Source: Scleroderma bovista (lineage: Eukaryota; Basidiomycota; Agaricomycetes; Boletales; Sclerodermataceae). From it: a DNA stretch of 64,000 nt. Where the stretch lies: positions 1 through 64,000 of the forward strand of contig JAYMGJ010000719.1 of assembly GCA_037178675.1 (NCBI GenBank), given 5' to 3'. Within the stretch, counting starts at the first letter, position 1; each line of letters begins with the position of its first letter. The translations under genes and the position numbers were made by a program. The notes beneath the pieces are model-generated. The model saw nothing but the letters and a program-made list of their open reading frames with translations, ran no database searches and was not told the origin of the DNA. Positions 1-64,000 of this stretch are shown here, in pieces.

Positions 1-280
1 GGTGATCAGGTATCATGGTCATGACAAGGTGCTCAAATAAGGTCCAGACTAGAGTCCGGTGTGAGTAACTGATGACATAGACAGTTGTGGAGAGGTATAC
101 AGCACCTAGAGTCCAGTGTGAGTAACTGAAGAGGAGAAACACTGGACTCTACAGGGTATGTGCACTTCTGGGTAAACAAATGTAAACAACAAGTGAAGGA
201 AACAAGTCAAGGGTGCATCTAGTGCTACAATGCAGCTATGAAGCTGAAACAAGTTGGTAGTAAGTAGGGTAGACCATGAT
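1..280 (-). repeat. Copia-type LTR relic (family 3)
   Basis: The stretch around 40-150 contains the pair 'gtccagactagagtcc' and 'gtgtgagtaactga', which recur in the same order in the LTR fragment at 39,245-39,346. That fragment is tied to a primer-binding site, so this is read as a decayed LTR of the same family, in the same (reverse) orientation. A core near 105-150 also resembles the copia LTRs at 12,609 and 27,245. Ends and target duplication cannot be placed because the window starts inside it. Confidence 0.4.
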
Positions 281-294
281 AGTAAGTAATAGAT

Positions 295-660
295 TCATAA
301 GGAGAGGTGGAAATCACCAAAACTAACAAGATTGACATCAGCTTGGTGGAGTCTCTGCCCTGCTTCATGACTTATGCTATCATAGAACTCTTTCTCAACC
401 TTAATTTGCTTTTGGCATTGCTGGATTAGGTACTTCTCTGCTTGCTGCTCCAGTCTTTGGGCCTTGATCAAATCATACCCAAGTTTATTATTTAGAGCAA
501 GAAGATGTGATGGTGGAGAACTGTGTGACTGTGATACATTTGTGTTAATTTTTATTTGCAATACAGCTGAAACTAGCTCATACTGTTTGTCAATTAAAAT
601 CATCTCCAATGTCAATTGGGTGAGTTGTAGGAGGAGATGGGTAAAGATCTGGAAGTGCAT
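295..660 (-). CDS. Short unrecognised ORF with charged helical C-terminus
   Basis: An open frame of 121 codons. The C-terminal half (about residues 55-110) is rich in Lys, Glu and Gln with regularly spaced Leu, Ile and Tyr and would form a helix or coiled coil. The N-terminal half is Leu/Thr/Ser-rich. No catalytic motif or zinc ligand pattern is visible and the family is not recognised. It may be the last exon of a larger broken transposon gene, since it lies beside an LTR relic. Codon use is not distinctive enough to prove that it is translated. Confidence 0.25.
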   Translation of the reverse strand: MHFQIFTHLLLQLTQLTLEMILIDKQYELVSAVLQIKINTNVSQSHSSPPSHLLALNNKLGYDLIKAQRLEQQAEKYLIQQCQKQIKVEKEFYDSISHEAGQRLHQADVNLVSFGDFHLSL

Positions 661-1782
661 GAGCTATGTGTTCATGCCAGACAGTACATCTTGCCTGGTT
701 AGAAAAGTTGGGTGAGAGAAGACCTGAGTTTGAGGCTAGCAAGTAGGTGGGGTTACAGTCAGAGATGATAAAATGCATCTTGTTTGGAGGTGAGCATTAA
801 ACCACAACATGGTTACATAAATTAGATAGCAGAGATTGTTGATGCTCATGAGGTTCTCACAATCTTTGCCAAATATCCATCTGCTGTCAGAGGCACAGGT
901 GTCCATTTTGATTATTACAAGGTGCTTTTGTAAACCATAAATACTCTCATATACTCTCAACTATTCGAACAGACTCATTTCTGATAATTTGATCAGGCAT
1001 TGGGCCACATGGTGCAGCAGTCCCCAACCATGAGGCTCAATCCCCAAGGAGTGCCTTCATAAACCATAAACTGCAAATACTCTTAATATGTTCTCAACTA
1101 TCTGACCAGACTCATCTCTGGAAATCTAATCAAGTAATTTTCAATGTTCTCGTCTATGATACTGGATACCTGATCCTTAGCTGAACAGTGTATTAAATCA
1201 TTGATCATTGATCAGCTCCATATGTATATATACCGGCATACCAGCAGTAGCTACAAGGATGGTATGTAGTTATTCAATACTTTCTTGGGCCTGAGTGATT
1301 GCTGTCAGATTTCAATATCTCAATAAGTCTCTAATTAGATCTAACAGGACACATGATTTTTTATGAGTTACTCAAATTTCTTCCAAACAGCCTTCTAGAA
1401 GTAGCATGTGAGTATCAATATTTGACAAAGCTTGCCAATTGCAAGAATCTGTAGTATTTGAAGGGGACTGCATCTTGGATGAAAACTCCTCTCCTCTTTA
1501 ATGGACCAGTTACTACCCATGTCTGGAGACCTCCAGCCTTCAGGTGAGCCATGTCTTCACTGCTTTGAGACATTAAACTCTCCCAGCTGATAAAGTTTAC
1601 TACTCAAAGGATTCTTCCCTGACACTGTGAAAGTGGATTATTTCTACAAACTGTACTTGGGACTGGGAGGAAAAGGGATTATTGGGGATTGGTTTGCTAA
1701 TGTATACACAACATTTTGTGGATCTCTTGGTAGAACTCATCTGACCTGAAATACATATGCAGGCTTTGGTACTCCAGATGGT
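661..1782. other. No gene seen; short direct duplication
   Basis: No convincing coding region. Roughly 928-990 and 1,058-1,122 are imperfect direct copies: both have 'aaaccataaa', then 'ctcaacta', then 'cagactcat' in the same order. The rest looks like decayed AT-rich intergenic DNA. Confidence 0.4.
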
Positions 1783-3015
1783 GCCAAACATCTATAAGAA
1801 GATCACTTTCATTGAGGGATCATGACCAAGGGATGACCCCTTCCTTGTATATGTCATAAGTGCACCATTCTCTCAACAGAAATAGTGGACTGATGAAAGG
1901 CTTATTAGAATATTGAACAAAATCCTGGAATCATGGTGAGTAAACAGACAAGATTGATGTGGATACCCCCTGATCTTTTATCCACATAGGTGGGTGCATT
2001 TCTGGTACCCTTTGGATGGGAGGCAATTGGTATTTACACCAACATTGGGGATCCAAACCCAAGGAGACTTTTATGTGTACATTTTTACCTTTATCCTCTG
2101 CAAAGGTGCTGAGCATTCAACCCTGTCATCAGGATGTCAGGCACAGGGTTCCAACACCTTTGGACTCCTTGCATGCAAGTCACAGCACGCTCTCAACAGT
2201 AAGCATGGTGTTCAACTTTACCACACCAGAAGGAGATTCATTCCGTGACACATCTGACAATGGAGAAAGCTCTGTCATATCACACTTCAAGGACCCAAGT
2301 AAACATGACATTCACTCACACACACACAGCTCAATTCTCTGGGTAGAACAGCTTGGAATTTTGCCTGTGCCCAATCCACCCTTGGGCATCTATACCAATT
2401 GCAATAAGGATTTATTTGAATAGGAATTTGACTTCTCAACAGGTTATTTCAAGGCTGTTCTCCTGGCCACATGGGTCATCATATTGGATGCTCACATCAA
2501 GATGAAGAATGTAATTCATAGAGAACTCAGCAGAATAAAATTGAACACAGTGCTCAACTCCTGTGCCATTGAATTTCTCACTGAGCTGGAACAAACAGCA
2601 GCCCAGTTTGGACAACCTGCTGAGTTAGGTGTGTTTTGACATCTGGTGTTGATGTATTACAAATCCTCTCACTAATCTTTTGCAACAGGAATTGCATGCT
2701 GTGAGACACAGTGCAAAATTCCTCTCTTGCTTACAGGAGGAAGTGTTATGAAGTTGGTATGTGATGATTCAATAATATTCAACTTATTGAACCCTACACA
2801 AACATTCACAGATGACTGAAGAACACAATGTATATATACATGCTATGAGGGACAATGATGTGGCCCTCATTTGGGATCCAAAAAAGGCCTCTGTTGGTGG
2901 CTTTGCTCTAAAAAATGACAAGAAGATCTTTCTAAATGCATTGAAAAGGAGAGTGTGCAGAGTCACCAGAGGAGGTAGCAGCATCAGCTCAGGGCTGGGT
3001 CCCAGTGAGAAATAA
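1783..3015 (+). pseudogene. Decayed multi-exon gene, unrecognised
   Basis: Several plus-strand coding-looking blocks lie in order with plausible splice sites between them. A block ending near 1,943 is followed by GTGAGT; another block opens after an AG near 1,989; a third lies at about 2,435-2,635; a donor GTATGT near 2,757 and an acceptor TTCACAG at about 2,811 precede a last block that ends at 3,015 (Trp-Asp-Pro-Lys-Lys-Ala core). In-frame stops interrupt the first block. The blocks do not join into one clean frame and no domain is recognised. It is most likely a dead transposon or hypothetical gene. Confidence 0.25.
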
Positions 3016-3321
3016 CCATATGCAGACCAATGTACTTGTATGTAGGTATATGCCATACGTGGGCATACTCCCACATACAAAATGGGCATGTCCATAGGTG
3101 CTTTTGCTAGTTCGATATACCCAGCGCTATGCTTTGCTATTCCCTACGTTCTGCATAGATCTCCATATACTACTTGTTGTTTCCCAATTCTCGGTCATTC
3201 CCCTATGCCAGTCTATGCAGAAAAATGTCATCTTGGGATTGCAGCGGCAGCTATGCATTGATATGTACAAATAGGCATGTTGTACCCCCACCTACCCACC
3301 CTTGCGCTGCCACCCACCCTC
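3016..3321. other. Non-coding spacer
   Basis: No open frame of note. It contains several short ATATGC, CTATGC and GCATA words and a local near-palindrome around 3,048-3,075. No transposon ends or target duplications could be matched. Confidence 0.3.
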
Positions 3322-3600
3322 TGTTCAGATAAACCACAAAGGAGGACACTAGTGCCCAGTGTAAGAGACTAGATTCAGAGGATAGCTACAGGATACAGAC
3401 CTAGTGCCCAGTGTCAGAGACTGAAGAGAAGAGACTCTGGGCATGAAAATTTCAACTATACAAACAAAGCAAACAAAGAGAAACAAAGGAAAACATAAGC
3501 CACAAATCATGTGATGATCCATGAAAGGAAGGAGCTGAAGTAATCACTAAAAAAGGTGTCCATAAGTACAACAAGAGTGCACAAACACTCAATACCAACA
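3322..3600 (-). mobile_element. Solo LTR of copia family 1
   Basis: It starts TGTTCAGATAAACC and ends ACTCAATACCAACA, and aligns along its length with the LTRs at 12,609-12,835 and 27,245-27,471. It is flanked by the perfect 5-bp duplication CCCTC (3,317-3,321 and 3,601-3,605). No internal region is present, so it is a solo LTR left by recombination between the two LTRs. The 5' part carries about 50 bp more than the nested copy, including a partial repeat of the 'ctagtgcccagtgt' block. Confidence 0.9.
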
Positions 3601-3800
3601 CCCTCCTCCTCCCCTACCAATAAAAATGCCCCGGCTCCCTTCACGAATCAATACAAACGATAGCATACACTTGCCCCATCCTCACTGCAATGAGCCGAAG
3701 TGTCGAAACGAGAGGTCTAGTACATTGGAAGGTTCGAAAACTTGGCAATAATCTCGGTGGTCCCACTGCTCCATACACCACTGGAAACCTGGTATACTTG

Positions 3801-5934
3801 TCAGAAAGAGTCTGCTTGCTTCACTGCACTCACCAGTTGTTTCACTTCATCCTTGTATTTCTGTAATGAAGATTAGTTGATAGCATGCTTGATAGATAAA
3901 CGAAACCCACCGCTTTGGCCTCTGCGGACAATTCCTCAAAATATGCATTGAATTCTTCAAGTGAACCACCAATTTGTTTCTGATAACGGTGCATGCAAAG
4001 TGTTCTATTAAAATGATTAGTCGATAGAAAAGCTTCTGTATGGTAGTACCTACCTTGCACTTTTGTTCGACGGTGGGCGCCAGGCCTTCTTCTTGTCACC
4101 TATTGTTGTTTTCTGCAGCAGCACAGGTGCTGGCTGTTTGGGTAGTTGCGAAGTTGGAGTAGGGACTGCCTGCATAGGTGGCCATGACACCATGTCAGGC
4201 ACTATGTCCATGGATGGCTGCAATGCTGGAATGGATATCAAGTCGTTCTGTACAGGGCATGGGGATATGGCCTTGTTTGTGACTATGCACAAGTGTCAGC
4301 ACAGTCCAAACATGTGATTGTGACTCACCTGGGAGCCCTCCTCTGCTTGCTTGCTCAGCTTGAAAATTTACAGGACCATGAGCGATGTCATCAGATGTGC
4401 TTGAGGCTTTCTGTGGGGGACATGTGTTGGCAGTTGGAGGCCCTGCAGGGCGTACCGATAATCTATCGAGATGGTTAGTGAGTATACAAAAATAAGCACG
4501 GACTTACAATGGGTGCTTGATTAAAGGGGGATCCATGGTATTTCCTTCTACCACAGAGTTGTTTGATGTATTAAACTCGCCTAAAAAACACATTAGCAAC
4601 TTGATTATGTTATACGTATCCTCTTGCCTGGTGTGGGAGTATAGTCATCATCATGCCAGGGAGAAAGCTCACCCACGTCAGGGAATGAACGATCTGGTGA
4701 TGGGGTAAGCATCTGAGGTGCAGATGAACCTGATCTGGTGCTGGCAGGATTGATCGAGGAGGCTGATGATGATGCACTAATTGATGAACTGTTCTGAGGA
4801 ACGTCGCTACTGCTGTTGTTGCAGTCTGGAGATGGGGAAAGACCAAGCTTTGCATGCTTCAATTCAGGTGACGAGATGTCAAGTTCGTCCACAACCTCCT
4901 TTTTTACTTTGCGCTTTGTGTTACTGTCCAACTTGTTGGTGAACCAAGTTTGCTTGAAACCAGAGTAGTGCTTTTTGCCTAGCATGTTGGACTTCCATGT
5001 GCCTTCGCATAAGTTAAGTTCAGGGTGGGACCACACCACTTCATTGCGGAAGGTGTTCTTAGCACTCAGCGGCATGGATGACCAGGTAGTGTGAGAATTG
5101 ATGATCCCATGGATACGAAACTCATGCCAGACGTCCCGTGCCGTCTGGAGAATGGTGCCTATGTCCGTGGTGTCGAGAAGTTTCCCCTGCTCATCTTCTA
5201 TAAATGATGTGTATTGATTAGCACACTGTCCTTCTGTGGTCTGATTCAACCATGTTTTCCACTCCTTTTCAGTCCAGAATTGAACACTCTTGTGGTCAGC
5301 TCGGTTGAGAGAAGGGGGAGAGCTTCCATTTAACAGAAGCGGGGTGCTGATGGGCGCTGGCCGCATTGCAACATTGATGGGGCCATCCGTCATGGATGCA
5401 CTGGAATATGAGTTGCTATGGGTTAACTGTGAAACTAACATACTATATGCATTTCTACAATTGAAGTAGCATCAGTAATCCAGATGATCACGATCAACTT
5501 ACTGAATAGTAGTGCGTTCTGCCTTGAGTGAATTATTTTCAAACTGAAGCTTGGCAACCATTTCCTGAAGGTATTTGTTCTGTTGTACATGCTGCATATA
5601 GTATGCAGAGGATGAGCGATTTGGACAACCCAACTTGAGACTCACTGATGATTCTGAAATGCCTTGGTTGTAGCCCGATGAATTATTGCCTTGTATCTGC
5701 ACAAATGACAATTATCCTGAACTCGGAATATATCCGATTGCTTACCTGGTATGATTGTCCTTGGTTTATCTGCGAAGTATTGCCCCACCCAGAGACAGGG
5801 GTGGTGGGCAGTAAAGGGGAGTATTGGTTGGGGTAAAAATTGCTGGAGGATCCATTATATGCATCTGAAGAAGGACCTGGGGGATAGTTTAGAGAATTCT
5901 GGCCATCTGGTAAGGACAGGGGAGTGGTCGACAT
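3801..5934 (-). CDS. Spliced 599-aa basidiomycete hypothetical protein
   Basis: Eight exons join into one open frame: 5934-5746, 5696-5503, 5442-4616, 4580-4508, 4462-4329, 4282-4054, 4004-3911 and 3860-3801 (TGA). They total 1,800 nt with no stop. Seven introns of 35-60 nt have GT..AG ends; the 35-nt one (4,581-4,615) is the weakest call. The N-terminus is Ser/Asn/Gln/Pro-rich, as in regulators. About residues 95-125 look like a short coiled coil (Gln-rich, then Leu-Gln-Glu-Met). A compact block near residues 160-270 with several Trp (WTEKEWKTWL, later W-H-E-F and G-T-W-K) resembles a recurrent uncharacterised agaricomycete domain. A Ser-rich linker and a second short helical region follow. 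The function is unknown. It is divergent from the gene at 6,038 with about 100 bp between the starts, so the two may share a promoter or be cargo of one transposon. Confidence 0.65.
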
Positions 5935-6578
5935 GGTGGGCAGAGGGAGCGATGATGTTTACCACTGTTTGTCTCACATCGCCACAATTTCTCCAAGTCT
6001 AGCATTTCCTCCTGAACACCTTTGTCCCTCTGTTATCATGGCCAATGACAGCACCATCAAAATCATTGAAAATATCATTGTTCTCGAAGTCAACAATTTT
6101 TTACAGGGTTGGCCAGCATATGTCATCAATTTTACAGCTCAAGATGCTGGCCCACACGTATGTATTACACATTTGTTCTGTTCAAACTGACTCATCATAG
6201 AAAATCGTTCTTCATCTGAAGGACCCTTCCAAGTGTGTTAACATCGAGGCAGACAGCAATGAAGATTCCACAGACTTTCCGAGTGAATACAGTAAGTCTT
6301 ATATCACGCATATATTCACCTTACTTGATTGTTATCCAGAGAAATTGACTACCAACTGTGACGGACGTGTTTGGGTCCCAACGCCAAGGTAAGCTGTCTG
6401 AAATGCATTTTTTTGATCTCACCATTGCAGTTGAAATGGGCCTTGTCGCCCATATGAGAGTGAGGAGTCTTCAGATGATGGTGACGACCATGTTGAGTGG
6501 TGTAATCTCAGCACCTCACCTCACTAGTTCCCAAGCTAGTACTTGGGTTAAACCCCCCCAAGTAAGCCATGTACCCTT

Positions 6579-6651
6579 GACCATATAGCTCAGTGGTTAG
6601 AGCACCTGGTATAGACCTAGGAGGTCTAGGGTTCAATTCCCTGTCTGGTCA
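6579..6651 (+). tRNA. tRNA-like Pol III cassette in LTR1
   Basis: These 73 nt fold as a cloverleaf: a 7-bp acceptor stem (GACCATA with TCTGGTC, one mismatch), a perfect GCTC/GAGC D stem, a CCTGG/CTAGG anticodon stem with one G-T, a TAGGG/CCCTG T stem, loop TTCAATT and discriminator A. The A box (TAGCTCAGTGG) and B box (GGTTCAATTCC) match the consensus exactly, and a T4 terminator follows at 6,658-6,661. The anticodon position reads TAG, but position 33 is A instead of the near-universal T and the variable loop is short, unlike a true tRNA-Leu. It is therefore read as a tRNA-derived transcription unit, not a decoding tRNA. Confidence 0.7.
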
Positions 6652-6665
6652 CATTACTTTTAACA

Positions 6666-6679
6666 GGTTATGAGCCCTG
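6666..6679 (+). promoter_or_regulatory. Primer-binding site of the TRIM
   Basis: GGTTATGAGCCCTG directly follows the CA end of LTR1. Its complement contains GGGCTCATAACC, the anticodon arm of initiator tRNA-Met (anticodon CAT). The same site follows the LTRs of the copia elements at 27,231-27,244 and 39,231-39,244 (reverse strand) and 58,535-58,548. A second TRIM copy is at 7,026-7,039. Confidence 0.75.
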
Positions 6680-6836
6680 TGTGCTAAAGTGGTGATGTTC
6701 CTGATAAGTCCCAGTATCCTAGTAAGCCCTTTAAAAGGAAGGCAACCCCCATGGGGTTAGTAAGCCCTACCATCAAGGCAATGGACCCGATTAGGCAATG
6801 GATTCCCACACCTGCACTTTGTAATAGTGATGTGCT

Positions 6837-6850
6837 GGATTAGGGGAGGC
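6837..6850 (+). other. Polypurine tract of the TRIM
   Basis: GGATTAGGGGAGGC immediately precedes LTR2. The same tract precedes LTR3 at 7,197-7,210. Position and composition fit the plus-strand primer site of an LTR retroelement. Confidence 0.65.
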
Positions 6851-6938
6851 TGTTGAGTGGTGTAATCTCAGCACCTCACCTCACTAGTTCCCAAGCTAGT
6901 ACTTGGGTTAAACCCCCCCAAGTAAGCCATGTACCCTT

Positions 6939-7011
6939 GACCATATAGCTCAGTGGTTAGAGCACCTGGTATAGACCTAGGAGGTCTAGGGTTCAATTCC
7001 CTGTCTGGTCA
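6939..7011 (+). tRNA. tRNA-like Pol III cassette in LTR2
   Basis: Identical to the cassette in LTR1, including A box, B box, A at position 33 and the downstream T4 run (7,018-7,021). It lies in the middle LTR of the array. Confidence 0.7.
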
Positions 7012-7298
7012 CATTACTTTTAACAGGTTATGAGCCCTGTGTGCTAAAGTGGTGATGTTCCTGATAAGTCCTAGAGTCCTAGTAAGCCCTTTAAAAGGAA
7101 GGCATCCCCCATGGGGTTAGTAAGACCTACCATCAAGGCAATGGACCCAGTTAGGCAATGGATTCCCACGCCTGCACTTTGTAATAGTGATGTGCTGGAT
7201 TAGGGGAGGCTGTTGAGTGGTGTAATCTTAGCACCTCACCTCACTAGTTCTCAAGCTAGTACTTGGGTTAAACCCCCCCAAGTAAGCCATGTACCCTT

Positions 7299-7370
7299 GA
7301 CCATATAGCTCAGTGGTTAGAGCACCTGGTATAGCCTAGGAGGTCTAGGGTTCAATTCCCTGTCTGGTCA
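7299..7370 (+). tRNA. tRNA-like cassette in LTR3, 1-nt deletion
   Basis: Same cassette, but one A is missing from the anticodon loop (TATAGCC instead of TATAGACC), giving 72 nt. A and B boxes are intact, so Pol III recruitment could persist even though the cloverleaf is slightly damaged. Confidence 0.65.
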
Positions 7371-7698
7371 CATTACTTTTAACAGACCAAGACGAAGATG
7401 AAGAGGCATTGTCAGGAGAGAAGACTCCACCCACGACTGTCAGCGCAATCCCAGTTGAACTCTCTGTGATTTGCACTGACATGATTCCTGTTAAACGCAA
7501 GATCTTCGACAAGGATCACTGGCCTCCTCACCGACCTCACACTTTCCGCAGGATTTCAACTTGCGAATCAATTGCATCATACTGAGGGTTTATGACATTC
7601 CCAGCAGCTGTGAAGGCCACACCCGAAGTTCTTGATGGAGAAGAGGCCTCTGGCACCATCGTGCAGTAAAGAATGCCATCAAGCATGAACTCATGGAC

Positions 7699-10600
7699 TC
7701 ATGGACTTCTTCTTGTACTAGTATTATTGTCTGGCTCCCATGTATTATGTTCTGGAATGCAAGTTTTCGTGTTAAACTCAAACATGTCAGAATCTTGGTA
7801 TCTAAAACTTGTTGTTCTCCTCCAAGCCAAATCACATGATCTCCATACCTGTTTTTCAACTAAAAAATACCTTTCCTCGGCTACTCCATGTACTCTGGGA
7901 CAATGAGGAATCATGGTGACAACTGATTGGATTGTTGATATATTTATCACTTGCAAGCTTGCTTCGCCTAGCTTCATACAGGAAGCGAGGACACCATAGG
8001 ATTGTTCTAGTAGGTAAGGATGGGGATCTGAGTAGAGCGTGACAAGAGCAACATCGTCAAACTGAAACTGCTCGGGAGTAGCAAGGTCTTCATCACCAAC
8101 TGGAAAGTTGTCTGCTGCCCTGACGATGAGCCGCATAAAGTATCACACTTCAGCAATCTGGTCCTTTCCATCAAGGATAATCTGCATTGCAAGAAGAGTG
8201 AATACTACGACACGACTATTAGAATGATAGACTTACCTTGACATTCCAAGCCATCCGAATCTCTTCTGGTGCCCTTTGTAGCTCCTGGTATTCTAAACGG
8301 GCAATCTGACCATTGGGCAGGCAAAGACGCGCCCAGCGATGTATTTTAGGTGCATGCAGTTGTTCAAGATACTCGGCTACAACTCTCGCCTCTGCTCCTG
8401 AAACTTTGACAGGGTATCTGTCATGTTTGGAAAGAAGGGTGTAGTTATTGCTGAGATCAGCCAATGCACATAGGTTTATGTTGTCTGGTGGATCAAGCTG
8501 TGGAATCATGGCCTTCAATGCATTAACTTGACAACGGCAAATCCCTTGCTGCATGAGATTGGAGAAGGGGTCTGACGGCTGACGAATTTCTTGACCAAGA
8601 TTGCCAATAGTCCTCTCCATTGTCCACTGCAAGGAACAGATTGGTGAACCAACACGTGCTGCTTCAGAGGCAAGATGACACATAAGATGAACACATGGAC
8701 AGATGAATGGAATACGGTCAACACAACATTGATAAAAGACCATCTCAAACTCCAGTGCCCATTCCATGATCAACTGGTAGGCACACTGCAGCTGTGTGGG
8801 AGTGATGCTGTACTGTGCCATGATCCTAAGACCAGCAACAAACTTGCAGAAATTTCGCCAGGGACGTTCAGGTAGGATTCCATAGAGTAGAGCTGGGCAC
8901 AAGCAATATATCCAAGTAATGTACTCTGTCGCTTTGTACCATGAATTGGAATGTTGACTAGGGTCCTGAGGAGCAACATCAAATGAGCCAGGGAGGTACA
9001 TTTTGCGGGCAGCAATGGCACAGCCATGGGCCTCCCAAGTCTCGGTGTTCTTGAGGACAGTCCAATACCAGCTGGCTTCATCATCTGTCGAAGCACAATC
9101 AAACTTCCCATGCCAGAGTTTGATCCAAAGCATAGCCATATTTGCACCGCTCAGATGCATCATTTCTGATGAAAAGACTTCAGGGATACCCTGGATAAGG
9201 TGTGGCTGGAGGCCAAGCAAGATACTTGGGCCAACGATTCCTGTTTCCAGATGGTGTTTCTCATACTCTCGCTGTGTTGGTGAGCCAAGAACATGTATGA
9301 GCTTCTCAACATATACATGCAAGTGACTCGGACCAATGTCGTGGACACTGACATCAGGGTGATCGCAACCACGCACAGTATAGTTATCCAGCTTCAGTAA
9401 AATGGGATAATAGTGAGATCCACCTGGCTTGTGACACCCTTTCAAGGGACATAGCATCCAACAGCCATTCCTTCCCTGGTGACCAACAAAGTTGCTCAGA
9501 GTCAGTAGTCCAGGGCCGTTGGCACAAGCAAGAAATAGAAAGAGCCGTGAAATAAATTCATGATCTTGAGATGCGTCCCAGATGTGAAGACCCTCACGCT
9601 GCACTGCAGAGAGGTGATGCAGCCCTGGGAAAAGAAAGGAGTCGATGTTCTTGTGTTTCTTGGGGCCAGGGATGATGGCACCTGGAAGAACATGCTTCTT
9701 CTTGTAGTGGTGGTCAGGGGAGAGCTCAAGGACAATCCATATGTATATCCAACAATCAGATTCTTTGCTTTTGTACAACTGCACCCCATCAATTGATATC
9801 ATGAGGAGCATGTCATCACGCTTGATCCTATTTTGAGACACCACATCGAGGTAAGAGTGGCCACAAAAAACATCATCATATGTGTCAACCAGTCCACCGT
9901 TTCTTTGGAGCTCTTCAAATATCTGCTGTGTGTGTCTGTCCTGGTAACACATCTTCTCAGCACTCTCAGGATGTCGCCAGAGGGATTGGAGCTGTGGGGA
10001 GATGGGAATGGTATGGAATATGGCACGAGGGTGCTTTATTCTCCCATTGCTCTTGTTGAGTTTGACTTGGTCGTATCGTGGCTCTTGACACTCTGGACAG
10101 GTGTCAAGATCGGTGAAGGGCTCTACACATGCCGCACATGAATTAATACACATATGATTGGCTACAGACATGACTCCGCTGAGATTGGTGAGGAGATGCT
10201 TCGGCATCTGGAAAGCACTTCTCAATGGCTCTCTGAATCTTGTTGTAGGTTTTTTCAGATGAATGTTCGAGTGTGATAAACATTGAAAGAGCGAGTTCGG
10301 TGTACTGGTCGTCTATGCATAGGGGCTCTTTTGGTGGATCACGGAGACATTGGAGGGCATCACCTGTTAGACCAATGCCATCGTTGAGAGAGGCATTTCT
10401 GATGGCCTGTACAAATGACATGCCCTGGAGTTTCGGCAACCTTGCCATGTGTGCAAGGCCTTCTAGGTCAAGGTCAAGAAGACTCCTGTCAACAGTGTGA
10501 GGTGGTGGTGAGGGGGGCCAATTGTTATTGGGAGGTGGGGATGAGGGAGGCCAATTGTTATCAGGGGGGGGATCGTTATCATTGCTGCGAGAAATCTGAC

Positions 10601-11202
10601 TTTGGTCGTCAAGAGGCAGAGTTGGACTACCACAGGGTGGTGTGAAATCCTCGTTACCTGATGGCAGGGGTGCATAGTCATCACCTTTATCTACACACCA
10701 AGGGTAATGATCAATATAACTATGGCTAGTACGTACCTTGGTTACCAGACCCATCATGTTCACCAAAGTTGCGATCATCATCATGATCATCCCAATGGCC
10801 ACCTCCATCTCCTGGACCCACATCATGTGTTGCAGGCCCATCTCCCTCAAGGCATGCATTTTGATACTCCTTTTCTGAAGGAGTTTGAATGGGACCTGTA
10901 ACCCCACTGAGTTTGCATACCTGTAAAGATTCTGGCGACCCATGTGGACGTTTCGAATGCCCAGCTTCATCAATGTCTTCATCAGTTGATCTCTTGTGGG
11001 AAGAGGTGGTTGAAGTGCTGGCAGTAGCATCATTGATATATGCGCGAAACTCGTCAGATCGCCCGGCCAGTCGTATTGACTCTATCTCGTCGTCTGCAGC
11101 TTCACACAGATGGCAGCACCATGTATTGGGTGAATTTAGCTTGCGTCGTATACCCTTGCAGTATTTGTGGCAAACACACCACAGTTCTTGGGCTGGGGGC
11201 AT
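7699..11202 (-). pseudogene. Tnp2-like (CACTA/CMC-type) transposase, decayed
   Basis: The start is ATG 11,202. Exon 1 runs to 10,737 and holds a Cys-rich N-terminus (CVCHKYCKG, later CCHLC), as in basidiomycete transposases of this group. A 46-nt intron (10,691-10,736) leads to an acidic, Pro-rich exon. A frameshift near 10,195 separates it from the long core frame 10,225-8,219. The core has the paired-Cys block SCAACVEP..CPEC and the stretch DGVQLYKSKESDCWIYIW..PGAIIPGPKKHKN, which I associate with Tnp2/CMC transposases, then CPLKGCHKPGGSHYYP. The donor GTAAGT after Asn-Val-Lys (near 8,235) joins a C-terminal exon with DDVALVTLYS and ERYFLVEK, interrupted by a TGA near 8,140 where CGA would fit. 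It has at least one frameshift and one stop. Terminal inverted repeats were not found. It is convergent with the gene ending at 7,585. Confidence 0.7.
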
Positions 11203-11499
11203 GCCTGTAACTGTTACAAGGAAGCTGGTAGGAGTAGAGCTTACCGCTGTGTACTAGTACCGTGCCAATAACTCAGTGAACTCGATGCATGCATGGGTTG
11301 CATTGCATAGGGTACAATGAATGAACAGATTGCATTCAAGTGAAGGATGTCAATGCATTCAACAGATGGAATTAACATGATGGATTGATATGAATCCTAT
11401 GCCAGCATAGTGGCACTACAAGTCACATTGTCACGCATACCAATACATACAAATCATAGGTACTACATATAATTACCTAGCTACACATATAGCGATTTC
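11203..11499. other. Spacer upstream of transposase
   Basis: No gene. An acceptor-like 'gttacag' lies just before the transposase ATG, so a further 5' exon is possible. The string CACTACAAG at about 11,421-11,429 resembles a CACTA end, but no partner was found on the other side. Confidence 0.3.
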
Positions 11500-12060
11500 T
11501 CACTGGGGCTGGGTGTTCATATCCTCAGCAATGAAGGCAGACTTGAGGGTCTCCTTGTACATAGAGGCCAGTAGAAGCAGAGAGGAGGTGAAATGGGAGT
11601 ACTCCTGAGATAAGGAGCACACCAGAGTAATATAGACAAGCTTATTGTTGAGGTTATCAATGGTAAAGGGGTTGAAGGCATCAGATGGATGCAGCTCCTT
11701 AATCTTAAGCATGGCCTGGTCAACTCTAGCAGTAAGAGCAGACAGAGACTCGTCCTTTTGCTTCCTGATGCCAAAGAACTCATCATAGGCAGCAAAGCGT
11801 GCTCCAAGCTTCCTTTGGAGGTATATAGATGTGAGGGCCTTCCAGGCAGCAACAGGATTGTTCTGGGTGGATCTAATATGGACCCTCTAGTCAGCCTCAA
11901 TGTTCAACATGATTTCACCTGCAGCCTTGTCCACTTTAGCATCCCATTTATTGTGAGCTCCATCGGTATTGTCACCAGGGTGAGTCTCCTTGGCATCCAC
12001 CAGCATTCGGAGGCATTTCATCAGCAAGGTGACAATTGGTCTTAACTCTCTTACAGCATC
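11500..12060 (-). pseudogene. Copia gag fragment (family 3)
   Basis: Reverse-strand frames give a UBN2-like copia gag: a QNNPVAAWKALTSIYLQRKLGARFAAYDEFF block, then KDESLSALTARVDQAMLKIKELHPSDAF and LVYITLVCSLSQEYSHFTSSLL. This parallels the gag at 25,432-27,073 (LTSLIARIEDSMSKIQQLRP; MVRSLGDDYSHFVSSLL). A TAG interrupts it near 11,890 and it lacks N-terminus, zinc knuckle and pol. At its upstream edge it passes into the minisatellite at 12,061, as the matching gag piece near 38,500 does. Confidence 0.6.
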
Positions 12061-12603
12061 TGGATTGTCTGGAATCAGACAGTTAAGATGGATAAGTCAG
12101 ATAAGTCAGTCAAGCCATTCCAGACCATCAGACCAGGGTGTCTGAAACCAGATGGCAAGACCACCAGACCAGTCAGACCAGCCAGACCAGCCAGTCTGTC
12201 AGACAATCAGACAGTCCAGACAACTCCGGACCAGTCAGACCACCCAGACAGTAAGTCAGTCAGACAGTTAAGACAATCCAGACCAGTCAGACCAGTCAGA
12301 CCACTCAGGCAGTAAGTCAGTCAGTCAGTTAAGACCATCCAGACCTGTCAGACCTGTCAGACCACCCAGACCATAAGCCAGGCAGCCAGTGAAGACCATT
12401 CAGACATGTCAGACATGTCAGACCACCCAGACCATAAGTCAGTCAGCCAGTGAAGACCATCCAGACCATCCAGACCACCCAGCCTAATCAGATCACCCAG
12501 ACTGTCAGACCTGTCAGATAGTAAGTTGGTCAGACAGTTAAGACAATCCAGACCAACCAGACCAGTCAGGCCTCCAGACAAGTCACATCAGTAAGACTGG
12601 CCA
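12061..12603. repeat. CAGACCA/GTCAGACC minisatellite
   Basis: Tandem, irregular copies of roughly 10-13-bp words such as CCAGACCAGTCAGACC and AAGTCAGTCAGACAGTTAAG, with a higher-order unit of about 60 bp. The array continues on the far side of the inserted copia element at 27,472-27,600. The reverse-complement type occurs at 36,700-38,480. Open frames here are by-products of the repeat. Confidence 0.85.
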
Positions 12604-12608
12604 GAGTG

Positions 12609-12835
12609 TGTTAAGATAAACCACAAATGAGCACTCTGGTGCCCAGTGTCAGAGACTGAAGAGAAGAGACTCTGGGCATGAAAATTTCAACTATACAAAC
12701 AAAGCAAACAAAGAGAAACAAAGGAAAACATAAGCCACTAATCATGTGATGATCCATGAAAAGAAGGAGCTGAAGTAATCACCCAAAAAGGCATCCATAA
12801 GCACAATAAGAGTGCACAAACACTCAATACCAACA
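12609..12835 (-). repeat. 3' LTR of copia family 1
   Basis: On the reverse strand it starts TGTTGGTATTGAG and ends ATCTTAACA. The upstream purine tract AGGGGGGAG (complement of 12,836-12,844) marks this as the 3' LTR. Confidence 0.92.
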
Positions 12836-12866
12836 CTCCCCCCTGATTGTGCATCTCTGCAAATCA

Positions 12867-15265
12867 TCAACTCCCCCCAGATCCACCAAGTCCCAGCATC
12901 TGACAAAACTCCCCCACCTTGGGTGTAGTCAATGGTTTGGTGAGTAGATCAGCAGCCTGTTGAGTGGTAGGGACGAAGGAAGGTGTGATAGCCTGTTCCT
13001 GGACCGCATGTCGAAGCCAGTAGTAGCAGAGATCCAGCTGTTTCATCCTGCCATGGTGTTCTGGATTCTTGGCCACAGAAATCGCAGATTGGTTGTCAAT
13101 GAGCAGAGAGGAGGGACCAGGAAGGGGAATACCAAGCTCATGCATCAGATTGCGCATCCATTTGATCTCCTTGCCTGCTTGGACAGCTGCCATGTACTCA
13201 GCTTCAGTAGTAGATAGAGCAACAACATTTTGCAACTTAGAAGACCAGAAAACCGTACCAGTACCCATCTTGACCACATATCCACCAGTAGAGCGACCAG
13301 TATCCTTGCATCAGAGAACGTGATAAAGATCTCAGGTTGCAAGGGATCAGGGGAGTAGGTGATAGAGTAGTCAAGGGTACCCTTAATGTAGTGCAGAAGG
13401 TGTTTGACAGCGAGCCAGTGGGTCCAGCCTAGATTGGAGTTGAATCTGGCCAATACTCCGACAGAATATGCGATATCTGGATGAGTAGTGGTAGCAAGAT
13501 ACATCAGAGCACCAACAGCAGAGAGATAAGGAGTCTGACACATAGTTGCAGCTTCCTGAGCATTCTGGGGGCTCTGAGTGCAAGACAGACAAAGGCCAGG
13601 TTCCATTGGAGTGAAGATGGGTTTCCAGTCAGCCATACCAAACCTGTCAAGGACATCAAGGCAATACTGCCTTTGGGAGAGTGAGATAGAGCACTTGGCA
13701 CGATCCCTGTCGATTTTGATGCCTAGAAGCTGAGTAGTAGGCCCCAGATCGCGGATTTTGAAGTGCTGGCTCAGTTGGGCGATGAACGACTGGATGGCAG
13801 GTTCAGATTTCGAGGCTAGAGTCATATCATCGACAAAGACAGGGAGAATGATAGTTACACCATCCTTGGAGTAGATATAGATGCTGGCATTGGAGTAGGT
13901 CTGTCTGAAGTCAAGGGACTCGAGTACAGAGCGCATCTTCTTGTTCCAGCGGTTTCCGCCCTGTTTCCTGCCATAAATAGCCTTCTGAAGCAGACACACC
14001 TTGGCCTTGGGATCTCCCTCCACAAATCCTTCAGGTTGCGCCATATAGACCTCACAGTCCATTTCCCCATTGAGGTAGGCATGAGAGACGTCGAGGGAGT
14101 GCAGGTGGAGGTCCTGGAGTGCAGCAAGCGCAAGGATAACCTGGATGGAGGAAAGGCGAACAGTAGGAGCGAAGACTTCAAGGTAATCGAATCCAGGATG
14201 CTGGTTGTAGCCCTTGGCCACCAATCGAGCCTTGTAGCGGTCTACAGAGCCATCTGCGTTGCGCTTCACCTTAAATACCCACTTTGAACCAATGACCTTA
14301 CTCCCAGCAGGTCTAGGAACAAGGGTCCAAGTACCATTGGACTGGTGAGCAGCCAGCTCCTCCAAAGCAGCCTGTCTTCACTTTTCTGCATCAGGACGAG
14401 TTAGAGCCTCTGCAAATGTGAGTGGCTCATCTGGAAGGGATGCAGACATTGCCAACTCATCATCACTGTCCTCCATCTCATCAGGTTCATCGAGCTGCGC
14501 AGGGGAGAGCATCCACCACTCCCTAGGCTTCTGTCTGTTGCGCATAGGCAGTCTGGCACTGATTCTGATGGGACTAGGAGGTCTGGGACGTGGTTCTGGG
14601 GATGGAGTGCGCACAGGAGGCGCAGGAGGTTCATCTGGAATAGCAGGAGGTTCTGGATTAGCAGGTAAAGGTATAGGCTCCCCCCCATGATCCAGTACCT
14701 CATTGCATTCGCTGTCAGAGTCCAGAGTCGCACCAGGGTTGTAGTATTCAACAGGGGGCGCAGGTGGGACGAGAGCAGGAGCAGTAGGGGGAGGCTGGGA
14801 GGGTGAGGGCGATCTTTTGGACATAGGGAAGTACCTTTCATCAAAATCAGCCCTTTCAGAGATTAGAGTGCGCTTGGAGGTAGGATTATAGAACTTCCAG
14901 CCTTTGTAACCCTCAGGATAGCCTAGAAACACGCACTTCTCCATGTGAGACTCCAGAGGTCGCCTCTTGTCCTTCTGCACATGCACATAGGCAGTACAGC
15001 CCCAAACTCAAAGGTGGGAGACATCAGGCTTGCACCCATGCCACAGTTCATAGGGAGTAGCATCCTTGATTGCCTCAGTAGGACACCTGTTCCAAACATG
15101 GACTAGAGAGGCAAGGCAGCTGCCCCAGAAACCTTTGGCAAGGCCAGATTCATCCAACATTGCAGTCATCCGTTCAGATAAAACCCTATTAGCATGCTCT
15201 GCAACTCCATTCTGCTGGGGTCGATTCCTGACAGTATGCTGGCGAAGAATGCCGCATTGGGTGGT
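12867..15265 (-). pseudogene. Copia pol 3' part: integrase end, RT, RNase H
   Basis: From 15,265 down: the integrase C-terminal half (RPQQNGVAEHANRVLS, LAKGFWGSCLASLVHVWNR) with a TGA near 15,008 where CGA would keep His-Leu-Arg-Val-Trp-Gly-Cys. A Pro-rich spacer follows, then a stop at about 14,375. The reverse transcriptase starts with KVIGSKWVFKVKRNADGSVD and has NGEMDCEVYMAQPEGFV and the catalytic FVDDM. A frameshift near 13,315 lies before RNase H (VALSTTEAEYMAAVQAGKE, then SLLIDNQSAI and HHGRMKQLDL). The frame ends at 12,867. It is the downstream half of the gene interrupted at 15,273. Confidence 0.92.
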
Positions 15266-15272
15266 AAAATTG

Positions 15273-17236
15273 CAGGTAGTTCAGTCACAAACCCTCGCAA
15301 AAGTGGGTCATCGGACATGTACATTTGCCTGTAAAGGTGGGACTAGCCGACGCCAGCCGATGCTCGCAGAACTGGGCCAGGCCAATGTTTTCTATTATTG
15401 CAAATCTAGTACAGGCCTGAGGGACATTAATCACTGCAAAACTGGGATGGGCTGATGTTTGATAAAAATTGCAGAACTGGGACTGGTGGGAGCATTGTAA
15501 AACTAGGTCAGGCCTGTTGAACAAAAAAATTGACAAGTGTTGCAAAGCTGGGACTGGCCGATGTTGTAGATACATTGCAAAACTGGGTCAGGCCTGTTGA
15601 GAAAAAAGTTGTCAATTACTGCAAAACTGGGTCAGGCTGACATGGCAGAATGGGGTCAGGCCTTTTGAGGAAAAAATTGTCAAGCATTGCAAAACTGGGT
15701 CAGGCTGACATTGTATATACATTGCAGAACTGGATCAGGCCTGTTGAGAAAAAAAGTTGTCAAGCATTGCAAAACTGGGTCAGGCTGACATTGCAGAACT
15801 GGGTCAGGCCTGTTGAGGAAAAAGTTGTCAAGCATTGCAAAACTGGGCCAGGCTGACATTGCAGAACTGGGTCAGGCCTGTTGAGAAACAAAGTTGTCAA
15901 GTACTGCAAAACTGGGTCAGGCCTGTTGAGCAAAAAAGTTGTCAACCATTGCAAAACTGGGTCAGACCCAAAATTGATACACATTGCAGAATTAAATTAC
16001 TGTGCTGACTACCAAAAATGTGGACCATTGATTAGGCAATATTGTGTACTGTTGGTGTGATAGTGTTGACTACCAAAGATGTGCAGCTTGGATTATCTAA
16101 TGTTGTGTTCTATTGGTGTGGTAGTGCTGATTACCAAAAATGCGGACTATTGATTGGCCAATGTTGTGTAGTGTTGTTGTTGTAGTGTACTACCAAAAAT
16201 GTGTAGTATTGATTACCTAATGTTGGGTACTCTTGGTGTGGTAGTGCTGATTACCAAAAATGCGGACTATTGATCAACCAATATTGTGTGGTGTTGTTGT
16301 AGTGTACTACCAAAAAAAGTGTAGTACTGATTACCTAATGTTGTGTAGTATTGATGTGATAGTGTTCATTACCAAAAATGCGGACTGTTGATTAGCCAAT
16401 ATTGTGTAGTGTTGTTGTTGTAGTGTACTACCAAAGATGTGTAGTATTGATTATCTAATGTTTTGTACTGTTGGTGTGGTAGTGTTGATTACCAAAAATG
16501 TGTAGCTTGGATTACCTAATGTTGTGTACTGTTGGTGTGGTAGTGTTGATTACCAAAAATGCGAACCATTAGCCAATGTTGTGCAGTGTTGTTGTTGTAG
16601 TGTTGATTACCAAAAATGTGTAGCTTGGATTACCTAATGTTGTGTACTGTTGGTGTGGTAGTGCTGATTACCAAAAATGCGAACCATTAGCCAATATTGT
16701 GTAGTGTTGTTGTTGTAGTGTACTACCAGAAATGTGTAGTATTAATTACCTAATGTTGTGTACTATTGATGTGGTAGTGTTGATTACCAAAAATGCGAAC
16801 TATTGATCAACCAATGTTGTGTAGTGTCATTGTTGTAGTGTTGATTACCAAAAATGTGTAGCTTGGATTACCTAATGTTGTGTACTGTTGGTGTGGTAGT
16901 GTTGATTACCAAAAATGCGGACTATTGATTAGTCAATATTGTGTAGTGTTGATTACCAAAAATGTGTAGTTTGGATTACCTAATGTTGTGTACTGTTGGT
17001 GTGGTAGTACTGATTATCAAAAATGCGGACTATTGATTAGTTGTTGTAGTGTACTAACAAAAATGTGTAGTATTGATTATCTAATGTTGTGTACTGTTGG
17101 TGTAGTAGTACTGATCATCAAAAATGCGGACTATTGATTAGTTGTTGTAGTGTACTACCAAAAATGTGTAGTTTGGATGACCTAATGTTGTGTACTGTTG
17201 GTGTGGTAGTGTTGATTATCAAAAGTGCGGACTATT
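15273..17236. repeat. Left inverted arm: two tandem repeat types
   Basis: The outer ~180 bp is unique and mirrored at 24,350-24,534. From about 15,430 to 15,980 run tandem units built on 'aactgggtcaggcctgttgag' with 'aaaaagttgtcaa', about 45-70 bp each. From about 15,985 to 17,236 run composite units of about 120 bp made of two related halves, with marker words 'aaaaatgcggactattgatt' and 'accaaaaatgtgtag'. The array resumes at 20,992 after the Harbinger insertion. Confidence 0.85.
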
Positions 17237-17386
17237 AGTGGTGCTCAGCGGCACTCTGCTGGCGCTATGCAATGGCTATGCAGCCAGGTTGGGCTGCCAT
17301 CTGAGTTTGAAAAATACATGCCTCCACTACGACTGTCCCAACGTTGTTCTGCACGCCTCAAGGAGCGTGCAGGACAGACTCTCACC

Positions 17387-19041
17387 ATGGCTAGCAGCAA
17401 CACCAGCTCAAAGGCCCACAAAAACCCAGGAGGTCAGCCCGTCAAACCTCGGGCGAGAGGTTCTGCAAGAGGTCATGGGAGGGGAAGGGCCCTCGCTGTT
17501 CCCCAGCCTACTCAATCTCAGCCTCCCCAACAGCACGTTGAACCCCCCACCGAGGATTCCCAATCAAGCAGCACTGGAAATGTCAACTGGGACAACAATC
17601 CAACCCTCACGACTAGTCTTATCCAGTGGCTCCTCACTCATCCTGCTGATCGACACATCCTCTTCCATGATTGCGCTTCCACCCACACCCCAGTATCTGG
17701 TGATAGGGCTTCCGGGAAAAACAAAAAAGAAGTCCAAGCTGTCATCGCAAGACACTTGTTCGAGAAGGATCCCAATTATGGATCAGCATATACCTCGGAC
17801 CCAGGGAGATTTAGTACTTCGTTGAACAATCGGTTATCAACGTAAGTTAAGTCCATATCATTTGTACGTTAGTACCCTCTACTGATTGACCGTTTCCCCC
17901 CCAGGTTAAAAAGGTTATATCGCAATCAGCGTACGCGCTTAACGAGCACTGGACAGGGTGTAGTCCCGGGGACTGCTCATCCAAATCTCTTAGGTGTGTT
18001 TAATCTATGATGCAATTCCATCACTAATATCGCCTTCTGCAAGCTGAGATCCGTACAAAATATCCTTTCTATGACGATCTCGACACGATATGGCGGGGAA
18101 TCCCATCTTTCGATCCCGATCTCATATCCTCTGACCTTAATGCAAACAACACTGAAAGCCTCCTAGATGCAATACAGAACAGAACGGGGGCAGATGCGGA
18201 TGCGGATCCCCCCAAAGACAATGACTCCAACCCTACCTACGATGGACTAGCTGGAGATGGCACATTTCCAGGCGATGATACTGGAGAAAGGCAGTTGGAT
18301 GAAGATGAGGCGATGAGGGAGATTGATGACCAAATTGCAGCCCTGGATCAGGGAGATGTGGGTATGGATGCGGAGGAGATGGATTTTGGAGGAGGTGCAG
18401 ATGAGATGGATGACTCTGGACCACTTGGGCCAATTCCAGCGGTGAGTATTATTATTATCATCATACTCTGAATAATTCTAATTGTGTGTCATTGAAAAAA
18501 GCCTCCCCCCTCCGCGATGCCCACCTCAGGCAAGAAGCCACTTACCCCGAGGCCAAAGACACCATCATGGGATGGACGCTCTGCGTTCAGGCATACACCA
18601 TATCCTCCCCCCAGCTCCGCCCGTTCGTCTACTAGTTCACCTTCCATGGCCTCCACTGGCAAAGCTCCAAGCAGCTCAGCAACAAGGCGAGCGGGGTCCT
18701 CATCTGCCAGCGGCAGTAAATACGAGTGTAGACTCAATGAGCTGGAGGAGGGGACTTTGCAAGTTGGTGATGCTGACTATAACCGAACTCGTCGTATGCT
18801 TGCGAAGTACAACTTTGCCGTCAGGGACAAGGAACTTGCCATGCAGCGGGAGGAACAGGCATCAAAATATGCCAATGCTGAGACTGAGTTTCGGCGTCAA
18901 GTTGATCTGAAGAAGCTCAACATTGAACTGAGACAAGCGGAAGAAAATGCCGTATCTAAGCAGGTTCAGCTGCTGCAGCTGCAGATCGAGTTGGCAAAAT
19001 TGAAATCCACAGGTGCCGAAGACTCGGAGATGAACTCTTAG
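17387..19041 (+). CDS. Harbinger accessory DNA-binding-like protein (493 aa)
   Basis: The start is ATG 17,387 in a good context (CACCATGG). Exons 17387-17841, 17905-17993, 18044-18441 and 18502-19041 join in frame to 1,482 nt. Introns are 50-63 nt; the third acceptor is AAG. N-terminal ~60 residues are Gly/Arg/Pro/Gln-rich. Residues ~70-200 hold the Trp-containing helical region expected of the Myb/SANT-like partner: WDNNPTLTTSLIQWLL, then SGKNKKEVQAVIARHLF, LNNRL and KYPFYDDLDTIW. An acidic region (~200-310) and a Ser/Pro linker precede a C-terminal coiled coil (~390-480). In PIF/Harbinger elements such a protein binds the transposon ends and helps bring the transposase into the nucleus; that role is inferred from family knowledge. 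No stop or frameshift was found. Confidence 0.8.
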
Positions 19042-19243
19042 GCATCACCTTCCATCCGTCATCGCTGCTCATCGCGTCCCCCTCGTATCAATCGTTCGTC
19101 CCCCGGCACATATACACACTCTAACATTGTCTTGTTGTCACAGTTACTTGTTGTCATCGCTATGAAGTTTTTGGACAATGGTTGTACGTGTCTGTATGTA
19201 TACTAGTCTGACTGTTGTCTCGAATTGATGTGTATTTTGAACT

Positions 19244-20770
19244 TCAAGCTAGTAAACCAAGATGTTGAAACAACCTTGTCATCAACTCTGTACGGAACTG
19301 CTGTCCTGGCGTTCCAGCAGGGTCATCAACCACTACTGGCTGGGTGCGGTGGTTTGCCTCCCGGCCTTCCCTTCTTGCCCATGCAACCGACGACTCGATT
19401 CCTAACACCCTTTCAAACGAAACAATCATGTTGTGAAGGATGATACAACACTGTACCCAGTGTACCGCAATCCGAATGTCTTTTTTCGTTCTAACTTGCA
19501 GTCGAAGTTCTCGGAGTGATTGAAAGCGACCCTTCAAAGCGGCAAATGCATGCTCAACGCGGACCCGAACCTACATGATGAGTTCTTGCCTATCTGAAAT
19601 TATAATGCTACTTACTTTTGACAGATATTTGTTGTATAAATTTCTAGTTCTCGACAACCCCCCACCAGTGGCCTTAAATGGTACAACGCACCAAGTCTGC
19701 GTTGGATACGCGCTGTCCACCCAGATCCAATGATCTTCCGGGATCGCTTGATCAGGATTCTTTGCCATCCGCGTACCCTGGAATGCGTAGGCATCATGAA
19801 CACTCCCTGGGTGTCCCAATCCATAGTCAATGATACGGAGATCGTGTGGCATGACAACAAGCTGAATGAAGTTTAGTCAGTGGGCTCTTTGTAGTGTGGC
19901 ACGTCTACACACCTGGCAATTAAGTGAGTAGCACGACTTTCTGTCATAAAATGTTTCACCATAGATACCCGGTTTCTCGAACAGGTTTATGGTTGACCCA
20001 TCCGTGACAAATACTCCATTTCTCCAGCCTGGGCAGCTACAATCCTCTACCCACTGTCGTGCCATCTCCACTTCCTCGGAGTTCACATCAGGAACGGCAA
20101 GAAACAAATCATGCTGGTCTAGCACGGTGACCATTACGCGGTGAGTGCAGTTTACTACAGAACCCACACTGACTCCGGCCCACTGGGCCACATCTTCGGG
20201 AGATATGGCATTGCCATAGTGGCCAGCACGGTTTAGAAAGATTGCGAGTTGGATCGCCACAGGTAATTGAGGTTGGTTTCCGCGTGAAAGAAAAATTGGA
20301 TGGCCGCTAATCTGATCCAGGATGCAGTCAAACACCTCAGGATCAACGCGCAACTTCTTGCAGAACAGATGGGGCCGGAAGTCGGCAAAATGCTCAAGGA
20401 GTGGCAACTGCGATGCTCGCATCATGGGGACTGGTATACGCTGGAGTACGCGCACCTTCAGTACCTCATCACGGAGTGCGCTGATTGCACCCAATAAATG
20501 GCAGTACCGAGCATCTTCTAGCACAATGGAATCTTTACTTGAATCAGGGTCATCGTCATCGCTCAGGAATGACATGATCAGGGAGATCGGAGTGATTGGG
20601 GAGGGACAGGGAATGATCACAGGTAGGTCGTCCTCTGATTCAGTCTCCTCTGTATCACTGACATCCTCTGGGTCGTAGTTTTTGATAGTTTCCAGGCGCC
20701 TTTCAGCCACTAACAGGGCAAACATGTTGATTCTCTCCAAGAAAACCTTCCGGGAAGACTGGCGAGGCAT
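19244..20770 (-). CDS. HARBI1-like DDE transposase (476 aa)
   Basis: The start is ATG 20,770. Exons 20770-19913, 19861-19616 and 19570-19244 join in frame to 1,431 nt; the introns are 51 and 45 nt. N-terminal ~110 residues are acidic and variable. Residues ~145-215 form a helix-turn-helix-like region (PVAIQLAIFLNRAGHYG, then WAGVSVGSVVNCTHRVM). The DDE core follows: first Asp in VFVTDGSTINLF, then the GHPGSVHDAYAF loop, second Asp in WIWVDSAYP, and Glu in RVRVEHAFAALKGRF. This matches the DDE_4/HARBI1 superfamily in order and spacing, and the length is usual. It is convergent with the accessory gene. With intact TIRs and TSD the element looks recently active. Confidence 0.92.
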
Positions 20771-20991
20771 GGTGCACAGTATGGTTGTAGGGGATCAAGA
20801 ATCAGATGTTATATTTCTTTTTTTACTTTCAATGTTGTACCAATCTAGACTTAGAATTTTTGTTGCGCTTTGGGCTTATTAATAAGCAGCGGCATGACAA
20901 ATTTCACATTCAGCACGCTGCAAACCAACTGCAAAATCATGGTGCATGGCCATTGCATAGCGCCAGCAGAGTGCCGCTGAGCACCACTATT

Positions 20992-21560
20992 GGTTAGTCA
21001 ATATTGTGTAGTGTTAATTACCAAAAATGTGTAGTTTGGATTACCTAATGTTGTGTATTGTTGGTGTGGTAGTGTTGATTATCAAAAATGCGGACTATTG
21101 ATTAGCCAATATTGTGTAGTTTGGATTACCTAATGTTGTGTACTGCTGGTGTAGTAGTGCTGATTATCAAAAATGCGGACCATTGATTAGCCAATATTGT
21201 GTAGTTTGGATTACCTAATGTTGTGTACTGCTGGTGTAGTAGTGCTGATTATCAAAAATGCGGACTATTGATTAGCCAATATTGTGTAGTGTTGTTGTTG
21301 TAGTGTACTACCAAAAATGTGTAGTATTGATTACCTAATGTTGGGTACTCTTGGTGTGGTAGTGCTGATTACCAAAAATGCGGACTATTGATTGGCCAAT
21401 GTTGTGTGGTGTTGTTGTAGTGTACTACCAAAAATGTGTAGTACTGATTACCTAATGTTGTGTAGTGTTGATGTGATAGTGTTCATTACCAAAAATGCGG
21501 ACTGTTGATTAGCCATTATTGTGTAGTATTGTTGTAGTGCACTACCCAAAATCTGTAGTG
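20992..21560. repeat. Left arm of foldback element, continued
   Basis: The ~120-bp composite repeat units continue in the same orientation and register after the Harbinger insertion, ending in 'actacccaaaatctgtagtg'. That word is mirrored near the inner edge of the right arm, around 22,660-22,690. Confidence 0.85.
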
Positions 21561-22480
21561 TTAATTACATACACTGCAGCTTTGCACCTGCAGTACTGAT
21601 ATGATGTAGCACATTTCCGCATTTTTCAAACCTTGAATGTTTTGTGCCTCTAAGCATGTCAGCAACAGCTGAGTATAAGCATTATGTGATATTAGTAGGC
21701 TGTTGGTAGCATTTCTAGGTCAGTAGATGTTATGTGTTGTGTGATATGTAATGTTTTTGCATATCTCCGCATTTTGTGGGGTATTTTCCCACGCCTTCTG
21801 TATGTTATTGTGCCCTTCCCTCCCCCACATCAAGTGGTATTGACTTGAGTAAATTGTATCCACTACTGTATGGTATCCCCCAGCTTTTGAGATAGTCATA
21901 TTGTGCATACCTGATCTGGAGGATCATACAGCACCTATTGTTATGAAAGTGCTGTTTTCTATGCTGCTCCTCTTGGAGTGGTCAGCTGCTCACTAGATTG
22001 TATTGGGACTTTGGTATAGCATAGTAATACCACTGGAGACCATCCAGTAGCCACCATACCTCCTAGTAATTGCCTGCCATGGTGATATGTTTGCAAAGGA
22101 AAAACATAAAACATCGCACCAGGACATGGATCCCATGCTGTGGACTGTAAATATGTTGTAGGTACATATATCCCCTGTATGGGGATGCATTCTTTAAGTT
22201 GATATGTTGAATGTATAAAAAATGCGAACATTTTTGGTGTTTTTAAGCCTGCACTACTCTCTGGGGATACAGAGCCCCTTGCACATTTAGATGAGGGTCC
22301 AATGGTGATCCTATAGGGTAATATGGGATACAGAATCATTTTTACAGTACATTTGGACCAAGGATGAAGCACAGAAGGGGAAGAAAAGACCAGAACAAAG
22401 GTGGGAATATTTGAAGTCAACTATTGACCAAATATGGTAATGTTTTGGGAGTAGTGGCGGTTGGAGAGCTTATGTAATCA
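21561..22480. other. Central core of the foldback element
   Basis: About 0.9 kb of unique DNA between the two repeat arms. A reverse-strand open frame of 153 codons (21,959-22,420) shows no recognisable domain and may be chance. No transposase motif was seen. Confidence 0.5.
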
Positions 22481-24534
22481 AGTGTTGACACTACTGAATT
22501 TAGTTAATGAAAACTACACAATGTTGGTAATCAACTCCAATACACAAACACTACACTACATTTCCTAATCAATAGTCCGCATTTTTGGTAATCAACACTA
22601 AACAATAATGGCTAATCAGAAGTCCGCACTTTTGGTAATCAACACTACACAACATTGGGTAATTAACACTACAGATTTTGGGTAGTGCACTACAACAATA
22701 CTACACAATAATGGCTAATCAACAGTCCGCATTTTTGGTAATGAACACTATCACATCAACACTACACAACATTAGGTAATCAGTACTACACATTTTTGGT
22801 AGTACACTACAACAACACCACACAATATTGGTTGATCAATAGTCCGCATTTTTGGTAATCAGCACTACCACACCAAGAGTACCCAACATTAGGTAATCAA
22901 TACTACACAATATTGGCTAATCAATAGTCCGCATTTTTGATAATCAACACTACCACACCAACAATACACAACATTAGGTAATCCAAACTACACATTTTTG
23001 GTAATTAACACTACACAATATTGACTAACCAATAGTCCGCACTTTTGATAATCAACACTACCACACCAACAGTACACAACATTAGGTCATCCAAACTACA
23101 CATTTTTGGTAGTACACTACAACAACTAATCAATAGTCCGCATTTTTGATGATCAGTACTACTACACCAACAGTACACAACATTAGATAATCAATACTAC
23201 ACATTTTTGTTAGTACACTACAACAACTAATCAATAGTCCGCATTTTTGATAATCAGTACTACCACACCAACAGTACACAACATTAGGTAATCCAAACTA
23301 CACATTTTTGGTAATCAACACTACACAATATTGACTAATCAATAGTCCGCATTTTTGGTAATCAACACTACCACACCAACAGTACACAACATTAGGTAAT
23401 CCAAGCTACACATTTTTGGTAATCAACACTACAACAATGACACTACACAACATTGGTTGATCAATAGTTCGCATTTTTGGTAATCAACACTACCACATCA
23501 ATAGTACACAACATTAGGTAATTAATACTACACATTTCTGGTAGTACACTACAACAACAACACTACACAATATTGGCTAATCAACAGTCCGCATTTTTGG
23601 TAATGAACACTATCACATCAATACTACACAACATTAGGTAATCAGTACTACACTTTTTTTGGTAGTACACTACAACAACACCACACAATATTGGTTGATC
23701 AATAGTCCGCATTTTTGGTAATCAGCACTACCACACCAAGAGTACCCAACATTAGGTAATCAATACTACACATTTTTGGTAGTACACTACAACAACAACA
23801 CTACACAACATTGGCCAATCAATAGTCCGCATTTTTGGTAATCAGCACTACCACACCAAGAGTACCCAACATTAGGTAATCAATACTACACATTTTTGGT
23901 AGTACACTACAACAACAACACTACACAACATTGGCTAATCAATAGTCCGCATTTTTGGTAATCAGCACTACCACACCAATAGAACACAACATTAGATAAT
24001 CCAAGCTGCACATCTTTGGTAGTCAACACTATCACACCAACAGTACACAATATTGCCTAATCAATGGTCCACATTTTTGGTAGTCAGCACAGTAATTTAA
24101 TTCTGCAATGTGTATCAATTTTGGGTCTGACCCAGTTTTGCAATGGTTGACAACTTTTTTGCTCAACAGGCCTGACCCAGTTTTGCAGTAATTGACAACT
24201 TTTTTCTCAACAGGCCTGACCCAGTTTTGCAATGTATCTACAACATCGGCCAGTCCCAGCTTTGCAACACTTGTCAATTTTTTTGTTCAACAGGCCTGAC
24301 CTAGTTTTACAATCCTCCCACCAGTCCCAGTTCTGCAATTTTTATCAAACATCAGCCCATCCCAGTTTTGCAGTGATTAATGTCCCTCAGGCCTGTACTA
24401 GATTTGCAATAATAGAAAACATTGGCCTGGCCCAGTTCTGCGAGCATCGGCCGGCGTCGGCTAGTCCCACCTTTACAGGCAAATGTACATGTCCGATGAC
24501 CCACTTTTGTGAGGGCTTTTGACTGAACTATGTG
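22481..24534. repeat. Right inverted arm of foldback element
   Basis: Reverse complement of the left arm: the 120-bp composite repeats from about 22,500 to 24,090, then the 'cctgacccagttttgca' units (24,115-24,320, fewer copies than on the left), then the ~180-bp unique end. The arms differ in copy number but keep the same order. Confidence 0.85.
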
Positions 24535-24541
24535 AAAATCG

Positions 24542-25870
24542 ATGAAAGTGTTGCTCATATACTCCCCTCCCTTGTCATCACGCAGGATCTTGATCTTTCG
24601 CTCGCTCTGGTTCTCAGCAAAGGCCTCAAAAGCTTGGGACTTTGCCTTGAGAGGGATAACAAAGCGAAATCTTGAGTAGTCATCAATGAAAGTGATCCAG
24701 TATCGATACCCAGACATGGAGAGGTGGCCTACATCGTGGACATCACTTTGGACAAGTTCCAGAGGTCTGGAGGCGCACCAAGAGGAGCTAGGGAAGGGGT
24801 TGGCATGCATCTTACCAGCCAGGCATGGTTCACAGATAGGACCAGGGGCATTCTTTGAGTCTATGGCCATACCAGTGACAATGTTGTGATGAACTAAGGT
24901 CTTCACATCAGCCAGGTGGTGGTGGGCAAGTCTCCTATGCCACAAGTCGAGGTCTAGAGGGATAGTCGTCGCTGCAGACGCAAATTCGACCAGTGGGGTG
25001 GTTTCTCCATCCAGAAAAGCGCAGTTGGTGTTCCCAATGTTTGCCACGAAGAGGACAGGTCCAGGAGGTCGTCTGAAGGCCATCTGCGTCGCATTGATGC
25101 TCACAAGGAAGCCCTTACTTCGACACAAGTATAGCACAGAGAGTAGATTATTCCTCAAGTCAGGGACATGCAGGACGTTGGTAAACTCGACAGGGTGCTG
25201 CTTCCTTCCTCCAATAACCAGTACAAACACCACAGACCCCACCCCAGCAGAATAGACAACTTTATTGTCTGCCAACTTCACAGGGACACATTTTGGAGTA
25301 TAATTGCGGATCCAGTGGCGATGGGGGGTCATATGAGCAGTGGCCCCAGTGTCTGCATTCCAATGGACGTCAGCATCGAGTTGGAGGGGATACAGAGGAG
25401 AGGAGGGATCAAGGGAACGAAGACTTGCATTTCAAGTGAACTCCATGGCCTGGGAAGCGGACTGGGAGCCAGAGGACGACTCAGCAGGTGTCTGAGAAGA
25501 GCTAGACGCATCAGAGGCTTGATTCGCAGCATTACCACCCCTCTTAGTGTGCTTAGTCTTCTGAGCAAGGTAGTTAGACTTAGCCTTGACCAGATTTTGG
25601 CACTTATGGACACAGTGGTTCGAGTATTTGCAAAAGGAGCAAGATACAGATAGGGGACACTTGCAAGAGGTACCAGACGCAAATAGGACGGCTTCAGACA
25701 TAGTAGAGGCCTCAGGACGGCGCATGCACTGCAGTTCCTCCGCTAGGAAGGCCTCCTTGAGCCTGTCTTTCTCCAAGGACTGGAAGAGGAGCAGAGAGGA
25801 CACAAAGTGGGAGTAGTCATCGCCTAGGGATCGCACCATAGCCATGCAGATGAGCTCATTATCCAGGTCC
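24542..25870 (-). pseudogene. Copia gag end, protease and integrase N-part
   Basis: Reading down from 25,870: the gag C-terminal region (LICMAMVRSLGDDYSHFVSS) and a CCHC zinc knuckle CSFCKYSNHCVHKC (CX2CX4HX4C). A stop near 25,435 precedes the protease, whose active-site block ADTGATAHMTPH falls near 25,340. The pre-integrase zinc region WHRRLAHHHLADVKTLVHHN with CEPCLAGKM and the integrase core (SDVHDVGHL, TFIDDYSRF, DDKGGEYMS) follow. The frame runs into the foldback insertion at 24,534. Confidence 0.9.
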
Positions 25871-25875
25871 TTGAT

Positions 25876-26609
25876 TGTCAAGCACCTACAATCTCCGCCT
25901 TGCTGCTGGGTGCTACTCCGACGAAAAAGGGGACAAGTCCGACGGGAGGAGGTACAACTCCGAAAGGAGGAGACGCAAGTCCGACGTAGAGGAGGACAAG
26001 TCCTACAGAGGAGGAGTTCAGCACCTGAAGAAGGGAAAGGAAGACGTAGGGGGTGAGGGCATCGGTTTCAGCTTATGTGCTGCGCCCTTGGACAGGCTCA
26101 GCCCTCGTATTTTGGAGGAGCGGAGGAGTGACAAAGGAGTAGGAGGAGGAGGAGGAGGAGGAATTTAGAGTCAGACAGAAGCAAGATGGGGACGGGGCTT
26201 TGTTCATATTTGTACTAAGGTACGAGGAAATACACAGAGGCTTATATACTAACTGAAAGGACAGGATCCTTGTGATAAACACAAGACATGTGAAAGGCGG
26301 AGTAGGAGAAACACATGAGAGGAGGAAACACATGGAAGGAGTACGTAGCAACAGGGTGACAAGTAAGTGACAGGAAGGAAACAGGGTATGTACCTGGAGG
26401 TATGACAGAAGTGGGCCGGACAGGCCGGAGGAACAGAGTAGGAGTTCGGAGTAGAAACGTCGGAGATGGTAGGAGATGTGTTGGAGCAAAATAGGAGATA
26501 CATCGGAGTTGGTAGGAGATACATCGGAGTTGGTAGGAGATATGTCGGAGCAACGAGGAGATGCGTTGGAGCAAGTAGGAGATGTGTAGGAGTTGGCATG
26601 GATGTGACA
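25876..26609 (-). mobile_element. Solo LTR of another LTR element
   Basis: It starts TGTCAAGCACC and ends GGATGTGACA, 734 bp, flanked by a perfect 5-bp duplication TTGAT (25,871-25,875 and 26,610-26,614). Excision restores the gag frame (..TTPYTI to KDLDNE..). On the reverse strand AGTATATAAGCC near 26,245 looks like a TATA box, so the LTR probably runs on that strand. It contains GGAG-rich tandem runs, for example 'gttggtaggagatacatcgga' repeats around 26,460-26,590. No internal region or sister copy is in the window. Confidence 0.85.
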
Positions 26610-26614
26610 TTGAT

Positions 26615-27073
26615 GGTATAAGGGGTGGTGCCATCCTTGGGGCGAAGCTGCTGGATCTTGGACATGGAGTCCTCAATCCTGGCGATGAGGGAGGTCAGGG
26701 ACTCGTCCTGCTTATTCCTAATCGAAAAGAAGTCGTCCCAGGCATTGAAACGGGCTCCAGGACGCTGTTGGAGGTGGAGAGACTCGAGGGTGGACCAGAT
26801 CTGTGCAGGGTTGTCTTGGACAGCGTCTATATGTGTCCTTTGTTCAGGAGAAAGTGAAAGATAGAGCTGGCCTGCAGCCTTGTCAGCCCTAAGATCCCAC
26901 TTAGCCTGAATGTCAGACTGGGAGTCATCAGGGCGCTTCTCAGCACCACTGACAATGGTCCAGAGGCCTTTGGTGCACAGGAAAGCCTTCATTTCCCCCT
27001 TCCAGGTCGAGTAGTTGGAGGAGGAGAGTTTTGGGAAGGAGGGAGTCGAGGAACTGGTAGAGTCGTTGGCCAT
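26615..27073 (-). pseudogene. Copia gag N-terminal part
   Basis: The likely start is ATG 27,073 (MANDSTSSSTPSFPKLSSSN). NYSTWKGEMKAFLCTKGLW, KWDLRADKAAGQLYLSLSPE, IWSTLESLHLQQRPGARFNA and DESLTSLIARIEDSMSKIQQ follow, a typical copia gag (UBN2-like) series. The frame is cut by the solo LTR at 26,609 and continues at 25,875. Confidence 0.88.
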
Positions 27074-27230
27074 GAGGACAAGAATCAACTGAGGATGCAA
27101 TGGGAAGGCTGGGGAGCGAGTTCTGAGACTGGAACAGAAAGAAGGAGTGTGGAAATCGATGTAGCAGGAGTAAAAAGTCACGCAGGAGCAGGAAGGCGGT
27201 CTAAGAGGTAGTCCTAAAGGTCCTGGAGCG

Positions 27231-27244
27231 CAGGGCTCATAACC
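27231..27244 (-). promoter_or_regulatory. Primer-binding site of copia family 1
   Basis: On the reverse strand GGTTATGAGCCCTG abuts the CA end of the 5' LTR. It is complementary to the anticodon arm of initiator tRNA-Met, implying a half-tRNA primer as known for copia. Confidence 0.8.
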
Positions 27245-27471
27245 TGTTAAGATAAACCACAAATGAGCACTCTAGTGCCCAGTGTCAGAGACTGAAGAGA
27301 AGAGACTTTGGGCATGAAAATTTCAACTATACAAACAAAGCAAACAAAGAGAAACAAAGGAAAACACAAGCCACAAATCATGTGATGATCCATGAAAGGA
27401 AGGAGCTGAAGTAATCACCCAAAAAGGCATCCATAAGCACAATAAGAGTGCACAAACACTCAATACCAACA
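27245..27471 (-). repeat. 5' LTR of copia family 1
   Basis: 227 bp, five differences from the 3' LTR at 12,609 by direct reading. Adjacent to the PBS and to the GAGTG target duplication. Confidence 0.92.
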
Positions 27472-27600
27472 GAGTGGCCAGACAATTCAGAGACTCAGAC
27501 CAGTTAGACCAATTAGACTAGCAAGATTAGCCAGACCAATAACACTAATTGGACCAGTAAGACCAGTCAGATAAGTCAGACTGGCCACCATTAGCTCTAT
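27472..27600. repeat. Minisatellite, continuation of 12,061-12,603
   Basis: AGACCAGT/TTAGACC-type words continue directly after the copia target duplication, showing that the copia element landed in the array. Confidence 0.75.
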
Positions 27601-27699
27601 CCATCCATATTCTTTTGACACTTAATGTGTTTAATATTCATGTTAATAAATTTATATTAATTCTGAAAAAAAAATACGGTACAATAAATATATATTATA

Positions 27700-28255
27700 T
27701 ATGAATGTAGGGGGGGCATCATAGATTCTGGTAGTGTAGTAGTCGCGTCATTGATGCCAATGTGGGTGTGGGTGATGGCTGTGTGACAATGCTGGGGCTG
27801 AGGGACATGGGTATGTGTCGTCGTGGTCGCCAGACAACGCTGGGGCTGGGAGAACATTGTCATCATCTTCAGACAACATCCTGGTGAATGCTGGGGATGG
27901 CGGACGCAGGGGTTGTTGACATCATGGTTGTCGTCGCTGGTGGTGGTGGGGTCGTTGTCGTTGTCCAGGTGGTTGCCTGCAATGTTGACACAGGTCATCA
28001 ATGTTGGGCATCAGATGTCATCCATTAGAGACATTGTGGCTGGGTGTCATCGTCATTGGACGACACTGGGATGGGCTGTTATGGTGGTCATCGTCCATTA
28101 GAGACAACATAGGGGTGTGCATTGTTGTCATCGGATGACGATGGGATGGGGGTCGTCATCGTCCATGGTTGTCCATTAGAGATGACACTAGGGTTGGGTC
28201 GTCATCATTGTCGTCAGACAATGCTGGGGCTGTCGTGGTCACATGTTAGTGGTGC
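27700..28255. repeat. GTCATCG/GGGATGG minisatellite (type 2)
   Basis: Loose tandem copies of a motif built from 'gtcgtcatcg', 'gacgac' or 'gacaa' and 'ctgggg' or 'tggggatgg', next to an AT-rich stretch ('tatatattatatatgaatg', near 27,690). Related arrays beside AT-rich tracts occur at 35,830-36,180, 54,470-54,925 and 55,030-55,560. Confidence 0.7.
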
Positions 28256-28486
28256 ATCAACGAAAGCTAAGCATCAGAATGGCCAGCCATTCTGACACTT
28301 AGTAGTTGCACTATCCCCTAAATGGGGTGCCTACTTAGTCACTCTGGTGGGCCCTAACGTTGGTTAGATCCAAGCGCCCGATGGGGTACATAAAAGGAAT
28401 TTGATTACTAGCTAACTACTCCTCAGCACAGAACTAAGAGAAACTAATTGTCTATGTAGTAGTGAGTAGTGCGTAGTATCATTGTG
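28256..28486. other. Non-coding, possible LTR or promoter relic
   Basis: It contains 'ggtacataaaagga' (TATA-like, near 28,386) followed by TAGTAGTGAGTAGT-type runs, and a short palindrome 'agaatggccagccattct' (28,275-28,292). Ends and duplications could not be placed. Confidence 0.3.
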
Positions 28487-29896
28487 TCAAACACCGTCAA
28501 CAATGTGTAAAATGGTGTCAAATACATTGCCTACGTTTTTCTGAGAGAACTCAAGACTGACATACCGCCCAGTTCCATATTCTCGCAATGCTGAATAGAT
28601 TGCTGTACCAGCTAGGGCAAGTAGCCCACTAAGGAGTTCACCATGATCATTGATTTGAAAGTCTGGCATGTCGCCTGGCTGAGCCCATAAAACAACGAGC
28701 AATAAGTCCATCAATGCCCGGTGTCCAAAGTGATTCCATCCTGTCATGGCTCATCAGCTTGTTCTGTTGCTATTCTGACCCACTGACCTGGTTGTACATA
28801 AACTTGTAGTCTTCGAGTAGTGCTTCAACTTTTTGTTTGTAAAGGTTGACAAGCTCAGGTGCATCGAGCGATGAAGTTTCTGACATGCTGGGTGTCAGAA
28901 GATATGCTGACAGAACTAGCGATCACATGGCATTTTTGAACGATAAGTGCATTGCGGTTGTGCTCAAGACAATTAAGGAGAGTGCCTTTTCATCACAAAT
29001 GGTGTCAATTGGGTGATGCATTGAATCTGTTCATGCTACCAGATTAAAGACAACTCCAAACAACATATACTACATAGATTACCTCCCAATATTATATTCA
29101 TTGCATTGCGCAATGAGGTACAAGAATGGTCGTTTGAAGCTTCTTGAGTCGGAAATGGGGACTTCGCAAAAAAAATGGTAACAAAAGCGGTGTTTTGCCT
29201 CCAATATGATATGAGCTTTTGTATCATTGTCAACTCTAGGATATGTTACAGCTTCCTGAGCTGTTGTTGTTTGGTCTCCGATCCGGTGCACTTGGGAGAT
29301 TTGGCAGGGGGATTTTGATATGGTGCACTCGACCTGTTCCTGAGTGGACGTCGGTGGGACATGCCTGTGATCGCCACATCCCTCACTGCCTGAAATGTGG
29401 TCAGAAGTCTGGCACGATAATGAAGGTATTGAGTTACCTGCATAACACCAGAGTGCATCAGTTGTCCGCGCTCTTCTTCAATGCAACGCAGGGGTCCAAA
29501 TGCGCACACATTATGAATAGGGCCAAGTTCAGGTGGGTAAGGAGTCAAGTGGGTGATCCTTTGAGTCAGTTGGAGGAACCTTGAATGGAAACTAGAGTAC
29601 AATGGATCAATGGAATGGATCGGAGTGGTCGATGAATGGATGGTATCTGCTACAAAACTCCCGACATTACTACCACCCATGTGATCATAGAATTCAATAT
29701 TGTCAAGAAACATTGTGACTTGACTATTGCCTTCTACCAAGGGGGGGTAAGTGGTTTGGGATGGATCTTGGGCGAACTCACTGTGGATGCTGAGCTGGGA
29801 TGCATTTGGGAGAAGGCATGGGTTCAGGTCACTTGCCCTTCCTGGCTTCCTAATACTCTGTTGCACAAGGTGGCATGACAAAATATTTGGCACCAA
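28487..29896 (-). pseudogene. DUF6532-like gene relic
   Basis: Reverse-strand pieces in order: a 29,896-29,246 frame (Pro/Ser/His-rich N-part), then the frame 29,291-29,083 with DNDTKAHIILEAKHRFCYHF and PISDSRSF, an intron (GTAATC to AACAG, about 29,024-29,082), then LSLIVLSTTAMHLSFKNAM interrupted by TGA, VNLYKQKVEALLEDYKFMY, and last LALAGTAIYSALREYGTGRY to the stop at 28,487. The succession (charged FF/PF block, 'FKNAM' helix, 'LLEDYKFMY', 'TAIYSALREYxTG') recalls DUF6532, a domain of unknown function common in basidiomycetes. The stop and uncertain joins mark it as dead. The assignment is from memory of the family only. Confidence 0.45.
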
Positions 29897-30169
29897 CAGA
29901 AGGCGGATGTACCCTTTGCGCTCGACTCCGCCTCATTATCGGACTGTAAGGTGGACTGTCAGGAAGAGATGATCAGGGTCAGCGAGCAATGCAATTTATT
30001 GCTATTTAACTGCCATCCAGCTTATCAGATTGGGTATTGGGTACCCAGATAGGTCGCAGGAAATCTGATTACATGTAGAAGATATACATGAGGTACTAAT
30101 CACACATGTGAATACAATTGAAGTCGTGCATCACCATTATCTGATTCAAAAATGGGCATCAGACCTCAT
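29897..30169. other. Non-coding spacer
   Basis: No supported gene or repeat was seen between the two reverse-strand relics. Confidence 0.3.
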
Positions 30170-31236
30170 GGTGAAGTCACGTACACATCTGAATCACTGG
30201 AGCTGGGGTAATGAAAAACCCCGGGGTCACTGGGTGGTTGCTCCGTGTCGCTAGAAGGAAAAATCTCTAGGGTTTCAGTCTCGGATCCCTCCAGATCACT
30301 ACTGTTGGGGTCACGTCTGTTGCTTGAATACTGGGTAGTACAGGATTGTGCAAGGTCCTTTGCATCATAAACACCAAGAGAAACAGCAGCTTTTTCACTG
30401 CAGTTGAAGTGCGCTCACATGTGCTTGAGTGTCGAGCATTCATTTTCCAACAGGTGCCCTGATGTCTCTTGATCGTGCAGGTAGCAATCTAAACCCTGGT
30501 TGTTGCACCAGCTCCTCCAGTATTCCAAACTCTTGAGACATAGTTTTGCTCTTTAAGGAATGTCAAAGAACGAGTGTGGAATTTCTTGTTGGTATTGAGT
30601 GTTTGTGCACTCTTATTGTGCTTATGGTCACCTTTTTTAGTGATTACTTCAGCTCCTTCCTTTCATGGCTCATCACATGATTTGTGGCTTGTGTTTTCCT
30701 TTTGTTTCTCTTTGTTTGCTTTGTTTGTATAGTTGAAATTTTTGTGCCCAGAGTCTCTTCTCTTCAGTCTCTGACACTGGGCACTAGTGTCCTCCTTTGT
30801 GGTTTATTTGAACATTTCTGCCACCTCTGAAGCCTTTTGAGTTCCCAAGTCACCACAAGGATGCGCAGACAAGTCAATTCACAGTCTGCAAATTGGGCCC
30901 TGAGAGCGTCATGAACAAGTTCCTTCGGCAACCTGTGGACTACCTCACTGAAGGTATCCTAACACCAAATGAGTCAATTATAGTGACTTGTAAAAAGTCC
31001 TTTGTTACCTTGTGGGAATCTGGGCCTCCAGTGCTGTGGTTAATCGGAAGATACACATCCATAAGGGCCCTTGGCGTATAGGAAGACTCCACCGATAAGA
31101 CCCATTGAGGGATTAAATAAGGTGACGTTTTGTTGCGATGGGCTGCTTTAGCTGGTGAAACAGGGCTAGCAGAAGGGACAAACTTCTTGATCCTTTCCTG
31201 ATCCACTGAAAGAGTATGCTTATTTAAAGGGCCCAT
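30170..31236 (-). pseudogene. Unrecognised reverse-strand gene with LTR insertion
   Basis: A reverse-strand frame starts near 31,236 (MGPLNKHTLSVDQERIKKF) and stops at 30,940. Further coding-looking pieces follow (EVAEIPHSFFD, then CLKSLEYW, LDCYLHDQETSGHLLENECS). A TGA sits between Lys-His-Met and Ala-His-Phe near 30,420, where CGA would fit. It ends with an acidic Ser-rich tail (DPNSSDLEGSETETLEIFPS) and a TGA near 30,170. A copia solo LTR interrupts it at 30,587-30,814. It is divergent from the Plavaka relic at 31,447 and may have belonged to the same transposon. Function unknown. Confidence 0.35.
30587..30814 (+). mobile_element. Solo LTR of copia family 1, forward
   Basis: It starts TGTTGGTATTGAG and ends TTTATTTGAACA, 228 bp, a reverse-complement match to the LTR at 3,322. 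A perfect 5-bp duplication TTTCT flanks it (30,582-30,586 and 30,815-30,819). Confidence 0.92.
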
Positions 31237-31446
31237 AGGTCTTTAATTACTCACCTCCTTGCCAGCCTGTGAAATCTAGAGGATTAACAGTCCTCTCAAT
31301 TGGCAGAAACGCATGTGGTGAGCTTGACCTAACAGATTGCATCAGAACCACTGTCGTTTAGATGAGGGGCAGAAGTGGGTTGTGATTGGCGGAGCTTGAA
31401 AGACTTAGAGAATTTCTTCCTCACACTCTGACGATTGTGGTACACA

Positions 31447-33730
31447 ATGGATACAGGACCACCATCAGGTTCAATACCGTCAAGCACAACTGAAACCAAC
31501 GTAGACGATGGCTATGAGTGGGCATCCTTGGATAGTGAAGAGTAAGTCCACTGCTATCTTAGTTGAAGATGTTCAAGACTTTGCACCCAGCCATGCAATT
31601 CAGTGCCCAGTGTGCCGGCAGGTGTTCCCCTCGACCAACGCCGTTTGTGAACACTTGTACAATGACCCCGGGTGTAGTCACAAGTTCATACCCACCCTGT
31701 CCGCATTCACTGTACCAGACAGATCCCCAGATAAGCCATGCACCAGCCAATTTCATCCCACGTCAGGCTACATATACAACCTATCTGACTCAAACACTTT
31801 TGAATGAATGAGACAAGAGGATCGCCATTCCGCAAGAGACAACAACCCATATTTCCCATTTATTGACAGGAACGAATGGGAATTGGTGAAATTCCTACAT
31901 ACCGATCTTATGCAAACCCAAATCAATAGCTTCTTGAAGCTTCGTTGGGTAAGCATTCATCCTCACTACATGTGTTGTTTAATAATGTTTGTAGGTTAGT
32001 TCTAGGTCACAGCCTAGTTTTCGCTCAGCACAGGAACTATTGTGCTACTGGATGCAATACCAAAAGGGCCAGTTTGGCATTGCACAAAGATCAACACTAA
32101 AGGCTATGTAACGAAGGAGCCAGTATATCCTTTCTGGCATGATGCATTAGAGGTCATGCGGGAGATCTTCGGAGACCCAGTGTTTGCCCAACACATGGAG
32201 TATGACCCCTACAAGATTTTCGATGGAACTGAACGTGAGTATGGAGAGTGGATGTAGGGTGATGAAGTGCATTGAATACAGGTCAGTTCATGACATTTCT
32301 TACTAGACTGAGACTACAAGTATATGCAGGATCAACTACCAGCTGGCACCACAATTGTTCCAATAGTCCTAGCATCTGACAAGGTGCCAGCCACCCAAAT
32401 GACCAGTGATATTGAAATGCACCCGCTTTTTCTCACAGTTGCGAACATCAACTTGAAGGTCCACATGAAGGCTATGTCGCATGCTTGGGGCATGCATAGC
32501 TTATACCTCCACACCAGAATTTCTCACCCACCCTGACTTTCACTCAGTTCTGGAGGCGCGTGTCTGGCACCGTTGTGTTGACATTGTTTGTGCTGGCCTC
32601 AAACTTGCCACGCACATCGGCACATTCATGAGTGACCCATCCGGAAACCTCACTCGTTATTGCTTCACGCCACTCATTGCCTACACTGCCACCCCCCTGA
32701 GCAACTCATGATCGCCTGCATCACAAAGTCCGTATCTCCTGTTACTATTGCTGAAACGAGCCAGTTTGGTGATGCAATCCCATATGCACCACACGATGGT
32801 GATCTCACACTACAAAAGTTGCATGAGCTGTGTCAAAAGATAGATCCATGGGACTTCAAGAGTTTTTGGTTGAGGCGAAGAAACATAATCTTAATGGAGT
32901 CCAGCTTCGATTCTGGCGGAACTGGTGGTTCTCTAACCCATCCATTTTTCTCATCAGGGAACTCTTACACTATGGACACAAGCTCTTTTTTGACCATCCG
33001 TTTAAATGGTGCAAGGTGGTGTTGGGACATGACGAGATTGATATCCGTTACTGCACCCAGCACAAGCAGGTCAGCATCTGCCACTTTAATGGAGTATCAC
33101 AAGTCAACCAAATGACTGGCCGCGAACATCGCAATCTCCAATGTACTGTTGTTGGGACTTAGTCATAGCTGGCCTTGCAGATCTGGATTTTGTCCGCACC
33201 ATCTGTGCCATCGTTGACTTTCTCTACCGAGCGCAAGCGCCAACTTTCACCCCCTCGTCAATCCATGCCATGGAGGAGTCATTGCAGGAGTTCCACTTAT
33301 ACAAGGGCGCTATTCTAAGGGCAGGTGTGTGCCGAGGAAAATCCCAGGAGATTCCACATTTCCAGATCCCGAAACTTGAGTTGCTACAGTTGTTCAGCTG
33401 TGGTGTTCGTAATTCTGGTTCCCTCATCCCATACACCACAGACGTCAGCGAGCGACTTCTAATTACTCATTGCAAGGACCCGTTTACACATACTAATCGC
33501 CAAGGGAGTGGCTTCACACAGCAAATTGTGCTACTTCTTGACTGTGAAGAATCCATCCGACAATTTGACCTTTATTCTCTCCTACATGATGTCACACACC
33601 AAACATGTTTGGTACTGTGGACATGGAGAAAGTTAGCCGATGAAATTAATGCGAAGAACACACCCAAGATCTGTTGAAAGATTGTCCCAACTTGAGGGAT
33701 ACAGACGTTGTAGCCCTTCCTATCCATATC
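31447..33730 (+). pseudogene. Plavaka-type transposase, decayed
   Basis: The probable start is ATG 31,447 (MDTGPPSGSIPSS). Blocks in order: a Cys2His-type zinc motif CPVCRQVFPSTNAVCEHLYN (near 31,600), NEWELVKFLHTDLMQTQIN, DALEVMREIFGDPVFAQHM, YDPYKIFDGTEREYGEWM, MQDQLPAGTTIVPIVLASDK, ANINLKVHMKAMSHA, SDPSGNLTRYCFTPLIAYTA, WRNWWFSNPSIFLIRELLHY, VVLGHDEIDIRYC, QMTGREHRNLQC, AMEESLQEFHLYKGAILRAG and IPKLELLQLF. This succession is characteristic of Plavaka transposases of basidiomycetes, a family known from TET/JBP-associated transposon studies. Frames change several times beyond what introns explain, and stops occur. It merges at its 3' end into the repeated segment at 33,690. Confidence 0.75.
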
Positions 33731-33985
33731 GCACGAGAACCACCAAGAAGCAGAAGAATCCGAGGATTCATGATCATTTCAGTATGAGAGAGGAATGCAA
33801 CCTACTGCAGTCCAACTCCCATACCAGAACAACCAAAGAAGCAGAAGAAACAATAGAGAAACAAAGGAGAAAAGGAAGAATCATTTTAGTGCCCAAATGT
33901 CAAATTTAGGTGCCCAGTGCTGGCATTCCGATATTTTGAATAGCTCTGCCATTTTTGAAGCTATCAATCATGTGACTATACCATC

Positions 33986-34483
33986 ATGGAGCCTAGACCA
34001 TGGTCTATCTGCCTGTCAAGTTCCAACATAAATCTGTTTATTTTCCACGGAGATATTCCACCCGCAATCCAGACACCCACTTCATCACTCACTATGGAGT
34101 CTGCATTTTCTCTGGAACATTTCTCCGCTATTGCAGTAGACCTCAACTATGTCCTGCTCTTGGGACAGCCTCTCCCTGAGCTTCTGTGTACTGTCTGGTA
34201 CATATCTTCCCAGCCTGCTCCCCCAGTCCCTCTTGTTCTTGGTCAGCGCGTTCTCCTCGTCAGTCCTGCGTCGCGCACGTACTTTGGTTGTCTCAAGTCT
34301 ATCGTTAGACTTGAAAATTCATACCTGGTCATCTCTGTGTCTCCTGAGTCCTCTGCATATGGTCCTTTTATTCCAGAGTCCTGTCACATCCATCTCCCTC
34401 TATCATTCATCTTGCTTCCCTGGACACATCGAATCCGCTATTCACGTTTCACTTCCCTGCTATCCCACAACAAACATGAATGA
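33986..34483 (+). CDS. Conserved ORF of unknown function in the segment
   Basis: 165 codons. It is paralogous to the 144-codon reverse-strand frame at 52,382-52,816: FSLEHFSAIAVDLNYVLLLG versus FSLDHFSAIAADLHYVLLLG, SQPAPPVPLVLGQRVLLVSP versus SQPAPSVPLVLGQHVLLVSP. Differences are mostly conservative and the frame is kept in both, which favours real coding. It has alternating hydrophobic segments and Pro turns but no catalytic motif. The start codon is uncertain; it may be an exon of the upstream transposon gene. Confidence 0.45.
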   Translation: MEPRPWSICLSSSNINLFIFHGDIPPAIQTPTSSLTMESAFSLEHFSAIAVDLNYVLLLGQPLPELLCTVWYISSQPAPPVPLVLGQRVLLVSPASRTYFGCLKSIVRLENSYLVISVSPESSAYGPFIPESCHIHLPLSFILLPWTHRIRYSRFTSLLSHNKHE

Positions 34484-35244
34484 AACAGTGCTCTAGAACC
34501 CTTCTTAGGAGCCCTAATAGAGTACAGAACCTTCCCCTTACTGCTCAAGGGAAGACTGCACTTCGGGAGCACCAAATTTCGCAATTTTGCTCTACAGAAG
34601 CTCAATCCAAGGGATTTGTGACACTTTGTGACCAGCTGTGACTCTACTTGTCATTCCAGGCCCCCTGACACTGCTCTTCTGGTTGGATTAATTCTTTTAT
34701 TATCCCCCAGCCACTCCCATCAGTGGCACTGCTTCAGAAGCTCATCTCCAGATCTAAAGTTCAATCAATCACAGGTTGTGCTTCCCTTCTGTCTGAGTCA
34801 CACAGAGTCACTCTGGCTCACTCTGACTCACTCTGCTGCGCATTATTCATCCCCTCTTGGCATTACTAATCCCCATTACTCCCCTTACCAATCACTTACC
34901 AATCATCCTTCAAATCATGCTTATCATGCTGCTTATCAATTCATGACTCATGCGCCTATGATTCATATGCATTATGTCATCACATATGCTCATTTAGCTT
35001 CGATCTACTCATCCCATGCTTTTCCCCCCTCTCTTTTGGGCCCCATGCAATGATTTTTCCATATTCTTGGTTATGCGCCCCTTTTTACCTATGTTTTTGC
35101 TCTTTCCCTTGGCTCAGCAGCTTGTTCAGGCTCTCCCCATCAATGACTCAGCCTGATTACATTGCTTATCAATCACTTACCAATTTCTTACCAATCTCTT
35201 ACCAAGCACTTAGTCATTTGTGCTTACAGGGCCACAGCCCCTCC

Positions 35245-35301
35245 TGTATATAAACCAGCAGCCAAAGGCTGCAAGGAAGTGTCTGCTTCCCCCTCAATAA
35301 A
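35245..35301 (+). promoter_or_regulatory. TATA box and AATAAA pair
   Basis: TGTATATAAA at 35,245-35,254 and AATAAA at 35,296-35,301, only about 45 bp apart. The reverse-complement copy B keeps a TATA-like TGTATTTAAACC near 51,430-51,445. Such closeness is usual in the U3/R region of LTRs. Confidence 0.35.
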
Positions 35302-35829
35302 GCGACCACATTCACTCTCCCTCACTGTCTATAAGCTCTATCTCTGTCTTTGGACTTGTAGGTCACTCAGTGCTGGCCTAAAGCTCCTATATTGTTGTTT
35401 ATCAGATATATCTTGTATCTGATTATTTCTCTAGACTCAAGCACAGTCTAGCATCTCTGTCCACTCCATCCCATCACTGTCCATCGTATTCTTGAAGCAG
35501 GAACTATTCCCTTGCTTCCCTGTTGCTCCATCACTGCTATTACCCCCCTATCATCAATCTATCATCGCTCTTCAATCCCAGGACTCTTCCTAACCACTGT
35601 GGTAGGCTGAAGAGGAGTCAATACCATCCCAAGTCATATTCTATCCCCATCAGAAGCCCTTCCCTTCCCTCCTGCATCCTGCCTGAAGGCGTGCAGCACA
35701 TTCCCCTGTGGAGATTACATTTCAGAAACACAAAGGAAGACCACCACTCGCATATTGCTGTCATTTGGTGTTGGTTGTTGGTTGTTCTGACCTCTTCCCT
35801 CACTTAGGCGCACACCACCAGTGTTGTCG

Positions 35830-36180
35830 ATGCAGCCACTGACAACAAGACATTGTCATCCCCACCACCATCTGTGCCGACAACAATGACCCCACCAACA
35901 GATGACAATGACACTGATGACCCCACCCTCAACATTGTCAACATGGCCACCAACACTGACAACAATGACAGCCACCACTACCACCACCAGCATCGTCAAC
36001 CACCAATGCGACGACAATGGCCAATGACACGACCACCACCCAACTGCATCGATGACGACGACCCCATCACCGGCGTTGACAATGCAATACACTGACCACC
36101 ACCACACTGGCCCACCAACACGACAATGGTGACGACACCAACCCACTTACCATCCACCACCCCGCATCAATGATCACACG
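35830..36180. repeat. Type 2 minisatellite (CACCA/GACAATGAC)
   Basis: Tandem, irregular 'ccaccac', 'gacaatgac' and 'ccatcaac' words, related to the arrays at 27,700, 54,470 and 55,030, followed by an AT-rich tract ('tttagtatagtatttagtcc', near 36,198). Confidence 0.65.
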
Positions 36181-36420
36181 ATGACGGCAGCACAATTTAT
36201 TTAGTATAGTATTTAGTCCATGTCATACCTTGATACAATAAAAAATGTTTCCTTTAATGGCTCTTCTTTTCTATTGATGTGTTATTGGTACTATACTACT
36301 GACACTGGATTGACCCAGTGTGAGCATGTGGACAAGTCCACAGGCAGGGGTGAATAGGTATTAATCTGTTCCTATCCTCTGCATTTGTATAGCCCTAATT
36401 TTCTCATCTAGAGCAATTAT

Positions 36421-36590
36421 GCCATTGGCCACCACCCCAGTGCACAGCACTCTAGCTAAAGGTGTATGGGTCAGCCAAATATTAAATAAAATAAAATAAT
36501 TTGAGGAGGACTGCTAGGTTAGGTTTCAAACTCTGCTAGGATTTAACACCCATACACCTTCAACCAGAACAAAGCCATTGCCAATGGCGG
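36421..36590. repeat. Small inverted-repeat (MITE-like) unit
   Basis: AAGGTGTATGGGT (36,459-36,471) is inverted as ACCCATACACCTT (36,548-36,560), and GCCATTGGC occurs outside both arms at similar distance. It has an AT-rich loop. No clear target duplication. Confidence 0.5.
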
Positions 36591-36699
36591 GCAGTGTTGG
36601 CAAGGTCAATTTGACTATTGGTCAATAGAGTCAAGTCAATAGAGAGTCAAGTTTGGATGACCTGTCATTGACTGGTCACTGACTGGTTAAGCAAAATGC

Positions 36700-38480
36700 T
36701 AGTCTGCTATGACTCATATGGACTGTCTGACAGTCTGATGGTCTGGGTGGTTTAAACTTTCTGAGTGACTTATTATCTGTGGGGCCAGATTGTGCTGGTT
36801 ACTCTGAATGGTCTTATCTATCTGACAACCTTACTAGCTGGAGAGTCTGACTGCTCTGACCAGTCTGGAATGATCTGAAGTGTCTGACTGGTCTGACTGT
36901 CTGTGTCTGATCAGTCTGAGGGGGTCTGACTGCTCTAATTGCTCTGGCTGGTCTGGACTATCTGGAAGTCTGACACCCTAGGGGGTCTGATCACTCTGAC
37001 TGGCTGGTTGGTCTGGAATGATCTGAAGTGTCTGACTGGTCTGACATGTCTGGCAGGGTCTCAAATGTTTGACTGGTCTGATTGGTCTGATCACTTTGAC
37101 TAGGCTGGAGCAGTCTGGACCATCTGACTGGCCTGACCACCTGGTGGGTCTGACCACTGACCACTCTGACTGGCCTGGAGAAGTCTGAAGTGTCTGACTG
37201 CTCTGATTTCTCTGACTGATCTGGAGTAGTCCAAAGTGTCTGACTGGCCTGACTGTCTTGGGGGTCTGACTGCTCTGATTGCTCTGACTGGTCTGGAGTG
37301 GCCTGAAGTGTCTGACTGGCCTGACTACCTGAAGGGTCTGACCACTCTGACTGTTCTGACTGGTCTGGAGTGGCCTGAAATATCTGACTGGTTGGACTGA
37401 CGGGTGGGTCTGATGAATCTGATGAATCTGACTGGTCTGAAGTGGTCTGGGGTGTCTGATAGTTTAACATCCTGGGAGGTCTAACCAGTCTGACTGGTCT
37501 GGGGTGGTCTGAAGTGTCTGACTAGCCTAACTGTCTGGGGGGTCTGACTGGTCTGATTGCTCTGACTGGTCTAGAGTAGTCTGAAGTGTCTGACCAGCCT
37601 AACTGTCTGGGGGGGTCTGACCACTCTGACCACTCTGACTGCTCTGGATTGGCCTGAACTATCTAACTGGCCTGGCTGTCTGGTGGGTCTGACCACTCTG
37701 ACCACTCTGACCACTCTAACTGGTCTGACACAGTCTGAAGTGTCTGACTGACCTGACTGTCTGGGGAATCTGACTGGTCTGGAGTGGCCTGAAGTGTCTG
37801 ACTGGCCTAACTGTATGGGGGGTCTGACCACTCTGACCACTCTGACTGGTCTGGAGTATCTGAATGGTCTGACTGTCTGGTGGGTCTGATCAGTCTGATT
37901 GGTCTGATATGTTTGGCAGGGTCTTAAATGTCTGACTGACTTACTGTCTGGGGGGTCTGACTGCTCTGACTGCTCTGGGTGGTCTTAAGTGTTTGACTGA
38001 CTTACTATCTGAGGGGTCTGACTGGTCTGACTGGTCTGGGTGTCTGTCTGTCTGCCTTGTGGGTCTGACTGCTCTGACTGATCTAACAGGTCTTAAATGT
38101 CTAACTGACTTACTGTCTGGGGGGGTATGACTGCTCTGACTACTCTGGGTGGTCTTAAGTGTCTAACTGACTTACTGTCAGAGGAGTCTGACTAGTCTGG
38201 GTGGTCTTAAGTGTCTGACTGACTTACTATCTGAGAGGTCTGATGGCTCTGGGTGGTCTGGGTGGTCTGACATGTCTGGCTGACTTACTGTCTGGGGGGT
38301 CTAACTGATCTGACTGGTCTGGAGTGGTCTTAAATGACTGACTGACTGACTCTCTAGGGGGTCTGAACTTACTGTCTGGGGGGTCTGACTGGTCTGACTG
38401 GTCTGGAGTGGTCTTAAATGTCTGATTCCAGAACTCCCAGTCTGATGCCAGATGCTCCCAGACTGTTAAGTCATGTCAGA
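36700..38480. repeat. GGTCTGACTG minisatellite array, ~1.8 kb
   Basis: Tandem copies of TGACTGGTCTG-type 10-12-bp words, arranged in a higher-order unit of about 60-65 bp ('gaagtgtctgactggcctga', 'ggggggtctgac'). It is the complement-strand type of the array at 12,061. It runs directly into a copia gag N-terminal piece at 38,490. Confidence 0.85.
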
Positions 38481-38489
38481 CCATTTCAG

Positions 38490-39230
38490 ATTGTTAAGGG
38501 ACCTAAGTGCTGTCAGAGAAATTGTCACCTTGCTGATGTTGGAACAAAGCAGGACCTTCATTTCATTACTCCAGGTGGAATAATTGAGGCCAGTGAGAGG
38601 TTTGATGTGATGAGAAGGCTTAGAGGACATGATGATAACCAATAGAGTGATGGGGACAATGGGAGAAGTCCTGACAATGGTCTGCAGTGCAAGAGAGGAT
38701 CAAGAGGAGATTGTAGGTACAAGGATGGGTGAAATTGGTAGGCAGGAAGTGGAGATATGGGTCAATGTTGCCAGAGAGTATATGCAGGGTGTTGTCAACA
38801 ATCAGAGCAATGAATCAACAATCCAATGGAGTGTCCAGTGGTCCTTGAGGCATAAAGCACAATGGCCCAAAAATCAAAGAGATCAGACCAGAGGATGATG
38901 AGTTATGACATGAAAGAGGTGACTGATTTGTGCACTGAGAGTTCCTCTAATGCTCCTAACAATGCACAGAGTGTTCCAATGGCTCAATCTCCACCAAACG
39001 TGGTCTCTGGGGTTTTAAAATCCTAGAAAGACAATGGTGCAAGTTGTGAGAGGACAGGACAAGATCCTGAGGCAGGAGAGAAATATTGGGTTATAGAGGC
39101 AAAAATGGGTATGAGGAGAGATCAAAAGGAGGTTTCTCAGATCAGAGTAGTAGGTTGGGGTTTTAACTGATGGGGAATCCAATGGAAGTAGTTTTGAGTG
39201 GATCAGAGCATGCAATGAGTGACTAGAGTG
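38490..39230 (-). pseudogene. Copia family 3 gag N-part and leader
   Basis: The reverse frame from about 38,590 reads a YSTWSNEMKVLLCSNISKVT block, matching the NYSTWKGEMKAFLC start of copia gag. It then passes into the minisatellite in the same place where the gag fragment at 12,000 does. The ~640 bp between the gag start and the PBS is a decayed leader with no clear frame. Confidence 0.55.
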
Positions 39231-39244
39231 CAGGGCTCATAACC
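39231..39244 (-). promoter_or_regulatory. Primer-binding site of copia family 3
   Basis: On the reverse strand GGTTATGAGCCCTG follows the CA end of the LTR at 39,245. Same sequence as in the other copia families and the TRIM. Confidence 0.75.
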
Positions 39245-39346
39245 TGTTCAAGCCAAAACTTGCTGGAAGCACACAAAGTGCTACTAAGCTACTCAGATAA
39301 GGTCCAGACTAGAGTCCAGTGTGAGTGACTAAAGATATAGACAGCT
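39245..39346 (-). repeat. Truncated copia family 3 5' LTR
   Basis: It starts TGTTCAAGCC on the forward strand beside the PBS and shares 'aaggtccagactagagtcca' with the relic at 1-280. It is cut at about 39,346 by a gypsy LTR relic. Confidence 0.7.
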
Positions 39347-39775
39347 TTTTATGACCATGTCCAACTCTGGGTTTTACCCAGTCACTCCGGTCACATCCCA
39401 GCACTCTAGCCCAACTATGGTTGCTCACTACTTACTCTGGTTGTGCTCATGCAGATAACCTCCTGTTAAGTATGACCCCTGGACTATGCTCTATTTGCTT
39501 GTTACCACACCTCGCTGTTTACCCTGCCTTGACATGAGTTCTCCATGAACTCAATATATCCTATACCTTGTAACATTTTCACCAGACCTGATTTATTTTA
39601 CCTAGACCTGACTTTATTTTCACTGGATCTGACCTAGTTCTAACTCTGGTCATCCCTTGTCTGCTATTAGGTTGTTTACTTGTCATTGTATGTACTCAAC
39701 CCTAGTTTCTACTTAGTATAAGTACCCTCTAGTTTACCTTGTACACCTCAGTCTGAAATCAACTTAGTCACTACT
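39347..39775 (+). repeat. Decayed Ty3/gypsy LTR relic
   Basis: Aligns with about the first 420 bp of the LTR at 40,765, but most CpG sites are changed: 'aactccggg' has become 'aactctggg' and 'cactccggtcgca' has become 'cactccggtcaca'. Its 3' part is cut off by the copia LTR at 39,776. Confidence 0.8.
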
Positions 39776-40001
39776 TGTTAAGATAAACCACAAAAGAGCA
39801 CTCTTGTGCCCAGTGTCAGAGACTGAAGAGAAGAGACTCTGGGCACAAAATTTTTAAGTATACAAACAAAGCAAACATGGAAAAATAGTGTAACACAAAA
39901 GCCACAAATCACCTGATCAACCTGGAAAGGAAATAGCTGAAGTAATCACTGGAAATGCACCACACAACAACACAAGAGTGCACAAACACTCAATATCAAC
40001 A
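39776..40001 (-). repeat. Copia family 1 LTR, third copy
   Basis: It starts TGTTAAGATAAACC and ends CTCAATATCAACA; 226 bp. It is followed by a fragment of the pol 3' end but lacks about 110 bp of the usual junction, so this is a rearranged element. Confidence 0.85.
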
Positions 40002-40764
40002 CAGATCAGCAGCCTGTTGGGTGGTAGGGACAAAGGAAGGTGTGATAGCTAGAGTTTAAAAGTCCAGTCCATAGGACCACAAAAAGACCAGAAACTGGAC
40101 TGGACTGGACTGGTCGCAACCGGACTGCATTTGCCAGTTGCCTGCTTTTGAGAATGATGAAAAAGACTGGTTGCAACTGGTTGCAACCAAATTATGTAAG
40201 CAATACATATATGGTATAAAAACCCCTATATTACAGGCTAATTTTGGCCTGCAGTGGGTCTTAAGAGGTGTAAAACTGATCTTTTTGGATGAAATATGGC
40301 ACAAATAAATATATAATAACTTGTATATAATGACTACAGTCTATAAATAGTATTTAGATGCTATCTGACACACCTTTGATGTGAAAAACATCAATAAAAT
40401 GCAAAAAAAAACAGTTTTTTTTAGTGGTTTGGACTGGTTTTTTAGCAGTTTTGGACCAGTCTTTAAGTGGTCCAGTCCAGTCCTCTTCCAAAAAAGGCAA
40501 AAAAAAACAGACTGGACTGGACTTTTAAACTCTAGTGATAGCCTGTTCCTGGACTGCATTTCGAAGTCAGTAGTAGTAGAGATTCAGCTGCTTCATCCTC
40601 CCATGGTGTTCTGGGTTCTTGGCAACAAAAATCACAGATTGGTTGTCAATGAGCAGAGAGGAGGCACTAGGAAGGGGAATACCAAGCTCATGCATCAGAT
40701 TGCACATCCATTTGATCTCCTTGCCTGCTTGGACAGCTGCCATGTACTCAGCTTTGGTAGTAGA
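40002..40764 (-). pseudogene. Copia RNase H fragment with MITE insertion
   Basis: Sequence matching 12,943-13,215 (IKWMCNLMHELGIP, SLLIDNQSVI, HHGRMKQLNL on the reverse strand). It is split by the MITE at 40,050-40,534 and ends at the gypsy element at 40,765. Confidence 0.85.
40050..40534. mobile_element. hAT-type MITE
   Basis: The ends TAGAGTTTAAAAGTCCAGTC and its inverse are perfect for about 20 bp. An 8-bp duplication GTGATAGC (40,042-40,049 and 40,535-40,542) flanks it, and removing it restores the copia sequence. 485 bp, no coding capacity, with tandem 'actgg' runs inside both ends. 8-bp duplications and TAGAG-type ends fit the hAT superfamily. Confidence 0.9.
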
Positions 40765-41400
40765 TGTTACGACCATGCCCAACTCCGGGTCTTATCCGGT
40801 CACTCCGGTCGCATCGCAGCTCTACAGCTCAACTCCGGTCGCTCAACACTTACTCCGGTCACGCTCACGCAGATAACCTTCCGTTAAGCACGACCCTTGG
40901 TCTATGCTCCATTCGCTCGTTACCACACTTCGCCGTTTACCCTGTCTTGACGTGAGTTCTCCGTGAACTCGATATATCCTATACCTTGTAGCATTTTCAC
41001 CGGACCTGATTTATTTTACCCGGACCTGACTTTATTTTCATCGGACCTGACCTAGTACTTTCTCCGGTTGTCCCTTGTCCGCCTTTTAGGCTGTTTACTT
41101 GTCACCGTATATACTCGACCCTAGTTCTTACTTAGTATAAGTACTCTGTAGTTTATCCTGTACTCCTCAGTCTGAAATCAACTTAGTCACTACTCCAGTC
41201 TCTGCCTGTCTCCGTCTCCGTCTCTATCACCTTGACCGGAACCTACGCAAGGGATCAACACACGTCGTCCTTGTCGTTGAATCCAAGCGGTCACCAACTC
41301 CGGCTGGACTAATCCCTCGTCCAGCCCTCTGCCCCCTTCCTTCGTCCGCGCTCGTCCGGACTTGACCAGACCTCCTACCGGAGTAGACCTGGACTTGACA
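40765..41400 (+). repeat. 5' LTR of the gypsy element
   Basis: TGTTACGACC to GGACTTGACA. Strongly enriched in CTCCGG/TCCGGA words. Ends next to GTATTTCAGAC; no usual tRNA-complementary PBS was recognised there. Confidence 0.92.
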
Positions 41401-41469
41401 GTATTTCAGACTCACACTTGTGTGGGTTCACTGTTCCATACCCCGTACGCAAACTAGCTTCTATTTCTT

Positions 41470-42912
41470 ATGACTATGACTACGCGCTCTCGTGCTCGTA
41501 CCGCTGCAGCACTTGCTGAAGAAGCAGGTGCAGTCGACGACCTCCACCTCTCTGCTGCTCATCAAGCCCTGTCTAACTGCAGGCAACCTCCAGCTTCAGT
41601 TAGCCAATTCCGGAGCTTCACAGCTCGAAACCCTACAGCGCCTTTGACTCCGCGTCGAGATGCTGCGCCTCAGAGCCTTCGTGGTTCTGCAGACTTAGGT
41701 CACCATGAATCCGTTTCTGGTGATTGATTCCCCTACTGTCGCGACCCCACTCCGGAACGTCGCGAACCTGCCCGTCACCAGTGGTTTGGCCCCGAGGACG
41801 GACCCAGAGATGATCCGGACGACCCCGGAGATGGCGACAATGATGATGACGACGATGATGACTTTGTCGACGCCATGGATGAGCTAGACCCTGGTCTGGC
41901 TGTCTTCCAAAATTTAGCAGTCGCCGTCAACCGCCTCTCCCGCTCCTCCCACTGGACCAACGACTCTTCCTCCTCACGTGCCAAAGTCCATGAACCGGAC
42001 ACCTTCGACGGTACAGATCCCAAAAAGCTCAGGACCTTCTTGGTCCAGTGTGAGCTCTGCTTCCAGGATCGTGCCAAAGCGTTCTGCCTAGATAGGGCTA
42101 AGGTAATGTTCGCCCAGTCCTATCTCAAAGGTATGACGTTGGAGTGGTTCAAACCGGACCTCCTCCACTCCGGTGATCCGGCTGACCGTCCACTCTGGAT
42201 GGACAGTTGGGTTCACTTCGTCGCTGAGCTCCAGAGCACCTTTGGACCTCACGACCCCATCGCTGATGCAGAGCATCAATTAGAGCACCTCCGGATGAAG
42301 GATGCTCACCGCGTTACACGGTACATAGTAGACTTCAACCGACTCGCCTCCCAGGTCCAGGACTACGGAGATGGCGCACTCCGCCGCCTATTCTACTCTG
42401 GTCTCCCGGATCGCCTCAAGGACGAGATAGCTTGAGTTGGGAAGCCCCTGACTCTACATGGGCTTAGGGCCCTTTGTCAAGAGATCGACGCGCGCTATTG
42501 GGAGCGCAAAGACGAGATCTCTCGTACGACAAAGACCCAGTCCACCTCATCCCCAACCAAGCCCTCCAACTCCGGAGGCAACACCCCCAAGCCCGGTCAG
42601 GCCAAGACTGGCAACTCCCCCAGCTCCGCCAACACCTCTGGCTCGTCAAAGACGACCAGCAACCAGTCCTCGTCCGGCTCCAAACCGGACCTAACCAACA
42701 AGCTTGGTAAGGACGGGAAGCTAACCGCAGATGAGCGCAAAAGGCGTCTGGACAACAACCTCTGCATGTTCTGCGGAGGGACCGGTCACTTTGCGGACAA
42801 CTGTCCTAAGAAGACCAAAAAGGCCAAGGCTCGCACTGCGGCCATCGCTGCTGAGTCCAGTAAGATGGACTCTACTAACTCGGGTGCCAACTCCGAGTCA
42901 AAAAAAGAGTAA
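41470..42912 (+). pseudogene. Gypsy gag with zinc knuckle, two internal stops
   Basis: One reading frame from ATG 41,470 to TAA 42,910-42,912, broken by TGA at 41,725 and 42,433. The N-part is basic then acidic. The retrotransposon gag block includes DTFDGTDPKKLRTFLVQCEL, MTLEWFKPDLL and YIVDFNRLASQVQDYGDGAL. A Ser/Lys-rich linker precedes the zinc knuckle [14 protein letters not shown] (CX2CX4HX4C, near 42,765-42,806). Gag packages the RNA. The frame ends just after a run of seven A (42,900-42,906) and the pol frame is -1 relative to it. Confidence 0.88.
42900..42906 (+). promoter_or_regulatory. Candidate -1 frameshift site (A AAA AAA)
   Basis: In the gag frame the heptamer A-AAA-AAA is followed by GAG and the gag stop TAA (42,910-42,912). 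Slipping back one base enters the protease frame exactly. This is the canonical X-XXY-YYZ form. A downstream pseudoknot was not assessed. Confidence 0.5.
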
Positions 42913-44336
42913 GCAGCTCCCGGACCTCCGCACAACCGGCAAGCTGCATTGACTCCGGAAGTGCACCCAAGGAGGCTCGCCTCAACGCGTCCACTCTTTA
43001 CGATCCTAACTCTCTTATGCCCCATGTTTTCCTCTTGTCTTACAATTTACCAGAACTCCGTGCGCTTGTGGACTCCGGTTCCACGCACTGCTTTGTAGAT
43101 ACCAAATATGCTCTCGGACACTCTCTCCTCACTTACTCTGTTTCCCCGATTGTACTCTGGCTTTTCGACGGTACCTCGAATTTTGTAATTACTCAAGCCG
43201 TCGACCTATCAGTGAAGTTCCCCGCATCCGGTGATGTCACCCCCATGACCTTTTACCTAACTCCACTGGATTCTGAATGCAAAATTGTTCTCGGACATAA
43301 CTGGCTCACCCGCTACAATCCGTTGATTGACTGGGTATTGAGCAGTTTAACATTCTGAACACTTGCAGAAAGTTTGCCAGCGCCCCTGTCGACTCCCTCT
43401 CCGGTTCTGTCTGGTAACCCTGTCTCCAGCCTCTCCGGCCAATCTGACCCCGGCCCCGCGCCATCTGTCGACACTCTGGTTTGCACCCCTCCGCACATCT
43501 CCCTGATTAACGCAGCCGCATTCGTGCGTGCGTGCAAATTAGAGGGATCTACCAAATACCAACTTCAGCTGCGTCCCTCCGACTCAGCAAAGGCTCGTTC
43601 TTCCTCTGCCTCTACTCCGCCGGACCTGGACATTGTCCCTCCAGAGTATCGCGATTATGCGGATGTGTTCAGCAAGGCAAAGGCCTCTGAACTTCCCCCG
43701 CATCGCGACTATGACTTGAAGATCGACCTTGAAGAAGGTACTTCCCCACCTCTGGGAACCCTCTACTCACTGTCTCCGGTTGAGCTCTCCACTCTCCGGA
43801 CCTTCATCAACGAGAATCTTAATACAGGTTTCATCCGTCCTACCGCTTCCTCCCATGCTGCTCCGGTCCTCTTCGTAAAAAAGAAGGACGGCTCACTCCG
43901 CCTCTGCGTTGACTTCCGAGGCCTAAACAAAATCACCAAAAAGGATCGCTATCCACTCCCCCTAATCTCTGACCTACTAGACTCCCCAAGCCGTGCTAAG
44001 ATCTACTTGAAGATCGACCTCCGGCACGCGTACCATCTAGTCCAGATTGCTCCGGGCGATGAGTGGAAGACCACCTTCCGCTATGGGTCTTACGAGTGGT
44101 TAGTAATGCCCTTTGGCCTCACTAACGCCCCTGCAGCCTTCCAGCGCTTTGTCAACACCATCTTTGCTGACATGCTGGATGTCTGCGTCGTCGTGTACCT
44201 CGACAACATCCTCATCTACTCCGAGGATATGGAGTCCCACCAGCAGCACGTCCGGGAAGTGCTCCGCCGTCTCCGGTTGCATGGCCTCTTCGCCAAACCA
44301 GAGAAATGCGAGTTCCACTCGGACTCGGTAGAGTAC
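42908..44336 (+). pseudogene. Gypsy protease and first (truncated) RT copy
   Basis: The protease has [15 protein letters not shown] (Asp-Ser-Gly active site) and IVLGHNWL near 43,300. A TGA at 43,356-43,358 (Thr-Phe-stop-Thr-Leu; CGA would fit) breaks the frame. RT follows with [57 protein letters not shown] and [11 protein letters not shown]. Two codons are missing before Arg-Tyr-Gly-Ser. The frame stops at 44,336 where a foreign LTR begins. It duplicates the RT that restarts at 45,624. Confidence 0.9.
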
Positions 44337-45623
44337 TGTCATATCCATACTTTTCCAGTCGCAACTCCGGTCTAACCATGGCCCGCCTGACCTCTCCTTA
44401 GGCATAGATGCAACTCCGGATCTAGTCCGGCCATCTCCAGCCCTATAGCTGCACTCCAGCTCAACTCCGGTCACTACGTCCATCTCCGCCTCAGGACTAA
44501 CCCCTGTCTTCTTACAGACAGATCCGCGGTCTAACTCCTCCATGTCGGACCTGTACCTACCACTAGTCGCTACTCCAGTTTCAGTCCGGCCACTCCCTTA
44601 GCCTTGTCTGCGACGTAGCCCAACTCCAGCTGGTACATCCAACTCCGGCTCAGTTCTGCTCCTGCTCCTGCTCCACTTCCTCTGTCAGGTCCACCAAAGG
44701 CTTAGGACATTTCCATGTCCAACTCTGGACCTTCCTCCGGCTACTCCGCCCTTCCTCCACCTGTGCACTCCCTCCAGTCGTGCACTCCCTCCGCTCTTGC
44801 ACTTCCTCCGGTCGTGCACTTCCTCTGGTCCCACTTCCTCTGGTCCCACTTCCTCTGGTCCTGGACATCGCTCCGGACTTAACATTAGTTAAGTCCACCT
44901 CTGACCCTTACCTGTCCTCTTCCGACCTAGTTCCCTTGTCCCTGCTTTTCCTCCGTCATCCCTGTAACTCTAGTTCCCCGTGTCTGCTTCCGCTCCGGTT
45001 TATTTTCCTGTCCCTGCTTTATTTTCTTGTACCTGGTTTATTTTCCTGTCTGCTTCTGCTCCATCCCTTGTCTTGACATTAAGGTGTTTACTTGTCACCG
45101 TATATACTCACCTTAGTTTCATTTACTATATAAACTACTATACTCCGGCCTAGTAGTTTCCTTAGATCAAATCTCGACTAAGATACTCCCCACTCTGTAC
45201 TACCCATTATGCTCTCCTAATCCCATCTTGTTCTCCTGAACTCCGGCCAACTCCGGCCTCCATCCTATCTTGTCCCCTTGGTCCTATGTCTGATCCTAGC
45301 AAGTCTCCTACTTGCATGAGGGCAGAAGCCACCTCTGTCCCAGACTCAACGCTAGACCTCTCAGGACTTATCCCACCTCTGGGATGTCCTTCACTCCGGA
45401 CAAGCTGCGCTCAACTCCGGACCACTTTCCCGTGGTCCGGACTTACTCCGCAAAAACCCGGACTTACTCCCTGTGCTTCTCTAGTGCCCGGACTTCGTTT
45501 GTTTGACCCGGACTTGACTCTCCGCACTAACTAGCACCTACTAGTGTCTGGACTTACCTCCTCATTAGTTCCCTGCACCTCTGGACCTCCTAGTAAGATC
45601 ATTGAGGAGAACTGGTCTTGACA
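44337..45623 (+). mobile_element. LTR of gypsy family II inside pol
   Basis: TGTCATATCC to GGTCTTGACA, 1,287 bp. Closely matches the solo LTR at 59,792-61,037. The flanks do not form a target duplication (AGTAC left, CTCTC right), and the RT sequence on the right restarts upstream of where the left one stopped, which points to recombination between two LTR insertions. A TATA-like 'actatataaac' lies near 45,126. Confidence 0.85.
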
Positions 45624-48503
45624 CTCTCCACCTTTGGGAACTCTCTACTCACTGTCTCCGGTCGAGCTCTCCGCTCTCCGGACTTTCATCGACGAGAATC
45701 TAAATACAAGTTTCATCCGTCCTACTGCTTCCTCCCATGCTGCTCTGGTCCTCTTTGTAAAAAAGAAGGATGGCTCACTCCGCCTCTGCGTTGACTTCCG
45801 AGGTCTAAACAAAATCACTAAAAAGGATCGCTATCCACTCCCCCTAATCTCTGATCTTTTGAACTCACCTAGCCGTGCTAAAATCTATTCAAAGATCGAT
45901 CTCCGGCACGCGTACCATCTAGTCCGGATTGCTCCAGGTGATGAGTGGAAGACCGCCTTCCATACGCGCTATGGGTCCTACGAGTGGTTAGTAATGCCCT
46001 TTGGCCTCACTAATGCCCCTGCAGCCTTCCAGCGCTTTGTCAACACCATCTTCGCTGACATGTTAGACGTCTGCGTTGTCATGTACCTCGACAACATCCT
46101 AATCTACTCCGAGGATATGGAGTCCCACCAGCAGCACGTCCGGGAAGTTCTCCACCAACTCCGGTTGCATGGCCTCTTCACCAAACCGGAGAAATGTGAG
46201 TTCCACTCAGACTCGGTAGAGTACCTTGGCTATCGCCTCTCTCCGGACGGTTTGACTATGTCTCCGGACAAGATCCAAACCATCTCCGACTGGCCTGAAC
46301 CTCGAAAGGTAAAGGACATCCAGTCCTTCTTGGGCTTTGCCAATTTCTACCACCGGTTCATATTCAACTACTCTGACATTGTGGTCCCTCTTACCCGGCT
46401 CACCCGGAAAGATGCTCCTTGGAACTTCTCTGACGACTGTCGACACTCCTTCAACGCACTGGAGCATGCCTTCACCACTGCTCCTATCCTCACCCACTTC
46501 ATTCCAGATACCCCTATCATCGTGGAAACTGACGCCTCCGACTATGCCGTCGCTGGCATCTTGTCCATTACCTGCGCTGACGGAGAGATCCGTCCGGTCG
46601 CGTACTACTCCCGGACCTTGACTGCTCCGGAGTTGAACTACGACACCCACGATAAGGAATTGCTTGCTATCTTCGAAGCATTCCAGAACTGGCGCCATTA
46701 CCTCGAAGGCTCCGCCTCCCCTATAGACATTGTCACGGACCACAAAAACCTCGAGTACTTCTCCACCTCAAAAGTCCTCTCCCGCCAGCAAGCCCGGTGG
46801 TCTGAATTTTTATCTCAATTTAATCTTGTCATTCGTTTCCATCCTGGGAAACTCGGTGCCAAGCCGGACGCCCTCACTAGACGATGGGACGTCTACCCCA
46901 AAGAGGGGGATAGTGGCTACGCCCGGGTTAATCCCCAAAATCTTAGGCTGGTGTTCACTCAAGAACAGCTCTCTAACTCTCTTCGCGCTACTTATCTAGA
47001 GTTTCCGGTCCTCCGTGCAGTCGCAATCATGGACGTGGAAACACTCCATAGCGACATCCTCTCCGCACTACCCTCTGATCCCATTGCCCAGGTCCACCTC
47101 GCAGATCCACCGGACTCTCGCTGGTCCACAGACGAGGCTGGATTCCTTCGACTAGACGGTCGCATATACATACCGGACTTGGATGATCTCTGTCTCCGGG
47201 TACTCCGGTATCGACACGATCACCTGCTCGCTGGTCACTTTGGGCAAAACCGGACTCTAGAGCTAATCCGGCGTGAGTATACCTGGCCTGGTCTCCGGAC
47301 CTTCGTCAAGGATTACGTCCAGTCATGTACCTCTTGCGCACGAGCTAAGACACCACGCCATAGACCCTACGGGTTGCTGAAACAGCTCCCTGTACCGGAG
47401 AAGCCTTGGAACTCCATCTCAATGGACTTCATAGAGCAACTCCCTTCATCTACTGGCTTTACCGCCATCCTGGTCGTGGTAGACAGGCTTTCTAAACAAG
47501 CCATTTTCATCCCTACTCATGACACCATCACTAGCCCGGAGCTTGCAAAACTCTTCCTGCTCCATGTATTCTCCAAGCACGGTGTTCCCGCCCACGTCAC
47601 CTCAGATCGCGGTACAGAGTTTGTCTCTCACTTCTTCTGGTCACTCGGAAAGGCTCTCGACATGCGCCTCCACTTCACCTCCGGTTACCACCCGGAGGGC
47701 GATGGCCAAACCGAGCACTCTAACCAGACCCTCGAACAGTACCTCCGGATCTACTGCAACTACCAGCAGGACAACTGGGCGGACCTACTCCCTTTGGCGG
47801 AGTTTGCATACAACAACGCACCTAGTGCTACTACCGGAGTCTCTCCGTTCTTCGCTAACAAGGGCTACCACCCTAACATCTCTGTCTACCCAGAACGCGA
47901 CATGACCTCTGCCAGGGCTCGTGACTATGCAGTCGACCTTGAGTCGCTGCATCAATACCTTCGAGAAGAAATGGCCAATGCGCAACTTTGCTACCAAGGT
48001 CCGGCTGATGCCAAACGTACTCCGGCACTGGACTTCAAAGTAGGCGATCAAGTATACGTGAAAGCCAAATACTTCCGGTCTACTCGACCATCCAAAAAGC
48101 TATCAGAAAAGAATCTTGGGCCCTACACTATCATAGCACAAGTAGGCTCTCTCTCTTTTATGCTACGCCTTCCAGATTCCATGCACACCGTTCACCCCGT
48201 CTTCCACGTCTCCCAACTCGAACCGGCCATACCCAACACTATACCGGACCGGATACAGCCTCCTCCGCCACCAGTTGAGGTAGATGGTGAACCGGAGTTT
48301 GAGATCTCTGAGATCCTCGACTCCAAGGTTGACTGTCGACGAAAATGTGCAAACTGCTGTACTTGGTACGTTGGTCCAGTTACGAAGGAACTGACGAAGA
48401 AACCTCTTGGCTACTCGCCACTGAGCTAGGCAACGCTACAGAATTACTCGAAGACTACCATGTCCGGTACCCGGACAAACCCGGACCACTTGCGTCTATG
48501 TAA
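45624..48503 (+). pseudogene. Gypsy pol: RT, RNase H, integrase, chromodomain
   Basis: One long open frame to 48,429. [46 protein letters not shown] (Asn where YxDD has the second Asp). RNase H: IIVETDASDYAVAGIL, NYDTHDKELLAIFEAFQNWR, VTDHKNLEYF. Integrase: the zinc region HDHLLAGHFGQNRTLELIRR with CTSCARAK; the core Asp in MDFIEQLP, Asp in TSDRGTEF and Glu in QTEHSNQTLEQYL; the GPY/F motif LGPYTIIAQVGSLSFMLRL. A chromodomain starts EFEISEILDSKVD; a frameshift near 48,350 shifts YLVRW and the rest to another frame ending at TAA 48,501. The N-terminus lacks a start codon because of the rearrangement. Confidence 0.92.
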
Positions 48504-48674
48504 TAATACTCTCGCTCTCTGTTTCTCTTATCTGTTTCTTTTATCTGTTTCCCCTATCCGTTTCACTCTGTCTCTGTAATATCACTCACTCTCAAATCCA
48601 GCCACTTTTCTTTATAAACAAAAAAGTAAAACTAAATTACATTTTCTATTTACAAGGAGTCCGGACCAGACCAC

Positions 48675-49714
48675 CTACTCCGGCACACCGCTGCCAGGGT
48701 TCTCCTGCTCCTCATGGAGCCCCTGGACTTCTTGTTCGACCTCCTCCGGGTCGACCTCCGCCTCACTATCCTCCGACTCCTCATCTTTGTCCCAAGGCGC
48801 CGTGAAGAAACGGCACTCCTCGAGAAAGGTCTCGAGGCCAGCGCTCAGGCGGTCGTTGGACCGCGACACGGATCATGTGGAGTCCACGATCCGGGCCATC
48901 TGCCCGGTCATCGCCTCCACCGCGGCTGTCAGCTTGTCCATCCACTCCAGGAAGACCCTGGAGTTGAGTCCGGACTTGGAGCCGGACGGACCCGCCACCT
49001 CCACTATCTCATCGTCGTCGATGACGATCTTCGCCGTCTTCTTCTTCTTCCGTTTCTCACCGCCTCGCGGTGACATCGCCGTGCCCTGCTCTTTCGCCTT
49101 ACCTTTTCCCTTGTCTACTACCGGACCTGGTTCCCCCACCTCCGGCCACTCACACTTCTCCTTTAATCTGGCGCACTTCATGCACGCCCTCTGCTTGGGT
49201 TTCTCTGGGTCTCGCTCACACACTGCGCGGTGCTTCGCGCAGCGCACGCATCTGCATAACGGTTAGTAACGAAGATGAAAGAAAGAATTGAAGTTGCTTA
49301 CCGGACCTCTCCAACCGGACCTGCCTCCGGCTCCTCCCTTGCTCGTTTCCTTGACGCTTCCTGTGCCAGCGCCCTCTGCCTCGCTGCAACCTCTGCAGCC
49401 CTCCGCTGCACCTCCGCCCTGTCCTTCTCCGCCTGCTCTCTCGCTTTCTGCTCCGCCTCCGCCTTGGCACGCTCTGCCTCCTCGCGAGCCCTTGCCTCCG
49501 CCTCTTCGCGCGCTCGCCTCTCCGCCTCCTCCCTACGTTGCCTCTCCTCCCTCTTCACTTGCTTGCGACGACGGCGCTCCTTCGCTTTGGCGTCGAGAAC
49601 GTCGGATTCGTCCTCGCTACCGGACTGTAATTCCGGTGTCGAGGCCTTCATCCAATCCCTGGACTCGGTGGCAACGGGGGCAACGGGGCTGGTGGACTTA
49701 GCAGTGGCCGACAT
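48675..49714 (-). pseudogene. Antisense spliced Zn(II)2Cys6-type gene in gypsy
   Basis: Reverse strand, between pol and 3' LTR. Start ATG 49,714. Exon 1 (49714-49302): acidic N-part, then a long Glu/Arg/Ala coiled coil (~residues 40-125). A 50-nt intron (49,252-49,301) has GTAAGC, CTAAC and CAG. Joining to exon 2 (49,251 down) completes the codon CG|A and yields Cys-Val-Arg-Cys, giving C-X2-C-X6-C-X11-C-X2-C-X6-C, the binuclear zinc cluster of fungal regulators. A basic KKKK stretch and an acidic block follow. A TGA at 48,873-48,875 (CGA would fit) precedes an in-frame acidic tail to 48,675. Without splicing the first cluster Cys is lost. It may encode a DNA-binding regulator or chromatin-targeting factor of the element; that is inference. 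Confidence 0.65.
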
Positions 49715-49866
49715 GTTAGGATCGCGGAAAGAAAACTGGGGGTAACAGGCAAAACTGGTCTGATCTTTATAGATCCATAATTCGTACTCAGACAACACTC
49801 CGGTACTCTGCATTGTTCTAAGCGACCACACGGCAGCCTCATTGGGGCCTCATGGGTTCGGCCCCT

Positions 49867-49876
49867 AAAAGGGGGA
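49867..49876 (+). other. Polypurine tract of the gypsy element
   Basis: AAAAGGGGGA ends three bases before the 3' LTR. Confidence 0.8.
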
Positions 49877-49879
49877 TAC

Positions 49880-50525
49880 TGTTACGACCATGCCCAACTC
49901 CGGGTCTTATCCGGTCACTCCGGTCGCATCGCAGCTCTACAGCTCAACTCCGGTCGCTCAACACTTACTCCGGTCACGCTCACGCAGATAACCTTCCGTT
50001 AAGCATGACCCTTGGTCTATGCTCCATTCGCTCGTTACCACACTTCGCCGTTTACCCTGTCTTGACGTGAGTTCTCCGTGAACTCGATATATCCTATACC
50101 TTGTAGCATTTTCACCGGACCTGATTTATTTTACCCGGACCTGACTTTATTTTCATTGGACCTGACCTAGTACTTTCTCCGGTTGTCCCTTGTCCGCCTT
50201 TTAGGCTGTTTACTTGTCACCGTATATACTCAACCCTAGTTCTTACTTAGTATAAGTACTCTGTAGTTTATCCTGTACTCCTCAGTCTGAAATCAACTTA
50301 GTCACTACTCCAGTCTCTGCCTGTCTCCGTCTCTGTCTCTATCACCTTGACCGGAACCTACGCAAGGGATCAACGCACGTCGTCCTTGTCGTTGAATCCA
50401 AGCGGTCACCAACTCCGGCTGGACTAATCCCTCGTCCAGCCCTCTGCCCCCTTCCTTCGTCCGCGCTCGTCCGCGCTCGTCCGGACTTGACCAGACCTCC
50501 TACCGGAGTAGACCCGGACTTGACA
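49880..50525 (+). repeat. 3' LTR of the gypsy element
   Basis: TGTTACGACC to GGACTTGACA. Compared with the 5' LTR it has only a few substitutions plus a 10-bp 'gtccgcgctc' repeat, so the insertion is recent. Confidence 0.92.
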
Positions 50526-50530
50526 GTAGA

Positions 50531-50678
50531 CAGAACTACTTACCCTCAGTAGATATTCAACCTACTGAGGGACTAATGAAAATAACTACTGTGTATAGTG
50601 CACTTGAAATGCTTATGTAAGTGTCGTGTGGTCACGCACTGAAGTACCAGTAACACATGCTAGTTAACTTTCAACATG
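50531..50678 (-). repeat. Truncated copia family 2 LTR
   Basis: On the reverse strand it starts TGTTGAAAGTTAAC and follows the LTR at 58,224 for about 140 bp (TATCTACTGAGGGTAAGTAG). A purine tract AAGGGAGCA just upstream (complement of 50,679-50,687) marks it as a 3' LTR. It is cut at the gypsy insertion. Confidence 0.75.
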
Positions 50679-50689
50679 CTCCCTTAAAC

Positions 50690-53445
50690 TGCATGTGTTA
50701 GTAGGGACAGTAGAAAAAAGATAAATGAAATCAAGAAAGTGTAGAGTATCAAATGAATTTGTACTTAATGAATTTGTAGTCTGTTGCTTGAGTGTCCGAG
50801 GCTTTGATGGGAAGGTTTGAGTGAGACTGCAATGTTGTTACTGGATTTGGTAAGTCACATGGTCGCGATGGACACTGTGAGTCAAAGTGTGGATTTGGGT
50901 CAGAGTAATAACCCAAACACAACACCAACAAAGGACTACGAATATGTGTGAGTGGTGGTTTACCTCTGCAGTGTCCAGAGAGGATGTGCTGAGGAGGGGG
51001 GAAGGGGATCTACACCAACAGGGTGATGCAGATGATGATGCAGGATACTCCTGGGGGTACAGGAGCAATAGATGATGAAGAGGATAGGGGTCTAGACTCT
51101 TCCTAAAGCCTAGGAAGTGTCAAAGCGGGGATTGAGGTGACTGGGACTGAAGTAGCAAGACTACACCTAGAGGTTGGTGTAGCAAAGGGGCAAGGGGGCT
51201 CCTGACGTCCAAAAGCAATTGGATATGAAGGATAGACAGGCTAGACTCCACTTGAGCCTAGAGAAACACTTGGACTTGAATAGATTGAATAAAACTTGAA
51301 TATCAGAGTCTTTAGACCTTCACTGAAGCCTACAAGACTCAAAGAGCTGAGGGGATACTGGCTGAGAGAGTCTGAGAGAGGGATAATTTTGTGCAATTGG
51401 GTCTCTCATCACTGGGCTGAGCCCAGGGGTTTAAATACATGGGGGGGCACAGCATTAAAGTACAAAAAGAGAAGGGAGTAAGCAGAATTTGTCAAGGATT
51501 GGTAAGGGATTGGTAAGAGCTTTGTAAGGGGTTTGTAAGCGATCAGTAAGCAAGGGATAAGCAGGAATGAGTAAGCATAGGGAGCATGAATAAGCTGCAT
51601 GACAAGATTGATTGGTAAGGGAGTGAGTCATCAGCTGAGTAATATACCAAAAATGCGAAAGGGATAGAGTAATACTGATGACAAGAGAGCATCAGTAAGC
51701 AAGCGATGAGTCACTGCACAGCAGAAGGAGTCATTGTCAATATGCACAGCCTAAGAAGTTTGATGGGAAGTTGTGTACCATCAGGAATTTGATGGGACAA
51801 CAATAGGGAAGATCTGAGATTAACAGGGGAATTGATCCGAGACAAAACAGCCACAAGAAGGGTACCAGGGGTCCAGAGGTCTTTTGGGGGGTCAGCATAC
51901 ACTAAGGTATAGTGCATGTGTTCTAGCGCCGCTGAAGCGCAACCATGGGCTCCCTTGACAAGCTCTCTTCTGGGAAAGAACGAGAGAGGGTTCTTCTTCC
52001 TAATAGCACTATAAAGTGGAGGCATAACTGTCATGGTGCTGTTGAAAGACCTACTTCGTCACTACCATTCTCTAGGCTTTACTGTTAGTTTCCTTATTTG
52101 TGCGACAAGTATCCTTATGTAAGCACAGAGGATTTTTCATCCGCTCAAGGACTCCTTTCACCTCAGTGTTCCACACCAGACACTGAGGTAAGACATCTAG
52201 TCACACTTTCATTTACTTAGTACTAACTTACTTAGTTTGCCTCTGAGCTAGGTTAGTTATATCAAGTGTTCCACACCAGACACTGAGTTTGCCTCTGAGC
52301 TAGTTCCCTGTGCACGAGCCACCTGACAAAAGGTGCTGGGGGACGTCATCTGAAAGTAGGGAAGCAGATAGAGTATTGAATTCAACGCATCCAGGGAAGC
52401 AAGATGAACAACAGAGGAAGATGGACATGGCAAGTATCTGGAAGGAAGGGACCATAGGCTGGGGGCTCAGGGGACACAGAGAAGACCAGAGAAGACTTCT
52501 CAAGCTTGACGATAGACCTAAGATGACCAAAGTACATCCTTGATGCAGGACTGACGAGGAGAACGTGCTGACCGAGAACAAGAGGGACTGAGGGAGCAGG
52601 CTGGGAAGATATGTGCCAGGCAGTGCACGGGAACTCTTGGAGAGGCTGTCCTAAGAGCAGGACATAGTGGAGATCTGCAGCAATAGCAGAGAAGTGATCC
52701 AGAGAAAATACGGACTCCATAGTGAGCGATGAAGTGAATGTCTGGAGTGCGGGGGGAATATCTCCGTGGGAAATGAATGGATTTGCGTCGGAACTTGCCA
52801 GGCAGATAGACCACATTCTAGGCTCTCTGACGGTATAGTCACGTGCCTGATAGCTTCAGAAACAATGGAGCTATTCAAAATATCGGAATGCTGGCACTGG
52901 GCACCTAAAAATGACATTTTGGTGCTAAAAACCATTTCATTTCATTCTCCTTCATTTCTCCATCATTTCATTCTCCATCATTTCTCCATCAATTCTTTGG
53001 CTTCTTTGATCGTTCTGGTATGGGAGTTGGACTGTAGATGTGTGCATTCCTTTCTCATACCACAATTGACGTTATTCCTTCAGTTTCTTCTGCTTCTTGG
53101 TGGTTCTTGTGTGAGGGATGACTGCTAGACGTTGGCATTCATTTCTTGCTCCAGGATAGTCTTCTTGTGTGATAGATGGCTACAATGAGGGTCCGTCGTG
53201 CTTATCCTTCACATAAGGATCATTCAATATAGGTGTTATCTTCCATGTTCACTGTACCAAACCTGTTTGGTGCATGACAGTGGCTAACATTTTGCAGGTT
53301 CTTCTTCAACTTCTGAAGGCCGTATTGAAGACCTCCAATGGACGTAGATTGCAAGGGATTGTCTGCATTGCGTGGTAGGGGGTATATGGGCTTGTAGAGC
53401 CCTTGGTGAGCATTCCGCTCCTTGCGCTTGTGACTAATGTTTGTA
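50690..53445 (-). repeat. Plavaka-linked segment, copy B
   Basis: Reverse-strand homologue of 33,690-35,810. Its upstream end (53,445-53,250) encodes LQSTSIGGLQYGLQKLKKNL and HAPNRFGTVNMED, read as the C-terminus of the same transposase family; copy A keeps the matching 'accaaacatgtttggtact' stretch near 33,600. It contains the ORF at 52,382-52,816, TTACCAATCC-type repeats (51,480-51,630) and TGTATTTAAACC near 51,440. Two copies of 'gtgttccacaccagacactgag' near 52,170 and 52,270 look like a small copia-LTR-derived duplication not seen in copy A. Confidence 0.55.
52382..52816 (-). CDS. Conserved unknown ORF, copy B
   Basis: 144 codons, paralogue of the ORF at 33,986-34,483 with mostly conservative differences over about 130 residues. 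It lacks the last ~20 residues of copy A because a stop comes earlier. No known domain. Start uncertain. Confidence 0.4.
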   Translation of the reverse strand: MWSICLASSDANPFISHGDIPPALQTFTSSLTMESVFSLDHFSAIAADLHYVLLLGQPLQEFPCTAWHISSQPAPSVPLVLGQHVLLVSPASRMYFGHLRSIVKLEKSSLVFSVSPEPPAYGPFLPDTCHVHLPLLFILLPWMR

Positions 53446-53451
53446 GGTTGC

Positions 53452-54093
53452 TGTTACAACCATGTCCAACTCCGGGTCCTATCCGGTCACTCCGGTCACT
53501 TCGCAGCTTTACAGCTCAACTCCGGTTGCCCACCAGTTACTCCGGTCGCGCTCACGCAGATAACCTTCCGTTAAGCACGACCCTTGGTCTATGCTCTATT
53601 CGTTCGTTACCACACCTCACCGTCAACCCTGCTTGGTCGTGAGTTCTCCGTGTACTTGTTATATCTCCTGCCTTGTGTTATTTTCACCGGACCTGATTTA
53701 TTTTACCCGGACCTGACTTTATTTTCATCGGACCTGACCTAGTACTTTCTCCAGTTGTCCCTTGTCTGCTATTAGGCTGTTTACTTGTCACCATATATAC
53801 TCATCCCTAGTTTGCACTTAGTATAAGTACTCTGTAGATTATCCTGTACTCCTCAGTCTGAAATCAACCATAGTCTCTACTCCTGATCTTGCCCGTCTCT
53901 GTCTCTGTCTCTGTCTCCTCTTCTTGACCGGAACCTACGCAAGGGATCAATGCTCGTTATCCTTAGTCATTGAATCCAAGCGGTCACCAACTCCGGCCGG
54001 ACTAATCTCTTGTCCAGCCCTCTGCCCTCTCCCTTTGTCCGCTTTCGTCCGGACTTGACCGGACCCCCTACCGGAGTAGACCCAGACTTGACA
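53452..54093 (+). mobile_element. Solo LTR of gypsy family I
   Basis: TGTTACAACC to AGACTTGACA, 642 bp. Flanked by GTTGC (53,447-53,451) and GTCGC (54,094-54,098), a 5-bp duplication with one C/T difference at a CpG. It is more diverged than the LTRs of the full element, with several CpG to TpG changes. Confidence 0.88.
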
Positions 54094-54098
54094 GTCGC

Positions 54099-54330
54099 GT
54101 TTTGAGCTGTCCGCATTGACATTTGGGTCCAACGACCCTATGGGAATGTTGCAGGTCATCCCCATGTGGCTGCACGATCAGATCGCATCTCAGGTAGGCC
54201 ATTTCGCCATTTCATGTTGGGCTGACGTTTGTAGGTGTGATCTTGATGGGATCACATCAACACATCAGCAAACCAACCCTAATGGTTAGCCGAGCTGACA
54301 GCAGTTGACAGCGCTTAGCCAACTGCCTGG
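54099..54330 (+). repeat. Diverged copy of the 55.9/61.9-kb repeat
   Basis: Keeps the order 'ccctatgg', 'atgtggctgc', 'gccatttc', 'ctgacgttt', 'tgatcttga' seen at 55,875-55,990. No open frame. Confidence 0.4.
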
Positions 54331-54469
54331 TCTGTCCGACTCCATGCCAATCTGGTGTCACTCCATTCAAGTATCCATAGAGTAAAAAATGTGTATTAGA
54401 ACTATAAAAAAATACAGAATAACTAAATAATCTATTATATGGTGGAGCTAGCTGTCAAATGCAAGGGGG

Positions 54470-54925
54470 GTGATCGTCGATGCTACGCTGGCGTGGTGGT
54501 CAGCGTTGCTGTGGCTGGGGGGTTGGTGGGCATCATTGTTGGACAACACTGGGATGGGGGTGGTCGCGTTGTCACCGTCGACGCTGGGGATGGTGACGGG
54601 GGTCGTCGTCGTTGTCGATGCTGGGGTTGTGGGTGGTCGCGTCACTGCTGTTGATGCTGGGGATGGTGGTGGGGGGTTATCGTCATCGTCGTGGTCAATG
54701 TTGATGGCCACGCCGATGACTTTGATGGTGGGGTCATTGTTGTCCTCGCATTGGTGGTGGCCGTCGACGCTGGTGGTGATGGGTGGTGGTGATGGCCTAG
54801 CTGTCATCGTCATCGTCGTCTGGTCGACAATGCTGGTGGTGGTGGTTGGTGTTGTCGCTGTCGTCCGTGGTGGGGTCGTCGTTGCTGATGGTGGTGATGG
54901 TGGCTGTGGGCGAGGCGCATAGTGA
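54470..54925. repeat. Type 2 minisatellite (GTCGTCG/GATGGTGG)
   Basis: Tandem 'gtcgtcgttgtcgatgctgg' and 'ggtggtgatgg' units next to an AT-rich tract at about 54,385-54,440. Frames on both strands are repeat by-products. Confidence 0.75.
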
Positions 54926-55029
54926 CATGGTAAATAAAATTAAGAAATGTTGGTAGTTCAATATGCTGATATAATCATCTACACAAACATGCGCACACAC
55001 ACACACTTCAAAAATTTCTCCAAGTCCTT

Positions 55030-55560
55030 AGTATCCTCTCCATCACCACCCCACCAGCGTCGACAACAACAACGCCACCACCACCACCAGCGTCAATGAC
55101 GATGCGCCCACCACCACCCCACCAGCGTCGACAACAATGGCACAACCACCACCACCCCACGACAATGGCACAACCACCACCACCCCACGACAATGATGCA
55201 ACCACCACCCCACTGTTGACGACAACGACGCGCCCACCACCACCACCAGTGTCGTCGACGATGCGACTACCACCACCACCTCGACATGATGACCACCACC
55301 CCACCAGCGTCGTCGATGATGACAACAATGACCACCCCACTACCGTCGATGACCCGACCACCACCTCAACGTGACACCACCACCCCACCAGTGTCGTCGA
55401 TGATGACGACCACCACCACCACCACCACCTTGATGTGGGCGCGACGGCGACGACGACGACCCTACCACTAGCATCGACCACGATCACCTTGACACAACCA
55501 CCAGCATTGATGACGAAGTGACCACCACCTGCATCGACGCCACCCCACCACCTCAATGAC
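55030..55560. repeat. Type 2 minisatellite (CCACCACC/GTCGTCGATGATG)
   Basis: The opposite strand sense of the array at 54,470, with units such as 'accaccaccccaccagcgtc'. An AT-rich tract ('tagtatataatatatagatt') adjoins at 55,570. The two arrays thus form a loose inverted pair. Confidence 0.75.
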
Positions 55561-55854
55561 TGCTCTTAGTATATAATATATAGATTTTGTACTGTACACA
55601 GTAAATATAAGTTGATTAACCCGAACATTGAGTGAATTAAGACAGTCAACAACTAAGTACAGGCAGTGAAGATGCTGGTATTGCTGCTTGTACAAGCACT
55701 TCTGGAACAGTCTGGGACAGCTGGGACAAGTGCTGGGACAATCTGGACAGAGCTAGCCAGTTAGGTACCTTGTTGGGAGTAGCTGGGGGTTCTGGGTAAC
55801 TGTCCAGTGCTGTCCAGTGCTGTCCAGGCTCTCCAGGGGGAGGGTTGGTTTGCT
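55561..55854. other. Non-coding spacer
   Basis: AT-rich tract, then short 'gctgggacaa' and 'tgtccagtgc' repeats (55,705-55,830). No gene seen. Confidence 0.4.
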
Positions 55855-56150
55855 GATGCAGATGGGTGTGTAAACCCTATGGAAATGTTTTGAAGGGTTT
55901 CCACGTGGCTGCGTGGCATGAGTGCATGCGAGGTGAGTCATTTTGGCTTTTGGCATTCGACTGACATTTATTTGCTTGATCTTGAGCATTCTGCATCGAC
56001 GTTGATGTCTAGCAGGTCCATACGGATGTTCTGTGTGGTTGGTGGGTGGCCAGGACAACACAGGTGAGCCATTCCCTTGGGCTCTCAACCTGTAGTGTGT
56101 ATGCTGACTGCCTGCAGCTAGCAGCGCTGCTTGACTTGTTTCAAGTCAAT
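55855..56150 (+). repeat. Left copy of an inverted ~280-bp repeat
   Basis: The reverse complement recurs at about 61,815-62,095: 'aggtccatacggatgttctg' here and 'cagaacgtccatatggacct' there, likewise 'ggtgggtggccaggacaaca'. Intron-like GTGAGT and coding-like words suggest a former gene end or transposon terminus. Confidence 0.55.
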
Positions 56151-56159
56151 GCTGCCACC

Positions 56160-58223
56160 GTTTTGTGGATTTGCTGATGCAGTGCATGTGACATCCTGAG
56201 TCAACTACTTGGTCTGAGGCCATCCTATTTGCATCTGGCAGCACTTGCAAGTGTCCCCCCTCTGTCTCATGCTCTTTCTGTGAGTATTTGAACCACTGTC
56301 TCCATAAGTGCCAGAACATGGTCAAGGCTAAGTCCAACTACATTTCCCAGAAGTCTAAGCACACTATGAAGGGTGGTAATTCCACACATCAGGTCTCTGA
56401 TGCCTCTAGCTCTTGCCAGGCACCTGCTGAGTCGTCCTCTGGCTCCCAGTCTCCTTCCCAGGCCATGGAGTTTGCTGGATATGCAAGTCTTCATTCCTTT
56501 GACCCCTCCTCTCCTCTGTATGCCCTCCAACTCAATGCTGATGTCCATCGGAATGCAGACACTGGGGCCACTGTTCATATGACCCCCCATCGCCACTGGA
56601 TCCACAATTATACTCCAAAATGCATCCCTGTGAAGTTGGCAGATAACAAGGTCATCTATTCAGCTGGTGGGATCTGTAGTGTTTGTATCAGTCATTGGAG
56701 GAAGGAAGCAGTGCCCTGTCAAGTTTACCAACATCCTGCATGTCCCTGACCTGAGGAATAATTTACTCTCTGTGCTATACTTGTATCAAAGTAAGGGCTT
56801 CCTTGTGAGCATCAATGCGACACAGATGGCCTTCAGATGACCTCCTGAATCTGTCCTCTTTGTGGCAAACATTGGAAACAGCAACTGTGCCTTTCTAGAT
56901 GGAGAAACTGCCCCTCTAGTCAAATTTGAGTCTGCAGCTACAACTATCCCTCTAGATCTCAACCTGTGGCATAGGAGACTGGCCCACCACCACCTGGGTG
57001 ATGTGAAGGCCCTGCTGTGTCACAATCTGGTCACTTGGATGGTCATAGACTCAAAGAATTCCCCTGGTCCTATCTGTGAACCCTGTCTAGCTGGTAAGAT
57101 GCATGCCAACCCCTTCCCTAGCTCCTCTTGATGTGCACCCAGACCTCTGGAACTTGTCCATAGTGATGTCCGTGATGTAGGCCACCTCTCCATGTCTGGG
57201 TATCGATACTGGATCACTTTCATTGATGACTACTCAAGATTTTGCTTTGTTATCCCTCTGAAGGCCAAATCCCAAGCCTTTGAGGTGTTTAAGACATTCA
57301 AGGCCTTTGCTGAGAGAACCAGAGTGAGCGAAAAATCAAGATCCTGCGTGATGACAAGGGAGGGGAGTATATGAGCAATGCCTTCATTGATTTCACCACC
57401 CAATGTGGCATTCTTCACCAGCATACTGTCAGGAATCAACCTCAGCAGAATGGAGTTGCAGAGCATTCTAATAGGCTTCTATCCAAGTGGATTACTCTAA
57501 TGTTGGACAAGTCTGGCCTTGCCAAAGGTTTCTGGAAAGACTGTCTTGCCTCTCTAGTCCATGTCTGGAACAGATGGCTCTGTAGATTGCTACAAGGCTC
57601 AATTGGTGGCCAAGGGCTACAACCAGCATCCTGGATTCAATTACCTTGTAGTCTTCACTCCTACCGTTTTCCTTTCCTCCATCCAGGTTATTCTCATGCT
57701 TGCTGCACTCCAGGACCTCCACCTGCACTCCCTCAATGTCTCTCATGCCTACCTCAATGGGGAAATGGACTGTGAGGTCTATATAGCCCAACTAGAAGGA
57801 TTTGTGGAGGGAGATCCCAAAGCTAAGGTGTGTTTGCTCCAGAAAGCTATCTATGGCAGTAAACAGGGTGAAAACTGCTGAAACAAGAAGATGCGCTCTG
57901 TACTTGAGTCCCTTGACTTCAGGCAGACCTACTCTGATGCCAGCATCTATATCTTTTCCAAGGATGGTGTAACTATAATTCTCCCTGTCTTTGTCAATGA
58001 TATGACTGTAGCCTCACAATCTGAATCTGCCATCCAGTCTTTCATTGCCCAACTGAGCCAGCACTTCAAAATTTGTAAGCTGGGCCATACTACTCAGCTT
58101 CTAGGCATCAAAATCAACAGGGATCGTGCCAAGCACTCTATCTCACTCTTCCAAAGGCAGTATTGCCTTGATGTCCTTGATAGGTTTGGTATGGCTGATT
58201 GTAAGCCCATCTCCACTCCAATG
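56160..58223 (+). pseudogene. Copia family 1 gag-pol fragment, internally deleted
   Basis: Forward copy of the element at 12,609-27,471. It begins in the gag zinc-knuckle region (CLHKCQNMVKAKSNYISQ) and has the protease NADTGATVHMTPHRHW, the pre-integrase WHRRLAHHHLGDV..CEPCLAGKM, and an integrase core with TFIDDYSRF and QPQQNGVAEHSNR. At about 57,570 integrase (SLVHVWNR) jumps to RT (DGSVDCYKAQLVAKGYNQ), a deletion of roughly 0.8 kb. RT shows FVNDM where the nested copy has the catalytic FVDDM. Several stops and frameshifts. It ends at a copia family 2 insertion at 58,224. Confidence 0.9.
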
Positions 58224-58534
58224 TGTTGAACGTTAACCAGCATGTGTTACTGGTACTTCAGCATGTGACCACGCAATGCTTACATAAGCATTTCGAGTGC
58301 ACTATACACAGTAGTTATTTTCATTACTCCCTCAGTAGCTTGAATATCTACTGAGGGTAAGTAGTCCTTTACACACTCCTTTTACACTTACTCACTTGTA
58401 GTAGTCACTACAGGTACTACTCTAATAGCAGTAGCTTGAATATCTACTGAGGTCACTTCAGGGTTACCAATTTCCTACCACAGCTTCTGTCCTCTAGGTC
58501 CACTGCAGCAACTCCCAACACACTTTTTCCAAGA
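58224..58534 (+). repeat. Copia family 2 5' LTR
   Basis: It starts TGTTGAACGTTAACC and ends before the PBS at 58,535; the terminal CA is changed to GA. It inserted in the copia family 1 RT after 'ccaatg'; the matching right end is not in the window. Confidence 0.8.
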
Positions 58535-58548
58535 GGTTATGAGCCCTG
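58535..58548 (+). promoter_or_regulatory. Primer-binding site of copia family 2
   Basis: GGTTATGAGCCCTG, identical to the sites in copia families 1 and 3 and the TRIM. Confidence 0.75.
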
Positions 58549-58558
58549 CTCTTGCCTA

Positions 58559-59398
58559 GTGGAAGGAGCAGACTTATGGAAAACAGGATTTACCCTTACC
58601 TGGAAAGTTTCAAGTGAAATGGTCCTTGAACTCCCTGAACTCGCACAAGAAAATCAATACTGGAAAATTTACCATGTGCATATCCTCAATAACGCAGCTG
58701 CAGAAGGTGTAGTCAGCCACCTCGCAGGTGCAACACCAAAACCAGTCGATTCGCATGAACTTGAAGCATGGAACTTGTCTAATGTATTGGCAAAATTTAT
58801 TATACTTGAAGTGATTACAGATTCCCTTCTCGAGCAACTCATGCACCACGAGCTTGCCCACACTCTCTTCAGCCACCTTGCAGCCATCCTTGGCGACCTC
58901 AAACCCATAGCTCTCAAGACTCCAGCAGAACAGAGCAACAAAGACGAGCCTCTCTGAGAGGACTTGCACTCAAAGTCGGACAGTGCTGACTCAGTGCACA
59001 CTGTGAATATTGTCAAAGGAAAAGATGTCAAAGGAGCTGGCGCAGCCACATGCATTGCACATGACACAGATCAGGATAACAACTATCCTACTAGTCTAAC
59101 ATCCAAGCTCAAAAGGACTGAACTCCATGATGAAAAACCCAGTGGCACCATGCCAGCTGGTATCCCCAGTATTCCCAATACAAACATTACAACTATCTAC
59201 CCAAAAGACCTGGGAAACCTGCCAAACATGCCTGATGGTACATCAAGGGGAGATGATCATGAGAGGGCTGAGAGCGGAGGACAGTGGCAGCGCACCATGC
59301 ATGAGGTGAATCAGAATGATGGAATGGCTTCGCCAGCCCCCAATATGGCAGACAGGACGTGCGAGATGACGGGCGACAGCCCAGTACCACTCTCGTGA
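58559..59398 (+). pseudogene. Copia family 2 gag-like region
   Basis: An open frame 58,559-58,957 has a block like a copia gag start (LAQENQYWKIYHVHILNNAA, HLAGATPKPVDSHELEAWNL, AKFIILEVITDSLLEQLMHH). After a TGA (Leu-stop-Glu-Asp-Leu; CGA would fit) the same frame continues to 59,398 as a Thr/Asn/Asp-rich tail. No zinc knuckle or pol was found downstream, so this may be a gag-only, non-autonomous derivative. Confidence 0.5.
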
Positions 59399-59791
59399 AC
59401 ATGACCTAAAAACGCTGTGAAACATCAGCATCAGTCAACACGAAATATACCTCTGCCAATCGGACGTGCAAATGCCAATGCACAGTGCTCAAACAGGCAC
59501 CCGAAGCCCAACATCTACTCACCCAGATGGCATAGATCGCCACTCAAAGGGGAGAGAGATGGTATTGCCACAAACGGCTGCACATGCAGTTCAAGCGGGC
59601 GACCTATGCCCCAGAAGTTTTCCACTGCCTCAAACGAGTCAAAAGCACTCGTTACAGTATCCATCGAGTCAGAGAATCCAGTTAGCAGTGAAATACTGCG
59701 AGTATGCCTTGCGAGTGTGCATTGGCACATGGACAATGTGAACTGCCTTGGGAGCAGAGCAGATGCTTCAAACAGCTGCACAGATGGGTCG
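59399..59791 (+). other. Ser/Asn-rich frames, internal region of copia 2
   Basis: Open frames without known domain continue from the gag-like region until the solo LTR at 59,792. Probably former retroelement coding DNA. Confidence 0.3.
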
Positions 59792-61037
59792 TGTCATATC
59801 CATACTTTTCCAGTCGCAACTCCAGTCTAACCATGGCCCACCTGACCTCTCCTTAGGCATAGATGCAACTCCGGATCTAGTCCGGCCATCTCCAGCCCTA
59901 TAGCTGCACTCCAGCTCAACTCTGGTCACTACGTCCATCTCCGCCTCAGGACTAACCCCTGTCTTCTTACAGACAGATCCGCGGTCTAACTCCTCCATGT
60001 CGGACCTGTACCTACCACTAGTCGCTACTCCGGTTTCAGTCCAGCCACTCCCTTAGCCTTGTCTGCAATGTAGCCCAACTCCAGCTGGTACATCCAACTC
60101 CGGCTCAGTTCTGCTCCTGCTCCTGCTCCTGCTCCGCTTCCTCTGTCAGGTCCACCAAAGGCTTAGGACATTTCCATGTCCAACTCCGGACCTTCCTCCG
60201 GCTACTCCGCCCTTCCTCCACTCGCACACTCCCTCTGCTCTTGCACTTCCTCCAGTTGTGCACTTCCTCTGGTCCTGGACATCGCTCCGGACTTAACATT
60301 AGTTAAGTCCACCTCTGACCCTTACCTGTCCTCTTCCGACCTAGTTCCCTTGTCCCTGCTTTTCCTCCATCGTCCCTGTAACTCTAGTTCCCCGTGTCTG
60401 CTTCCGCTCCGGTTTATTTTCCTGTCCCTGCTTTATTTTCTTGTACCTGGTTTATTTTCCTGTCTGCTTCTGCTCCATCCCTTGTCTCGACATTAAGGTG
60501 TTTACTTGTCACCGTATATACTCACCTCTAGTCTTGTTACTATATAAACTACTATACTCTGGCCTAGTAGTTTTCTTAGATCAAATCTTGACTAAGATAC
60601 TCCCCACTCTGTACTACCCACCATGCTCTCCTAATCCCATCTTGTTCTCCTGAACTCCAGCCAACTCCGGCCTCCATCCTATCTCGTCCCCTTGGTCCTA
60701 TGTCCGATCCTAGCAAGTCTCCTACTTGCACGAGGGCAAAAGCCACCTCTGTCCCAGACTCGACGCTAGACCTCTCAGGACTTATCCCACCTCTGGGATG
60801 TCCTTCGCTCTGGACAAGCTGTGCTCAACTCCGGACCACTTTCCCACGGTCCGGACTTACTCCGCAAAAACCCGGACTTACTCCCTGTGCTTCTCTAGTG
60901 CCCGGACTTCATTCATTTGACCCGGACTTGACTCTCTGCACTAACTGGCACCTACTAGTGTCTGGACTTACCTCCTCATTAGTTCCCTGCACCTCTGGAC
61001 CTCCTAGTAAGATCGTCGAGGAGAACCGGTCTTGGCA
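59792..61037 (+). mobile_element. Solo LTR of gypsy family II
   Basis: TGTCATATCC to GGTCTTGGCA, 1,246 bp, flanked by a perfect 5-bp duplication GGTCG (59,787-59,791 and 61,038-61,042). Matches the LTR at 44,337-45,623 throughout, with a ~40-bp gap in the TTCCTCTGG-type repeat near 60,240. Contains 'actatataaac' near 60,540. Confidence 0.92.
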
Positions 61038-61042
61038 GGTCG

Positions 61043-61814
61043 CATGACCAGGTGGATGAATCGAAAGACTTGGTGTATGCATCAGACAAGTCAAACAAAG
61101 CTAAAACGGTCATTGTGAGCCATAGAACCGGTGCAGGCACATACCTGAGCACTGGAGACGTGAAACGCACCGTCGACAAGACAGATGGCATTGGCAGCCA
61201 CACACACGCATTGAGCAGCCACAGAGACACCCTGAACACATCAAACAATGCTGGAACAGGTGGTATGAGTCATGGTGATGAACCAAACACTTACCTGGGA
61301 GCTGGAGGTGCAAAACACGGTGTAGATGCAACAAATGCACCAGAAATCATCAGCACATGCCCAACAGAGCCAAAACCATGAAACTTACCTAGTGAAACTG
61401 CCAGACGGACTCCAGGCAACCCAGGCGGCTGTGGAAACAACACCAACATGTCGAGTGTGTGCACGGTCGCGTACTGGATTGGAAACAACACAAACTTGGC
61501 TGCAAACAAATCAGAATGCGTCAGAATGCCTCCAAACAACTCAAAAATGCAAGACTCACCTTATGGGCATGAAAATGCGACGCCCAAGGACATCTATCAA
61601 TGGAAATGGATCAGCATTGGAGATGGAGATATATACATACCGTGGAAAACACCAATCGACCACACAAGTAGAAAATTCGTCTTTGGACGAGTCGAGAGCA
61701 CAGGCGATGGGATTGAGGCAACGATGAGAGACGTTGAGGGCAAGAGAGCTGGCGATGGGGTTGGAAACCGTGACAAATGGAATGGTGATGTGGACGGCAC
61801 AACGAGCAGTGGTA
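61043..61814 (+). other. Thr/Asn/His-rich frames, continuation of copia 2
   Basis: Forward frames such as 61,052-61,381 and 61,326-61,727 continue the low-complexity coding style seen before 59,791. No domain recognised. Confidence 0.3.
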
Positions 61815-62095
61815 GTGTTGACTCGGTGTGAGTCAAGACAGCGCTGCTAGCTGCAAACAGTCAGCATACATGCTACAGGTCGAGACACCGAGGAAACAGC
61901 TCACCTGTGTTGTCCTGGCCACCCACCAACCATGCAGAACGTCCATATGGACCTGCTAGACATCAACGTTGATGCAAAATGCTCAAGATCGAGCGAATAA
62001 ATGTCAGTTGAACGTCAAGAGCCAAAATGACTCACCTCATGTGCACTCACGTTATGCAGCCATGCAGAAACCCTTCATGCGCAATGCAAGATAAG
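61815..62095 (-). repeat. Right copy of the inverted ~280-bp repeat
   Basis: Reverse complement of 55,855-56,150. It lies immediately upstream of the DDE transposase gene and could be its 5' transposon end. Confidence 0.55.
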
Positions 62096-62114
62096 TGCTG
62101 CTGAACACCAGGTT

Positions 62115-63848
62115 ATGCAGGACAAGGCCCTTGAAGTGATTGAGAAGTCGCTGAAGTCAACAAAGCCTGTGTTTGCTGGAGGACCACAGGGATTGCAGGC
62201 GAAATGGGCACAAGCCATCCAGAGCCACCTGGCTTTGGTCATTCAAAAAGGGCATAATACCATTCAGGCATTGAAGATGGTCACCGAGTGTCATGGTTTT
62301 GCAGCATCATGGGGCGGACGTCAAGTTTGCAGCTGGACTCGGACTTGGATTTCTCAACATACTCTCCCAGTTTCATTGACTGGCTGCCATGCAAAAGTGT
62401 ACTCATTGCTTGATGATCCAGAGGTTGCTATGGAGCTGCGTACATATGTGCGCTCAAACAAGTGGGCTGTCAATGCACAGAAACTCATTGACTTTTCCAA
62501 AAACAAACTTGTCCCAGTGGAGGCAGAGAAGTATCTGCACCATGTCGTTGAAGACGAAATGCCCCAGGGCCTGAAACATTATATGGACCTTGTGCTTTTC
62601 CCTCGTATTCACCTCAAAGTTGGAAAGGGGATCTTGTTGGCTACAGCATGGCGATGGTTACATCGGGAAGGGTTTCAATACATATCATACAAGAAAGGCT
62701 TGTATTTTGATAGTCATGACCATCCAGACATCATCCAGTATTGTCAAGATGTCTTTTTTCCAAAGATGAAGGAATACAAAACTCACCTCGTTCAATACAT
62801 GGTCGGAAATGAGGAAATTGAAGATGTCCATCCAACTAATTTTGTTGAGTGCCGACTTGTTTTGTGCTCACATGATGAAATGACAACCCAGTCTAATGAC
62901 ATGACTCAAAAATCCTGGGTTTTTAATGACGAACACAAGCTATGGAAAAAAGGAGTTGGTCGAGGTATCCACCAGAGTGATGTCATTTGTTCAACTGTTG
63001 GACACTTGGTTGATGCAGGGGTATTGTTAGAGTATGGAAAAAACTACAATGGATATTGGAATGGCGAACTATTCATCAAACAGGTGTGTATTCATATGTA
63101 AAGTTTTGGAATCCATCATGTTTATGAGGTACACAGCTCAAAGAAAAAATTATTCCAACATTCGAAAGGCTTCATGGTCCTGGTTATCAAGCTTTATTTC
63201 TAATTGATAATTCCCAAGGGCATTCTGCTTATGCTGAAGATGCACTGGTGGTCTCTTGCATGAATGTCAACCCAGGAGGAAAGCAGGCTGGGATGCGAGA
63301 TGGTTGGTTCATACAGGATGGGGTAAAGGTACCACAGGCCATGGTATTTCCTGAGGACCATCCAGACTATTCAAACAAGCCCAAAGGCATCAAGTTTGTT
63401 CTCACCAAATGTGATCGCTATCAATCCGAGCTGCGTGGGAAATGTCAACCCCAGGATGGTGCAACTGCTTGTTGCAACAAGCAGATTTTGGAGTTTGAGC
63501 CTGATTTTCAAGCACAGAAATCACTTGTTTGAGAAACCATTGAAGATGCCAGCCACCTTTGCCTTTTTCTGCCCAAGTTCCACTGTGAACTTAATTTTAT
63601 TGAATTCTTCTGGGGAAAGGTCAAGAAATACATCCAAGACAACTGTGATGGGACATTTGAGACACTCAAAAGGAATATCCCACTGGCTCTGCAAGCAGTG
63701 TAATTTCCACTATTCGTTTATGGGAGCACCACACACATCAGTGGATGAACACATACTGTGCAGGGCTGGACATGAAGGCTGGACAGGTTCAAGTCCAGGA
63801 ATTCAGCTCCAAAAAGTATAAGTCACACCAGAGAGTTCCTGAGGCAGT
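62115..63848 (+). pseudogene. DDE superfamily transposase, one stop, one frameshift
   Basis: From ATG 62,115. Exons 62115-63083 and 63137 onward are joined by a 53-nt intron (GTGTGT to CACAG). N-part helix-turn-helix-like (QSHLALVIQKGHNTIQALKM, ASWGGRQVCSWTRTWI). Catalytic Asp in LCSHDEMTTQ, second Asp in ALFLIDNSQGHSAY, Glu in HCELNFIEFFWGKVKK, an IS630/Tc1-mariner-like DDE layout found in a large agaricomycete transposon family. A Cys pair (CCNKQIL) lies between the last two. A TGA near 63,530 breaks the frame; a one-base loss near 63,702 shifts the C-terminus (VISTIRLWEHHTHQWM, EFSSKKYKSHQRVPEAV), which ends at a GTGAGT donor. A further 5' exon is possible. Confidence 0.75.
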
Positions 63849-64000
63849 GGTGAGTTCCTTTGATTTCCAAATAGAGTAATTTTCATTTCATTATAAATCA
63901 ATTTTACTAAATATAGTAATTTGTGAATACCATACATAGTAATACCCCTATGTGGCCAAAATGACCCCGATCCTTGGAACTTTCCTCATGTAATTTTAAG
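63849..64000. other. Window edge, AT-rich, no gene
   Basis: After the GTGAGT donor at about 63,849 only AT-rich sequence is seen; the next exon or transposon end would lie outside the window. Confidence 0.3.

Follow-up and report, generated by a model that had tools for sequence, protein, structure and literature searches.

Cassandra is a TRIM of plants that carries a 5S rRNA unit in its LTR. A comparable arrangement, in which the LTR of a TRIM carries a tRNA-derived unit, was described by Kojima in 2024 under the name Helenus; its hosts are fungi, among which the Pucciniales have 113 families, animals and a single plant, and Helenus was grouped as TRIMp3 together with Cassandra and Ajax, a TRIM of nemerteans whose unit is a partial 5S sequence (PMC10886601). 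According to the same text, fungal Helenus elements have 5-bp TSDs and a PBS that is mostly directed against a tRNA anticodon loop, most often that of iMet, and Copia elements have been proposed as their helpers; in most families, tRNAscan-SE disagrees on the isotype of the unit, and Pol III transcription is expected (PMC10886601). A genome paper on Boletales counted TRIMs in three of five genomes and, in its passages on them, does not tie them to tRNA (PMC5689174). Helenus is also mentioned in at least one sentence of a meeting report from 2026 (PMC12859917). The sequence-only reading from which our analysis started held that no firm description of such an arrangement existed. This was wrong, since the TRIM with a tRNA unit in its LTR is an already known kind of element, and the Helenus families published in 2024 include fungal ones (PMC10886601).

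The element analysed here lies in a window of 64,000 nucleotides, which is the whole stretch of Scleroderma bovista (Boletales) DNA that was analysed. In the genome, the cytochrome oxidase 2 sequence of contig C387 (L053, translated with code 4 and taken to be mitochondrial) shows 99% identity to a record of Scleroderma citrinum Foug A, followed among the named hits by Coniophora (90%), Phlebopus (89%) and Ganoderma (about 85%), which places the host in the Boletales near Scleroderma. We found an 894-bp tandem composed of LTR1 (6491-6665, 175 bp, TGTTGA..TTAACA), INT1 (6666-6850, an internal segment of 185 bp without a long reading frame), LTR2 (6851-7025, 175 bp, identical to LTR1), INT2 (7026-7210, 185 bp) and LTR3 (7211-7384, 174 bp), all on the plus strand, and flanked by a perfect 5-bp TSD, GACCA, to which no strand is assigned (6486-6490 on the left and 7385-7389 on the right). 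The PBS, which is complementary to the anticodon arm of tRNA-iMet, occupies 6666-6679, the polypurine tract AGGGGAGG occupies 6842-6849, both on the plus strand, and there is no frame of 200 aa or more inside the tandem. LTR3 differs from LTR2 by 2 substitutions and 1 gap, and INT2 shows 8 differences from INT1. The sequence-only reading had described 6491-7384, the extent of the element without its TSDs, as a miniature LTR retroelement whose LTRs each contain a unit of the tRNA type, built of three LTRs of about 175 bp and two 185-bp internal segments with PBS and polypurine tract between perfect copies of GACCA, and all of these claims were borne out. In addition, when the flanks were joined (window 6440-7470), one frame was found to be stop-free over 43 residues across the insertion site, with the acidic stretch EESSDDGDDQDEDEEALSGEK, suggesting that the tandem may interrupt an open frame or an exon of a gene. 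A genome search with the joined site for a paralogous empty site matched the locus alone.

Each of the three LTRs holds a tRNA-like unit on the plus strand, at 6579-6651 (unit 1, a complete cloverleaf), 6939-7011 (unit 2) and 7299-7370 (unit 3, which is 1 nt shorter at the anticodon loop). All three were recognised both by ARAGORN and by the Rfam tRNA model RF00005, with 55.9, 55.9 and 51.4 bits (E = 4.2e-11, 4.2e-11 and 7.1e-10; gathering score 29), in agreement with the cloverleaf that had been read from the letters of every LTR. In unit 1, the A box TAGCTCAGTGG is located at 6586-6596 and the B box GGTTCAATTCC at 6630-6640 of the plus strand, and the TTTT at 6658-6661, a possible Pol III terminator on the same strand, is the sole T4 run in the 360 nt of LTR1 and INT1. 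The only Rfam matches in 6400-7500 at E ≤ 0.01 were to tRNA and, on the other strand, to Plastid-ycf2 below its cut-off; no 5S rRNA-derived sequence was found in this interval at the same threshold. The longest stretch common to the tRNA-like unit and the complement of the PBS is 5 nt, i.e., there is no complementarity between the unit and the PBS.

A normal tRNA has U at position 33, and leucine tRNAs have a long variable arm. Unit 1 of this element has the anticodon TAG, a short variable loop and A at position 33, and the ARAGORN call of Leu(TAG) comes without a long variable arm. Because of A33 and of a leucine call that lacks the long arm, the tRNA-like unit is probably not a normal tRNA. 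In a comparison with the 14 tRNAs called in 13 loci, which form an incomplete set, the best candidates for a tRNA parent of the unit were Ile(AAT) with 71% and then Cys(GCA) with 69%, and we name none of them as the parent.

The sequence-only reading had named a stronger conservation of the boxes, relative to the other LTR positions, as support for its proposal, and boxes decaying as fast as the flanking LTR sequence as a refuting outcome. In an alignment of 58 rows, in which one locus was counted twice, the mean deviation per column was 1.8% for the A and B boxes and 1.9% for the other LTR columns (permutation p = 0.40), so that no better conservation of the boxes was observed, and it was the outcome named as refuting that occurred; the power of this comparison is low because most of the sampled copies are more than 96% identical to the query and are too young for a strong test. 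Of 55 rows, 52 retain the TTTT, but T4 runs are about as frequent as in shuffles (1 seen, 1.05 expected). The promoter-like sequence would be the sole basis for Pol III transcription from the LTR, and equally for the escape from Pol II silencing and the packaging role of the cloverleaf that the sequence-only reading put forward.

The element resembles the published Helenus elements in being shorter than 1000 bp and non-coding, in its LTR tRNA-like unit with A and B boxes, in possessing both PBS and polypurine tract, in its 5-bp TSD and in a PBS that matches the iMet anticodon loop (PMC10886601). By these published Helenus features, it looks like a new Helenus family. Boletales, the order of the host, does not appear in Table 1 of the Helenus paper (PMC10886601). 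Like our three-LTR tandem, tandem arrays are known from Helenus, where they are noted for one fish family (PMC10886601). With Cassandra, the element shares a Pol III-type gene inside a TRIM LTR as well as the occurrence of tandem arrays (those of Cassandra according to a title cited in PMC10886601); it differs in that the gene is a tRNA and not a 5S rRNA, in that its host is a fungus and not a plant, and in that Pol III transcripts have been reported for Cassandra (cited in PMC10886601). A small-RNA promoter in the LTR is likewise common to our element and Ajax, although the latter is 5S-derived and occurs in animals (PMC10886601).

We then consider the family in the genome, which comprises 51.8 Mb in 850 contigs. 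A search with the element revealed at least 41 places including the window, with 40 of the 59 candidates scored, and a 32-nt pattern taken from the tRNA unit matched at 52 places with up to 3 mismatches, against 0 for the reversed control; the repetition of the element is beyond chance. A perfect 5-bp TSD was present in 25 of the 41 chained copies, which had been cut from 39 loci around the listed places; many of these 25 are solo LTRs, and 3 further copies gain such a TSD once a foreign 5' LTR is included. Copies with two LTRs are about 535 bp long. Five of them (L011, L042, L043, L044 and L046) show zero differences between their LTRs, whereas L014 and L045 show clear differences, and the identical pairs show that the family has been active recently. 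The pattern of the internal 5' end matched at 17 places and was escaped by a decayed eighteenth copy, L014. A pattern of B box plus PBS, intended to find other Helenus families, matched at 10 places, of which nine belong to the same family and the tenth is again this copy. L014 (C380:141839-142412) possesses a TSD and carries many short insertions across its LTRs and INT, which is an unusual form of decay.

The three-LTR tandem is best read as LTR1-INT1-LTR2 of one Helenus lineage joined to INT2-LTR3 of another. This reading is suggested by a C at column 41 that is shared by LTR1 and LTR2 and present in 4 of 53 rows, by INT1, which is nearest to L011 and L046, by INT2, which is identical to the INT of L044, and by LTR3, which differs from the LTRs of L044 by gaps only. 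The lineage switch lies between nucleotide 41 of LTR2 and approximately nucleotide 47 of INT2. The structure would fit a transfer at the PBS between two Helenus cDNAs, and recombination between LTRs fits too.

An iMet gene pattern matched at 3 places in the genome, and the 2 that were examined contain Met(CAT) genes resembling fungal iMet; the Helenus PBS is complementary to the anticodon arm over 14 nt of the gene in L110 and over 12 nt of the genes in L109. The PBS of Copia-c, which is of the same type, is complementary to the iMet gene in L110 over 17 nt. Helenus and the Copia elements here have in common the PBS against the iMet anticodon arm, the 5-bp TSD and LTR ends of the form TG..CA. 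When the Helenus INT and LTR were compared with pieces of Copia-c that do not cover all of it, the longest common stretch was 16 nt, and this was the PBS. Among the matches listed, five Copia-c LTR pairs are spaced 4,713-4,714 bp apart and one is spaced 4,441 bp apart; all five of the former show a 5-bp TSD and a PBS that starts with GGTTATGAGCCC. In L098, the internal part of a composite, the gag-pol frame is open and largely present, and its integrase precedes the RVT_2 reverse transcriptase, as is usual in Copia. In L111, an LTR of 344 bp is preceded by a polypurine tract and by fragments of a broken pol, which share 60-75% identity with the Copia-c protein (tblastn with a piece of that protein), and no Pfam domain was found in two L111 frames. 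From its position behind these remains of a Copia pol, this LTR evidently belongs to a second Copia, which we call Copia-x.

The window itself also contains a Copia-c-like element, assigned to the proposed helper family, which occupies the minus strand from 27471 to 12609; its TSD is CACTC and its PBS is of the Copia-c type. Its parts, all on the minus strand, are the 5' LTR (27245-27471, outer TSD at 27472-27476), the PBS GGTTATGAGCCCTGCGC (27228-27244, a 17-nt complement of the iMet gene in L110), an open gag frame with Retrotran_gag_2 (26249-27262, the mechanical frame beginning a few codons inside the LTR), a gag-pre-integrase part with an integrase match below cut-off (24352-25332), a reverse transcriptase part with RVT_2 (13145-14365) and the 3' LTR (12609-12835, outer TSD at 12604-12608). 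The two LTRs differ at 5 of 227 positions. The length of this element (12604-27476) suggests that about 10 kb of other sequence interrupts it.

Several further features were observed in the window. A Transposase_21 (tnp2) frame is located at 8219-10225, and a cluster of diverged direct repeats of 87-234 nt, 60-100% alike and with many overlapping copies, extends over 20999-24311. Gypsy-type pol frames occur in two pieces at 43374-48429, the second of which (45634-48429) contains RVT_1, RNase H and integrase. A frame of 328 aa at 62115-63101 has no Pfam match and has 499 relatives at E ≤ 0.001; among the 120 of these that were listed, one is named from Lactarius deliciosus.

Joints between Helenus and Copia were found when the sequence in front of the Helenus internal segments was examined. 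The LTR before the 17 Helenus internal 5' ends is that of Helenus in 9 cases, of Copia-c in 7 and of Copia-x in 1, and all 8 foreign LTRs are joined where LTR meets PBS. The Copia-c LTRs in these hybrids have lengths of 226-279 where they are intact, and one at C380 is interrupted by a nested Helenus. At the other end, all 15 internal segments with a readable internal end are followed by a Helenus 3' LTR, and a pattern joining the Copia-c polypurine tract to a Helenus LTR gave 0 hits in the genome at up to 3 mismatches. The LTR swap is one-sided, with a foreign LTR at 5' and the element's own at 3'. The reciprocal form was also observed: 12 junctions of a Helenus LTR with a PBS lead into 9 Helenus, 2 Copia-c and 1 Copia-x internal segments, and the junction in L017 leads into sequence that was read at its beginning and again 4-5 kb downstream, where the pol end and the LTR of Copia-x in L111 close it.

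Both outer ends were read in seven hybrids, a count that excludes the truncated L086 and the C380 composite. Perfect 5-bp TSDs flank three of them, L009 (GCTGA), L010 (GGATA) and L020 (GAGGC), and are absent in the other four, L013, L088, L017 and the C373 composite. Because of their TSDs, the three flanked hybrids probably formed before integration, and because four of the seven lack a perfect TSD, some hybrids may be later recombinants. In addition, the Copia-c 5' LTRs of six hybrids, the interrupted seventh being left out, differ pairwise by at least 13 changes, so that the hybrids look like separate events.

More complex arrangements were also seen. The composite array at C373:71858-77104 has the order LTR_h-INT_c-LTR_c-INT_h-LTR_h, and that at C380:145.5-146.7 kb has the order LTR_c-INT_h-LTR_h-INT_c with a nested Helenus inside. 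On the minus strand of C683, at about 4400-4800 (L096/L088), a Copia-x LTR of 343 bp is fused to a Helenus LTR from nucleotide 77 of the latter onwards; the fusion point lies 12 nt before the tRNA unit, and the outer flanks, CTTTT and CTTAT, are perhaps a decayed TSD. This single case may mark the 5' end of an RNA. Full-text searches of open-licence PMC papers found no description of Helenus hybrids, and the Helenus paper contains in its main text no word beginning with chimer, hybrid or strand transfer (PMC10886601).

We consider it quite probable that the locus is a tandem of a Helenus-type TRIM that has a Pol III promoter, depends on Copia for its copying and integration, and exchanges plus-strand DNA with Copia cDNA. 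The tRNA-like unit, a degenerate tRNA gene within each LTR, would provide the Pol III promoter, and the RNA starting in the 5' LTR would read through the T4 of that LTR and end in the 3' LTR; T4 is a weak Pol III stop in yeasts. The Helenus RNA would then be copied and integrated by the Copia elements of the same genome, a step to which the shared PBS type, 5-bp TSD and TG..CA ends lend support. If reverse transcription took place in particles that also held Copia RNA or cDNA, plus-strand strong-stop DNA, consisting of the LTR and the copied PBS, could sometimes land on the minus strand of the other element. If Copia strong-stop DNA annealed to a Helenus minus strand at its PBS end, the result would be a complete foreign 5' LTR, followed by the element's own internal segment and its own 3' LTR, and a like reaction between two Helenus cDNAs could give rise to the three-LTR tandem. 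Plus-strand DNA transfer, with Helenus and Copia cDNA in one particle, is the simplest reading of the hybrids.

Related processes are known from other LTR elements. Dasheng of rice, a non-autonomous LTR element for which the autonomous partner RIRE2 was inferred, is said to form chimeric elements with it, and the LTRs of Dasheng reportedly resemble those of RIRE2. By comparison, the LTRs in our hybrids are unrelated to those of the partner, and the switch lies at the PBS. In Ty1 and Ty3, as would be the case here, displaced plus-strand strong-stop DNA is free to anneal to the end of the minus strand, and such free DNA accumulates in Ty particles (PMC5371799). However, the Ty1/Ty3 reaction takes place on an element's own cDNA, whereas the unrelated LTRs of our hybrids must join via the PBS (PMC5371799). 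Moreover, the plus strand that is finally transferred in Ty1/Ty3 lacks the tRNA-copied PBS and anneals through R and U5 (PMC5371799), which counts against a simple carry-over of the yeast model, since our reading of the hybrids needs a copied PBS.

An alternative is that ectopic recombination or gene conversion between Helenus and Copia copies, acting through the shared PBS, produced the hybrids once the elements had integrated, in which case they would be uninformative on shared particles. A one-sided joint of the same kind would be expected if integrated elements recombined at the PBS, and the absence of a perfect TSD in four of the seven hybrids, the composite and nested arrays on C373 and C380 and the Ty1/Ty3 transferred plus strand, which in that model is without a PBS copy (PMC5371799), all agree with such a history. 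Crossing-over between integrated elements, however, would not leave the matching flanks that are seen in three hybrids, and the homology at the junctions, about 20 nt by reading the letters, is short for repeated homologous exchange, so that we judge an origin after integration to be distinctly unlikely. It is also conceivable that the element is an ordinary Pol II TRIM and that the tRNA-like unit is a passenger, such as a captured tRNA or the head of a SINE, without promoter function. A passenger would explain why neither the boxes nor the T4 runs bear traces of selection among the copies of the family, and also A33 and the leucine call without a long variable arm, with which the unit is unlikely to be a normal tRNA; against this, the cloverleaf is essentially complete (55.9 bits) within an LTR of 175 bp, a single T4 stands just behind it, and many Helenus families have the same arrangement, their A and B boxes being conserved from one family to another (PMC10886601). 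We consider a mere passenger unlikely. A chance tandem of tRNA genes or of a SINE can practically be dismissed as an explanation of the repeats: tRNA finders do call the units, but LTR ends, PBS, polypurine tract, 5-bp TSDs, copies with identical LTRs and many solo LTRs are foreign to such an arrangement, and it is refuted by the position of the TSDs, which sit at the LTR ends and not at the tRNA unit.

Going beyond the Copia-driven movement and plus-strand transfer that we prefer, we propose tentatively, and with somewhat less than even confidence, that Helenus and Copia RNA often share particles and that plus-strand transfer in them commonly takes place between different molecules. Roughly one in two of the Helenus internal copies has a Copia 5' LTR joined via the iMet PBS, which would have been taken from Copia cDNA, and the join on C683 lies about where the Pol III start would be expected, as if reverse transcriptase had switched at the 5' end of the transcript.

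Relative to the table of the Helenus paper, the host order is new (PMC10886601), and so is a record of how the element may move. For fungal Helenus, the helper had previously been suggested from similar PBSs and from a single internal similarity between species (PMC10886601), whereas here it is inferred from hybrids within the same genome, and hybrids with two Copia families of that genome support a Copia helper. Helenus/Copia hybrids flanked by TSDs are more direct evidence for a helper than PBS similarity, and they are the most direct sequence evidence that we found. For genome annotation, Helenus copies inflate tRNA counts, the tRNA unit of this one family accounting for 52 places in the genome. 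For the biology of the family, the finding makes it testable whether a retrotransposon driven by Pol II can take up into its particles and reverse-transcribe an RNA with a Pol III promoter, and in the hybrids nature may have recorded plus-strand transfers from one molecule to another whose LTR is unrelated.
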